Shown here: positions 1-64,000 of the stretch, one piece after another
How the letters are laid out: each line of letters opens with the position of its first letter
How positions within the stretch are numbered: position 1 is the stretch's first letter
NCBI RefSeq assembly: GCF_000003855.2
Contig: NW_003101652.1
Location: forward strand, 453,259-517,258
Source of the DNA: Blastomyces gilchristii SLH14081
Taxonomy: Eukaryota > Ascomycota > Eurotiomycetes > Onygenales > Ajellomycetaceae
Direction: 5' to 3'
DNA: 64,000 nucleotides
The notes under the pieces: generated by a model
Seen by the model: only the letters and a program-made list of their open reading frames with translations
Told to the model about the DNA's origin: nothing
The model's database searches: none
Made by a program: the position numbers and the translations under genes

Positions 1-2
1 AA

Positions 3-953
3 CTATCAAAAGAGAAAGAATATGAACAGCATTTGAAGAGAATTTCTATAATCAATATAAAAGACTCTATTCTGGTTTATTCAGATGGCTTAAAAAATGA
101 GAACTTGAATAGATTAGGCACAGGCATTGCTTATACTGAAGATAATATTAATTTTATCTCAGATTTCTGGAATCTAGGCTCTGAATGTGAAGTCTTTGAT
201 GCTGAACTATTTGCAATAGTGAAAGCTTTCAAACTCATTGAAATAAAATCTCATAAAAGAGGAAATTGTTTGAAAGAGGCATGGATATTCTCTGATAGTC
301 AAGCTGCTTTAAAAAGACTTAGAAATAGTCAGATTCATAATGATCAAATGAATCTTGAACTGATCTTAAACTCTGTTTTGAAAATTCAAAAGAGAAGAAC
401 ATCAAAGCTGATAATTCATCTGCACTGAGTTCCTGCTCACATGAATATTCATGATAATGAATTGGCTGATTCAGCTGCAAAAAAGGGTGCAGAATTAAGC
501 AGATCTATTCAAAAAATTGTGTCCTGGTCTTTTATAAAGAGAAAAATAAAAGAATCTTGTTTAGACAAGTGGAATGAAAGCTGGCAGAAACAAAAGAAGA
601 GTATACATTATTCAAGATTTGAAACAAAACCCAAGTGGAAATCTTGTTTAATTAAATGTAAAAAGAAAATATTCTCATCTATAATACAGCTGAAACTAGG
701 ACATGGCTATTTCAAATCTTATATACAAAGATTTGATGATAGATTTGACTCAATAGAATGCTTGTTCTGCAATACAAATGAGAATCCTGAGTATATTGTA
801 ATACACTGTGCATTATACAATAGTCTCAGAGCCAGATTGAAAGAGAAGTATGATCTAAATCAATTAAATATGAGATTCTTATTCTCAACTGAGACAGGAA
901 TTAAATACTTAATAGACTTTCTATCAGAAACTCAAGCAGCTACAAGAAAATGA
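3..953 (+). pseudogene. LINE ORF2 C-terminus: RNase H and zinc-knuckle-like end
   Basis: The frame is open from the window edge to the natural stop at 951-953 except for one TGA at 426-428. That TGA sits just before VPAH, where RNase H enzymes of LINEs carry tryptophan (W-VPAH), so it is a mutated TGG. Visible RNase H features are YSDG, VFDAELFAI, SDSQAA and NELADSAAK, which supply the expected acidic residues. Downstream, ECLFC...IHC resembles the cysteine/histidine motif at the C-terminus of this LINE group. The product would remove RNA from the RNA/DNA hybrid during retrotransposition. With a single stop it is the best-preserved coding segment among the LINE copies here, but it is not functional as read. 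Confidence 0.88.
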
Positions 954-1312
954 CTAAATTCAGAATTATCTGAGTATGAAGAGGAGGAAATTAATCAGAT
1001 ATAGTCTGTTAAAACAGCTATACACTCTCTCTTAATAATTTGTTTTGTTATAGTCTCTCTTTACTTTATCTTTTTCTTTATCTTTTTCTTTCAATTTCTT
1101 TCTATCTATTTATTTAATGTGTCTATCTTTGAGACTGTGTTCTTTTTCTCTTTTCTTTTGTCATGATATTGTCAAATGGTTTCAAAGTATTAAAAGATGT
1201 TAAAACACTGCAATTTGTAAACAGTTTTTGTATTCTGGGCTGGAATTTTCTAATTTTGCATATCTGAAATTGATGAATGTATAATAGTTAACTTTACAGA
1301 CATAGAAAAAAC

Positions 1313-1334
1313 CCTGAGAACTAAAGTTCTCAGG
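1313..1334 (+). other. 3' stem-loop of LINE copy 1
   Basis: The arms CCTGAGAACT and AGTTCTCAGG form a perfect 10-bp inverted repeat about 40 bases before the TAA tail. The same hairpin is present in the other LINE copies (16,653-16,675; 36,932-36,954; inverted 31,268-31,290). In several LINE families a 3' hairpin is the reverse transcriptase recognition element; that role is inferred here. Confidence 0.75.
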
Positions 1335-1374
1335 TAGATGTCATAGTCTCTGACTGCATACATCTATAATTGAA

Positions 1375-1398
1375 GAATAATAATAATAATAATAATAA
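1375..1398 (+). repeat. (TAA)n terminal tract of LINE copy 1
   Basis: Uninterrupted TAA units follow AAG at the 3' end of the element, as in the other LINE copies. Such tails arise during target-primed reverse transcription. Confidence 0.85.
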
Positions 1399-2470
1399 GC
1401 TTAGTAAGTAGTGACTAGAATCTTTCTCAGTAATAAAAGTAATAGATAAGTAAGTATATAAGTTGAAATTACTCTCAGAATTGAAATCAATTCATTCTGT
1501 TTTTCATATTTTCTATTTAAAGCTCTATAAGTAATGTCTCAGAGCAGAGCTATCTCAGCTGAATAATATTGAGATTGAGAGTGATACTGAATATATTATA
1601 AAGAAAATATTGAATAAATGAATACATTATAATAAGCTTTAATATCTTATTAAATAAGAAAGTTACTTATTATTAGAGAATTTATAAGAACTGCTTAAGT
1701 ATTTGAAAAATGCTGAGAAAGAGATTGTAAGCTATAAGACAGCTAGTAGAGACTGCTCTATTACATATTAGAGATATTAAATAAGAAATACTACTTAAGA
1801 CTTCTTATTTTTATTAAAGAGTTTTTTAGAGATAATCTCACAGTAATAAGCTGATATCTTATAGACTCTGTAGCACTCTTCTTCTATTTTCTCTTAAAGA
1901 GTTTTTAGAAGTTTAATGAGATTATACAAGTGTAAAATTTCTGAAGCAGTTAATAAGAAAAGAAAGAGATATTTGAAATTAACAAAGATTAATATTATTA
2001 ACTTATAAGCTACTGCTATTCTAATAGAGCTGCAGCTCACTGAAAAAGTAAAAAGAGAGATCAGAGCCTACTTATTAATAATCACACTCTTATTAAACTT
2101 ATTCTTCACTGTTAAAGTCTTCAACACTGATATCTTTATCTACTAAGAAGTTAGTACTGCAGCACTGCAGAAGAGTATAAGAGATATATAAAGTTATTAA
2201 CTTATTAATTTATAAAGTATCTCAGTTATCTGCTTTAATTGAAGTGAGATTCTCTTTAATTAGTGATTTATCTCTATAATACTTTTAATAGTGATGCTGA
2301 CTAACTTCTTCTTAAGACTAGTCATTCTGAGATGTTTTTTTATCTCAGAGACTTATACTTTCATCTTCTTTTACAGACAAGTAAGAGAGACCTTCTCAGC
2401 CTTAACAGAATTTATTAACACTTGAAGCTCTGAGACTCTCACTCTGTACTGCTTAAGCATCTGAGCTTCT
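1399..2470. other. AT-rich mutated DNA, unassigned
   Basis: This is intergenic or old repeat sequence with no CG pairs to speak of and frequent stops on both strands. A plus-strand stretch at about 1,550-2,000 has scattered lysine- and glutamate-rich codons interrupted by stops, which could be an eroded transposon gene, but I recognise no motif. The last 8 bases (GAGCTTCT) are the target duplicated by the next element. Confidence 0.5.
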
Positions 2471-2976
2471 TAGACTGACCGTGTGACCGTGTCTGGGACC
2501 AGGACCAGATTTTTTGATAGTCTCATTACCAATTCGGACTGATCCCATTACACGGTTTTAACATTAGATAGTAGTCCCATACTGTCCCAGTGAGACTTAC
2601 TGTCTACTCTTGTCACATTTTCAAATGGGACCATGGGGGCGTGAAATCAAAACCCACGGGGAAATATTGCGCCCCAAAGAAGCTGTTTGAATGAATGCAG
2701 GGAAGAGGACCCAGCGTCAAAACGCAAATTAAAAATAGTCTAAAAAAAACCTTCAAATGTCTAAAATAGTACTTTATGCCAAGAATGGAACTAAATGAGA
2801 CCAAATGAAACCCACTTTCTCATTTTTTTCAAGTCATGGTTTCATTTTAAGATCTGATATATAGTCACTTTAAATGTTTTTTTGATAGCCAGTCCCAGCG
2901 GATTCACGCCAAGAAATGTATGAGATCAGACCAAATGAGATTAAATGTGAAATTCATAGTCTCAGCGGCCAGTCTA
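2471..2976 (+). mobile_element. Miniature hAT element 1 (506 bp)
   Basis: The element begins TAGACTGACCG and ends CGGCCAGTCTA, giving short terminal inverted repeats. It is flanked by a perfect 8-bp duplication GAGCTTCT (2,463-2,470 and 2,977-2,984), the length typical of hAT transposons. No transposase is encoded. It is the least mutated of the six complete copies, keeping GTGTGACCGTGTCTGGGACC near the left end. Its interior at about 2,627-2,715 is a CG-containing block replacing the AT-rich block found at the same place in the other copies. The 63-codon minus-strand frame inside it is not considered a gene. Confidence 0.9.
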
Positions 2977-2984
2977 GAGCTTCT

Positions 2985-3608
2985 TGTCAGAACTGACACA
3001 ATGTCTTCTTATAAGATAATACTTACAGAGAGATAGAAGTCATTATTACAGATATAACAGAAATAGTAGAAGTGAGAGAAAGAGCAGATGTATAAGATTC
3101 TCTCTTTCTTCAGCTGTTTACTGCAGCACAGATAAGTAACAGTGCTGATTAAAGACTGCACTAAAGCCTTCTCACAGAGAGAAGATAAAGAAACTGCAGA
3201 ACTCTGTGAACTCAACTCAGTAATATTCTGAGCAGGGCTCAGGCATGCTGTAGAAGAAAAACTACAGATTGAGCTTCTCAGAACTACTGTCTCTGAAATG
3301 AAGCTGTTCTCAAGATTCTCTTCAAATGACTACACAGAGTCATATACTATTATGTTGACTGAGAGAGAGAGCAGTGTGACAACAGTAATGAGAGAGACAG
3401 AGAAAGAATCAGACACAGATGAATTAACTGACAGAAGAGATGATATCTCACTGCAAGGTGCAGCTACTATCATCACAGCTGCAAGAGATGCAGAAGAAGA
3501 AGAAGATGTAATAATAAGAGTGATACTCTCACAGCTCATTGACATTATCATCTTCATCTTCAACCTGGCTTTCTTAGCAGTCACAGAGGCTGCAGCTGCA
3601 TCATGAAG
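2985..3608 (-). pseudogene. Unrecognised minus-strand frame, serine-rich
   Basis: Two open stretches, 3,330-3,584 and 3,009-3,215, lie in the same minus-strand frame and join through a single in-frame TAG near 3,330, giving about 200 codons. The translation is rich in serine, valine and leucine (for example an SSSSSAS run) and cysteine near its end. The plus strand also carries a 102-codon frame at 3,298-3,606 rich in glutamate and arginine, so one of the two may be a shadow of the other. I recognise no domain. It is unusual for this window in having 600 bases with so few stops. Confidence 0.35.
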
Positions 3609-4625
3609 ATGTTTAATTACTAGAAAACATCAGAATAAGTTCTTTATTATCTTTCAAGAATAATGCTTTCCTGCACTTACTTTTGAAGATAAGAGAAGAG
3701 AGAAAAAATTATGTTATAAGAGAGAGAAGAATCTTTTTGAAAAATTCTATCACTACTGTTAACTTTATCTCTAAAATATATCACTTTTGCAGAGAATTTC
3801 ATACATAGAATGAAATATAATGAGAGATCTGTAAGTCACTTATTAACTACATTTTTCATATTTTAAATTAATATAGAAGAAACTCACTTATCACATGTTT
3901 AATTTGAACAGAGATGAGAAAAGAAGATCTACACAGTCAGCAGAAAAACTCATCTATTTCTTTATATTATATACAGTATATGCACTGTTAATCAGTTGAT
4001 AACTGTTGCTATATAACAAAGATAACTTCTAATTCAGTAATCTTAAGAACATTGAGACTATACTTTTAAAGAAAAGAGTATTATCATATCTCTGACTATA
4101 TTAAGACCTTATTGCAGTTTCACACAGCTTATTACTTCTCTGTGAATAATTTCATTTATTCTGTAAGCTGTTTAAACTGACTTTCAATCACTCTATGATA
4201 TTATTCAGATATATTATAGAAAGATCTTATTGATAAATATAAGAACTCTGCTTCTATATGAGATTAGCAGATTACTCTTTCATAATAGTAAGATGTCACT
4301 GAGATATCACTTCAGCTATTCTCACTCATGAAATGAGAGAAGAGTATTCACTCATTATCTATATAGAATAGCTAGATACTTACTTCTTATTAAAGAAGTC
4401 AGTGATTCATTTTTCTTCAACTGAAAGATATACAAGAGTTACTGCATTTCTCATATAATCTTCTTAGTATACTAAGTATTATATCTGTGATATTCTTGCA
4501 ATAACTCTGTAGTCTACAAGCTCACTATTCAAGTAAGATAGTTAAGCTCACTTATACAGGTTTTCAAACAACTACTTCTACATGACATCACTGACTAGTC
4601 ACTGTTTCAGTTCCGCTACATTACA
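3609..4625. other. AT-rich mutated DNA, unassigned
   Basis: I see no intact gene and no recognisable motif. Minus-strand frames show W-to-stop type interruptions over several hundred bases, compatible with a decayed transposon gene. The segment ends where sequence homologous to the miniature hAT family begins (about 4,626). Confidence 0.4.
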
Positions 4626-4831
4626 CATTTTAAGGTTTTTTTTAAACTATTTTTAATTTTTTAGAAAGTAACACTTTTTAATAACACTTAAATAAGATTT
4701 AAAGTCATTTAAAGTAATAAAAAGAATTTAAATTAAGAAGTGAAAATTATAATCTCATTTGAAAAATATAATAAAAGTACATAGTAAGTCTTACTGAAAT
4801 AGTATGAAATTACTATTTAATTTTAAAACTG

Positions 4832-5172
4832 TGTAATAATATAAGAGGCCTATGCTGAATAGATCAGTATGATATTTATAGGTCTTATATAACAAAGTAA
4901 AAAATGTTAAAGAAGGAAAAGAAAGAGAAAGTATAAGAATCAGTAATTGAAGTGAATATTTATACACATATATGATAGTGTATACAGTGAAGCTTCAGAG
5001 CAGAAGAATTTATACACATTTATAACAGCTGAGAATCAGTGATTGAGAATGACTGAGAATCAGAGTATATATATTCATAGCAGCTGAGAATCAGTTATTA
5101 AGAATGAAGTGATAGAAATCTGTGAAGTGTAATAAAATAGTCTATATAATTAATCAGATACAGCTCATTACA
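4832..5172 (-). repeat. 3' LTR of gypsy C
   Basis: The 341-bp segment is bounded by TGTAAT and ATTACA inverted ends. It aligns along its length with 59,802-60,145, which carries the same blocks (GAATAGATCAGTAT, GTGAAGCTT, TTATACACATTTATAA, CAGCTGAGAATCAGTGATTG) with mostly C/T and G/A differences. Internal short repeats of GAATCAGTGATTGAGAATGA type are visible. Confidence 0.8.
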
Positions 5173-6783
5173 TTAGTTCTCTCTTTTCCGAAGCAGTTCT
5201 CATCAGTCAAGAGCTGCTGTTTCAGATAATACAGAGCTCAGAGTTCAGATTAGATGATCATAGCTGACTCATTTCATAAGATATGATCAGTCACAGTTAT
5301 AAGATCTCTTATCAAGAATATTCTCAATCTTTCACTCAAGCTTATTATCATCTTCTATAATTTCTGACAGCTGTCAGTTAAAAGTGAGTTGAGAAGAGAA
5401 TGAGTCAGTGATAGCACAGCAGAGTAAGCTTGTGTGAAAGATATTATGAATTTCTAATAATATATCAAGATAATAGTTGTGACTATCTAGAACTTCTATC
5501 ACTTTATACTTGATATAATGATAATTCAGTATATGAGATAAGTGTGTAATCTGTATATTTTTGAGATTCAACTATACAAGATCTTCTATCTTATACTGCT
5601 CTGTGAAATCTTGTTAAATATTAACTTGATTTTCTTACTCTTGTTTAGTGCTTGCTATGAAGACTTCTGCTTAGTTATAAGTAGACTAACCGTGTGACCA
5701 TGTCTGAGACCAGAACCAGATTTTTTGATAGTCTTATTACAAATTCGACTGATTTCATTACACAGTTTTAACATTAGATAGTAGTCTTATACTGTCTCAG
5801 TGAGACTTACTGTCTACTCTTATCACATTTTTCAAATGAGATCATGATTTCCACTTCTCAATTTAAATTATTTTTATTGCTTTAAATGACTTTAAATCTC
5901 ATTTGAGTATTATCAAAAAGTGTTACTTTTTAAAAAATTGAAAATAGTCTAAAAAAACCTTAAAATGTTTAAAAATAGTAACTTTATGCCAAGAATGGGA
6001 CTAAATGAGATCAAATGAGACCACTTTCTCATTTTTTTCAAGTCATGATTTTATTTTAAGATCTCATATATAGTCACTTTGCATGTTTTTTTAATGACTA
6101 GTCCCAGCGGAATTCATACTAAGAAATGTATGAGACCAGACTAAATGAGACTAAATGTGAAATTCATGATCCCAGCGGCCAGTCTAGTTATAAGTATCTC
6201 AGAGCTTTGTTACTATATTATTAATAATCTGAATTCAACTGTGAGAGTTCAGTATAAACTGTGTGATCTCTAGAAGATTCAACACCTTTATATAATAACT
6301 GTGTATAAGAAAGAATGAGCTTATATCTGTTAAAACAACATCTTAATCATTAATAGTAATCTCTGTGTATAGAAGAAAATCATGCTAATCATTCTATGAA
6401 TAATTATATAACTTATAAAGATAGTTCTTTACAGTCTGAATTATTTATTCTGATGCATTATCAGTCTCAGAGTGATAGATAATTGATAAATAATATGTAA
6501 TCTTGAGAACTTAACAGATTCTTATTCAGAGAGCACTCATGAATTAATAATCTTAATCAGATATAATAGATCTTAATAACTTATATATCTGATAGAATGA
6601 ACTCTGTAAGAAGACTTCAGTGATCTGCTTAATATTTATCTTATTACAAGATTTTAATATTACATCTTTACTTAATCAGTCAATGATGATCAGAATATTC
6701 TTACAACTCTTACTCTTAAATAGATTAATAGTGAAGTTAATTACTATATCTTATCAGATTCTATTAGAGATATTGAGTAATTT
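5173..6783 (-). pseudogene. Gypsy C integrase remnant
   Basis: The frame 5,374-5,571 reads YKVIEVLDSHNYYLD...IHNIFHTSLL, matching the integrase C-terminal region of fungal gypsy elements (usually HNVFH-LLRP). Upstream, at about 6,440-6,500 on the minus strand, STAYHPETDGASERT is recognisable in decayed form as YHSETDNASE followed by QTVKNYL. The usual tryptophans are stops. Miniature hAT element 2 interrupts the frame at 5,682-6,186. The 5' part of this integrase is displaced to 17,249 and beyond by gypsy A. It would have inserted element DNA into the host genome; it is now dead. Confidence 0.8.
5682..6186 (+). mobile_element. Miniature hAT element 2 (505 bp)
   Basis: The ends TAGACTAACCG and CGGCCAGTCTA are flanked by a perfect 8-bp duplication GTTATAAG (5,674-5,681 and 6,187-6,194). 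It is noncoding with an AT-rich core. Relative to element 1 it shows GGGACC changed to GAGACC and GGACC to GAACC near the left end, a clear sample of the local mutation type. Confidence 0.93.
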
Positions 6784-7041
6784 TGTAAGAAATCCCGCTC
6801 CTCGCGGATTCTTTACCTCTATTCCTATCTCTCGCGTAATCAATAGAGTTAGCGACTCTTGACTACACACAACTATATAGACTGGAGTTTGCGAATACTA
6901 TTCATAACTCAGCTTGAATACTATTATACATTTAATCTTTACATTTTATCTTTCTACTGTGAATACTTCTAGTAGTTAACAGTATATATTATATCAAGCT
7001 GTAAATATCTGAATAATCATTTATAAGTACTTATTCTTATA
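6784..7041 (+). repeat. 5' LTR of gypsy A
   Basis: The LTR starts TGTAAGAA and ends TTCTTATA (TTCTTACA in its sisters), perfect 8-bp inverted ends in the family. Its first 80 bases keep CG pairs (CCCGCTCCTCGCGG, CTCGCGTAATC) that the 3' LTR has lost. Confidence 0.93.
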
Positions 7042-8520
7042 TTTCAAGCTCAGTCAGTCAGCAACTGTCTATTATAACTGAAAGAACTTAAAACTTGTAT
7101 ACTTCAATCTCTGTGAACTCTACTACAGACACTCAGAAGCAGTCATCTGAATCATGAATAACTCTTATAAAAGAAGTCTTAGAGAACTTATTAGTTACTT
7201 ACAGAATATCATTCTCTATATCTGTGACAGAGAAACTCTCTGAATTCACAAATGAATCAATCTCAGTGAAGAACATTCTTGAGTATCTCTTACAGAATTA
7301 AGCTATTTTTCTACAAGAAATGCTTACTGTCTATAAACATTCTTAAACTAAGTCTCTAGATATAATCTTCAGAGATACTTATAAATTGAAAAGAAACTTT
7401 CTTAAGCTGTGATCACTTAAGACTAACTATTAAATCACAATCTATAAAAGCTTTTATAAGTTTGTATTTGAAATTGACTTACAAGCCTAACTATATGATA
7501 TAAAAGATGAAGAAGCTGTTATCTATATAATGACAGATCTCTACTATACTTAAGTCAAGAACTGACTGAATTTTCTAGAGAATAATTATGAGAGATTCTA
7601 CTAATCTGTTCTGAAAATCTATCTAGAGAATAAGTTAAGAAACTCTGTGAGCTGAATAAAGAATATCTGAGTTATAATCATCAATATTAGAAAAAGAGAT
7701 GAGAAATCTGATAAAGACTACACACAGTACTTTATGAAATTGTGATATAAATTAAGACTCATAGAAATAGAGCTCTGAAATAAGATCTGAATAATAATAT
7801 TCATGAAGAGACTGAATAAAGATATATAGAATAAGCTCATTAAGTAAGACTCTAAGTTCTTGACTCTGAAGAAACTGATAACTCTGATTCATTACTTATG
7901 AATTACTGTAAGAGTTATAGATCTGTAGAGAGTGAATCACTGATCAGCTCTGTAAGAGTCAGAATAATAGAGAACAGATTTATCAGAGAAAGATAATAAG
8001 ATACAGAGAGATTCATATCTGACTACTGAGTAGAAAGAAAGAGCTTCATAAGCTTCTATGAATAGAGTATATAATAGAGAGACTAAGAAAAAGAGTCTGT
8101 ACTTTATCTGTTTTAAATTATAATATCTTCATACAAACTATTCAGATAAATTAAAATAGAAATTTAAGAAGTCACAGACAGAGTCAGTAACAGCCTTCTT
8201 AAGAATCTTAAAACTGACATCTGAATCTATTACTCTCTCAATGAAAATACATGCTTATAGAGAGAGATTATACTGCAGTACTGCTGTTCTGCAAGTTATT
8301 GATAAACTCAGAATCTCAGATCACTGTAGTGTCTCTAAAGCTTATAAATTGAATAAGCTGAATGATGAAAACTGAGAATCTGCTCTTATAATAAGCAGAG
8401 TATGAGAACTCAGATCTGAGAGCTGAGAGACTTATAAGAGTTATCTTTGAATTACAAGATCTCTCTGAAATCTGAAGAAGATTTGTGAAAACTATGATTA
8501 TTAAAAACATCATAGATAAT
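7042..8520 (+). pseudogene. Gypsy A gag with zinc knuckle
   Basis: This is a helical, lysine- and glutamate-rich reading frame with many stops, ending in a decayed zinc knuckle at 8,100-8,140. Copy A reads Y-F-I-C-x4-Y-x4-Y; copy B at 41,022-41,062 keeps different cysteines, and together they show the C-x2-C-x4-H-x4-C pattern. Gag packages the element RNA. No start codon is certain because of the erosion. Confidence 0.7.
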
Positions 8521-8549
8521 ATATACTTAAGACTTATATAACTTCAAAG

Positions 8550-11500
8550 ACACAATTCATATATAGCTGTTTATAAGTCAGGTTTATACTTCTGATCAGT
8601 GTTGATAGACTTACTTACAGAGATAGAATCAGTTAATACTGTAAAGTTAATTAGAGAAGATAAGCTTATTTATATAATAACTTTATAAATGTCTGAGAAC
8701 TTTGTAATCATAAAAACTGAGCTTCAGATATCAGAGAAATACTGAGATCTTATAGAGATATTCAGCTCAGTAAAGACAGCTGAGCTTTCTTCTCACTATA
8801 AGAAGAATCTGATAATAGATTTAATAGAAGAGTAGAAACTCTTCTGAAGATTAATCTATAAACTCTCTTATTATAAGACAGAGATCTTACAGATCTATGT
8901 AAAGAAGAATCTGAAGAATAACTTTATCTTATCTTCATAAATCTTTATAGAAGTCTCTATGATATTCATAAAGAAGAAGAATAAAGATCTCAGATTATAT
9001 ATAGACTATTATAATTTAAACTTCAAGATAATAAAGAGTCACTATTCTCTGTCTCTGATTGAGAATGTAATTAACTGTCTTATAAGAGCTGTTATATTCA
9101 TATAACTAAATATAATTAATATATATATATAACTATGAATATAATCTGAGAATGAATGAAAGACTGTCTTTAAAACTGCACTGAGATTATTTAAATATCT
9201 AGTAATATCTTTTGATTGAACTAATACTCTCACAGTATTTCACTCTTTTATTAATAAAATACTTCATGTATATCTGAATATCTTTAAAATAATATATCCG
9301 AATGATGTGATGATGTACTTTATAAAGAAGAAAGAACACACTGAGTATATATAAAGTATGTTAAAGATCTTAGATGAGACAGAACTGTATATTAAGCTTA
9401 TAAAGTATAACTTCAGTGTCTATCAGATTAATTTTCTAGAATATCTAATCACTGTGAATAATATTCAGATAAAATCTTTATAAGTGAAGACTATTCTATT
9501 ATAATCAGAGTTAACTAGTATTTATAAGATTCAGATCTTTCTGAGCTTTATGAATTTCTATGAACAGTTTATCTTTATATTTATGAGAATCTTCTTAGTT
9601 CTTACAGACATGCTGAAGAGTGAAAATAAGAAGAAGTTATTCTGTGAATAAAGAATAAAAAGAGTATTAAGAAGAGAGAACTGTAAGAACTTTCTTATCT
9701 TAGAAGCTTATAAGATCTTTATAAGATTAAAATATATATTCATAGATGCAGTGATGCTGTTTCACTTTAATCTCTTACTCTTAATCAGATTAAAGATAGA
9801 TATCTTCTTCTTTATAATTTCAGAAATAGTCTTATAACTACAGTTAAATGAGAACTGAGTTTCAGTAATCTTTTTCTCATGAAAGATACAATCTGCAGAG
9901 ATCAACTATAACATTTATAAGTAAGAGCTTCTTATAATAGTGAAATTCTTCTATCACTGATATTACTACTTTGAGAGTCTTATAACAGTGATTACTATTA
10001 GAACTGATTATAACAGCTTATAATAGTTTACTTTAATCAGGAAACTCTTGCAGTAGCAGGTCTACTGAGCTCAGAGACTGATTGAGTTCTGATTCAAGAT
10101 AGAGTATATCAAGAGAACTAAGAACTCAGTGAATAAATTCTCTCACAGATCAGACTATATTAAGAAGATCAGAGTGACAGATATAGAGAGACTAGAGAAG
10201 ACAGAAAAGCTTTATAGAATGCTTAAACTGAGTATTATAAAGAGATTAACTAAAGAGTCTCTTAATTCTCTATAAGAGAAGAGAGAAGAGAGAGAGAAGA
10301 AGTCTGTATAACTACTCTCTATAACACTGAGAGTCAACACTCTGAAGTTCTTCATAAGAATTCTTGAAGAGAGTATCTATAATCTGAAGAGTTTACAGAC
10401 TTTAAGAAGCACTGTAAAAGATCTGATATAAGAAAAAAACAGAGTATAAGTCTTTATAAGATCTTCTATTCAGATTGTCTGAACTGCAACTGAAGAATGA
10501 ATATACTTAGTATATTTAAAAACTGCTCACAGCAGGGATTAATCCTGCAGAAATAAAGAATTAAAGAGACTTAAATAATCTCTTATAAAGAGAGAATCAG
10601 ATTTATGTGCCTGTGAATAAGTTTCTATATATAGAACCTATTAAAAGATATTATAACTCTTCTCTAGTGAGTCATTTTACAGATACTAGAACTTATAAGT
10701 TACTTATAAGAAAATACTTCTGACTGAAGATGTAAGAACTTATAAAGAAGATAGTGAATTCTTATACTATTTATCAGAATTTGTGAATAGTGTAGTTCAG
10801 ATTATATAAAGAACTTACTTCACTACTCATCTCACAGAAATCTTGAGAATAGCTAGAAATGAATACTCTTATAAATCTCTCTGAAAGTAAGAAGATATAA
10901 AATACCTGCTTTAACAGTGTGCTGATGATAGTAGATCACTTTATCAAGATAACATACTTTATATTCACTTACAAGAACTTAAAGTTAAAGAATTTGACTC
11001 ATATCTTTATTTATAATATAATCTGATTACATGAGTTATCTATGAACATTATCTCAGATAGAGTATTAATCTTTATAGAAGAGTTCTAATCTGATCTGAT
11101 AATTATACTAAAGATCTCATGAGATCTAAGTATAGCTTTTTCTTAATAGACAGATGATTAGACAGAGTGTCTGATAAGTATATTAAAACAGTATCTACAG
11201 TGCTTTATCAATTATAATCAGAATAACTGAGTATATTGATTACTACTTACAGAGTTTATATACAACAACTTAAAGTATGTCAGTATAGATAAAACTCTCT
11301 TTGAGATACTTACTAAGACTTATTCACAGATGATCTTGATGAATCTGTAAGAGTATACTATAGAGTGTGATAATATTCATGAATAGACTGAGAGAATTCA
11401 GAATATCTGAGAGAAAGTCTGTGAATTCTTTAGAAAGACTCAAGAGTATCAGAAGAGATACTATGACTTTAAGTATATTATAAAGAGTTTTAAAAGAGAT

Positions 11501-11940
11501 AATAGAGTCTGACTAAGTTTAGAAAATATCATTATATAGAGATCTAATAAGAAGCTGAATCTCTTACAGACAGAGTCTTATAAGATTATAAAGAAAGTTA
11601 GCTTATAGTTTTATAGATTGAATCTGTTATCTAAGTTACAGATATATAATATTTTTCATATCTCTTTACTCTGTGAATATAAGAAATTCTTAGAAGAGAA
11701 CTCTGTGACTCATCATTCTATTTATAAAGTATTAGAGAGTGAAAGAGAATATCAGATTAAAGAAATTATTAACTCAGAGAAGTGAGATTACAAGCTCTGA
11801 TTCAAGATTTACTGATAAGAGTATTCTGATAAGATAAATGAGTTCACTTAAGAATTATCTGAATAGATAGAATATCTGTGAAAGCTAAGATATGACTTTT
11901 ATACTGTAAATTCTGATAAGTCAGAATAATGTAATCTTCA
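8550..11940 (+). pseudogene. Gypsy A pol: RT, RNase H, integrase, chromodomain
   Basis: RT lies at about 8,880-9,480: DLRLYIDYYNLN corresponds to the LR-C-DYR-LN motif, and the catalytic YLDD has become YPND near 9,295. RNase H is near 9,780-10,030 (EINYNIY-ELL, then TDYNSL). The integrase zinc finger is at about 10,673-10,790 (H...TYKLLIRKYF and paired cysteines further on). The core shows TDD-TEC, from TDGQTER, near 11,150 and FIYNN near 11,260. A chromodomain lies at about 11,745-11,925 (YQIKEIINSEK and later INEFT-E). Stops fall largely where tryptophan or glutamine is expected. A chromodomain is thought to steer integration to heterochromatin, which fits the nesting here. Confidence 0.87.
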
Positions 11941-12129
11941 CTAAGAGTCTGATTATAATAAAGATATTAACACTGTTATTTATAACTTCTAGTCTATAAG
12001 ATGATGAGTTTCTACTGCAATGAATAGTTCACAGTGTATAAAAAGAAAAGAAGAAATTATATTCTTATTAAAAAGTTAAAAAATAAAGAAAATAAACAGA
12101 ACTGTGAACATAATTTGAAGAGTAATAAA

Positions 12130-13440
12130 GAAAAAATAAAGAAAACTCACACTTATATTCTCAATATCTGTGATACTTAATCTCTCTGTGACTATCAATT
12201 CTCTTCTTCAAAGAAGCAGAGAGTATTATATCTGTGATACAGACAATTATTACATTTAATGCAAAGATTATCAGAAATGCACAGACTTTAGAGAAGCTGA
12301 ATATCAGAGTATGTATAGTTATAGTAGAGTCTTGAGAGCTGATCATCTGTATATGTGATCAGATATTTCTTATAAAGCTATATCTACTCTCTCAGTTGTA
12401 CTGAAGTATTCAGCTCAGAAATAATTAAGATATGAAGAGAAGGCTTATCTGTTCAGATCAACTTCTATCACAAATTCATGACATTCACATTGTCTTGATT
12501 ATCTGAATTTTGCAGGTACTCAGAGACTCATCTCTCATTGACAATAAGATTGCAGAAATGCGCTGTGATGTGAGAATCACTGATAGAGAATCTAGACATA
12601 TTTACATATATCTGATCAGAGATTATACAGACAGGAAGAAGGTGATCATAGGCCTGTGAGACTGCTGAGAGCACTGACAGCACTGAGAGGTTCATAGAAA
12701 CTGTCAGCTAGAGTCTGTAAGAAATCACTTATAGAGAGACTTACAGTAAAGAGCAGAACTGCACTGCTTGAAGTCAGAGACTGATCTGAGAAAGACACAG
12801 AATTGACTGCTGATCTAAAGATTAAAGACAGTGATGAGGCTGAGAGAAATAAAGATACTGTCATGAGCAGAAGTGTCTCTATCTTATTAGTTAGTAAAAA
12901 GTGATCAGAGAAGTTGCAGAGACATCTGTGAGAAGCTCAGTGATAATCAGATATTATTTATAAAGATATTGAAATTAAAAAATTTTTCATTCTTGAGAAG
13001 TTCTTGAATCAATATACAGATATTGTCAGAAACACTCTCTCTCTGTTATCTGAGTGAAAACACTTCACAGATGAATGAGAATACTCACAGTTTATAAGAA
13101 TAAGAGCTGTTATAGAAAAAGAGAAAAGAAGATAAGATTTTATAAACAGATCTGAGATATTTATACTACTTTAAAGAGATTTATTTACACTATGAGTGAT
13201 TCTGTGAAACAGTCAGATCACTCTAGTAAATAAAGAGTGATTATCAATTGCAGATCTGAATCTTTCTATATGATTATAAAGAGTGATTGCAGACTGTGAA
13301 TATCTTGATTCTACAATTCTACAGATTTAATAAAAGAATGAAAAATTTCTCATAATTCTACAGTGTTAAAGAATGATAATTTATGAGAATGAGTGAAAGA
13401 TTAACTCATGAATACTTCTCTTTAATAAGAGTGATCTCAT
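12130..13440 (+). pseudogene. Possible third frame of gypsy A, downstream of pol
   Basis: One plus-strand frame continues for about 400 codons after the chromodomain, interrupted mainly by TGA, TAA and TAG. It begins with a cysteine cluster (YYICDTDNYY-CKDYQKC, about 12,225-12,290), then becomes lysine-, glutamate- and arginine-rich (ERLTVKSRTALLE, DEAERNKDTV). The same region exists in gypsy B, split by an hAT element (51,100-51,439 and 57,269-58,570). The minus-strand frames here (for example 12,646-12,864) are serine- and leucine-rich, as expected of shadows. I do not recognise the product; it may instead be untranslated 3' sequence. Confidence 0.4.
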
Positions 13441-13535
13441 AAAGAGTAATTCATCTGTAAGATGAATCTGTATGATGATTACATAAGAATCTCATGAAAA
13501 TAATTAAGAGTCAACTGAAACTCTTCTGTATGAAA

Positions 13536-16310
13536 ACAGATTACTGGAACAAATTTCTTGAAGAAGCACAAGGAAAAGAAGTTTTTAAAGCCTTCAACTA
13601 TACTAAAACAAGAAGTGTAGCAAAGCTTTCAACTTTAGAATATGAATTTCAGAATGAATTGTATACAGCAAACTCTTTTGAGGAAAAATGTCAAGCTTTT
13701 ATGAGAATTCCCTTTCAAAACTCATCACATTTAGAAGAGGAGAATATGTCATTTCATGAAAATATTGATGAAAATAACTGGGAATGGCCTGAGCTTACAT
13801 GTGATGAACTAGAGTTAGCAATATTCTCAAGTTCAATTAAAACTGCTGCAGGGCCTGATTCAATTAATCATTTAATTATTCAAAACACATATTCCTACTT
13901 GAAGAGTGAATATTTTGAGCTCTTTTTCAATCTCTTAAAAAATGATTATCATTCTGAATGCTGGAGAGAAGCTACTGAAGTAATCCTTGCAAAATCTAAT
14001 AAAAAAGCTTCAATTCCTAAGTTATATAGAGTAATATCTCTGTTGAACTATTTGAGAAAAGTTCTAGAAAAGATAATAGCTACTAGATTATCTTTTATAA
14101 GCTCTATTAGTAATTCTCTTCTATTTAATGAATAAATGAAAGATAGAAAACAATGTTCTGCAATTGATACTATTCTCTCAGTTATTCATGATGTTCAAGT
14201 AGTAAAGCATGAAGACCTGGTCTCAACTGCAGTTTTTATTGATATAAAAGATGCATTTGATCATGTTTCAAAGTCTAAGATGATTCAAACTTTGAAGATG
14301 TTAAAACTGTCACTTTCTCTAATAAAATGGGTTAATTGTTTCATGTCTAAAAGAATTATACAACTATTCTTTGATGGAAGAAAACAAGATAAAACTGAGA
14401 TAAAAATAGAAGTATCATAAGAATCTTCAATCTCACCTGTTTTATTTGCAATATACACTGCATATCTATTCAAGAATAGAGAGATAAAAATAGTGAGATC
14501 TTCAAGTTATGTAGATGATATAGATCTACTCTACAGTTCAAAGACAATCAAAGAGAATTTAGAAGTGATTAAGAAAGCAGGAAAGAAAATCTTTGTTAGA
14601 GCAGATATTAATCTAATTTAATTTGATATGAATAAAACTGAGTTAATTCACTTTTTTCCCAGGTTTAATGAGAAAGAACTAAGTCTAACTCTTTTAAATA
14701 AAGAGAGTAAACTCAGTTTGAATGTTCAATAGCTAGAAGTATGATTAAACTCCAAGTGGAATTTTAAATATCATATTCAAAAAAGAATCATCAAGGCAGA
14801 GAGACTACTGAATAGTATAATCAGACTATCAAATACTGAGAGAGGTCTATTCTTTCAGGCTATGAGACAGCTATACATAGCCTGTATTACCTCAGTAGCT
14901 GATTATGAAGTTCAAGTTTGATGAAATAATCAAGATAACTTCACTGAACTGTTTCAAAGTCTATAAAACAGAGCTTTGAGAAGAATTCTGAGAGCATTCA
15001 AATCATCTTCTATTAAAGCAATGGAAATTGAAGCTTCAATTTCATCTCCTACTATTTGATTTGAAAAGACCTGTATGAACTATGCTCTGAGAGTCATGAA
15101 GATGAGCTCAAATCATATAATCAGAGAAAGAGTCTCTTCCTCATTTTCATCAGTTAACTCAGGAAATGAACTGAATTGAAACAGATTTCTTGATTGAAAT
15201 AAGAATAATGCTTTAAAGAAAATGTCCTCTCAACTGTATAGACTATGTTCACTTATTAAGAATCAATTGTCTTCATTAAATGTTGAGAAAATTGATCATG
15301 AGAAGATATCTCTCTGAAGAGAAAAGCTGAAATCTCTCATAGACTTACAAATAAGTGAACTATCTAAAGAGAGAGAATATGAACAGCATTTGAAGAAGAT
15401 CTCTATAATCAATATAAAAGACTCTATTCTGATTTACTCAGATGACTCAAAAAATGAGAATTTGAATAGAGTAGGTACAGACATTCCTTATACTGAAGAT
15501 AATATCAATTTTATCTCAGATTTCTGGAATTTAGACTGTGAATCTGAAGTCTTTGATGCTGAACTATTTGTAATAGTGAAAGCTTTCAAACTCATTGAAA
15601 TAAAATCTCATAAAAGAGGAAATAGTTTGAAAGAGACATGAATATTCTCTGATAGTCAAGCTGCTTTAAAAAGACTTAGAAATAGTCAGATTCATAATAA
15701 TCAAATGAATCTTAAACTGATTTTAAACTCTGTTTTGAAAATTCAAAAGAGAAGAATATCAAAACTGATAATTTATCTGCATTGAGTTCCTGCTCATATG
15801 AATATTCATGACAATGAATTGGCTGATTCAGCTGTAAAAAAGAGTTCAGAATTAAGCAGATCTATTTAAAAAACAGTGTTCTGATCTTTCATAAAGAGAA
15901 AGATAAAAGAATCTTGTTTAAATAAGTGAAATGAAAGCTGGCAGAAACAAAAGAAGAGCATACATTATTCAAGATTTAAGATAAAATCAAAGTGGAAATC
16001 TTGTTCAATTAAATATAAAAAGAAAATATTCTTATTTATAATGCAGCTAAAACTAGAACATGGTTATTTCAAATTCTATATATAAAGATTTGATGATAGA
16101 TTTGATTCAACAGAGTGCTCATTCTGCAATACAAATGAAAATCCTGAGTATCTTGTAATACATTGTGTATTATACAATAATCACAGAGTCAGATTAAAGA
16201 AGAAGTATGATATAAATTAATTAAATATGAGGTTCTTATTCTCAACTGAGACAGAAATTAAATACTTTATAGACTTTCTATCAGAAACTCAAGCAGCTAT
16301 AAGAAAATGA
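13536..16310 (+). pseudogene. LINE copy 2 ORF2: reverse transcriptase and RNase H
   Basis: RT motifs in order are AAGPDSINH, YRVISLLNYLRKVLEKII, the region after FNE (KQCSAIDTI), FIDIKDAFDHVS, ESSISPVLF and the catalytic YVDDIDLL near 14,506-14,530. RNase H follows at about 15,390-15,860 (YSDDS replacing YSDGS, VFDAELF, SDSQAA) and then the C-terminal cysteine motif. Breaks include TAA at 14,133 and 14,418 and many TGA at tryptophan positions. Relative to copy 1, changes such as CAGATGGCT to CAGATGACT show loss of GG pairs. The enzyme would have copied LINE RNA at a nicked target; this copy is dead. Confidence 0.9.
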
Positions 16311-16734
16311 CTGAATTCACAAGTATCTGAATATGAAGAGGCGGAATTTGATTAGATATAGTCTGTTAAAACAGCTATACACTATCTTTTAATAATTTTA
16401 TTTTGTTATAGTCTCTCTTTACTGTACTTGTTTCTTTCTGTTCTTTTCTATCTATCTATTTAATGTGTCTATCTTTAAGACTATGTTCTCTTTTCCTTTG
16501 TCATGATATTTTCAAATGATTTCAAAGTATCAGAAGATGTTGAAATACTGTAATTTATAAACAGTTTTTGTATTCTGGGCTGGAATTTTCTGATTTTGAA
16601 TATCTGAAAGAGATAAGTGTATAATAGTTGACTCTATAGATATAGAAAAAACCCTGAGAACTAAAGGTTCTCAGGTAGATGTTATAGTCTCTGACTGCAT
16701 ACATCTATAATTGAAGAATAATAATAATAATAAT
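16311..16734 (+). other. LINE copy 2 3' UTR, stem-loop and TAA tail
   Basis: The UTR is colinear with that of copy 1. The stem-loop CCTGAGAAC/GTTCTCAGG lies at 16,653-16,675 and is intact although surrounding positions have diverged. The tail of about five TAA/AAT units ends exactly at the duplicated target. Confidence 0.85.
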
Positions 16735-16747
16735 CTTCTCTATGAAA

Positions 16748-16985
16748 GATACAAGATGAATCTGTATAATAGTCAGAGAAGAATCTGTAGATTACAAAGA
16801 ATCTTGCAGAATAAGAAACTGAGTGACAGACTCTTTTCTCCTTATAATAACAAGAGATTTTTTCTCACTGAGGTTTTTTTCTAGATATGAAGAATTTTTA
16901 GTTAGTATCACTGCAGTGCTGAGCTGATTCTATGAAGTCACTCAGTGAAAGACTTCACAGATGAAGTCTTAGAAAGAGAGAAGTA
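16748..16985 (+). other. Gypsy A 3' noncoding segment
   Basis: This is the last part of gypsy A before its 3' LTR, with a T-rich purine/pyrimidine tract near 16,855-16,885. Gypsy B has a SINE at the corresponding place. Confidence 0.75.
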
Positions 16986-17243
16986 TGTAAGAAATCTCAC
17001 TTCTCATAGATTCTTTATCTCTATTTCTATCTCTTATATAATTAATAGAGTTAGCAGTTCTTGACTACATATAACTATATAGACTGGAGTTCACAAATAC
17101 TATTCACAACTCAGCTTGAATGCTATTATATATTTGACCTCTACATTTTATCTTCCTACTGTGAATACTTCTAGTAGTTAACAGTACATATCACATTAAG
17201 CTGCAAACACCCGAATAATCGCCTGCGAGCACTTATTCTTACA
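16986..17243 (+). repeat. 3' LTR of gypsy A
   Basis: The 258-bp LTR is bounded by TGTAAGAA and TTCTTACA and followed by the duplicated AATTT. Its 5' edge has lost the CG pairs kept by the 5' LTR, while its outer 3' edge keeps some (CACCCGAATAATCGCCTGCGAGC) that the 5' LTR has lost. Confidence 0.93.
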
Positions 17244-17248
17244 AATTT

Positions 17249-18128
17249 CAGTAGATCTTTTCTACAGTTCTTTTATAAAATAATAAAAGAATAGTAGTTA
17301 CAGTTTCAGATAAAGCATCTGATACTGTTTAATATCTCGGATTAGTAGAACTCTCAGAAGATTATTTAATACAGTTATTCATAATCTGAATAATCAGTTA
17401 TATATGAATTATGCATCTCTTGCATTATTCAGATATATAAGAATTTGAAGTAAGAGGTTCAGCATTGTTTACAGAATTGTACAGTGTTATTATTATTAAT
17501 TGAACATTCTGAGATGTTAATTCTTATATATAGTTCTGAGGGAAATCAGAGTGCTTCTTGATATACTACTTCAGTGAGTGCTTGAAGAAGTTCATTAGTT
17601 TAACCTGTTATATATCATAATTCATTCAGTGTAGATCTGAGAGGTGTTCTGACTGATGAAGTGTGTATAGTATCATGAGTAGTCTCATTATAATTAACTA
17701 ATATCTTCAGATTCAAGAGCTAATATTCTCAGTTTATTCAGTCTGTATCTGTTATATCAGATGATATATCTCACTCTCATCATGAGAGAGCATCTGTCAT
17801 CAAGTTCTGACTGCTGAGACAGTAGTGTGGAATAAAATGAAAGTAGCTTAAGAACTCAGATCATTACATCTGTTATTTAATAAGTTTATAAGTAGTTGTA
17901 AAGTGCTTGAGATTCTTATAATCTTTGATTATCTCAAATTCAGAGACACTTCAGAGTTCAGAATTTCATTCTTCTAGATAGTATATAATTATGAGAGGTT
18001 TCTTATCATAGATCTTATAATTGCATTCAATGAGACTCAATTTCTTAGATATGAAGATGTATGATTATAAAACATCTTTATTATTATATTACAATATGAC
18101 TTCTTCTATGACATAGTCAGAGAAATCA
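17249..18128 (-). pseudogene. Gypsy C RNase H and connection to integrase
   Basis: Reading the minus strand from 18,128, DFSDYVIEEVILQYNN...VL...SKKLS corresponds to the Ty3/gypsy RNase H motif (usually TDASDYAIG-VLSQ...RPVA-SRKL). It continues the RT frame interrupted at 37,029. Further left the frame fades through the region expected to hold the integrase zinc finger, before being broken by gypsy A at 17,243. Confidence 0.78.
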
Positions 18129-18174
18129 CAATAAGTCTTAAGATTTGCTATATTTCTACATGAAAAAGTCAAAT

Positions 18175-18420
18175 ACTTAACAACCGCTTCACCACGAACT
18201 CGCTCGATTTTTCGAATAAGAACCCGCCGATAGATTTATCGAAAAGCCTTTGATCATATGAGCATTTTGACCCCGTCGCTGACTGCATACCCTGTGTGGT
18301 GGTGGAGTTATCCAGCCAAATGTGAACCAGATGTTGTTTGAAACTCCTGTGTGGGATTATCCCCTGTTCTCCCCTATCAAACCACAACCCTGTACCAAAT
18401 TGCCATAGAAATTGTAAGGT
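18175..18420. other. GC-balanced, unmutated island at the LINE 5' end
   Basis: About 245 bp inside the eroded LINE have ordinary composition, with several CG pairs (CACGAACTCGCTCG, CCCGCCGATAG, CCCCGTCGC) and CC/GG pairs. A minus-strand frame of 72 codons (18,169-18,387) is open across it, but I recognise no product. Because repeat-directed mutation spares single-copy DNA, this may be a captured host segment or a part of the 5' region unique to this copy. Confidence 0.6.
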
Positions 18421-18490
18421 GAAGAGATCTAGTCATATGCATCAATCTTCTCAATTTTGAAAGATTTCTGATCTGTAATTGTGAAGATAT

Positions 18491-18812
18491 CTGAGAAGTG
18501 ATCTCTGTGAAAACCCTGTTCATCTTTAATATTTCAAAACATTAATGCCAAGTCTTACCCTTATACCGCCCTTCTCAATCTGGCTTATTCTCAGCAGAAA
18601 AATACAAAAAGATATGTCAGTAATAATATCAAGTATATAATCAATGAATACTTCTGAAGTGTAATCTCTGTAAATACTCTGTCTGTCTTCAGTGTATCTA
18701 GACATTAACACTAAGTCTCACTCTTGTATCACCTCTCTCAATCTGACTTATCTCTGATAGAATAATACAAAAAGATATCTCAGTAATAGTATCTAATACA
18801 TAATCAGTGAAT
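18491..18812 (+). repeat. Two tandem copies of a 161-bp unit in the LINE 5' region
   Basis: Unit 1 (18,491-18,651) and unit 2 (18,652-18,812) share GAAGTG-ATCTCTGT, ACATTAA-(G/A)C-AAGTCT, CTCAATCTG-CTTAT and AATACAAAAAGATAT in the same order and spacing. Unit 1 is less mutated (CCGCCC versus CACCTC). Tandem 5' monomers serve as promoters in some LINEs; that role here is inference. Confidence 0.7.
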
Positions 18813-19800
18813 AATGAGTTAACAGAACAAGTTAACAGCACATTAACAACTATAAATTCAGTATATCTCAAGATCAGACTGAGTCTTTGATCCCTGCACA
18901 GTGAGATATATTAAATCTAGTTTTAATATCTTAATATTTAATAGATTCTGTAAGAAATTAAGAACAGCAATACTAGATTTCTATTGAATTTAAGAATTAA
19001 CTCTATATTAATATAATCATTGGTAAAGTCTTCTATTTTAAGATATAAATAACCAGGTTCTCTACATTCTGTTGATAATATTTATATTATTATATAGAAA
19101 CAGACTTATATTCTCTATAATATCAAGACTCTGAAGAGAGAAAGTCTTGATAGAGAGTATATAGTAGTGTATATCTTAGCAGTTTCTATCTCATTCTTCT
19201 ACAGCAGTTAATGTAAAAAAAAAAGATCTTAGAAATAGTTTTTTACTTCTCTTGAAAAAGTAAGATATTTTTCTCTGAGTTTTATATAATATTCTTACAA
19301 AGAATTAAAAACAGAGTTATTTTCTATTATAATTTCATATTCTTTTAAATAAGAATTACTTTTTCAGTAACTGAAGAGCTTTTATTAATACTTAATTCTT
19401 TTTTACACTCTTTATTAACTGATTTGAGCTGTATACTTATTATGTGAGAAGAATTGAATAATTTAGAATAAAATTGAATAGTTTTAATTAATTTCTCTGT
19501 AAAAAATTAATTTATTTTTTATCAGTTTTTCTTTCAAAAACTATTATATTATCTGATTTATTATCAATTGATATTATACTTTTTCTCACTATATTCTAAG
19601 AAAGAGATTGTAAAGATTTTATTAATTTATCTTAAAAATCAATTTTAATTTATTAAATTCTCTTTAAAAATCTAATCTAGTTACTGAACTAGAGTGAAAA
19701 AAAATCAGATGTTTTATATATAAAAGTTGTTTATTCTTCTTTTGAAACAGTCTGATCAACTTTTCATTGAGTAAGAATAATAAGTTTAAAAATACACTCA
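18813..19800 (+). other. LINE copy 3 5' region, no gene seen
   Basis: This is very AT-rich sequence between the tandem repeats and ORF1, with poly-A and poly-T runs and no frame I can support. Confidence 0.6.
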
Positions 19801-19803
19801 GTT

Positions 19804-21004
19804 GATGTGAAGAAAGATGCTTTCTCAAATACTATTTCTGAGATTGAAATTCTGAAGAGAAGAAAGAAAGAAGAAATAGAGAAATAATAAGTTCTTAAAC
19901 TACAGAAACTTGAAAAAGCAAGTAAGATTCTTGAAAAGCAGTATCTTAGTGAGATGAATGAAGAAGTTCTGTTAATTCTTTATACTCAGACTAGACAACT
20001 ACAAGAAGTAATCAACTTCAAACTTGGAATTTCAAACACAGTTCTAAAAACATTGAAAATTTCTAATATAATCGCTGACTCTTCAGTTTGCTCTTCTTAT
20101 GTTTCTACTTCTTCTTCTTCTTCTTTAAATCAGAAGAAAATATATACTCAAGCAGCTGAATCTGCTATCTCTAAACCTGCTATCTCTAGATCTACTAGCT
20201 GAAAACCTGCTCAAAATTCTGAGAAAACTGAGATAAACACTGCTCATACTTTTACTGATAGAAAAATGAAGAAAAAAATGTAAAAAGACAAAAATCTTCA
20301 AATCTTCAGAAATAGAAGACTTATTCTCAAAGTCTTAAATCAGAACATCTTACAGAGAAATAAGCTAAACTCAAATCTTATTTTCAGAATTAGAAATGAA
20401 ATCAATCAGCAGTTCTTTTCTCAGTTAATAACTGATATTAAAGTTCAAGAATCAGTTATAGCTTCAATTGAGTCATTCTTCTTTGAAAACTTTATCATTC
20501 TGACTACAATCTCTAAATTTAGTACAGAATTTCTTATTCAGAATGAGAATCTCTGAAAATCAGCAATAGAATCTTTGTTAAATATAATAATTCTATCTGA
20601 GAGAGATGAAAAGTAGGATAAATTCATTCTTTATAATATTTCAGTTGAAATCTTTGACTGTGAGAAAGAAATACTACTTCTCAAAAATGAATTAGAAGAA
20701 TACAATTCTATTCAACTGAGAAAAGAGTCTGTATGACTTAATTCAATTAAGTTCAGACAGAGCAGAAGAAATGTCTCTGTTTTAGTATATATAAAGACAC
20801 TTGAACAATCAAGAATCTCTGAAGTAAGAGTAGTAGATTTGAAAATGAAAGTTCATGAATATAAAGACTCAAGAATGAATCTTAAAACTCAAACACAGTG
20901 TTCAAACTATCAAAGATATGAATACTTTGTAATCTCTTATTTCAGAGATGTAAAATGTATATTCTTTTCTCGAGATCACAAAACTAGTGAGTATAAATGT
21001 AAAA
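19804..21004 (+). pseudogene. LINE copy 3 ORF1 (nucleic-acid-binding), first part
   Basis: The frame opens with a lysine- and glutamate-rich coiled-coil stretch (EIEILKRRKKEEIEK and following, about 19,850-19,970), then a threonine/serine-rich linker. A region at about 20,600-20,860 is typical of LINE ORF1 proteins (KFILYNISVEIFD...LKNELEEYN). It ends in decayed zinc knuckles at about 20,899-21,000 (CSNYQRYEYF, VKCIFFSRDHKTSEYKC) where some cysteines have become tyrosine. LTR element D interrupts it after codon K at 21,004 and the frame resumes at 29,358. ORF1 binds element RNA to form the transposition particle. Confidence 0.8.
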
Positions 21005-21185
21005 TGTGGTTCGGAAGAACGTACGACCGTCGGATAATAACCGGCCGCTTCCGAACTCTAGCGTACGTGTACAAGTGTAAAGGGGCCATACGGCCGCTAA
21101 TTAATTTAGCGTACGATATTACAATATATAAGAAGCCGGCGTACGCTGGTAATCATACACTGGCTTAAGCAACCTTTGAATCACA
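21005..21185 (+). repeat. 5' LTR of element D, CG-rich
   Basis: This short LTR carries four CGTACG palindromes (near 21,020, 21,062, 21,110 and 21,140), two CGGCCGC blocks and one CCGGC. It is far richer in CG than anything nearby. The 3' LTR has lost three of the four CGTACG sites by C-to-T or G-to-A change. Confidence 0.9.
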
Positions 21186-21640
21186 TCTGATAGCATGTCT
21201 AAAAACTAGTGAGAAGTGCAGGCTCCTTCAGGGCGTGATAATTCCATCTACAAAGCAATTCATAGTTATCATGTCAGTGTGGTTCTAGAACATCTCAAAA
21301 GATAGTGTATGAAGAACAGTGAGTGAAAGAGCATCTGATTGATGCTGCTTCACTTGTTGAGGGAAAACTCCACACCCAGGCAAATGCCACATAGGCGAAC
21401 AGATGAGGTGTGAGAAAGGGGATGAGAGCAGTGAACCAGATTTAAAGAAGTTCACTCTCTACTCAAAAGAAGGATAAAAGAGAGGGGTGACCATCACCAG
21501 AGTTGTACAATGATAACAGAAATCATATAACAATATAGTGATATAACAATATAGTAATAGAATGATATAGCAATATAACAATACAGTGATATAATAATAG
21601 ACATCATATAATCAATGAGAAATCACTGAAATGAATATCT
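21186..21640 (+). other. Element D leader with AT minisatellite
   Basis: This is a noncoding leader of moderate GC content. Between about 21,523 and 21,600 it carries imperfect tandem units of the type ATAACAATATAGTGAT, about 16-17 bases long. No primer-binding site was assigned. Confidence 0.6.
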
Positions 21641-23060
21641 TTTCTAGTTAATACAAATAACACTCTTCTCTGCTACCTGAACTGAAAGATATGCAGAACC
21701 TCTCAGAGAGTTTACTCAAAGCAGTAAGAAAAGCAGTCAAGACTGCTGAATCAGAATTGAAGCTCTGTACATGTACAAGAATTCTAAACAAGATTGAGAT
21801 CTTGTGTACACAGTGACAGACTGAGATGAAAGCTAAACAACAATTGACATTTGCTGTGAATCAAGTATTCACTATAAAGAGCTTCATCAATGCAATCATC
21901 ATCATTAATAAAGACAGAGAAAATCAGATCTCAGACCTGCAGCAGAAGATCAAACATTTACATAGATAGATAACTATACTAAATCTGAAGATCTCATCAC
22001 AATCATTCATAATCTCTTCAGAAGTATACACACTATCAGAGACTGCTGTGCAGAATGAGAATTCAAGCATGAGATATATCAAGTCAGAAGATCTGCTGAA
22101 GTTATTAAGCTTTAATAATAACTGAAAAAATAATGCTGTAATCAGTTAGCTAAGTCAGATATAATTATATTATCAGATTAAATATGAACTCACAGACAGA
22201 TAGTTAATAGAATTTCAACAAGTCTTAAGATCTGCTACATTTCTACATAGAAAAGTGAAGTTATTATGAATGACTGATAAAAAGATAAATCTCACAGATC
22301 TGAAGTGATATTTATTTCTATAAATATGAAATAAGTTTTTCAAATGAATCTTGCACAACTTTGAGAAAGTGAATATATAAGATAAGTATTATAAATACTT
22401 CACTGAGTGTAAATAAGTAAGTGATCTTATATTATACTTCACACACTTCAGCTTACACTATTTTGTGTTGAATGAAGAGCTTTTAACATCTTTCTATTTA
22501 TAGATCTTCATTCATAATCTTACACCTGAGTTGAGAGTGAAATGAAAATGCTTAATCTCATAGTCAGACATAGTGAAGAAAGTATACAATATTCTTATTA
22601 TATAAGAATAAGTAAGTTAATTGTAACAGAAAATACTGCAATTAAGTATATCTCAGCAGAGAACAGATAATCAGACTTCTATGATACAAGTTATACATCT
22701 GAATGTGATAAATCTAGATCTGAATGTTATTGCTAAAGTATTAAATTCTCTGAAAAAGAGATTTTCTGAGTGAAAATCTTGATATTATAAGTATTAAGCT
22801 TGCTTCAACTGCAGACATTAAAATCATGATATAAAAGATTGCACTCAGTATACACAGTTAAGAGAAGTAAGAGAGTTAAAAAACTAGCAGAATCAGTGAG
22901 CTTGAAGACACTCACTGATATTCTATGAAAAGCCTCTAAAGTGAAAGAGATGTCTGCATTAAATAACTCTCTGAATTCTATGAATGTAAAGAAGAAGCAG
23001 GCTTCTGAATGAGATGTAAATGAGAATGAAGTAAATACTCATCTCAATGCCTTAAGACTC
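21640..23060 (+). pseudogene. Element D gag with zinc knuckle
   Basis: A glutamine- and leucine-rich helical start (PELKDMQNLSESLLKAV, coiled-coil like) leads into a gag core and then an intact zinc knuckle at 22,801-22,842: CFNC, H at the fifth position after it, and C four residues on (C-x2-C-x4-H-x4-C), with one TAA inside. Several TGA and TAA stops interrupt the frame. Gag would bind and package the element RNA. Confidence 0.78.
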
Positions 23061-26000
23061 AAAATGTTAATGTATAGAAGACACTTGAATAAGAATTGAG
23101 AGATAGCTGTAAAAGTGTTAGCAGATATAGAAGCTTCTATATAATATATTAATAATTATATAATCTGAAGATTGAAAGAGATTCACTGAGTGAAGAATTT
23201 CTGATGCATAAGATTATCTAATAACTGATATTTAATATTATCTGTAAGAGTAAGAGTTCTCTTGTACTTCAGAGAATGATCTTGCTATATTTAAGTACAA
23301 GAGCTGCAGAATGTGAAATACAATCTTATTCTCAGACTTAATTAATTTCAAAGATTTAATCTGCAGATTCAATGACATACATGTCATATGCAGTTGACTG
23401 ATAGAAAGAAAACAGTTCATACAATTCTATCAACTGATATGAGAAGAACATTTCACATCTCTGATATAGAAGAATTAAATCTGCTTATATATTAATAAGT
23501 AAAGAGAACAATTCACAAGATCTCATCTGAAAGCATTCTGTATGTTATACAGAATCTGAAAGTGAAGAAAATCAAGATAAAAGATATATAAGAGAATAAG
23601 TGTATAAAGAAGCTTCTGAAGAAGTATGAGAAGATCTTCTGAACAGATCTTTCATCAGAATTGCTGCTGAAATGAGGATTTATACATGAGATTGACATAG
23701 AGGATGCAAAACCAGTCAATCAGAATGCATACTCTCTGTCACAAACACATCTTGAAGAACAGAAGCATCAGATCACAGATCTTCTAGAACATGATCTCAT
23801 ATGACTCTTATCAAGTGTGTGAGGCTTTTCAGTTCTATTCATAAAAAAGACAGATGAGAAGTGATAGATATGTATTAATTATCAAGCACTCAATAAGCTT
23901 ATAATCAAGAATGAATATTCACTATCACAGATTCAATAACAGTTGAATATGATTGAAAACACCTGATATCTATTGAAGATCAATTTTCTCTCAGAATACT
24001 GACAGATTCATGTAGATGAACTGTCAGTTTCATGAACTACATTTAATATGCAATGAAGAAAGTTTGAATTCCTGATAATATTATTCAGTCTGATTAATAC
24101 ATCTGTCATCTTTTAAATGATGATGAATATGATTCTTCATAAACAGAATAAAATCTCATATCTCATATATCTTGATAACATTCTAGTCTTTTCAAACTCA
24201 TACAATAAACATCTGAAGCATCTCAATGAAGTGCTTACAACTCTGATAGAGTATAAGCTCTATATTAAATCAATCAAGTGTGTGTTTGAAATGAAAGAGT
24301 TGAAGTTTATAGAACATGTAGTGAGTAATAACTGTATACATCTCATCTCAGAGAAATTGAATGTTATAGTGAATTGACTGCAGCTGAGAAATGTACACCA
24401 TGTACAACAGTTTCTTAGATTGATCTCATACTACTGCAGATTCATCAAGAATTTCACACAAATATCTATATCACTCTCAGATCTCTTAAGAGAAACAGAT
24501 ACAAATCTGTGAAAGAAGAAGTTTCATTCAATCATCTGAAATACTGTATGTAAAGAGGCTTTTCTCACACTGAGAGAACATATAATAACATTCTCAGTGC
24601 TTATTCAATCAGATCATGATAAATCTTTCTACATTGAGATAAACACATCTGAATAAGCTATCAGAGGCACTCTTCTACAGATAAGCAAGAACAGCAAGCT
24701 GCATCTAATGATGTACAATAATAGAAAACTATCAGATGTCAAGCTCAATTACTCAGTATATGAAAAGAAATTACTAGTGATTAAGCATATGCTGATGTTG
24801 TGAGATAGATATATTAACAACAGGTATATAATAACAGTGATCATGAATCATGAAAGCCTTGTCTATCTACAATCAATAATAAAACCTTTTAAATGCTTAG
24901 TACATTGAATCTCAGAGTTTCAAGTGTATAATCTTCATATCAAATACTGAAAGAAATCAGATGCTATGATATCTGACACAATCAGTCACAGACCTGATTT
25001 CATGAGTGAGAATTCTGCAAATCAGGCATAAGAAATATTCACATTAAATGCACTGAGAGAATGCAAGAAATCAGAATGAGTGAATGTCATGATCTCTCAC
25101 TTAAAGAATAACAAGATGTCAGATGACAAGTGTCTTACAAGAGTAGTAGAAGAGATGCTTTCAAACTTCAAGCTGAGAAAATTAGGAAATGAAAACAATG
25201 TTATGCTTTACTATAATCTAGTATATGTAGAAGCTCTCTATCTAGAATCTTTATTTAGATGTGACTTGATAACTTGCATGTACAAGAAATTCAGTCACTT
25301 AGAAAGCCCTGGACTTATAAATGTACTCAAATCAAGAGTATACTGACCAAGCATGACTGAGGACATTCAGATATATGCTCACAAGTGCCTGAATTACCAG
25401 CTTACAAAAGAATCTAAGAAAGGGTTAGAATATGAGAAAGCACAACATCAGATAAAGTGTATAATACAACTGTTTAAACAATAAGAGATAGATTTCATAG
25501 ACATATTATCACAAACATTAAATGAAAATCAATGAATAATCACTGCTATTAATTACACTACTGACTGATTAGTTGCAAAAGCAGTTTCAGAGGCAACAGA
25601 GAAAGTGATGATGAAGTTTCTATATAATGAGATCTATGTCAACTATGAAATACTGTGCAAGATTCTAACTGATAATGATATGAACCTTGTAGAAGAAGTA
25701 GTGAGGTATTTCATGAACTAGTTACAGACAAGACATTATAGAACAATACTATATCATTCACAGACAAATGAGAAGATGAAACACTTGAATGAAATCTTGA
25801 GCAACATGCTGATGAAATATCTAGTGAGCAAGCCTATAAGACTATAGAATGAATATCTCAGACAGACACTATTAATCACACAGATTCAACAGCATGCAGT
25901 CTTTAAGCATTTATCATTCTACCTGTTGTATGGATTGCATCCGTGCATCTCAGAGAATGCTTTGAAAAAGGTGAGAGAGAGAGCAGTTATGAACACAGTA

Positions 26001-26700
26001 AGAATAGTAGTTACAGATGCAGCAGGAACAGCAGTTACAGACACAGCAGTAGCAGTTGTGAACACAACAGTCACAGACACAGAATCAAGATTAAAAGAGA
26101 TCAGCCACACACATACAAAAGCTAATAAGTTACTCCTGAACTGAGCAATTCAATTAAAAAGAATACAAGACTCACTTGTTAAGAAATTGAGTCTCAAGAT
26201 AAGAATATAAGTTTTCATATACAATGAGAGTTCTGAGAAGTTTCAATCTAGATAGTTTAAGTCATATAAAATACTTAAATCACACTCTCTGAGAATGTAT
26301 GCATTGAAAGAATCAGAGGGACAGATCTTATACAACTTAATCAATAATTCATAACTTATGAAAGTAAAGATGTAAGATCTGAGTGAATTATAATCATTCA
26401 CAGCACTATTATCAGTATTGAAAAAGAAGAAACTTATAATTGAAAAGTCTCACAAAGTAAGAGAAATCATAGACACTTATGAATCAGATAATCTTACTTA
26501 TTCTGATCTTTTCATAATTATAAGAAAAGAATGAGAAGTAATAAAGAAATCAGATGAATATCATACTTCAATAAGTAATAAAACTGTAGCTGATTGTATG
26601 ATAATGCACTGCAAACAGTGAGTGCAACACAGTAAAGAGTAATCTCAAAGTGACAGACTTGTATATAAATCAGATTGCAGAAGAAAAAGAAATTCAGAGT
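23060..26700 (+). pseudogene. Element D pol: protease region, RT, RNase H, integrase
   Basis: RT occupies about 23,750-24,370 (KKTDEK...MCINYQALNKL; catalytic YLDNILVFS at 24,167-24,193, where the family has YLDD, so the second aspartate is lost). RNase H follows (FYIEINTSE, then KLNYSVYEKKLLVIKHML near 24,750). The integrase zinc finger is at about 25,280-25,400, the core includes WEIDFI-type and ILTDN motifs at about 25,490-25,690, and a GLHPC segment ends it near 25,940. The C-terminal domain runs on to about 26,650 (KFQSR-FKSYKILKSH). Stops sit mainly at tryptophan positions. The clustered short frames at 25,919-26,144 in three registers are repeats of ACAGCAGT type within pol. Confidence 0.87.
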
Positions 26701-27185
26701 TAAATTCAACTGTTTACACCAGTTCAATCACAGAGATCACAGAGGACAAACTATCTGAAACATCTGTAGACATGTGAAACCAAGCTATCTCAACTTCTGA
26801 GAACACTCAGAGATTGAGTGAGATTAGTTTCAATAAGCTGTTTACTGTAGTGATCTGAGCAGGTGAAGAGAGACAGTATAATACACAAGACAGAATTACA
26901 AAAGATGAAAGCTGTCAAACCTAGTTACTGAATACTGTATTATATAGAGATCATGTAAGAGTAGTGACTAGCAGATAAAGAAAAAGTGTAAGAAAAGAAA
27001 TAATGAATTAGTTATCAATCATAAGAGTTGACTGTAAAAGATAAATGTTATTATACACATCTCATTCATTTTCATACATTACATGTTTAATCTATTTCCA
27101 ACATCACATCACCTGAAAAACATCAAAAATAAAAGAAATCTCAAAACTCAAGATCTGCAAGGGATTTGAGAGCTGTAAGCTGCTC
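26700..27185 (+). other. Element D 3' spacer, no gene supported
   Basis: The sense pol frame fades out around 26,700-26,760. I see no further motif before the antisense frames. Confidence 0.5.
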
Positions 27186-27852
27186 TTATAATAACACTGT
27201 GCACATCTCTGATTCCTCTACTACTCTGTGTACAACATTAATGTCATTTATTACAAGATTGACTGGAATGCCAATATAGAAATGCGCATGCATATGTGTA
27301 GAGAAATTAAAGAAGAGCACAGAACTCACAGAATCAGAAGCCAGAACAGAGAGAACAGAGATGAAAGAAACAGAAGAAGAAGAAGATGCAGAACTGAATA
27401 AATAACAGCAGAAGTCATCTGAGACTGAACACTTACAACCTGGTATACACATAACCTTCTCTGCAGAAAAGAGAGAGAAAGCAATGAGAGAAGCTTGAGA
27501 ATGAAAGAAGATAGTCTCAGTGATGTTATCATCTTCAATGAGAATGACCTCTGACACCAGAGTAACTAAGAATCATTGTTAGCATACAAAAATCACAAAA
27601 GCAGGGATAACAATTACTGAATGAACACCTGCTGGTCTTAGAATTGTACATGCAATTACAACACACACAAGGCTTCTCAGAAAGAGAGAGAGAGATATGA
27701 GAGAATGTAGAAAGCAGAACACAGCATGCAAACAGCTCATTCTCATAACAACATCTCAGATAAGATATATGAGTCTCACACCTGTGAGTGTAAAAGAGTA
27801 TAACATCTGCATTTCTATTTCTGAAAACACAGATATCTTTTATCTGCATCAT
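27186..27852 (-). pseudogene. Antisense frames in the 3' part of element D
   Basis: Two overlapping minus-strand frames, 27,535-27,852 (105 codons, cysteine-rich: HRCETHISYLRCCYENELFAC region and CVCCNC) and 27,186-27,557 (123 codons, with an SSASSSSS run), lie between integrase and the 3' LTR. They are longer than most sense frames in this decayed element. They could belong to an antisense gene carried by the element, as reported for some plant gypsy families, or be shadows of a lost sense frame rich in arginine, glutamate and glutamine. I recognise no domain. Confidence 0.35.
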
Positions 27853-28180
27853 GAAGTTAAATAACAGATACTAGAGAATAGGCTGATATAAATCTATCAT
27901 TCTAAAGAAATTTGTCAGAGTGAATGTTCTTACAATATTGAACTTTACAGTTGTAAAAAGTTTCTTAATATCTGTGAATATCATAACTTCATATATAGTA
28001 AAATTCATAATAATTTTCTCTAAGAACAGAAAAATCAGCATTAGAAAGAAAAGATGAAAAAGAAAAAGACTTACAATCTTAATACTGTTAAGAAGAGAAG
28101 TGATTCTCTGAGATGAATGAATAATTATTTCATCATAAATATTTAAAATAAATGTAATAATTGATGTCTGTAACTGAGCT

Positions 28181-28639
28181 TCAGATAATCATGTTATATA
28201 CTGTCTTTGTACAATAGATTATTCTAGAGATTAGTAAGAAGAGTGAGAGTGTACACACTGAGAAATATGATTCATCAAGTCTACACAATATCTTCTTAAA
28301 ATGAGGAGAGCTGATAATGAAAGCAGAGACAGCAAAACCAGAGAGAGCAGAAGTAGTGAAAGTAAGAATCACAGAAACAGGGGTAGCAGAAGTGAGAGAA
28401 CCAGATACAGAAGCAGGTGTAGAAGATTGAGAGGGAGCAGCAGAGGAAGAAACAGAAGAGACAGGGAAGAATGCAGAAGACTCAGTCACACATGATATAA
28501 ACAATTCCTTCATTATTGCATTCTTCAGGTTCTTGATCAATGATTCAACATTGAGTTCACTATCATCAGTGAATGTGAATCTGTCAACATGTGAAGATTC
28601 TATATAAATAAAAACAAATATATCAGCATCTGTGTTCAT
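28181..28639 (-). pseudogene. Antisense 152-codon frame in element D
   Basis: A minus-strand frame starts with ATG at 28,639 and is open for 152 codons, the longest uninterrupted minus-strand frame outside the right-hand unique DNA. The N-terminal half is ordinary (MNTDADIFVFI...ELNVESLIKNL), the middle is a serine/threonine/proline/valine-rich repeat region, and the end is hydrophobic. The overlapping plus frame 28,301-28,495 is arginine/serine-rich low complexity. No family is recognised. It sits about 0.5 kb before the 3' LTR. Confidence 0.4.
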
Positions 28640-29173
28640 GCAAAATCATGTCAGAAAACATAATTAGAAACTCACTGAGAAGAAGAAATGATCAAGAGTG
28701 TATAAGAAGATGAAGAAGATATGTCATCATTCATGATAATACATTATTCTGACAATTATTAGAAGATAAACAAGTTCTGATCACATTTCACAATGTGTTA
28801 CACTTACTGCTAACAAACTGCCTGATATGAGCACTATGATGATGCTTGTTATGAAAATGAGAGGTCATTGCCAGAAACATGTACAATGTGATAGATGAAC
28901 AGATAGAAAGAGTTGAACAGAAGAAGAAGTAGAAATCTGAGATAGTGATAGCATTTGATAATGATGATGATGAAGATAATGATTAAAGAATGAGAAAAGT
29001 AAGTGAATGAGTGATGTAATATAGTGAAAGTTTCTTTGTGAGAGTGTATACAGAATGCTAGCTGAATCAGAGATAGGTCACATGATTGTGAAACACTAGT
29101 GGCGAGCTAATCCGCATGAAGCTAGGGTGTATGATATGATCACATGAGTGTGACTGAATCTGGTGGAGGAGGA
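28640..29173 (+). other. Element D 3' untranslated region
   Basis: The region contains GATGAT-type trinucleotide repeats near 28,950-28,985 and a stretch of nearly balanced composition at 29,090-29,173 just before the LTR. No gene is seen. The purine run GGTGGAGGAGGA immediately before the LTR is in the right place for a polypurine tract. Confidence 0.6.
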
Positions 29174-29357
29174 TGTGGTTCGGAAGAATGTATGACTGTC
29201 AGATAATAACGCGGCCGCTTCCGAACTACTAGTGTATGTGTACAAGTGTAAAGAGGCCATAGCGGCTGCTAATTAATTTAGTGTACAATATTACAATATA
29301 TAAGAAGCCGGCGTACGCCTGTAATCGTACACTGGCTTAAGCAACCTTTGAATCACA
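29174..29357 (+). repeat. 3' LTR of element D
   Basis: The LTR matches 21,005-21,185 over its full length. Differences cluster at CG sites: CGTACG to TGTATG, ACCGTCGG to ACTGTCAG. One GCGGCCGC and one CGTACGCC remain. LTR pairs are identical at insertion, so these changes happened in place afterwards. Confidence 0.9.
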
Positions 29358-29790
29358 AAAACATGTTTAAAAAGAGATGAAATATGTTAATATACTCTGC
29401 TTAAGTGCTTCAATTGTAAAGAAAAATATGCATTTAGTTCAAAAGAATGTGTACTTACTCTAAGAACTTAGAAGAAGTGAAGAAAAGATAAAGCTCAAAG
29501 TACATGTAAAATTAAAGAGAAAAGTCAAGCTAGTAAATCTGTAACTACAAGCTTAAAAAGAAGAAACTCTCAACTATCTAGATCTTCAAACTTCAATTCT
29601 TCAGCTAAATATAAATAGAATTTGAATTCTCACACTTCTGTTAAGATTAGAGAATTGAGAAATGACTCTGATAATAAACTAGATATAATGTAAGTATTTG
29701 AGATTTCTACTTTTCAAAATAGTTATAATCTACTATCTGATAATAGTGATTAGATTCTACTTGATCTCTACTCTCTTTTAGTATAAATAT
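29358..29790 (+). pseudogene. LINE copy 3 ORF1, second part
   Basis: The frame resumes from 21,004 with K-T-C-L-K, then a zinc-knuckle-like cluster at about 29,407-29,452 (KCFNCKEKYAF...KEC) and a serine/lysine/arginine-rich tail to about 29,784. Two or three stops interrupt it. Confidence 0.72.
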
Positions 29791-29841
29791 ACAACAGAAA
29801 TAACAAAAAAAGTTTAAAAACTCTTTAAAAATCACATTTAT

Positions 29842-31196
29842 ACAAAATAATGTGAATAGAAACTCAAAGTGTATTTATTCTTATCTTCAAATTATATTTG
29901 AATAAAAAGTTAATTTTGTACTGCTTCAGAAACTAAATTTCAATGCTGAGTAAAATATATCATTTCTTATTCAAGCTACTACTGCTTTCTATCTCAAAAG
30001 TCTGAGATAAAGTCAAGAGTAGTGATCTGTGAAAGAAAGAGATCAAGATATTAATTTAATCTAAGATTTAATATTATGTCTGACTCTGATATTCTGATGA
30101 GTGATATTATAGATAAAGAGAATGAGTTTAATACTATACAGCTCATAAATATCTATAATGAAAAGTCATTGAAGAAAAATAATAATATCTGAATAATTAA
30201 TAGAGGATTTCTGAACATAACTTCATTAAGAAACTCTATAATTGTAGAAGATTTTAATGCATATCATCTTAAATAAAATTCAGAATACAAAAGAGCAGTA
30301 AGAGTAGATAATCTGATTGAATGAATCTTTGAGTATTTAATAGATTTAGTTCACAAGTCTGATCAACAAACATTCTTTAGAAAAGACATGAAATAGAAAT
30401 CTATTATAGATTTAATCTTCATGTCATAAAATCTAATAAAAAAAGAACTTGTAAACAGATTTATTGATTTAAATGAGACATCAGAATCAGATTATGAGAT
30501 TATTCAATTTAATATTGAACTGANNNNNNNNNNNNNNNNNNNNNNNNNNNNNNNNNNNNNNNNNNNNNNNNNNNNNNNNNNNNNNNNNNNNNNNNNNNNN
30601 NNNNNNNNNNNNNNNNNNNNNNNATAAATGAGTGAAAATCCTCTTCTCTCTAATCAGTTTAACTTTGTAAAAGCTGACTCACAGCCAGTTGAAGAAAGCA
30701 TAAAACTGTTAAAATCTGAAAAGCAGAGTGAGGTATATTGAAATCGGGTTCAAGATATCTCAGATGAAATGCTTGAGAATATAGTGAAGCTCATTAGATC
30801 TATTATTCTAACAAGTGCTAGAGATAATATTTCAAAGAGAAAGTCTTCTGAGTATTCAAATCCTAATAAAATGAGAATATCATATCTAAAAGAAAACAAT
30901 TAGCTACTGCTAGAAGAGATTAAAGAATGATGTAATATCTGATAAAGAGTTCAAAGCTGTCAGAAATGAATATTTTTCAGATATTAAAAGAGCTAAAACA
31001 GACTGCTGGAATAAATTTCTTGAAGAAGTATAAGAAAAGAAAGTTTTTAAAGCTTTTAACTATACTAAAACAAGAAGTGTAGTAAAACTTTCAGCTCTAG
31101 AATATGAGTTTCAGAATGAATCATATACAGCAAATTCTTTTGAAAAAAAGTGTCAAGCTTTCATGAGAATTCTCTCTCAAAGGTCATCAGATTCAG
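29842..31196 (+). pseudogene. LINE copy 3 ORF2, endonuclease and N-terminal RT (with gap)
   Basis: The APE-type endonuclease starts near 29,842 with QNNVNRNS, followed by FVLLQK, which stands for the QEP motif, and VEDFNAYH at about 30,247-30,270, matching GDFNAHH in this family. The 100-N gap (30,524-30,623) removes its end. After the gap the linker reads DCWNKFLEEV...KVFKAFNYTKTRS, as in copy 2. The endonuclease would nick the target. The frame is cut by the chimeric insertion at 31,210 and resumes at 34,021. Confidence 0.82.
30524..30623. other. Assembly gap of 100 N
   Basis: Exactly 100 undetermined bases inside LINE copy 3 ORF2. The round number suggests a scaffold gap of unknown true size, so net lengths and continuity here are provisional. 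Confidence 0.99.
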
Positions 31197-31209
31197 ATTC
31201 AGAGAAAGA

Positions 31210-31631
31210 TTATTATTATTATTATTCTTCAATTATAGATGTATACAGTTAGAGACTATGACATCTACCTGAGAACTTTTAGTTCTCAGGGTTTTTCCTA
31301 TATCTGTAAAGTTAACTATTATACATTTACCAATTTCAGATATGCAAAATCAGAAAGTTCCAGCTCAGAATATAAAAACTGTTTACAAATTGCAGTATTT
31401 TAACATCTTCTGACACTTTGAAATCATTTGAGAATATCATGACAAAAGAAAAGAGAACACAGTCTTAAAGATAGACACATTAAATAGATAGATAGAAAAG
31501 AATTAAAAGAAAAAGATAAAGTAAAGAGAGACTGTAATAAAACAAATTATTAAAAGATAATATATAGCTGTTTTAACAGACTATATCTGATTGATTTCCT
31601 CCTCTTCATATTCAGATATTTCTGAATTTAG
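31210..31631 (-). other. LINE copy 4 3' UTR, perfect stem-loop, TAA tail
   Basis: On the plus strand it starts with TTATTATT (the inverted TAA tail). The hairpin at 31,268-31,290 has the same perfect 10-bp arms as copy 1 with a 3-base loop. The rest is colinear with the other 3' UTRs. Confidence 0.85.
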
Positions 31632-32754
31632 TCATTTTCTTATAGCTGCTTGAGTTTCTGATAGAAAGTCTATTAAGTATTTAATTTCTGTCTCAGTTGA
31701 GAATAAGAATCTTATATTTAATTAATTTAGATTATACTTCTCTTTCAATCTGACTCTGAGACTATTGTATAATGCACAGTGTATTATAATATACTCAGAA
31801 TTCTCATTTATATTCCAGAATGAGCATTCTATTGAATTAAATCTATTCTCAAATCTTTGTATATAAGATTTGAAATAGCCATGTCCTAGTTTCAGCTGTA
31901 TTATAGATGAGAATATTTTCTTTTTACATTTAATTGAACAAGATTTTCACTTGGGTTTTATTTCAAATCTTGAATAATATATACTCTTCTTTTGTTTCTG
32001 CCAGCTTTCATTTCACTTGTCTAAACAAGATTCTTTTATTTTTCTCTTTATAAAAGATCAGAATATAATTTTTTGAATAGATCTGCTTAATTCTGAACTC
32101 TTTTTTACAGCTGAATCAGCCAATTCATTGTCATGAATATTCATATGAGTAGAAACTCAGTGCAGATGAATTATCAGCTTTGATATTCTTCTCTTTTGAA
32201 TTCTCAAAACAGAGTTTAAGATCAGTTCAAGATTCATTTAATCACTATAAATCTGACTATTTCTAAGTCTTTTTAAAGCAGCTTGACTATTAGAGAATAT
32301 TCATATCTCTTTCAAACTATTTCCTCTTTTATAAGATTTTATTTCAATGAGTTTGAAAGCTTTTACTATTATAAATAGTTCAGCATCAAAGACTTCAGCT
32401 TCACAGCCTAAATTTCAGAAATCTGAGATAAAATTAATACTATCTTCAGTATAAGCAATGTCTGCATCTAATCTATTCAAATTCTCATTTTTAAAGTTAT
32501 CTCAATAAATCAGAATAGAGTCTTCTATATTAATTGTTGAAATTCTCTTCAAATACTGTTCATATTCTTTCTTCTTAGATAGTTCACTTATTTATAAGTC
32601 TATAAGATATTCAAGCCTTTCTCTCCAGAGAGATATCTTCTCATGGTCAACTTTTTCAATATTTAAAGAAGAAAATTGATTTTTAATCAGTGAGCATATT
32701 CTGTACAGTTGAGAAGGCATTTTCTTTGAAGAATTATTTTCATTTCAATTAAGA
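31632..32754 (-). pseudogene. LINE copy 4 ORF2 fragment with RNase H
   Basis: The minus-strand frame carries the RNase H block (decayed SDG, VFDAELF, SQAALK, NELADSA) and the C-terminal cysteine motif, ending in TGA at 31,632-31,634. Colinearity with copy 2 (about 15,185 onward) stops abruptly at about 32,754, where unrelated GC-rich sequence begins. The RT domain is missing. Confidence 0.82.
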
Positions 32755-32908
32755 CTACGGGCGCTAGCCACCCGCAGGATGCATCTTAAGCTAATTACAT
32801 TTAACTCTCTATAATTAACTGATTACCGCGTCCGTCCTCTCGGGCCAGCCACTAATTTCCAGGGGTCTTAGTTAGTGGCTGCCACCGCTCACTTGATGAT
32901 GTACACAC
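32755..32908 (-). other. Unmutated GC-rich piece in the chimera, with hairpin
   Basis: About 150 bp of balanced composition with many CG pairs (TACGGGCGCTAG, ACCGCGTCCGTC, CTCGGGCC). It contains a 10-bp inverted repeat, CAGCCACTAA at 32,846-32,855 and TTAGTGGCTG at 32,872-32,881. It is unlike the LINE and the neighbouring sequence and may derive from a structured or single-copy RNA. I cannot name it. Confidence 0.6.
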
Positions 32909-33404
32909 TAGACTGACCGTGTGACCGTGTCTGGGACCAGGACCAGATTTTTTGATAGTCTTATTACCAATTCGACTGATCCCATTACACAGTTTTAACA
33001 TTAGATAGTAGTCTTATACTGTCTCAGTGAGACTTACTGTCTACTCTTATCACATTTTTCAAATGAGATCATGATTTCTACTTCTTAATTTAAATTATTT
33101 TTATTACTTTAAATGACTTTAAATCTCATTTGAGTGTTATCAAAAAGTGTTACTTTTTAAAAAATTAAAAATAGTCTAAAAAAAACCTTAAAATGTCTAA
33201 AAATAGTAACTTTATGCCAAGAACAGGATCAAATGAGATCACTTTCTTATTTTTTTCAAGTCATGATTTCATTTTAAGATCTGATATATAGTCACTTTGC
33301 ATGTTTTTTTAATGACTAGTCCCAGCGGGATTCACATCAAGAAATGTATGAAACCAGACCAAATGAGATCAAATGTGAAATTCATGGTCCCGCCGGCCAG
33401 TCTA
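32909..33404 (+). mobile_element. Miniature hAT element 3 (496 bp)
   Basis: The element has TAGACTGACCGTGTGACC at the left and CCGGCCAGTCTA at the right, with a perfect 8-bp duplication GTACACAC (32,901-32,908 and 33,405-33,412). It keeps TCTGGGACCAGGACC, so its ends are little mutated, while its core shows the usual AT-rich form. Confidence 0.93.
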
Positions 33405-33412
33405 GTACACAC

Positions 33413-33926
33413 CAAGCTTTCTGTTGCTAATCTCAGCCTCATTAGATGCTTATAGGCCTATCAATCAGCTGTCATGATCTTGTTCTATGTTAGGAACTAA
33501 TCATAGACTTGATGACTGCAGTTCTCCCTGCCAGTATTAGAGCTTGACAGTGAGCTTGAAGACTGTAGCCTATCAGAGTGCTCTGTCTAGAGTCTAAATA
33601 CATGTCTAGACCTGCTAGTCAGATAGTTTTCAAAATTATTTTCTGTATTTGAGAAGAAGCTAGGCTCTGATGACAGCTCTAGTTAGAGACTTACTTAAGT
33701 AGTGTATAATCACTACATTAGACTTGACTCTATATTATTAGAACCTTGACAGATGTATAGTAAAATAGTGAGACATTGACATCTCATATCAGCTCTGATG
33801 AGTGTTCACAGAATCTCACTTAACTAGTGACTTGACTTATAGTAGAGAGTTCTATTTCACACTAAGTCTTACTAATTAGACTCAGCCTCTATTACATGAG
33901 AGCTTTCATGAGTATGAAGTGATAGA
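33413..33926 (-). other. Unidentified middle segment of the chimera
   Basis: About 510 bp of moderate GC content without CG pairs and without an open frame I can support. It shows repeated TCTAGAC/GTCTAGA and CAGCTCT words. It lies between the tRNA-like head and the GC-rich piece and was part of the inserted unit. Confidence 0.5.
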
Positions 33927-34007
33927 TGTTAGTGATGAGATTCGAACCCACACATCTCTAATGTATGCGGTCATGATTATCAGTCTTACTAACTGAGCCA
34001 CACTGGC
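33927..34007 (-). tRNA. Degenerate tRNA-like sequence heading the chimera
   Basis: The 81-base minus-strand segment has GCCAGTG at its 5' end and CACTAAC plus A at its 3' end. Five of seven acceptor pairs hold, and the two failures fit G-to-A change. The box A-like TGGCTCAGTTAG and box B-like GGGTTCGAATC are both present. The T arm GTGGG-TTCGAAT-CTCAT folds with wobble pairs. CTGAT and ATTAG can form an anticodon stem enclosing 16 bases, room for a 7-base loop plus a 9-base intron. CAT is a candidate anticodon but T33 is misplaced, so the identity is not assigned. The D stem is defective, so it is probably a pseudo-tRNA. Its 5' base is exactly the insertion boundary. Confidence 0.6.
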
Positions 34008-34020
34008 ATTCAGAGAAAGA

Positions 34021-36589
34021 GAATATATTACTTCATAACTATATTAATGAAAATAACTGAGAATGATCTGAGCTTACATAAGATGAATTAGAGTCAGCTA
34101 TTTTTTAAAGTTCAGTTAAAACTGCTGCAGAGCTTGATTCAATCAATCACTTAATTATTTAAAATACATACTTCTACTTAAAGAATAAATATTTTGAGCT
34201 CTTTTTCAATCTTTTGAAAATGAATATTATTCTGAATGCTGAAGAGAAGTCACTGAAGTGATTCTTACAAAACCTAATAGAAAAACTTCAATTTTTAAGT
34301 TATGTAGAGTAATATCTCTATTGAACTGTCTAGAAAAGGTTTTAGAAAAGATAATAGCTACTTAACTATCTTTGATAAGCTCTATTAATAATTCTCTTTT
34401 ATTCAGTGAATAAATGAAAGATAGAAAACAGTGTTCTGTAATTAACACTGTTCTCTCAGTTGTTCATGATATTTAAATAGCAAAGTATGAAGATCTGATC
34501 TCAACTGCAGTTTTTATTAATATAAAAGAAGCATTTGATCATGTTTCAAAGTCAAAGTTAATTCAGACATTGAAGATGTTAAAACTGTCACTTTCTCTAA
34601 TAAAATAAGTTAACTGCTTTATATCTAAAAGAATCATATAACTGTTCTTTGATGAAATGAAATAAGACAAGACTGAGATAAAAATAGAAGTACTGCAAGA
34701 ATCTTCAATCTCACTCATTTTATTTACAATATACACTGCATATCTATTCAAAAATAGAGATATGAAAGTAGTGTGATCTCTGAGTTATATGAATGATATT
34801 GATCTAGTCTATAGCTTAAAAATAGTTAGAGAAAATTTGAAAGTGATTGAAAAAGTAGTAAAGAAAATCTTTATTAGAGCAGATATTAATTAAATTCAAT
34901 TTAATATAAATAAAACTGAGTTAATTCATTTCTTTTCTAGATTTTATCAGAAAGAACTATGTGTAACTCTTTTTAATAGAGAGATTAAACTCAGTTTAAA
35001 TATTAAATAATTAGAAGTATGATTAAACTTCAAGTTGAATTGTAAATATCATATTCAACAACAAATTATCAAGGCAGAGAGACTACTGAATAGTATAATT
35101 AAACTATTAAATACTGAGAGAGATCTATTCTTTCAGGCTATCAGACAGTTATACATAGCCTGTATTATCTCAGTAGCTGATTATGAAGTTCAAGTATGAT
35201 AAAATAATCAAGATAATTTCACTGAACTCTTTCAAAGTTTATAAAGCAGAGCTTTGAAAAGAATTCTGAGAGTATTCAAATCATCTTCTATTAAAGCAAT
35301 GAATGTGAAAGCTTCAATCTTATCTTCTACTATTTGATTTGAAAAAGCCTGTATGAACTATACTCTGAGAGTTATAAAGATGAGCTTAAATTATATAATC
35401 AGAGAAAGAGTCTCTTCTTCATTTTCATCAGTTAACTCAGGAAATGAACTGAATTGAAATAGATTTCTTGATTGAAATGAGAATAATACTTTAAAGAAAA
35501 TGCTCTCTCAACTATATAGACTATGTTCACTTATTAAAAATCAATTTTCTTTATTAAATATTAAGAAAATTGTTCATAAGAAGATATCTCTCTGAAGAGA
35601 TAAGCTGAAATCTCTTATAAACTTACAAATATGTGAACTATCTAAAGAGAGAGAATATGAACAGCATTTAAAGAAGATCTCAATAATTAATATAAAAGAC
35701 TCTATTCTGATGTACTCAGATGACTCAAAAAATGAGAATTTGAATAGATTAGACACAGGCATTGCTTATACTGAAGATAATATCAATTTTATCTCAGATT
35801 TCTGAAATTTAGGCTGTGAATCTGAAGTCTTTGATGCTGAACTATTTATAATAGTGAAAGCTTTCAAACTCATTGAAACAAAATCTTATAAAAGAGAAAA
35901 TAGTTTGAAAGAGATATGAATATTCTCTAATAGTCAAGCTGCTTTAAAAAAGACTTAGAAATAGTCAGATTCATAATAATCAAATGAATCTTGAACTGAT
36001 TTTAAACTCTGTTTTAAAAATTCAAAAAAGAAGAATATTAAAACTGATAATTCATCTATACTGACTTCCAGCTTATATAAATATTCATGACAATGAATTG
36101 GCTGATTCAGCTGTAAAAAAGACTTTAGAATTAAGCAGATCTATTCAAAAAACAGTGTCCTGATCTTTTATAAAGAGAAAGATAAAAGAATGTTGCTTAA
36201 ACAAGTGAAATGAAAGCTGACAAAAATAAAAGAAAAGTATACATTATTCAAGATTTGAGACAAAATCAAAGTGAAAATCTTGTTCAATTAAATGTAAAAA
36301 GAAAATATTCTCATCTATAATTCAGCTGAAACTAGAACATGATTATTTCAAATCTTATATACAAAGATTTGATAATAAATTTAATTCAACAGAGTGCTCA
36401 TTCTGCAATGCAAATGAAAATCCTGATGATATTGTAATACATTGTATATTGTACAATAGTCTCAGAGTCAGATTTAAGAAGAAGTATGATTTAAATTAAT
36501 TAAATATAAGATTCTTATTCTCAACTGAGACAGGAATTAAATACTTAATAGACTTTCTATCAGAAACTCAAGCAGCTATAAGAAAATAA
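34021..36589 (+). pseudogene. LINE copy 3 ORF2, RT and RNase H part
   Basis: The frame resumes after the chimera and carries RT motifs (ISLLNCLEKVLEKII, KEAFDHVS where copy 2 has KDAFDHVS), the decayed catalytic box at about 34,790 (SYMNDIDL instead of YVDD), then RNase H from about 35,690. An extra A in the run at 35,944-35,950 shifts the frame relative to the other copies. Stops are numerous; the normal terminus is TAA at 36,587-36,589. Most differences from copies 1 and 2 are G-to-A or C-to-T. Confidence 0.85.
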
Positions 36590-37015
36590 CTCAATTCAGA
36601 AGTATCTGAATATGAAGAGATGAAAATTGATTAAATATAGTCTGTTAAAACAGCTATATACTATGTTTTAATATTTTTATTTTGTTATAGTCTCTCTTTA
36701 CTGTACTTATTTCTTTCTGTTCTTTTCTATCTATCTATTTAATGTGTCTATCTTTAAGACTATGTTTTGTTTTTCTTTGTCATGATATTTTCAAATGATT
36801 TCAAAGTATTAAAAGATGTTGAAATACTGTAATTTGTAAACAGTTTTTGTATTCTGAGCTGAAATTTTCTGATTTTATATATCTGAAATTGATAAATGTT
36901 TAATAGTTGATTCTATAGATATAGAAACAACCCTGAGAACTAAAGGTTCTCAGATAGATGTCATAGTCTCTGACTGCATACATCTATAATTGAAGAATAA
37001 TAATAATAATAATAA
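36590..37015 (+). other. LINE copy 3 3' UTR, stem-loop and TAA tail
   Basis: The UTR is colinear with the other LINE 3' UTRs. The hairpin arms CCTGAGAAC/GTTCTCAGA lie at 36,932-36,954 with one terminal G-to-A change. The TAA tail ends at the target duplication. Confidence 0.85.
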
Positions 37016-37028
37016 GTTAGAGAAATCA

Positions 37029-39700
37029 GCTTTAACAACTATCTTACAATCAGAATTGAATGTTATCAGCAGAGAGATATTAATAAACATCTTCTTCATC
37101 TGTGTAAATGCAGCTTCAGTGTTCACTGACTATTGAAATACTGAGTTCTTCTTAGTGAGTTCTGTAAGTAATCTCATGATATCTGAGAAGTTTCATATAA
37201 ATTACTGATAGAAGTTAGTGAATCTGATGAAGCTTCATACATCTTTTACAGTGCATGAAGCCTTTCATTCAAGAATAACAAAGTTCTTCTCGGAATTCAT
37301 TCAGATTCTCTTATCAGCTTCTATGATAAAGTCTAGATATTTTGTACTTTTAATCTCAAAATCATACTTGTCTATGTCTATTAATAGTTCTGCTTTTCAT
37401 AGTTATTATAATATCTTTTGTACATGTTCTTGATGTTCTTTCCTGAATCTATCAGTGAAGATAAGAATGTCATCAAGGTACACAGATGTGAATTCATTAA
37501 GGAAATCTCAGAGTACTCAGTTGATATACTTCTGAAATATACTGAGAGTGTTAGCCAGTCTGAAAGATGTGACTACTCATTCAAAGAGGTCATATCATGT
37601 TCAGAATACTGTAAGTCACTCATCTTCTTCAGCAATGCAGATCTTATGAAATGTGATGATGATATCTAACTTTGTAAATTATTGAGCTTGTTTAATATGA
37701 GCTAGAGTTTCATTGATATGAGATAAAGAATAACACTCTTCCTTCATTAATCTGTTCAGTTCTCAATAGTTTATGCAGAATCAGAGTTTTTCACCTGATT
37801 TCTTTGCAAAGAGAACAGGAGCTGCAGTGAAAAAGTTACTAATATGTATAAATTCTTTATTCAGCAGATTATTGAGTGTCTTTTAAAGAAGAAGAAGTTC
37901 ATCTCAGAGCATATTATAAAGAGAGTCTTATAATAATTCAGAGTCTTTGTCATTCTTCTTCTCTCACTTGATACTGTGATTCACTTCTGAGTCTTGTAAG
38001 CAGAGTATGTTTGTAATATTATCTTATCAGGAGATATTTAAATATTCATGATATTATTGAGAGAGTTTTGTATAACAATCTGTTATTATGACATGAGATA
38101 ACATCTCTAGAGTCTTTTTGATATTGTTCAGACTGACAGAGTAGATTGTTATATAATTCTGCTATCAGTGACTTCTTTTTCAGAGTATTTCATATGTATT
38201 AACAGTGATTTGTATCAGGTGCATGGTTTTGTAAATGTCATCTTCATGAATTCTATCATTATTAGAGAATATCAAGCTTCTGTTTTAAGTGTTCAATAAG
38301 ATGCCTTATTCAGATAGTCAGACAAGTTCTAACATAAGATTGTAATTGAGATTATTAACTTCATATATATAGACATCTTCATATTAATGTTCTCTAACAT
38401 CTATGATTAACTTTATCATGTAATAGATACAAATATCTTTTGAGCCATCAAATTCTGTGAGAACTCAGAGTCTTGATAAGAGAATACACTGAAGATTGTA
38501 ATATCTTACAACTGAAGATTTAATCATTGTATAGTGACATGAACTGCTATCTATTATAGCCTTCATATTATACATGTTATTCATCACAGTAGATACAAGA
38601 ATTGCATTCATTGTTATTTTTTCTTCAAATTGTTATCATTCAACTTCTTCAAGCTTCTGTTTGCAAATTTGAACAGAAGCTAATCTTTTCCCTGTTTTAT
38701 CATAGTATTCTTATAGCTATGTTTCAAATCTTCCTTCACTGCAATGTAATTGACGCGGACAGGCGCTGATTCATTCTTTGAGTAAGAAGATATATAGGTC
38801 AATTAGCAGTTGAAAGTAATATATTCTGATTAGTTACAGTTGATATACACTTCATATTAATATCAGTCAGCAACTTCTTCAGAAGTGATTTCAGAAACTT
38901 AGAAGCTTGTTTAAACAGCAGAGACTCTTGCTTATCAATAGATATTCAAGTTTACTCAGTTCATAACATCTGCATCATTGTTATTACTCTTTGACACAGA
39001 TGTTGACATAGATGTATAAGTGACTGAGATGTAATGTCTTCTGCCACTGTTCTGTATACTCTTGAGCTTGATAAGACAGTTATTCAATGTTCAGAGTTAT
39101 ATGCAGAAGTTCTTATAAGTCTGATCTTTGTTTATACTTATAAGAGTCTGTAAGAGTTTAAAAGTCAATGTCTTCTTAAGCATGCTAATCTTCATTCAAT
39201 TCTTTCAAGATTGATCATCTACTTCTAGAATCTTGATGTTGAAGTCAGAGATAAATGTTATAAGAGAAGTGTTTCTCTGTTAAGCACTCTGTAATCAATC
39301 TAACACTTTCTGTTGTATGAGAGTGTCTTAAAACAGAATATCAAGATATTTGATAATATTATCAGATGTTTGCAATACTGATTCACATGCTTTTATTCAT
39401 GAATGAAACTTCTGTTTTATACAATTCTTCAATCATTCATTGATATATTAATCTTGATTAGTTAGTGAACTGATGATATCTTCATCTACACTTAGTTTCA
39501 TAAGCATTTTCATCCTTCATGATGAGTAGAGAGTGAGGTTGAAAGTATTAAAATATATAAGAGTATCTAAGCATTCTTTCAGCGCTTTTGTATTTCATTC
39601 AGTAGATGTTGGAATTATGTAAGTTAATTGTTAAATTTCCTCATATTGAAGTTGTTAAGTAGCATGTATGTCAGCTATTTCTTACTGTTGTAATTTCAAT
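37029..39700 (-). pseudogene. Gypsy C RT and upstream gag/protease region
   Basis: On the minus strand, APVLFAKKSGEKL at about 37,820, NYxELNRL, FTKLDII, and YLDDILIF at about 37,465-37,490 are the standard gypsy RT motifs, with the catalytic YLDD intact here. VKADFSN near 37,020-37,045 starts RNase H and continues at 18,128. The protease/gag part to the right (38,000-39,700) is too eroded to delimit; a small CG-containing patch survives at about 38,752-38,770. The plus-strand frames 37,218-37,669 are shadows. Confidence 0.82.
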
Positions 39701-39705
39701 ATTAC

Positions 39706-39963
39706 TGTAAGAAATCCCGCTTCTCGCGGATTCTTTACCTTCATTTCTATCTCTCACGTAATTAATAGAGTTAGCAGCTCTTGACTACACACAACTATAT
39801 AGACTGAAGTTCATGAATACTATTCATAACTCAGCTTGAATACTATTATACATTTAATCTTTATATTTTATCTTTCTACTGTGAATACTTCTAGTAGTTA
39901 ACAGTATATATCATATCAAGCTGCAAATACCTGAATAATTATCTATAAGCACTTATTCTTACA
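39706..39963 (+). repeat. 5' LTR of gypsy B
   Basis: The 258-bp LTR has TGTAAGAA/TTCTTACA ends. Like the 5' LTR of A it keeps CG pairs at its outer edge (CCCGCTTCTCGCGG), unlike both 3' LTRs. Confidence 0.93.
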
Positions 39964-41874
39964 TTTCAAGCTCTGTCAGTCAGCAACTGTCTGTTATAAC
40001 TGAAAGAACTAGAAACTCATATACTTCAATCTCTGTAAACTCTACTACAGACACTCAGAAGCAGTTATCTGAATTATGAATAACTCTTATAAAAGAAGTT
40101 TCAGAGAACTTATTAATTACTTATAAGATATTATTCTCTATATCTGTGACAGAGAAACTCTCTGAATTCACAAATAAATCAATCTCAGTGAAGAACATTC
40201 TTGAGTATCTCTTACAGAATCAAGCTATTTTTCTATAAGAAATACTTACTATCTGTAAACACTTTTAAATCAAGTCTTTAGACATAATCTTCAGAAATAT
40301 CTGTGAACTGAAAAGAAACTTTCTTAAGCTGCAATCACTTAAGACAAACTATCAAATTATAATTTATAAAGGCTTTTACAAGTTTGTATTTAAAATTGAC
40401 TCACAAGCTCAGCTATGTGATATGAAAGATAAAGAAGCTGTTATCTATATAATAACAGATCTCTACTACACTGAAGTTAAGAACTGACTAAATCATCTAG
40501 AGAATAATCATGAGAGATTTCACTGATCTATTCTCAAGATCTATCTAGAGAATAAGTTGAAAGACTTTATAAGCTGAACAGAGAACATCTGAGCTGTAAT
40601 AATTAATATTAGAAAAAGAGGTGAGAAATCTGATAAAGACTACTCACAGCACTTTATAAAATTATGATGTGAATTAAGACCTGTAAAAACAGAGCTCTGA
40701 AACAAGATCTGAATAATAATATTTATAAAGAGACTGAATAAAGATATATAAAACAAGCTTATTAAGTAAGACTCTAAGTTTTTAACTCTGAAGAAACTGA
40801 TGACTCTCATTCACTATTTACAGATCACTGTGAAAGTCACAGACTTATAAAGAGCTGATCACTAATCAGCTCTGTGTGAGTCAGAATAACAGAGAACAAA
40901 TTTACTGAGAAAGAATAATAAGATATAGAGAGATTTATATCTGACTGCTAAGTAGAAAGAGAGAGTTTCATAAGCTTCTATAAACAGAGTATATAATAGA
41001 GAGACTAAGAAAAAGAGTCTCTGCTTTATCTATTCTAAATCAGAATATCTTCACACAAACTGTCTGAATAAATTAAAATAGAAATTCGAAAAGTCGTAGA
41101 CAGAGTCAGTAATAGACTGACTATGTGACCGTGTCTGAGACCAGAACCAGATTTTTTAATAGTCTCATTATCAATTCGACTGATCTCATTACATGGTTTT
41201 AACATTAGATAGTAGTTTCATACAGTCTCAGTGAGACTTACTGTCTACTCTTATCACATTTTTCAAATGAGATCATGATTTTCACTTCTCAATTTAAATT
41301 ATTTTTATTGCTTTAAATGACTTTAAATCTCATTTGAATGTTATCAAAAAGTGTTACTTTTTAAAAAATTAAAAATAGTCTAAAAAGAACCTTAAAATGT
41401 CCAAAAATAGTAACTTTATGCCAAGAATGAGACTAAATGAGATCAAATGAGATCATTTTCTCATTTTTTTCAAGTCATGATTTCATTTTAAGATCTGATA
41501 TATAGTCACTTTGCATGTTTTTTTGATGGCTAGTCTCAGCGGGATTCACGCCAAGAAATGTATGAGACCAGATCAAATGAGATTAAACATGAAATTCATA
41601 GTTCTGACGGTCAGTCTAGTCAGTAACAGCCTTCTTAAGAGTTTTAAAGCTGACATCTGAATCTGTTACTCTCTTAATGAAAATGTATACTTACAAGAAG
41701 AGACTGCATCACAGTACTACTACTCTGTAAGTATGAGAAGTATTAATAAACTCAGAATTTCAGGTTACTGTAGTGTTTCTAAAGCTCATAGAGTAAATAA
41801 GCTGAGTGATGAAAACTGAGAACATGCTCTTATAATAAGCAGAGTGTGATAACTCAGATCTAAGAACTGAGAGA
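39964..41874 (+). pseudogene. Gypsy B gag with zinc knuckle, interrupted
   Basis: The region is colinear with gag of A. The zinc knuckle at 41,022-41,062 keeps first and last cysteines (CFIYS...LHTNC) where A lost them. Miniature hAT element 4 splits the region at 41,113. Lysine- and glutamate-rich codons with many stops characterise the rest. Confidence 0.7.
41113..41618 (+). mobile_element. Miniature hAT element 4 (506 bp)
   Basis: The ends TAGACTGACTA and GGTCAGTCTA are flanked by a perfect 8-bp duplication GTCAGTAA (41,105-41,112 and 41,619-41,626). The uninterrupted site is visible in gypsy A at about 8,183-8,190. Confidence 0.93.
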
Positions 41875-41999
41875 CTTATAAGTAGACTGGCCGGCAGGAC
41901 CATGAATTTCACATTTGATCTCATTTGGTCTGATCTCGTACATTTCTTGACGTGAGTCCCACCTAAACCAAGCCTCAAAAAAATCTGAAAATGGACCAT

Positions 42000-44600
42000 T
42001 TCTGAGAGAAATGATGTGAAAAATGACCAGATTTAATTCAAGAACAGTGAAATGAGAGTAATTTCTCAGAATAAACTGTGAAAGATGATCATTCTTTCAA
42101 AATCAGAATGAGACTGAGTCTGAAGATTAAAATCAGTCTCATTCAATTCATTCAGTAATTACTTATATAATCAGAATTTGATAACAATTATTAATAACAC
42201 TTATGAAACAACTAAATACATTCTCATACAAGTTTATTCTTCACTTTCTTATGAAAACTATACTTCTCTGATATACTATGATCAGAGGTATTAAACTGTC
42301 TAATAATTTCATATTTTATAATTATGAGTTTCTTGATTGTTTCTTCTCGTAATTGTTCTCAGTGATAGTGATAAATATCTTAACTTGAGTTGAACTTTCA
42401 CTTCATTCTCATCTCTGTCAATAAAATTATCAGAATATCATATATTATCAGTGTAACAGTTGAATATATACTCTTAATAATTTTTCATAACTTTAGAATT
42501 GATTTGACATGTAAATTTGTCAGATCATCTTAAAGATAGCAGTTAAATTCAGTTTTATAAGTATATAGTTTTATCTGATTTTCAGTTATAATCAATGTAT
42601 GTAAGTTCTATTTCAAAGTTAGTATTATAGTTCTATATAATATAAAGTGTTATCAAAGATTATTACTTATTAGAGAATTGTATTTTACTATCTTTATATC
42701 TTAAATATCTACTCATTCAAATCTCTGATAGTTGACATTGTAGTAGTCTCAGACTAATTTAATATATAAGTCTCATTTCTCCTCTGTTCAATCTTGAGAA
42801 GTGTAGATATTAACTCAATGAGAGAGATCTAGTAGAGCTGCTACAGTATAGTACTCTGTAAAAGATTGTTCAGTTTTGCTGTAGTAATATATCAGTTTAT
42901 TTCTTACAGTAATAATAGCCTGTGCTATAGTATTATCTCAGACTGAATTTCTTTTTAAGTAATTCAACTGCTTCTCAAAATAAGTAAATAAATTATTATA
43001 CACTCATCAGGCTGACTGCAGTATTGATGTATAAGTGATTAAGACTGTCTTTATTATCTTATAAAACTAAAACAGTAAATCAATCATATATTTCAACTGA
43101 GTTCACTTCATATCAGAAAGTTTCAATATCTGAATCTTTTCTCAATTAGAGTGTTACACTCAATGATCAATTATCTGACAGAATCAAAGAGTCTGAATAG
43201 TCATTTTATATATTGAACTTCACTGTGTTTTAATATTCTATATCATATTCAGTGATATGACTGATTTATTTATTTATTGAATATCATGAAATCATTATTA
43301 TTATTTAGAGAAGATATAAATTATATTAGCAATGTTTCAAATCTGTGATATTTAAATTATTAGTCAATCTATTCAAAATTAACAGTAGTGTTATTAAAAA
43401 GCATTACTAAAAAGTAATATTAAAAAGTGTTATTAAAAAATATTATCTTTTACAAAGTGAATAGAAAAGTTACTTGAGTAATCACTTTTATCTCATTCTC
43501 ATTTCAAGAATCAGTTATCTCATTATTCTTTATCTCAATGTTAAGATTCTTTATCAGTGTTTGTATTATAAGTTAAATCATATGAGTAATACAGAGAATA
43601 TAACCTTGTTTATTATTTCAGAAATGCAAAGCTAATTTTTACTTCAAGCTCTTCATCATAGTATAGTTATTTGCAGTATTATCAGTTATAATTATAAGAA
43701 GACTGAGACTAATATCTCAATAGTCATTTTTAATCACAGTTATTAATATCTCTATTATATAATTCTCAGTATTACTACTGATCAATGATTTAAATTCAAT
43801 TAATGTCTCTTAATAAGTTCAGTTCTCATCAATGTAATAACATATAACTTTCATAAATGTAAGATTGTTTATACTAGTTTATATATTCACTGTGAGAGAT
43901 ACTCTTCAATGATTCTTCAACTCTGATTCTAGATATTATATATTGACTTTGTAGTATATCTCAAGATTGAACTGAAGACAGAATCAATGTGAAATATGAA
44001 GATTTAAATTAAGTATTTGAAGAAGTGTTCAGAATTCAGAGTTTTCAATTAGTTGAAGAGAAAGATTCAGAGATATACATATATAAAGTAATTATTCACA
44101 GAAGTTATCAGATAAGAGTTATGAAATCAGAGTACTGATACATGATTATTTTCACATGATTTTCTTCAAATTAGAAAGTTAGTATTATCAAAAATTATTA
44201 TCTGATAGAGTAACTTATCAGCTCAGTAGTAATTTTTTAATTATTTTTCTTTTATTATCTGCATTCTGATAACTTCAGATATTGAGAAATTTCTTCAGAG
44301 TTATAATCAGTTTATAATGAATATTTCTAAATAAAGTTGTAGTAATTATAGTAGAGAGATAACTCTTCAGTAATCTACAATATAACTTATTGATAATTAT
44401 TTCATAGTTCATCTCAGTATTTATATTGAGTTTTTCATAAATTTTATAACCTGGAATCAGATGTGAAGAATGAAGTGATTATTTATCATGATTGAAAGAG
44501 AGTATTCTGTGTTAAATTATAAATAATATAGACTTTATAATTCACAGTGATTTCTTAAAGAGTTTGTGAATCTTTAATAGAAGTAAAAGAAGTGAAAGAA
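42000..44600 (-). pseudogene. hAT transposase remnant (hAT 1)
   Basis: The diagnostic core is at about 43,490-43,890 on the minus strand: CYYIDEN (standing for H-IDE-W), then ETLIEFKSL, then IITDNTANNYTMMKSL at about 43,650-43,700, then ILCITHMI near 43,575-43,600. This is the order of the hAT RNase H-like domain, where the aspartate of TDNA-NN is catalytic and C-HVINL follows. Tryptophan positions are TGA. A weaker C-terminal part near 42,300-42,450 (REETIKKL-IIKYEII) may be the hATC dimerisation region. N-terminal limits are not resolved. The enzyme cut and pasted the element and probably its short relatives; this copy is dead. Confidence 0.78.
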
Positions 44601-45079
44601 GTGAATTCAGAAGATATAATAATAATTTAAGAAAGATAATAATTTATTTTCAATAACTGATCACTGATGTGTGTAAGAAGAATTAATATAAGAGAAAATA
44701 ATCTTATTTCTTAGCTTAGTTATAATTTTAGTACTAACTCAGATTGAATATCATTGATGTATAAAAGTAAATAAACAATCTTGATTAATCTCTATCATAT
44801 TTCTTGAAATATATTAATATTGTGAAAGAGAGTATTATCAAATTATATTATCAGATAATATCATTAAAAATATATTAATATTGTGAATATCAATGTTGAA
44901 AAAATGTTGATACTTATACATTATAGTGATTTGTGAATCATGATAGTTAAATATATATATATATATATATTATTTCTGACTTGATTACAACTTATACAAT
45001 AATTTTTAAAAACTCAAAATTAATTTCAATTATTAATAATTATGAACTTATAACTAATTAATATAAAAAGAAAAAAACT

Positions 45080-45910
45080 TTTTCTACTTATTATCTTTCT
45101 ACTCTTTCTCATTCTTCTTATTATTCTTTATAATTCACTTCTTATTCTTCTTCTTCTTCTTCTTCTTCTCATTTGAAATGATAATCATCTCAAAATCTCT
45201 CTTCACTATCTTCTCAGAGAAGTGTTTTCACTGCTCTCTCTCAGTCAGGTTAATTTATACTTCAAAATCCTGCATTTTCTGATCTACTGTCTCAGGTTTC
45301 ATTTCACTGATAAGCAGATTGATATACTCAGAGAGCAGAACTGTCTTCTCAATATTCTGAATCATGAAGTGCATTTAAGACCTGAATAAGATCTTAATTC
45401 TCTTCTTCTCTATCAGCTTCTGCTAATTAATTAGAGAACAGAAGTGTTATCAAAAATTATTATCTTTTTCAATAAATAAAAAACTTATTAGTTTTGACTT
45501 CTTGATCTCTTATTTTAATATCTTCTTAATCTTCTTCTACTATTACTTATTTATAGTAACACTCTTCTTCTCTCTCTCTCTCTTTATCTTAATCTTAAAT
45601 CATTCTCAGAACTTCTTCTGATTTCATTACTATTGTATAAGACTCTTCACTATCTTCTTCTTCAATCTCTTACAGACAGTGTCATCTGTATTATTTCTAT
45701 ACTTAGTTCAGTCTAAATCTATTAAGAGTATTACTTAAAATTGTTATCATTCTGCTCTCTTACAGAGTCTTTTCAAGATATTATAATATGTCTTACAATC
45801 TCTCTTCTCTTGCTTAAATGTCTTCTTCTTCTCTCTCTTCAATCTGTAATAGTACTCACATGCCTTGATGATCTGCAGAATCGCAGAATATTTAAAGAAG
45901 AATGACATAA
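45080..45910 (-). pseudogene. Lysine-rich minus-strand frame of hAT 1
   Basis: A minus-strand frame with stops mostly at TGG-type positions reads CEYYYRLKREKKKTF, a long helical middle and then LLISEMKPETVDQKMQDFE followed by a KKKKKKNKK tract near 45,140. The same frame is present in hAT 2 (about 54,660-55,440) with mainly synonymous-looking or transition differences. It lies upstream of the transposase on the same strand and may be its N-terminal exon or a separate DNA-binding protein. I recognise no named domain. Confidence 0.5.
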
Positions 45911-45949
45911 TTGATTTCAGTGAGTGTTGAAGAGAGATAAAGACAGAAG

Positions 45950-46545
45950 AGACAGTCAGAAATAATATAATAATACTAATAATAGTGATGATAATGATAG
46001 TAATAATGATGATGATAGTGATGATAATGATAATAATAATAATAATGATAATGATGATGAAAGACAGAGTGCATTGAAATATATTACTGACTTATCAAAT
46101 ATAAAGAGACTTAAAGAAAATATTAACAGCTTTCAGTGATGTACAGAAACAGCTACAGTGTTGTATAGTAATATCATCTTTATTCAATATATACACTGTT
46201 AATATTCTTTGTATGCAGTTATTATATAATCTGTATCAGAGATACATATAGAAAACAGATCTTTATTACTAGAATAAATAATTACAGTAATTCTCTATTT
46301 TCATATTATAAAGATAAGTTATTCTCATTTCTTTCTTCTCTCTTTTCTCTTCTTCAATCAATCACTAATTTCAAGCTGATATGAAAACTATTAAAACACT
46401 CTCAGAAATCCTCAAATTGAAGAGTATAGACTAATTAAATTTTAAATATAGAAGAAATCAAATTATCTTCTACAGATTCAATTACTCATTTTCTTTTAAA
46501 TAAAACAGCAGTCATGTTCCTTCCTTCTCTCAATCAAATAAAACA
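45950..46545. repeat. ATG/AAT microsatellite and noncoding part of hAT 1
   Basis: An imperfect (GATAATAAT)n/(GATGAT)n array lies at about 45,962-46,055. The remaining sequence is AT-rich without a supported gene. hAT 2 has the matching array at 55,512-55,608 with a different unit composition. Confidence 0.7.
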
Positions 46546-46558
46546 TGGCCTGTGAAAA

Positions 46559-47031
46559 GTGAGTATCATATCAGACTATAATGATCAACACAGCCTCAGC
46601 ATGCAGAACTGCATATACACAGCACATGCTGAACTGAGAGACTGTATGAATTACAAACTGATGACAGTATCTCAGAGAGAGCTGTGCAGTGTGAGAAAGC
46701 TGCAACTCTCAGTTACATATGCAGAGAGTGAATTGCTGCAGTAAGTATATATATATTAAAGTAATACTTTTTAATAACACTCAGTCTCTGATATAATGAA
46801 AATAGAGTCTCTCTGTGAGATCTGTTTTTATCAGAAGTCAGAGAATCTTATATTTCTCAAGATTATCTTCACACATCTTATCTGTGAAATTGATGAGAAA
46901 AATCATTGATTTGAGTGTTCTACTCTTGATGTCATTCAAGTGACAGCAGAGTCCACTCTGGCTACACTTTTTAAGTGTATATTTTCTAATTATTCACATT
47001 TATATAGATATATACTGATTATTTATTAGAT
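46559..47031 (+). pseudogene. Plus-strand accessory frame of hAT 1
   Basis: The segment 46,559-46,744 is open (61 codons). After a gap resembling a small intron (GTAAGTATAT donor at about 46,741, CTCAG at about 46,785) a second segment, 46,797-47,031, reads KIESLCEICFYQKSENLIFLK and ends in TAG, with one internal TGA. In hAT 2 the second segment is fully open for 78 codons (56,336-56,572). Conservation in both copies suggests a real, spliced second gene on the opposite strand from the transposase. No family is recognised. Confidence 0.45.
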
Positions 47032-47154
47032 GATATTAAGATAATGACTTATCACAGCTGTGTTACTCTCACTGTAAGAGATATATAATTGATAATAAAC
47101 ATTGCAAAGACTCTGAGAAGTAAGTATTTTAAGAATGCTGCAGCTCTGCAATCT

Positions 47155-47270
47155 TGATTTTTTTTTATTTTTTTTTTCTTTCTCTTTTTTTTTTTATTGT
47201 GATTTTTTCTTATTGTTTTGTTTTTTGTTTTTTTATTATTTTTTGTATTTTATATTTTTTTTTAATTAAA
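47155..47270 (+). repeat. Poly-T/pyrimidine tract of hAT 1
   Basis: About 110 bases are almost pure T with scattered A, C and G. The homologous tract in hAT 2 (56,698-56,895) is about 80 bases longer, so the tract is length-unstable. Confidence 0.85.
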
Positions 47271-47640
47271 ATGATATTAATTATGATCTGTGTTCAGAAA
47301 AGTAATGATATTTGATAATACTCTCTATTGAATTTTCAATAAATGAGTACTATGTTATGATATTATGTAAGTGAGAAATGATTTCATGATCTCATTTAAT
47401 ATCATTTTCAATAATAAGATCAGAATGAAAATGTGACTAAGAATTCAAACATATTCTTTATCTAAGACTAGATTTTTATTTGAAAAGTGAATCTGAAATC
47501 TTTAATATTTGAAATAACATGATTTGAAATCAATGTGATAAACACAAATCATGATCAGAAGTAATGCTTTTAGGCAATGTGATAACTGTAAAGTTTGATC
47601 CTGGTCCCAGACACGGTCACACGGTCAGTCTACTTCTAAG

Positions 47641-50600
47641 AGTTATCTTTGAATTGTAAGATCTCTCTGAAATCTGAAGAAGATTTGCAAAAACTATAAT
47701 TATCACAGAAATTATAGATAATATATACTTAAGACTTATATAACTTCAAAGACACAATTCATACATAGCTGTCTGTAAGTCAGGTTTATGCTGTCAATCA
47801 GTGTTAACAGACTTACTTACAGAGATAGAATCAGTTCATACTGCAGAGTTGATCAGAGAAAGTAAGCTTATTTATATAATAACTTTATAAATGTCTGAGA
47901 ACTTCACAGTCATGAACACTGAGCTTCAGATATTACAGAAATACTGAGATATTACAGAGATATTCAACTCAGTAAAAGCAGCTGAGCTTTCATCTTATTA
48001 TAAGTAGAATCTCACAATAGATTTGATAGAAGAGTAGAAACTCTGCTAAGAATCAATCTATAAGCTCTCTCATTATGAGACAGAGATCTTGCAGACTTAA
48101 GTAAAGAAGAATTTAAAGAATAACTTTATCTGATCTTAACAGATCTCTGCAGAAGTCTCTGTGATATTCATGAAAAAGTAGAATAAAGATTTCAGATTAT
48201 ATATAAACTACTATAATCTGAACTTTAAGATAATAAAGAGTCACTATTCTCTCTCTCTGATTAAGAATGTGATTAACTGTCTTACAGAAGCTGTTATATT
48301 TATACAACTGAATATAATCAATATATATATATAACTATAAATACAGTCTGAGAATGAATGAAAAACTGTCTTTAGAATTATACTGAGATTATTTAAATAT
48401 CTAGTAATATTTTTTAATTTAACTAATATCTCTGTGACATTTCAGTCTTTTATCAATAAAATACTTTGTATATATCAGAATATCTTTGTAATAATATATC
48501 TGAATAATATAATGATATACTTTATAAAGAAGAAAGAACACACTGAGTATATACAAAGTATATTAAAGGCCTTAGATGAGACAGAACTGTATATTAAGTT
48601 TATAAAGTATAACTTCAGTACTTATCAGATTAATTTCCTAGAATATATAATTATCACAGATGATATTCAGATAAAATCTTTGCAGATTAAAACTATTCTA
48701 TCATAGTCAGAGTTAACTAGTATTTATGAGATTCAGATCTTTCTGAGCTTTGTGAATTTCTATAGATAATTTATCTTTGTATTTATGAGAATCTTCTTGA
48801 CTCTTACAGATATACTGAAGAGTGAAAATAAGAAGAAGTCATCTTATAAATAAAGAATGAAAAGATTATTGAGAAGAGAGAGCTGTATGAACTTTCTTAT
48901 CTCAGAAGCTCATAAGATCTTTATAAGATTAAAACAGATATTCACAGATACAGTAATACTGTTTTACTTTAATCTCTTACTCTTAATCAGATTGAAGACA
49001 GATGTCTTCTTCTTTACAATTTCAGAAATAATCTTATAACTACAGTTAAATGAGAACTGAGTTTCAGTGATCTTTTTCTCACAGAAGATGCAACTTATAG
49101 AGATTAACTATAATATTTATAATCAGAAGCTTCTTATAAGAGTGAAACTCTTTCATCACTAATATTACTATTTCAAGAGTCTTATAACAGTAATTACTAT
49201 TAGAACTGATTATAACAGCTTATAACAGTTTACTTCAATCAAGAAACTCTCACAGTAGTAGATTTACTAAGCTCAGAGACTGAGTAAGTTCTGATTCAAG
49301 ATATAGCATATAAAGAGAACTAAGAACTTAGCAGATAAACTCTCTCACAGATCTGACTATATTAAGAAGATCAGAGTCATAGATACAGAGAGACTAGAGA
49401 AGACAGAAAAGCTTCACAGAATACTCAGACTGAGTATTGTAAAGAGACTGACTGAAGAGTCTCTTAATTCTCTATAAGAGAAGAAGAGAAAGAGAGAAAA
49501 GAAGTCTGTATAACTACTCTCTATAATACTGAGAGTTAACACTCTGAGAATCTTTATAAGAATTCTTGAAGAGAGTATCTATAATCTGAAGAATTTACAG
49601 ATTTTAAGAAGTGCTGCAGAAGACCTGATATAAGAAGAAATAGAGTATAAGTCTTTATAAGATCTTCTATTCAGATTGTCTGAACTGCAACTGAAGAATG
49701 AATATACTCAGTATATTCAGAAACTGCTTACAGCAGGAATCAATTCTGCAGAAATAAAGAATTAAAGAGACTTAAATAATCTCTTATAAAGAGAGAATCA
49801 GATTTATATACTCATGAATAAGTTTCTATGTATAGAAGTTATTGAATGATATTATAATTCTTCTCTAGCAGATCATTTCACAGATATTAGAACTCATAAG
49901 TTACTTATAAGAAAATACTTCTGATCAAAGATATAAGAACTTATGAAGAAGATAGTGAATTCTTATACTATTTATCAGAGTTCATAGATAGTGCAGTTCA
50001 GATTATATAAATCACTTACTTCTCTACTCATTCTGCAGAAACCTTGAAAACAGCTAGAAATAAATACTCTTATAAGTCTCTCTGAAAGTAAGAATATATA
50101 TAATACCTGTTCCAACAGTGTGCTGATGATAGTAGATCACTTTATCAAGATAACATACTTTATACTCACTCACAAGAACTTAAAGTCAAAGAATTTAAGT
50201 TATATCTTCATTTATAATATGATTCAGTTGTATAAGTTGTCTATAAATATTGTTTCAGACAGAGAATTAATCTTTATAAGAGAGTTCTGATCTTTTCTGA
50301 TAATTATACTGAAGATCTTGTAAGATTTAAGTATAACTTTTTATTAATAGACAGATAATCAGATAGAATATCTGATAAGTATATTAAAATAGTATCTATA
50401 GTACTTTATCAATTATAATCAAAATAACTGAATATATTGATTATCACTTACAGAGTTCATGTATAATAACTTAGAATATATCAGTATGAATAAAATTCTC
50501 TTTAAGATACTTATTAAGACTTATCTGCAGATAATCTTAATAAATCTGCAAGAGTATACTATAGGGTGTGATAATACTCATGAACAGACTGAGAGAATTT

Positions 50601-51090
50601 AGAATATTCAGAAGAAAGTCTGTAAATTCTTGAGAAAGACTTAAGAGTATTAGAAGAGATACTATAACTCTAAGCATATTATAAAGAGTTTCAAGAAAGA
50701 TGATAGAGTCTGACTAAGTCTAGAAAATATTATTATATAAAGATCTAGTAAGAAGCTGAATCTCTTACAGACAGAGTCTTATAAAATTATAAAGAAAATT
50801 AGTTTATAATTCTACAGATTGAAACTGTTATCTGAGTTATAGATATATAATATTTTTCATATTTCTTTACTTTATAAATATAAGAAATTCTTAGAAGAGA
50901 ACTCTGTGACTTATCATTCTATTTATAAAGTACTAGAGAGTGACAGAGAATATCAGATTAAAGAGATTATTAACTCAGAGAAGTAAGATTATAAGCTCTG
51001 ATTTAAAGTTCAGTGATAAGAGTATTCTGACAAAATAAATAAGTTCACTTAACAATTATTTAGACAGATAATACATCTATAGAAGCTGAG
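47641..51090 (+). pseudogene. Gypsy B pol: RT, RNase H, integrase, chromodomain
   Basis: The region is colinear with pol of A. RT is at about 48,100-48,720, including the open stretch 48,434-48,706 (NIFVIIYLNNIMIYF, where the catalytic YLDD is YLNN). RNase H is at about 48,950-49,230, the integrase at about 49,850-50,480 and the chromodomain at about 50,920-51,090. Stops and lost catalytic aspartates show it is inactive. A and B have lost different residues, so each compensates for the other's damage when the family consensus is read. Confidence 0.87.
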
Positions 51091-51559
51091 ATATAACTTT
51101 TATACTATAAATTCTGATAAGTTAGAATAATGTAATCTTTACTAAGAATCTAATTGTGATAAAGATATTAATACTGTCATTTACAAACTCTAGTTTATAA
51201 GATAATAAGTTTCTACTGAGATGAACAGTCTGCAGTGTATATAAAGAGAAGAAGAAATCATATTCTTATTAAAGTTAAAAAATAAAGAAAATAAAAACAG
51301 AGCTGTAAACACAATTTAGAGATTAATACAGAAAATATAAAGAAAAATTATACTCATATTCTTAATATCTGTAATACTTAATCTCTCTGTAACTATCAAT
51401 TTCTCTCTTCAAAGAAGCAGAGAGTATCATACTCACAGTTAGACTGGCCGGCAGAACCATGAATTTCACATTTGATTCTATTTGGTCTGATTTCATACAT
51501 TTCTTGGCATGAGTCCCACCAGGACCAAGCCTCAAAAAAATCTGAAAATGGATCATTTC

Positions 51560-54150
51560 TGAGAGAAATGATGTGAAAAATGACCAGATTTAATTCAAGA
51601 ACAGTGAAATGAGAGTAATTTCTCAGAATAAACTGTGAAAGATGATCATTCTTTCAAAATCAGAATGAGACTGAGACTGAAGATTAAAATCAGTCTCATT
51701 CAGTTTATTCAGTGATTGCTTATATAATCAGAATTTGATAACAATTATTGATAACACTCATGAAACAACTAAATACGATCTTGTGTAAGTTTATTCTTCA
51801 CTTTCTCATGGAAACTACACTTCTCTGATATACTGTGATCAGAGGTATTAAACTGTCTGATAATTTCATGTTTTATAATCATGAGTTTCTTGATTATTTC
51901 TTCTTATAATTGTTCTCAGTGATAGTGATAAATATCTTAACTTGAGTTGAACTTTCACTTCATTCTCATCTCTGTCAATGAAATTATTAGAATATCACAT
52001 ACTATCAGTGTAACAGTTAAATATATACTCTCAACAATTTTTCATAACTCTAGAATTGATTTAATGTGTAAATTCATCAGATCATCTTGAAGATAGTGAT
52101 TAAATTCAGTTTTATAAGTATGTAGTTTTGTCTGATTTTCAGTTGCAATTAATGTATGTAAGTTCTGTTTCAAAGTTAGTATTATAGTTCTATGAGATAT
52201 GAAGTATTATCAAAGATTATTACTTACTAGAGAATTATATTTCACTGTCTTCACATCTTAAACATCTGCTTGTTCAAATCTCTGATAGTTGATATTGTAG
52301 TAGTCTCAGACTAATTTAATATATAAGTCTCATTTCTCCTCTATTCAATCTTGAGAAGTGTAGATATTAACTTGATAAGAGAGATCTTATAAAGCTGCTA
52401 CAGCATATTACTCTGTAAAAGATTGTTCAGTTTTACTGTAGTAATATGTCAGTTTATTTCTTACAGTAATAATAGCCTGTGCTATAGCATCATCTCAGAC
52501 TGAATTTCTTTTTAAGTGATTCAACTGCTTCTCAAGATGAGTAAATAAACTGTTATACACTTATCAGACTGACTACAGCATTGATGTATAAGTGATTGAG
52601 ACTGTCTTTGATATCTTATAAAACTGAAACAGTAAATCAATCACATATTTCAACTGAGTTCACTTCATATCAGAAAGTTTTAATATCTGAATCTTTTTCT
52701 GATCAGAGTGTTGCACTTAATGATCAATTATCTGATACAATCAAAGAGTCTGAACAGTTATCTTATATATTAAACTTCACTATGTTCTAACATTCTGTAT
52801 CATATTTAGTGATGTGACTGATTTATTTATTTATTGAGTATTATGAAATTATTATTATTGTTTAGAGAAGATATAAATTATATTAGCAATGTTTTGAATC
52901 TGTGATATTTAAATTATTAGTCAATCTATTCAAAATTAACAGTAGTGTTATCAAAAAGCATTATCAAAACACAATATTAAAAAGTATTGTTAAAAAACAT
53001 TATCTTTTGTAAAGTAAATGTAAAAGTTACTTAAGTAATTACTTTCATCTCATTCTCATCTCAAGCATCAGTCATCTCATTATTCTTTATCTCAATGTTA
53101 AGATTCTTTATCAGTGTTTGTATCACAAGTTAAATTATATAAGCAATACAGAGAATATGATCTTGTTTATTATTTCAGAAATACAAAGTCAATTTTTGCT
53201 CTAAGCTCTTCATTATAGTGTAGTTATTCATGGTATTATCAGTTATAATTATAAGAAGACTGAGACTAATATCTCAATAGTTATTTTTAATTACAGTTAT
53301 TAATATCTCTGTTATATAATTCTCAGTATGACTACTAATCAATGATTCAAATTCAATTAATGTCTCTTAATAAGTTCAGTTCTCATCAATATAATAACAT
53401 ATAACTCTCATAAATACAAGATTATTTATACTAGTTTATATATTCACTGTGAGAGACACTTTTCAATAATTCTTCAACTCTGATTCTAGATGTTGTATAT
53501 TAACTTTGTAGTATATCTCAAGATTGAACTGAAGACAGAATTGATATGAAATATGAAGATTTGAATTAAGTATTTGAAGAAGTGTTCAGAATTCAGAGTT
53601 TTCAATTAATTGAAGAGAAAGATTCAGAGATATACATATATAAAGTAATTATTCACAGAAGTTATCAGATAAGAGTTATAAAATCAGAGTACTGATACAT
53701 GATTATTTTCACATGATTTTCTTCAAATTAGAAAGTTAGTATTATCAAAAATTATTATCTGATAGAGTAACTTATCAGCTCAGTAGTAATTTTTTAATTA
53801 TTTTTCTTTTATTATCTGCATTCTGATAACTTCAGATATTGAGAAATTTATTCAGAGTTATAATCAGTTTATAATGAATATTTCTAAATAAAGTTGTAGT
53901 AATTATAGCAGAGAGATAACTCTTCAGTAATCTACAATATAACTTATTGATAATTATTTCATAGTTCATCTCAGTATTTATATTGAGTTTTTCATAAATT
54001 TTATAACCTGGAATCAGATGTGAAGAATGAAGTGATTATTTATCATGATTGAAAGAGAGTATTCTGTGTTAAATTATAAATAATATAGACTTTATAATTC
54101 ACAGTGATTTCTTAAAGAGTTTGTGAATCTTTAATAGAAGTAAAAGAAGT
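51560..54150 (-). pseudogene. hAT transposase remnant (hAT 2)
   Basis: The core is at about 53,040-53,450 on the minus strand. YIDEN precedes ETLIEFES and TDNTMNN (about 53,225-53,250), then C-A-I with the following helix, as in hAT 1. The plus-strand frame 52,596-52,790 and the minus-strand terminal frame 51,362-51,556 are shadows or edge artefacts. Confidence 0.75.
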
Positions 54151-54659
54151 GAAAGAAGTGAATTCAGAAGATATAATAATAATTTAAGAAAGATAATAAT
54201 TTATTTTCAATAACTGATCACTGATGTGTGTAAGAAGAATTAATATAAGAGAAAATAATCTTATTTCTTAGCTTAGTTATAATTTTAGTACTAACTCAGA
54301 TTGAATATCATTGATGTATAAAAATAAATAAATAATCTTAATTAATTTCTGTTATATTTCATGAAATATATTAATATTATGAAAGAGAGTGTTATTAAAT
54401 TGTGTTATCAGATAATATTATTAAAAATATATTAATATTGTGAATATCAATGTTGAAAAAATGTTGATACTTATACATTATAGTGATTTGTGAATCATGA
54501 TAGTTAAATATATATATATATATATATCATTCCTGACTTGATTACAACTTGTACAATAATTTTTGAAAACTTAAAATTAATTTTAATTATTAATAATTAA
54601 AAACTTAAACTTATAATTAACTAATATAAAAAGAAGAAAATCTACTTCTTCTCTTTCTC

Positions 54660-55440
54660 ATTCTTCTTATCATTCTTTATAATTCACTTCTCATTTTTCT
54701 TCTTCTTCTTCTTCTTCTCATCTGAGATGATAATCATCTTAAAATCTCTCTTCACTGCCTTCTCAGAGAAGGGTTTCTACTGCTCTCTCTCAGCCAGGTC
54801 AATCTGCATCTTAAAATCCTGCATTTTCTGATCTGCTGTCTCAGATTTCACTTCAGCAGTAAGCAGATTGACATGCTCAGAGAGCAGAACTGCCTTCTCA
54901 ATATTCTGAATCATGAAGCATATTTGAGACCTGAACAAGGCCTTAATCTTCTTCTTCTCTATCAGCTCCTGCTAATCAATTAGAGAATAGAAGTATTATT
55001 AAAAATTGTTATCTCTCAATAAATAAAAAACTTATCAGTTTTGACTTCTTTGTCTCTCACTTTAATACTCTCTCAATCTTCTTCTATCACTGTTTATTTA
55101 TAGTAATACTCTTCTTCTCTCTCTCTCTCTTCATCTTAGTCTCAAATCATTCTCAGAACTTCTTTTGATCTTACTACTGCTATATAAGACTCTTCACTGT
55201 CTTCTTCTTCAATCTCTCACAGACAGCACTATCTGCATTATTTCTATACTTAGTTCAGTCTAAATCTATCAGAAGTGTTACTTAAAATCATTATTATTTT
55301 ACTCTCTTACAGAGTCTCTTCAAGACATTATAATATGTCTTATAATCTGTCTTCTCTCACTTGAACATCTTCTTCTTCTCTCTCTTCAATCTGTGATGAT
55401 GCTCACACACCTTAGTAGTTCACAGAACTGCAGAATATTT
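54660..55440 (-). pseudogene. Lysine-rich minus-strand frame of hAT 2
   Basis: This is the counterpart of 45,080-45,910 with the same KKKKK tract and helical blocks. In this copy some stops of hAT 1 are absent (for example CAG retained where hAT 1 has TAA), which supports a coding past on this strand. Confidence 0.5.
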
Positions 55441-55511
55441 GAAGAGAAATGACATGATTGATTTCAGTGAGTATTAAAGAGAGATGAAGATAAAAGAGAC
55501 AGTTAGAAATG

Positions 55512-55608
55512 ATATAATAATAATAATAATAATGATAATAATGATGATGATAATGGTAATGATAGTGATGATGATAATAATGATAATAATAATGATAATG
55601 ATGAAAGA
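55512..55608 (+). repeat. AAT/GATGAT microsatellite of hAT 2
   Basis: An imperfect array of AAT, GAT and GATAAT units. It is homologous in position to 45,962-46,055. Confidence 0.85.
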
Positions 55609-56335
55609 GAGAGTGTATTGAAATATATTACTGACTTATCAAATATAAAGAGACTTAAAGAAAATATTAACAGCTTTCAGTGATGTACAGAAACAGCTAC
55701 AGTGTTATATAGCAATATCATCTTCATTCAATACATGCACTGTTGATATTCTTTGTATACAGTTATTATATAATCTGTATCAGAAATACATGCAGAAAAC
55801 AGATCTTTATTACTAGAATAAATAATTGCAGCAATTCTCTGTTTTTATATTATAAAGATAAGTTATTCTCATTTCTTTCTTCTCTCTTTTCTCTTCTTCA
55901 ATCAATCACTAATTTCAAGCTGATATGAAAACTATTAAAACACTCTTAGAAATCCTCAAATTGAAGAGTATAGACTAATTAAATTTTAAATACAGAAGAA
56001 ATCAAATTATCTTCTACAGATTTAATTATTCATCTTCTCTCAAATAAAACAGCAGTCATATCTTCTCTTCTCTTAATTAAACAAAACATAGTCTGTGAAA
56101 AGCAAGTACTATACCAGATCATAATAACTAACACAGCCTCAGCATGCAGAACTGTATATACACAGTGCATGCTGAACTGAGAGACTGTGTGAGTTACAAA
56201 TCAGCAGCAGTATCTCAGAAAGAGCTGTGCAGTGTGAAAAAGCTGCAACTCTCAGTTACATACACAGAGAATGAATCACTACAGTAAGTGCATGTGCATT
56301 AAAGTAACACTTTTTGATAATACTCAGTCTTTGAT

Positions 56336-56572
56336 ATGATGAAAATAGAGTCTCTCTGTGAGATTTGTTTCTATCAGAAGTTAGAGAATCTTATATTTCT
56401 CAAGATCATCTTCACATCTCTTGTCTGTGAAATCAATGAGAGGAATTATCAATTCCAGCATTCTGTTCTTAATATCATTCAAGTGACAGCAGAGTTCACT
56501 CTGATCACACTTTTTAAGTGTATATTTTCTAATTATTCATATTTATATAGATATATACTGATTATTTGTTAG
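56336..56572 (+). pseudogene. Plus-strand accessory frame of hAT 2
   Basis: A 78-codon open frame contains SLCEICFYQKLENLIFLK and ends LFKCIFSNYSYLYRYIL. It matches the second segment in hAT 1, where it has one TGA. The upstream segment corresponding to 46,559-46,744 is present at about 56,105-56,284 with its own stops. I do not recognise the product. Confidence 0.45.
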
Positions 56573-56697
56573 ATAATATTAAGATAATAGCTCATCACAG
56601 CTGTGTTACTCTCACTGTGAGAGATACATAATTAATGATGAACATTATAAAGACTCTGAGAAGTGAGTATTTTAGAGATACTGCAGCTCTGTGATCT

Positions 56698-56895
56698 TGA
56701 TTTTTTTTTATTTTTATTTTTTATTTTTTTCTTTTTCTTTTCTTTTTTTTTTTTATTTTTCTTTCTCTTTCTGTCTCTTTTTTTCTTTCTCTTCTTTTTT
56801 TCTTTCTCTTTTTTTTTTTTTGTTGTGATTTTTTCTTATTGTTTTGTTTTTTGTTTTTTTATTATTTTTTATATTTTACATTTTTTTTTTTAATT
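56698..56895 (+). repeat. Long poly-T/pyrimidine tract of hAT 2
   Basis: About 200 bases of T with scattered C, A and G. It produces a spurious phenylalanine-rich frame (56,663-56,893) that should not be read as a protein. Confidence 0.9.
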
Positions 56896-57268
56896 AAAAT
56901 GATATTAATTATAATCTGTGTTTAGAAAAGTAATGATATTTGATAACACTCTCTATTGAATTTTCAACAAATGAGCACTATATTATGATATTATGTAAGT
57001 GAGAAATGATTTCATGATCTCATTTGATGTCATTTTCAATAATGAGATCAGAATGAAAATGTGACTAAGAATTCAAACATATTCTTTATCTGAGACTAGA
57101 TTTTTATTTGAAAAGTGAATCTGAGATCTTTAATATTTGAAATAACAGGATTTGAGATCAATGTGATGAACACAAATCATGACCAGAAGTAATGCTTTTA
57201 GACAATGTGACAACTGTAAAGTTTGATCCTGGTCTCAGACACGGTCACACGGTCAGTCTACTCACAGT

Positions 57269-58689
57269 ACAGATAATTATTGTATTCAATATAAAAACTG
57301 TCAGAAATGCACAGACTTCAGAGAAGTCAGATATCAGAGTATACATTATTATAGCAGAATCTTAAGAGCTGATTATCTGTGTATATAATCAGATATCTCT
57401 TATAAAGCTGTGTTCACTTCTTCAGTTATACTGAAGTTTTCAGTCTGAAAACAATTAAGATATGAAGAGAAAGCTCATCTACTCAGATTAACTCTCATCA
57501 TAAATTCATAGTATTTATATTGTCTTAATTACTTAGATTTTATAAGTACTTAGAGACTCATCTTTTATTAATAATAAGATTACAGAAATGTGCTGTAATA
57601 TAAGAACTATTAATAGAGAATCTAGATACATTTACATATATCTGATCAGAGATTATATAAGTAGAAGAGAGATAATTATAGATCTGTAAGACTGCAGAGA
57701 TTACTGACAGCACTGAGAGCTTTGCAGAAACTGTCAGCTAGAGTCTGTAAGAAATTACTTATAGAAAGACTTAAAGTAAAGAATGAAAGTAAAGAATGAG
57801 ACTACACTACTTAAAGTCAGAAGCTAGTCTGAGAAAGATACAGAGTTAACTGCTAATCTGAAAATCAGATACAGTGATAGAGCTGAAAAGAGTAAAGATA
57901 CTGTTATAAGTAATAATATCTCTACTTTATCAGTCAGTAAAAAGTAATTAGAGAAGTTACAGAGACATCTGTGAGAAGCTCAGCAGTGATCAGATATTAT
58001 TTATAAAGATATTAAAATTGAAAAATTTTTTTATTCTTAAGAAGTTCTTAAATTAATATACAGATATTATTAGAAATACTCTCTCTCTATTATCTAAGTA
58101 AAAACACTTCACAGATGAATAAAGATACTCACAGTTTATAAGAATAAGAACTGTTACAGAAAAAAGAAAAAAGAAGATAAGATTTTATAAACAGATCTGA
58201 GATATTTATACTACTCTAGAGAGGTTTATTTATACTATAAATAATCTCATAAAACAGTCAGATTACTCTAGTAAATAAAGAGTGACTATGAATTACAGAT
58301 CTAAATCTTTCTATATAATTATAAAGAGTTATTACAGACTGTAAATATCTTGATTTTATAATTCTACAGAGTGAATGAAAGAATGAAAAATTTCTTACAA
58401 TTCTACAGTGTTAAAGAATGATAATTTGTGAGAATAAGTGAAAGATTAACTTATAAATACTTCTCTTTGATAAGAATAATCTTATAGAGAGTTATTTATC
58501 TGTAGAATAAATCTATATAATAATTATACAAGAATCTTACAAGATAATTAAGAGTTAACTGAAACTCTTTTGTATAAAAGATATAAGATGAATCTGTATA
58601 ATAATTAGAGAAGAAGCTGTAAATTATAAAGAATTTTATAGAGTAAGAAACTAAGTAACAGACTCTTTTCTCTTTATAATAAAAAGAGA

Positions 58690-58693
<4 letters not shown>
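57269..58693 (+). pseudogene. Gypsy B 3' region (third frame remnant)
   Basis: The region continues gypsy B after hAT 2 and is colinear with 12,220-13,535 plus 16,748-16,860 of gypsy A, without the LINE. The possible third frame is visible but more stop-ridden than in A. Confidence 0.55.
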
Positions 58694-58726
<33 letters not shown>

Positions 58727-59079
58727 TTTCATTATACTTATATACAAGCGGAGCTTATGATGAGTTCTTATATGATGTTAAATACAGATTAAGTGTTAAT
58801 TATACAGAAGGAAATACAGATATTAAGATCATACTAAGATAACAAGAACATAGAAAAATACAAAGAAGTGACAATTAGATACATATAATAATAACTTTCC
58901 ATTCCAGAAACATAGAGCAATTTTGTTGGAGCATTTTGTACACCTCTGTATTTATTAGAAACCTGAGGTGCTTGAGTTCTGAATTTAATGTATCCCCTGC
59001 GGGTTTTGAACCCACATGCTTTGGTTTCCCACGCCAAGGCGCTACCAGGTGGCCGCATTAACCATTCAGCCACCGGGGC
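58694..59079 (-). mobile_element. tRNA-derived SINE (about 385 bp)
   Basis: On the minus strand it starts GCCCCGGTGGC at 59,079. It carries a box A-like TGGCTGAATGG and box B-like GGTTCAAAACC within the first 90 bases, then a body of about 250 bases, and ends in a long AAT repeat (plus-strand TTATTATT at 58,694-58,735). It has balanced composition and CG pairs, unlike its host. The insertion point in gypsy B lacks about 35 bases present in gypsy A, and no clear target duplication is seen. A second, truncated copy lies at 60,888-61,018. The 79-codon frame across it is a shadow. Confidence 0.82.
58991..59079 (-). other. tRNA-like head of the SINE
   Basis: The D arm region GGCTGAATGGTTAATGCGGCC, a GCCTTGG/CCAAAGC stem around a loop containing TGGGAA, and the T arm GTGGG-TTCAAAA-CCCGC are recognisable. 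The acceptor stem pairs poorly. The loop would give anticodon GGG, but the identity is uncertain. The two box elements are the internal RNA polymerase III promoter in working SINEs. Confidence 0.65.
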
Positions 59080-59171
59080 GGTTTTAGTGAGTATTACTAC
59101 AGTGCTGAGCTGATTCTATAAAATCACTGAGTGAAAGGCTTTGCAGATAAAGTCTTAGAGAGAGAGAAATA

Positions 59172-59429
59172 TGTAAGAAATCTCACTTCTTACAGATTCT
59201 TTATCTCTATTTCTATCTCTTATATAATTAATAGAGTTAGCAGCTCTTGACTATATACAACTATATAAACTGAAGTTTGTGAATACTATTTATAACTCAG
59301 CTTGAATGCTATTATACATTTAATTTTTATATTTTATCTTTCTACTGTGAATACTTCTAGTAGTTAATAGTACATATCACATCAAGCTGTAAACACTTGA
59401 ATAATCATCTATAAGTACTTATTCTTACA
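59172..59429 (+). repeat. 3' LTR of gypsy B
   Basis: The 258-bp LTR is bounded by TGTAAGAA/TTCTTACA and followed by the ATTAC duplication. It has lost every CG that the 5' LTR retains. Confidence 0.93.
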
Positions 59430-59434
59430 ATTAC

Positions 59435-59801
59435 TCAGAGTCACTGTAATATTATATTTATACTTGTATTTAAGAGTTCTCTTATATTATTATTAGATAT
59501 ATTATTTATTGAATATATAATATCTGTAAAATCTGAAGAAGTGTAATTATATAAATATCTTATATATCTAGAGTGTTAGAACTCTCAGATCTTTTACTAA
59601 TATTCTCTTATAAGATTTTATTACAGAGTCAGAGTAACTGATAAGTAAGCTTCTATCTGAGAACTCAGTATTTACTTAACTGTTTAGTTATTTTTCATTT
59701 CTTACATATTAGTACATATTCAGATATCTTCTTATTAAGTAATTATTTCTAATAAGAAGATAATAAGTGTGAATAATTATTTTTAATAAGAAGATAATGA
59801 A
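59435..59801 (-). other. Gypsy C segment next to its 5' LTR
   Basis: Very AT-rich leader or gag-start region of gypsy C, with tandem TAATAAGAAGATAAT-type words at about 59,730-59,800. No gene can be supported. Confidence 0.6.
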
Positions 59802-60145
59802 TGTTTTTCAAGTATAGAAGATCTATACTGAATAGATCAGTATAATATTTATAAGATTATATATAATAAAGTGAAAAACGTTAAAGAAGAAAAAGAAAGA
59901 GAAAGTGTAAGAATCAGTAATTAAAGTGAATATTTATATATGTATATAATAATGTATGCAGTGAAGCTTAAAGTGAAAGAATTTATACACATTTATAATA
60001 GTTAAGAATTGATGATTGAGAATCACTGAGAATTAGAGTATACGCGTTCATAGCAGCTGAGAATCAGTGATTGAGAATGAAGTGATAGATATCTGTAAAG
60101 TGTAATAAAATAGTCTATATAATTGATCAGATGCAGCTCATTATA
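59802..60145 (-). repeat. 5' LTR of gypsy C
   Basis: The LTR aligns with 4,832-5,172. Its right end reads ATTATA where the partner has ATTACA. The left 20 bases are diverged, so that boundary is accurate to a few bases only. One ACGCG survives near 60,043. Confidence 0.75.
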
Positions 60146-60214
60146 AATAAGATTAATTAAATTAATAATAAAACTATCAAATATTCTGATTCTAATCTCA
60201 GATATAGTTATACA

Positions 60215-60720
60215 TAGACTGATCATGTGACCGTGTCTGAGATCAGAATCAGATTTTTTGATAGTTTTATTATCAATTCAACTGCTCTCATTACACAGTT
60301 TTAACATTAGATAGTAGTTTCATACTATCTCAGTAAGACTTACTGTCTACTCTTATCACATTTTTCAAATAAGATCATGATTTTCACTTCTCAATTTAAA
60401 TTATTTTTATTGCTTTAAATGACTTTAAATCTCATTTGAGTGTTATCAAAAAGTATTACTTTTTAAAAAATTAAAAATAGTCTAAAAAAAACCTTAAAAT
60501 GTCTAAAAATAGTAACTTTATACTAAGAATGAAACTAAATGAAATTAAATGAGATCACTTTCTCATTTTTTTCAAGTCATGATTTCATTTTAAGATCTTA
60601 TATATGGTCACTTTGCATGTTTTTTTAATGACTAGTTCCAGCAGGATTCATGCTAAGAAATGTATAAAACCAGATCAAATGAGATTAAATGTAAAATTCA
60701 TGACCTCAGCAGTCAGTCTA
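60215..60720 (+). mobile_element. Miniature hAT element 5 (506 bp), inside MITE0
   Basis: The ends TAGACTGATCA and GTCAGTCTA are flanked by a perfect 8-bp duplication GTTATACA (60,207-60,214 and 60,721-60,728). The target is the terminal region of MITE0, since the sequence resumes GTCAGTCT after the duplication. Confidence 0.93.
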
Positions 60721-60737
60721 GTTATACAGTCAGTCTG

Positions 60738-60887
60738 ATAATAGAGCAAATAGAGAGTAAAAGAGATAATAGAGAGATAAGAAGTAATAAAGATTTAAGA
60801 GATAATAAGAGAGATAAAGATAGAAAGTGAAAGTAATAGAAGAGACGGCGTAAGCAGTAAAACAAGTGTAAGTAAGTATTTAATACT
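60738..60887 (+). repeat. Purine-rich (GATA/GAGA) low-complexity stretch
   Basis: About 110 bases are built of AGAGATAATAGAGAGATAAGA-like words on the plus strand, followed by a short CG-containing bit (GAGACGGCGTAAGC). It immediately precedes the truncated SINE. No gene is seen. Confidence 0.7.
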
Positions 60888-61018
60888 TGTTATTATTATT
60901 ATTTCTTTATTATACTTATATAGAAGCAAAGCTTATAATAAGTTCTTATATAATGTTAAATACAGATAAGTATTCATTATATAAAAGAAAATACAGATAT
61001 TATTAACTGAATACTCTA
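60888..61018 (-). mobile_element. Truncated SINE copy
   Basis: From the inverted AAT tail (about 60,888-60,903) it matches the SINE body at 58,732-58,850 (TTATACTTATATA-AAGC, AGTTCTTATAT-ATGTTAAATACAGAT) and then diverges. The tRNA head is absent. Differences such as GCGGAGC to GCAAAGC match the local mutation type. Confidence 0.75.
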
Positions 61019-61026
61019 TATAAAAC

Positions 61027-61532
61027 TAGACTAACTGTGTGACTGTGTCTGAAATCAGAATCAGAATTTTTAATAGTTTTATTATCAATTTAACTGATCT
61101 TATTACACAGTTTTAAGAATAAATAGTAGTTTTCTATTATTTCAGTGAGACTTACTGTCTACTCTTATCACATTTTTCAAATAAGATCATGATTTTCACT
61201 TCTTAATTTAAATTATTTTTATTGCTTTAAATGACTTTAAATCTCATTTAAGTATTATCAAAAAGTGTTACTTTTTAAAAAATTAAAAATAGTCTAAAAA
61301 AAACCTTAAAATGTCTAAAAATAGTAACTTTATATCAAGAATAAAACTAAATAAGATCAAATAAAATTACTTTCTTATTTTTTCTAAGTCATGATTTCAT
61401 TTTGAGATCTGATATATAGTCACTTTGCATGTTTTTTTAATAATTAGTCTCAGTGAAATTCATGTCAAGAAATGTATAAGATCAGATTAAATAAGACTAA
61501 ATATGAAATTTATAATCCCGGCGGCCAGTCTA
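61027..61532 (+). mobile_element. Miniature hAT element 6 (506 bp)
   Basis: The ends TAGACTAACTG and GCGGCCAGTCTA are flanked by a perfect 8-bp duplication TATAAAAC (61,019-61,026 and 61,533-61,540). It is the most mutated complete copy (GTCTGAAATCAGAATCAG near the left end). Confidence 0.93.
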
Positions 61533-61540
61533 TATAAAAC

Positions 61541-62140
61541 TATGTAACTCATACATCTATAGAATACTGCACAGTTAGATTAGTATACAATTAATTTAAT
61601 AAAGATAATATAATAGAGTAGTTGATTAATTATTGAGATCTATCTATTATGCGGCCTTTTATGTGTGATAGGCGTTTGCTAAGTAATTGATGAACACCTC
61701 ACTTATATGAAAGTGATCAGTCTGTAGAGAGGTAATCTGACATCTATCTTAATCACTGCTTTACTGAGTAGATATTTGCAACTCAGCAGAGCAGTTCTAT
61801 AACTGAAGAAAGAATATTACATATAAAAATAATAGTGTCTTCTGTCAAAGATTTCACAGAGAACTAACAAGAGTTGAAGAATAAGAATAAAGAAAACAGT
61901 AAAATAAAAATGAATGAATGAATGAACTACTGTAGAGATAGCAAGCTGATTGCAAAATCATTACTCAAATAACCGTGCGAGCCACTTTCTCATCCTCTAG
62001 AAGAGCATGGAGACTTTTATCAACCATACTAAGGCTTGTATAGGCTTAACAATCAAGATATCGGACAATATAGCACCAGACATCTGCAGAGAGAGTGTTC
62101 GGCATTTTGTTTGACTGGTGATATAGCTAAAGGCTGTCGT
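61541..62140. other. Transition from AT-rich repeat DNA to balanced unique DNA
   Basis: Composition changes between about 61,650 (first GCGGCC) and 61,970, after which CG pairs are common. A short (TGAA)4 lies at 61,911-61,926. No gene is supported. Confidence 0.7.
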
Positions 62141-62218
62141 TCCGTTGAGACACTTGTTAAGTCTGAGAATATCTGTGGGAGAATCGGACGAGCCAATATT
62201 CTGGCCTGAGATAGAGCG

Positions 62219-62413
62219 GTGTTTCCCGGAGAGGACGGAATCGGCCTTGCGCCACGCGGAGGTCGATACTTCGAAGAAACAGGAGGAGGGTGTGTTCAGG
62301 CGAACCCGAAAGCTGCTATCACATCGGCATTAGCAGCTGGTGATATAATTTATGAGGCCATAGAGGTGAGATGTAATATGCGGGTAGGCGACCTGAGGGA
62401 TAATCGTAAATAG
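62219..62413 (+). CDS. Unrecognised open frame, 64 codons, fragment
   Basis: The frame is glycine- and alanine-rich (GEDGIGLAPRGGRYFEETGGG, ANPKAAITSALAAGD) and lies in unmutated DNA just upstream of the ankyrin remnant. It may be an exon or a broken part of the same ancient gene. No start, splice sites or family can be supported. The overlapping frame at 62,145-62,333 is not favoured. Confidence 0.25.
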   Translation: MFPGEDGIGLAPRGGRYFEETGGGCVQANPKAAITSALAAGDIIYEAIEVRCNMRVGDLRDNRK

Positions 62414-62429
62414 GCAAAACTGGGATGAT

Positions 62430-62772
62430 GCTGCTGCTGCTTTTTGTCACTATAATGCCAACCAGCTTACACGCTGCGCCAACATGGGCCTCGCCACTGT
62501 ACATAGGAGTAGTGCTATGGATTCTAGATGAAATTCGTAGGAACTGGGATGTATTTTGGGACCTCCGCTCATTTAGCCGCTTTACATGGACACAAAGCGG
62601 TGGCCGAGTTGTTGCTGAACTACAAGCAGCAGACTCCGTTACAGATTGCAGCTTGTCGCTTCCCTCCAGTATCATTGGCGTTCTAGTCGAAAGAGGAGCG
62701 GATCTTGGTGCTCGAGATAGGGAAGGAATGACACCACTTCATCTCGCTTGCTATGGCCGAAGAACTAAATAA
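62430..62772 (+). pseudogene. Ankyrin-repeat gene remnant
   Basis: Pieces of ankyrin repeats appear in different frames. AHLAALHGHKAVAELLLNY and then TPLQIAA occur at about 62,568-62,655 in one frame; VERGADLGARDREGMTPLHLAC, ending in a stop at 62,770-62,772, occurs in another. The repeat core TPLHLAA-HGH-VAELLL is diagnostic. The frame change between 62,650 and 62,690 and stops near 62,535 and 62,680 mean it is broken, unless short introns that I could not identify restore it. Ankyrin repeats mediate protein binding, so the original function cannot be told. Confidence 0.6.
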
Positions 62773-62850
62773 AATATTTCCTGCATCCCGAGCACTATCG
62801 ACGCCAAAACCTCTTCACATGTACTGACTATTTAATGAGCTTCCCAGCCA

Positions 62851-64000
62851 TCACTTGAGGTCCACCCGAAAACAGTCCAAGACTTTGCAGTACAACCCAA
62901 TCTTCCCAGGCTCTAAGTAAAGCTTTACTGCAGATGCTAGACTCTGAATGTCTTGCGAGGCGAGTGTGGTGGATAGGCTGTTGTCAACATTCTGTTTCTC
63001 TTCAGCATACTGTACCATCCGGACATAATCCTCCCGTTCTTCCCATAGCTGTCGTACGTCTTGATCCTTGGGTAGTCCATTTGAATCGTAATTCCATGGT
63101 GCGTCCATTGGGGGGGGAATTATGGTCAAAAACAAGGGGAATGCCATTAACTCCCAAGGGACCGTGCAAGCGTTTTCCCAGTCAATAACTGAAAGAATGT
63201 TGTAATCTCCCTCTACAATGACATTGCTGTGACGATAATCCATATGACAGAGCGGAAAAGGTCCTGTATTCAAGCGGACAATTTGGCGCGTTACTTTTTT
63301 GAGCTGGCAGGGAAATTGCTGGATTGATACAATTATGTCGTCTGAAAGGTTGGGAGGTAACTGTCTCCGAAGATCACTCTCTCGTCTGGGAAATTTGGCA
63401 TGATTTGCCCAGGCTTCAAAATAATCTGACGCGGTTTTAAATGGGCCCCCTAACCCTGGTATTGGATCGATATCATAAGTGCCGTCTTCACGTTTTACAA
63501 TCATCCCAATTTTGGGAAATCGTATAGAAGCCATTTCCACCTGCTTATCTGTTAGCTCTTGGACACTTAGCAAGGAGTAGTCAGGAGTACCTGTATGCCT
63601 GCAATGGCACGAAAAAACTTTGCCTTATAGTTGGAAGGAATCTCTCCCTTGTGAACATGCCAGCCACCAAATGCATCCATTGCTGTGTTTCCTGGAATAA
63701 ACTCCATAATCATGAAGGCAGCTCCAACAATATTTACACGGCTAAGTTCATATCCGAACACTTGAGGCACAGGGATACGTGTTTGTTCGCGAATTAAGGC
63801 AAGAGTATGTACCTCGTGGAGTAGATGTTTGATCGATTCTGAATTGCATTCCCGCAACTGTATGCGTGCGATCCACTTTGTGTTGTCATTAAAAATAAGG
63901 AGTCGCACTAGGTGGAGGCCACCCATGTTATATTCGGGTGGGATTCTGCAGGTAATAGAACATGTTGGGTCCCTCTCCTTTGCGTGCGCTTCAGGTTAAC
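62851..64000 (-). CDS. APH-family phosphotransferase-like protein, 5' end beyond window
   Basis: Two exons are seen on the minus strand. Exon upstream: from the window edge region to 63,591 (…MGGLHLVRLLIF, KWIARIQLRE, IPVPQVFGYE, FMIMEFIPG). Exon downstream: 63,540-62,851 (VEMASIRFPKIG..., ending RVDLK and TGA). The catalytic loop H-M-D-Y-R-H-S-N at about 63,220-63,245 and the metal-binding VIDWENA at about 63,170-63,190 identify the aminoglycoside-phosphotransferase/choline-kinase-like fold (Pfam APH). Many fungi have such genes with unknown substrates. The frame is open upstream of the ATG at 63,926 (IPPEYNMGG) to a TAA at the window edge, so the true start probably lies in an earlier exon. 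Drug resistance should not be inferred. Confidence 0.82.
63541..63590 (-). other. 50-nt intron of the phosphotransferase-like gene
   Basis: On the minus strand it starts GTACTC and ends AAGCAG, with a branch-site-like GCTAAC about 10 bases before the acceptor. Removal joins RAIAGIQ to VEMASIRFPKIG in phase 0, restoring the family's usual sequence. Without splicing the frame stops at 63,567. Confidence 0.8.

Follow-up and report, generated by a model that had tools for sequence, protein, structure and literature searches.

The window analysed here, a stretch of 64,000 nucleotides from Blastomyces gilchristii SLH14081, carries on its minus strand an insert (31210-34007) flanked by an exact 13-bp target site duplication (ATTCAGAGAAAGA; left copy 31197-31209, right copy 34008-34020). 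Read along its own strand, the insert opens with a tRNA-like head (33927-34007), mutated in this copy and recognized on the basis of the majority sequence and other copies, and closes with a LINE 3' fragment (31210-32754) ending in TAA repeats at 31210. This fragment matches positions 6029-7573 of the 7573-bp LINE sequence used as a ruler, that is, the terminal 1545 bp of the 7.6-kb LINE. The remainder belongs to a 749-nt unit, hereafter the module, whose first base is that of the head: module positions 1-595 (head and body) occupy 33413-34007 and positions 596-749 occupy 32755-32908, both on the minus strand, the latter terminating in a hairpin (32755-32777, minus strand; majority CTGCGGGTGGCTAGCGCCCGTAG). 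The junction between module and LINE falls at 32755/32754, where the LINE resumes with TC. Between the two module pieces lies a hAT-like miniature element of 496 bp (32909-33404; ends TAGACTGACCG/CGGCCAGTCTA), further copies of which occur within the window, flanked by an 8-bp target duplication, GTACACAC, read from the sequence at 32901-32908 and 33405-33412.

A sequence-only reading of this locus had described a single retrotransposition unit in which a tRNA-headed RNA is joined to a LINE 3' end, and this description is supported both by the exact 13-bp duplication and by the junctions found across the family. Its placement of a tRNA-like sequence at the first base of the insert, on the minus strand, agrees with a start at 34007, the tRNA identity deriving from other copies and not from the window copy; the LINE tail with TAA repeats is confirmed, and the hAT element, having its own 8-bp duplication, is indeed a later insertion. 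The same reading counted at least three source sequences, taking the 'middle' of the insert and its 'GC-rich piece' (module positions 596-749) as separate. Beyond the window, 57 module loci were retrieved in full, and in every one these two segments adjoin in the same order, leaving only two sources, the 749-nt module and the LINE; a third was apparent because the hAT element, landing at 32908, split the module in two.

The insert landed in an older member of the same LINE family, which begins at LINE base 1 (18181-37012, plus strand) and for which a target duplication was looked for and none was found. A run of N (30524-30623, a gap or masked stretch, with at least 30 N before 30624) lies inside it, and it is also interrupted by a large element (21006-29368). 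Both ends of the latter match, in the same orientation, the same 167-bp GC-rich end of an element at locus L069, with 85% identity for the longer match and 78% at the far end, and the large element therefore appears LTR-element-like. The GC-rich repeat that adjoins the LINE at L069, considered as a second 5' partner, was rejected as being the end of this large element. LINE positions 1-1017 were likewise discarded as a further partner, since visual inspection of other copies places them some 830-890 bp before the next piece of LINE. With TGA read as tryptophan, Pfam assigns RNase H to the window LINE copy (E 3e-8) and gives a reverse transcriptase match under the cut-off; three LINE pieces from locus L070 yielded no Pfam match. 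An altered genetic code, suggested by TGA at tryptophan positions of the LINE frame, was dismissed: copies mix TGG, TGA and TAG, as well as CAA and TAA, at the same codons, and the host RPB2 gene, whose product we take to be fungal from the organisms of its closest solved structures, is open under the standard code. The pattern thus looks like C-to-T hypermutation. The first 250 bp of the LINE ruler (window 18181-18430) have 46% GC and a near-normal 10 CpG against 12.8 expected, and the ruler is nearly CpG-free beyond them; in the copies at L070-L073, too, the body of the LINE is all but devoid of CpG.

The search for further copies that the sequence-only reading had proposed was run over 74.8 Mb in 75 contigs. 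A pattern that covers the last 31 bases and tolerates transitions detects at least 156 module 3' ends genome-wide, against none for its reversed version, which excludes chance. Since the pattern catches just 34 of the 57 modules fetched whole, the true number of modules exceeds 156. A 5'-end pattern catching 23 of these 57 modules returns 88 module starts; both counts are low, and starts and ends are therefore not comparable. Patterns of the same type (controls 0) locate 1725 LINE 3' ends and 367 LINE 5' ends, counts that are likewise incomplete, and module ends amount to about 9% of LINE 3' ends on these two incomplete counts. Separate searches with the tRNA-like head and with the GC-rich piece scored the best 40 of 241 and the best 40 of 231 candidates, respectively. 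The chimera of module and LINE is thus a real repeat family, and the earlier option of a one-off template switch is refuted by the 156 module 3' ends, together with the entry of 100 of 101 module junctions read into LINE.

A majority sequence built from 57 copies has a length of 749 nt and 48% GC. The module begins with GCCAG or a transition variant in 54 of the 57 modules fetched whole and finishes with GTAG or ATAG in 57 of 57, a constancy that is partly by construction, the ends having been extended with BLAST. Its last 23 bases form a 9-bp hairpin in the majority sequence, and the longest stretch between stops in any of its six frames does not exceed 54 codons. Transitions make up 94% of all changes from the majority in the 57-copy alignment, and 54 of the 57 copies differ from it by 0-5 transversions, the outliers being L020 (6) and the damaged copies L068 (38) and L046 (85). 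This scarcity of transversions leads us to regard the copies as apparently derived from a single RNA, or from a small number of closely related variants differing at three sites, and mutated after insertion. C-to-T changes in the 57 copies occur before G (27%), before C (27%), before A (10%) and before T (3%). Repeat-induced mutation classically affects CpA, and the context seen here is unusual for that process.

The tRNA-like nature of the head is apparent in the better-preserved copies. On the majority sequence, ARAGORN predicts a cloverleaf at bases 1-83, with a tRNA-SeC label that we do not trust, and 14 of 20 better-kept copies pass the Rfam tRNA threshold over exactly their first 81 bases (31.6-37 against 29 bits); no other known RNA family in Rfam reaches its gathering score. 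The head contains motifs resembling what we take to be box A and box B. ARAGORN calls a tRNA in none of 30 loci tested, and in the window copy neither this program nor an Rfam search admitting E values up to 1 reports one. At L072:1-258 (minus strand), another insert inside a LINE also opens with a tRNA-like sequence (GCCCCGGTGGCCGAATGGTTAATGCG...) and is cut by the end of the locus; ARAGORN does not call this sequence, and the insert perhaps represents a further tRNA-headed family.

We read 101 junctions between module and LINE, taken from 77 of the 78 loci read first (L086, with a module 5 nt short, being omitted) and 24 of 64 further listed ends. Immediately after the module, the LINE starts in 91 of them, and after 1-6 nt in nine; at the remaining one (L108), a hAT copy begins 6 nt past the module and masks what lies beyond. 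Hence 100 of the 101 junctions enter the LINE, and no solo module is seen among the 101 ends (one masked by hAT). LINE starts are distributed over 72 positions, some 1-3 bases apart, from position 1 to position 7254 of 7573, the last being 320 bp from the LINE end; at L017 the module is fused to LINE position 1, with the first 1360 LINE bases covered. The source gene of the module was not found among these 101 ends, a set outside which lie 40 of the 100 listed ends and the 56 of 156 beyond the list.

The position of the junctions is strongly biased. TC constitutes the first two bases past the module in 69 of the 101 junctions and at 96 of the 156 ends genome-wide; for the first 77 junctions the count is 52, or 40 of 64 distinct positions, versus a 7% background (p ~2e-30). 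The LINE bases left uncopied ahead of the joint are A-rich, with A at -3 in 84% against 40%, and this richness is present both where TC follows (40 positions) and where it does not (23). The preferred motif is AAnA|TC, the bar marking the joint. It is neither required nor sufficient: 32 of the 101 junctions lack TC, and of the 30 sites in the LINE ruler that fit AAnA|TC perfectly, which together account for 30 of the 101 junctions, 17 are unused. CT is the dinucleotide past the module in six junctions and CA in three. Certain LINE sites are reused, most often 6447 (seven times), 3295 (five) and 6104 (five), yielding 56 coincident junction pairs versus 0.67 expected under a uniform model. Within the perfect sites alone, coincident pairs number 45, where even use of these sites would give 14.5, indicating that the motif is not the only factor. 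Both modules are available for seven same-site pairs. Six of the seven (one of them including the damaged L046) differ at the module variant sites, so the events look independent, although only three such sites exist, two of which have three states and may be mutable; the variant bases of the L012/L023 pair are identical and leave its members indistinguishable. Derived transversions common to a same-site pair were found in none of the seven. Some of the recurrence at individual sites could stem from chimeras that were mobilised again.

Target duplications of 11-15 bp flank 21 of the 23 module copies in which the LINE 3' end is covered. In 18 of these 21 the module start adjoins the duplication, with one extra base in two copies and two in another; no duplication was accepted for L021 or L073, the match in the latter lying in a T run. 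LINE copies truncated at the 5' end in the absence of a module also occur, with duplications of 12 bp (L010) and 13 bp (L040); both start at LINE 7396-7398 and not with TC. For a plain LINE copy in the window (13533), a duplication was looked for and none was found. None of these three plain 5' ends starts with TC, and the count is 0 of 7 when four less certain ends, judged by eye, are added. Module-free truncation recurs at LINE 7395-7398, leaving very short tails at L010:2658-2833, L040:2941-3118 and L059:1-164. A LINE copy at L070:2010 lacks about 780 bp, its joint resuming at LINE 1797 with TC, like the module junctions; this joint may reflect a LINE-to-LINE jump or a plain deletion.

The copies thus combine a two-part structure and constant module ends with LINE junctions that vary but are biased by site, target duplications around the whole, and no solo module among those read. 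They are probably best explained by target-primed reverse transcription of the LINE followed by a jump of the enzyme to a second, independent RNA of 749 nt, which it enters at the 3' end. A LINE encoding RNase H and ending in TAA repeats would insert by target-primed reverse transcription, and its reverse transcriptase, copying LINE RNA from the 3' end, would sometimes quit the template, preferably at AAnA|UC. The enzyme would then resume on the 3' end of the non-coding module RNA, which would carry its hairpin at that end and its tRNA-like part at the 5' end, and would copy it to the first nucleotide. The product would be a copy of the 749-nt RNA, a 5'-truncated LINE and (TAA)n, in this order, between target duplications. 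Such a jump accounts for the constancy of the module ends and the variation of the LINE ends, for the presence of one duplication only and for the module lying in sense orientation. Because the joints fall at 72 LINE positions, the family appears to have accumulated through many distinct switches between the same two RNAs.

Several steps of this proposal can be outlined from the junctions. The switch presumably takes place at the cDNA stage. The module RNA would end in ...GUAG or ...GUAGUC, and the UC of the LINE would thereby provide 2-nt pairing with the module 3' end; TC could then reflect pairing of a cDNA ending in GA with a module RNA ending in ...UC. The six CT and three CA junctions are not explained by a fixed ...GUAGUC end. 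The A-rich bases ahead of the joint may represent a pause site or pair with a uridine tail. RNA polymerase III would transcribe the module RNA from its internal tRNA-type promoter, in one or a few source genes outside the copies seen, and the coincidence of the module start with tRNA position 1 suggests trimming by RNase P. Excerpts of PMC10830420 describe both template jumping and non-templated addition by the human LINE-1 enzyme. A more specific version, which we put forward with considerable reserve, would make the 749-nt RNA a 'front-end hitchhiker', its 3' end pairing with nascent LINE cDNA at AAnA|UC and capturing the reverse transcriptase mid-template, unlike SINEs that mimic LINE 3' ends. 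If so, each insertion would gain, precisely at its 5' end, a promoter of polymerase III type.

If RNA were cut at specific sequences and then ligated, the same AAnA|TC preference would result, and this is the main rival, albeit an unlikely one. LINE RNA would be cut at AAnA|UC, a tRNA-type ligase would join its new 5' end to the 3' end of the 749-nt RNA, and the fused RNA would be inserted by ordinary target-primed reverse transcription. The clear site preference and the predominance of insertion-free joints (91 of 101) fit such a route, an RNA with a tRNA head could plausibly serve as a ligase substrate, and the parts of PMC13174262 available to us give ligation as a second way in which U6/L1 may form. 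It requires, however, a hypothetical endonuclease with AAnA|UC preference, and TC is more simply explained by pairing to the RNA 3' end. The lack of TC at plain LINE 5' ends also speaks against it, if weakly given so few cases, and yet the L070 deletion joint begins with TC. Trans-splicing was rejected because AG is not favoured ahead of the joint.

Two further readings deny that the RNAs were fused anew in each event. Recurrent junctions at 6447, 3295 and 6104, together with a 5' promoter of polymerase III type (its function being predicted), would suit a SINE-like composite that copies itself and spreads as a unit, close to the new composite retroelement family envisaged by the sequence-only reading. 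The spread of 100 junctions over 72 LINE positions does not suggest self-copying, and the module variants that differ in six of seven testable same-site pairs, with a common derived transversion in none, make this reading highly improbable. The SINE-like layout proposed at the same time does not extend to mobility, the 749-nt unit having no fixed LINE-like tail and no free copy being seen among those read. The module might instead be the natural 5' end of the LINE, its copies being LINEs with internal deletions or splicing, as its location 5' of the LINE and in the same orientation in the copies read would allow. This is already contradicted and hardly tenable: the LINE has a 5' end of its own (CAACCGCTCC..., the 367 matches above), eight of nine such ends covered lack the module, which lies ahead only at L017, and the joints, preceded by A-rich sequence and not AG, are not splice-like. 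With no fewer than 156 module ends, this single genome offers an extensive natural data set on why LINE reverse transcriptases swap RNAs, and the preference for AAnA|TC, the reused hot spots and a possible overlap of 2 nt are predictions that can be tested. What surprises is how strong the site preference is and how many events appear to be independent.

In its features the chimera agrees with bipartite retrogenes, showing an RNA part with constant ends, a variably truncated LINE and a single duplication round the whole. SINEs carry one fixed LINE-like tail and spread alone. Like the fungal tRNA-derived SINEs, the module has at its 5' end a tRNA head with a predicted internal promoter; unlike them, it is followed by a LINE part beginning at 72 positions, and no free unit is seen among the 101 ends read. 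AfuSINE2, a fungal tRNA-derived SINE, has a LINE-like 3' end in at least one copy, as excerpts of PMC5063351 indicate. In mammalian U6/LINE-1 chimeras, according to portions of PMC13174262 and PMC4476161, a full-length U6 in sense orientation lies 5' of a full-length or truncated LINE between target duplications, and tRNA is among the reported partner RNAs; a template jump is proposed there likewise (PMC13174262, in part). The Blastomyces chimeras share with U6/L1 the small RNA heading a full-length or truncated LINE and the target duplications, and differ in the partner, a 749-nt tRNA-headed RNA, and in the LINE, which carries RNase H and ends in TAA repeats.

The sequence-only reading had pointed to bipartite chimeras of fungi, a worthwhile lead, as the layout matches that of MINE (WEIRD-MGL) from Magnaporthe grisea. 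As described in the sections of PMC2104539 available to us, MINE joins full-length WEIRD RNA to truncated MGL LINEs between 10-20-bp duplications, with no solo WEIRD and with recurrent switch sites at a GCC*A/U motif where microhomology was not found, and the same kind of template switching is proposed. Both systems place a full-length non-coding RNA copy 5' of variably truncated LINE 3' ends, with duplications, no solo copy among those read and reused, motif-linked sites. They differ in the RNA, which here has 749 nt and a tRNA head whereas WEIRD measures about 1.1 kb and the main text of PMC2104539, as far as available, mentions neither tRNA nor polymerase III; in number, with at least 156 module ends here against 31 MINE copies (PMC2104539, same sections); and in motif, AAnA|TC with a possible 2-nt overlap here versus GCC*A/U. 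Two 20-nt WEIRD primers given in excerpts of PMC3978060 match the module majority at no more than 11 of 20 bases, a comparison confined to the primers and not the full WEIRD. Among the matches listed in a literature search, covering titles and abstract openings with most subscription journals outside its range, none reports this type of fusion between a fungal LINE and an RNA with a tRNA head. The chimera therefore belongs to a known kind of chimeric retrogene, what is new being the partner RNA, the larger number and the site motif, and it suggests that repeated fusion of one non-coding RNA to LINEs is not unique to Magnaporthe or to WEIRD.
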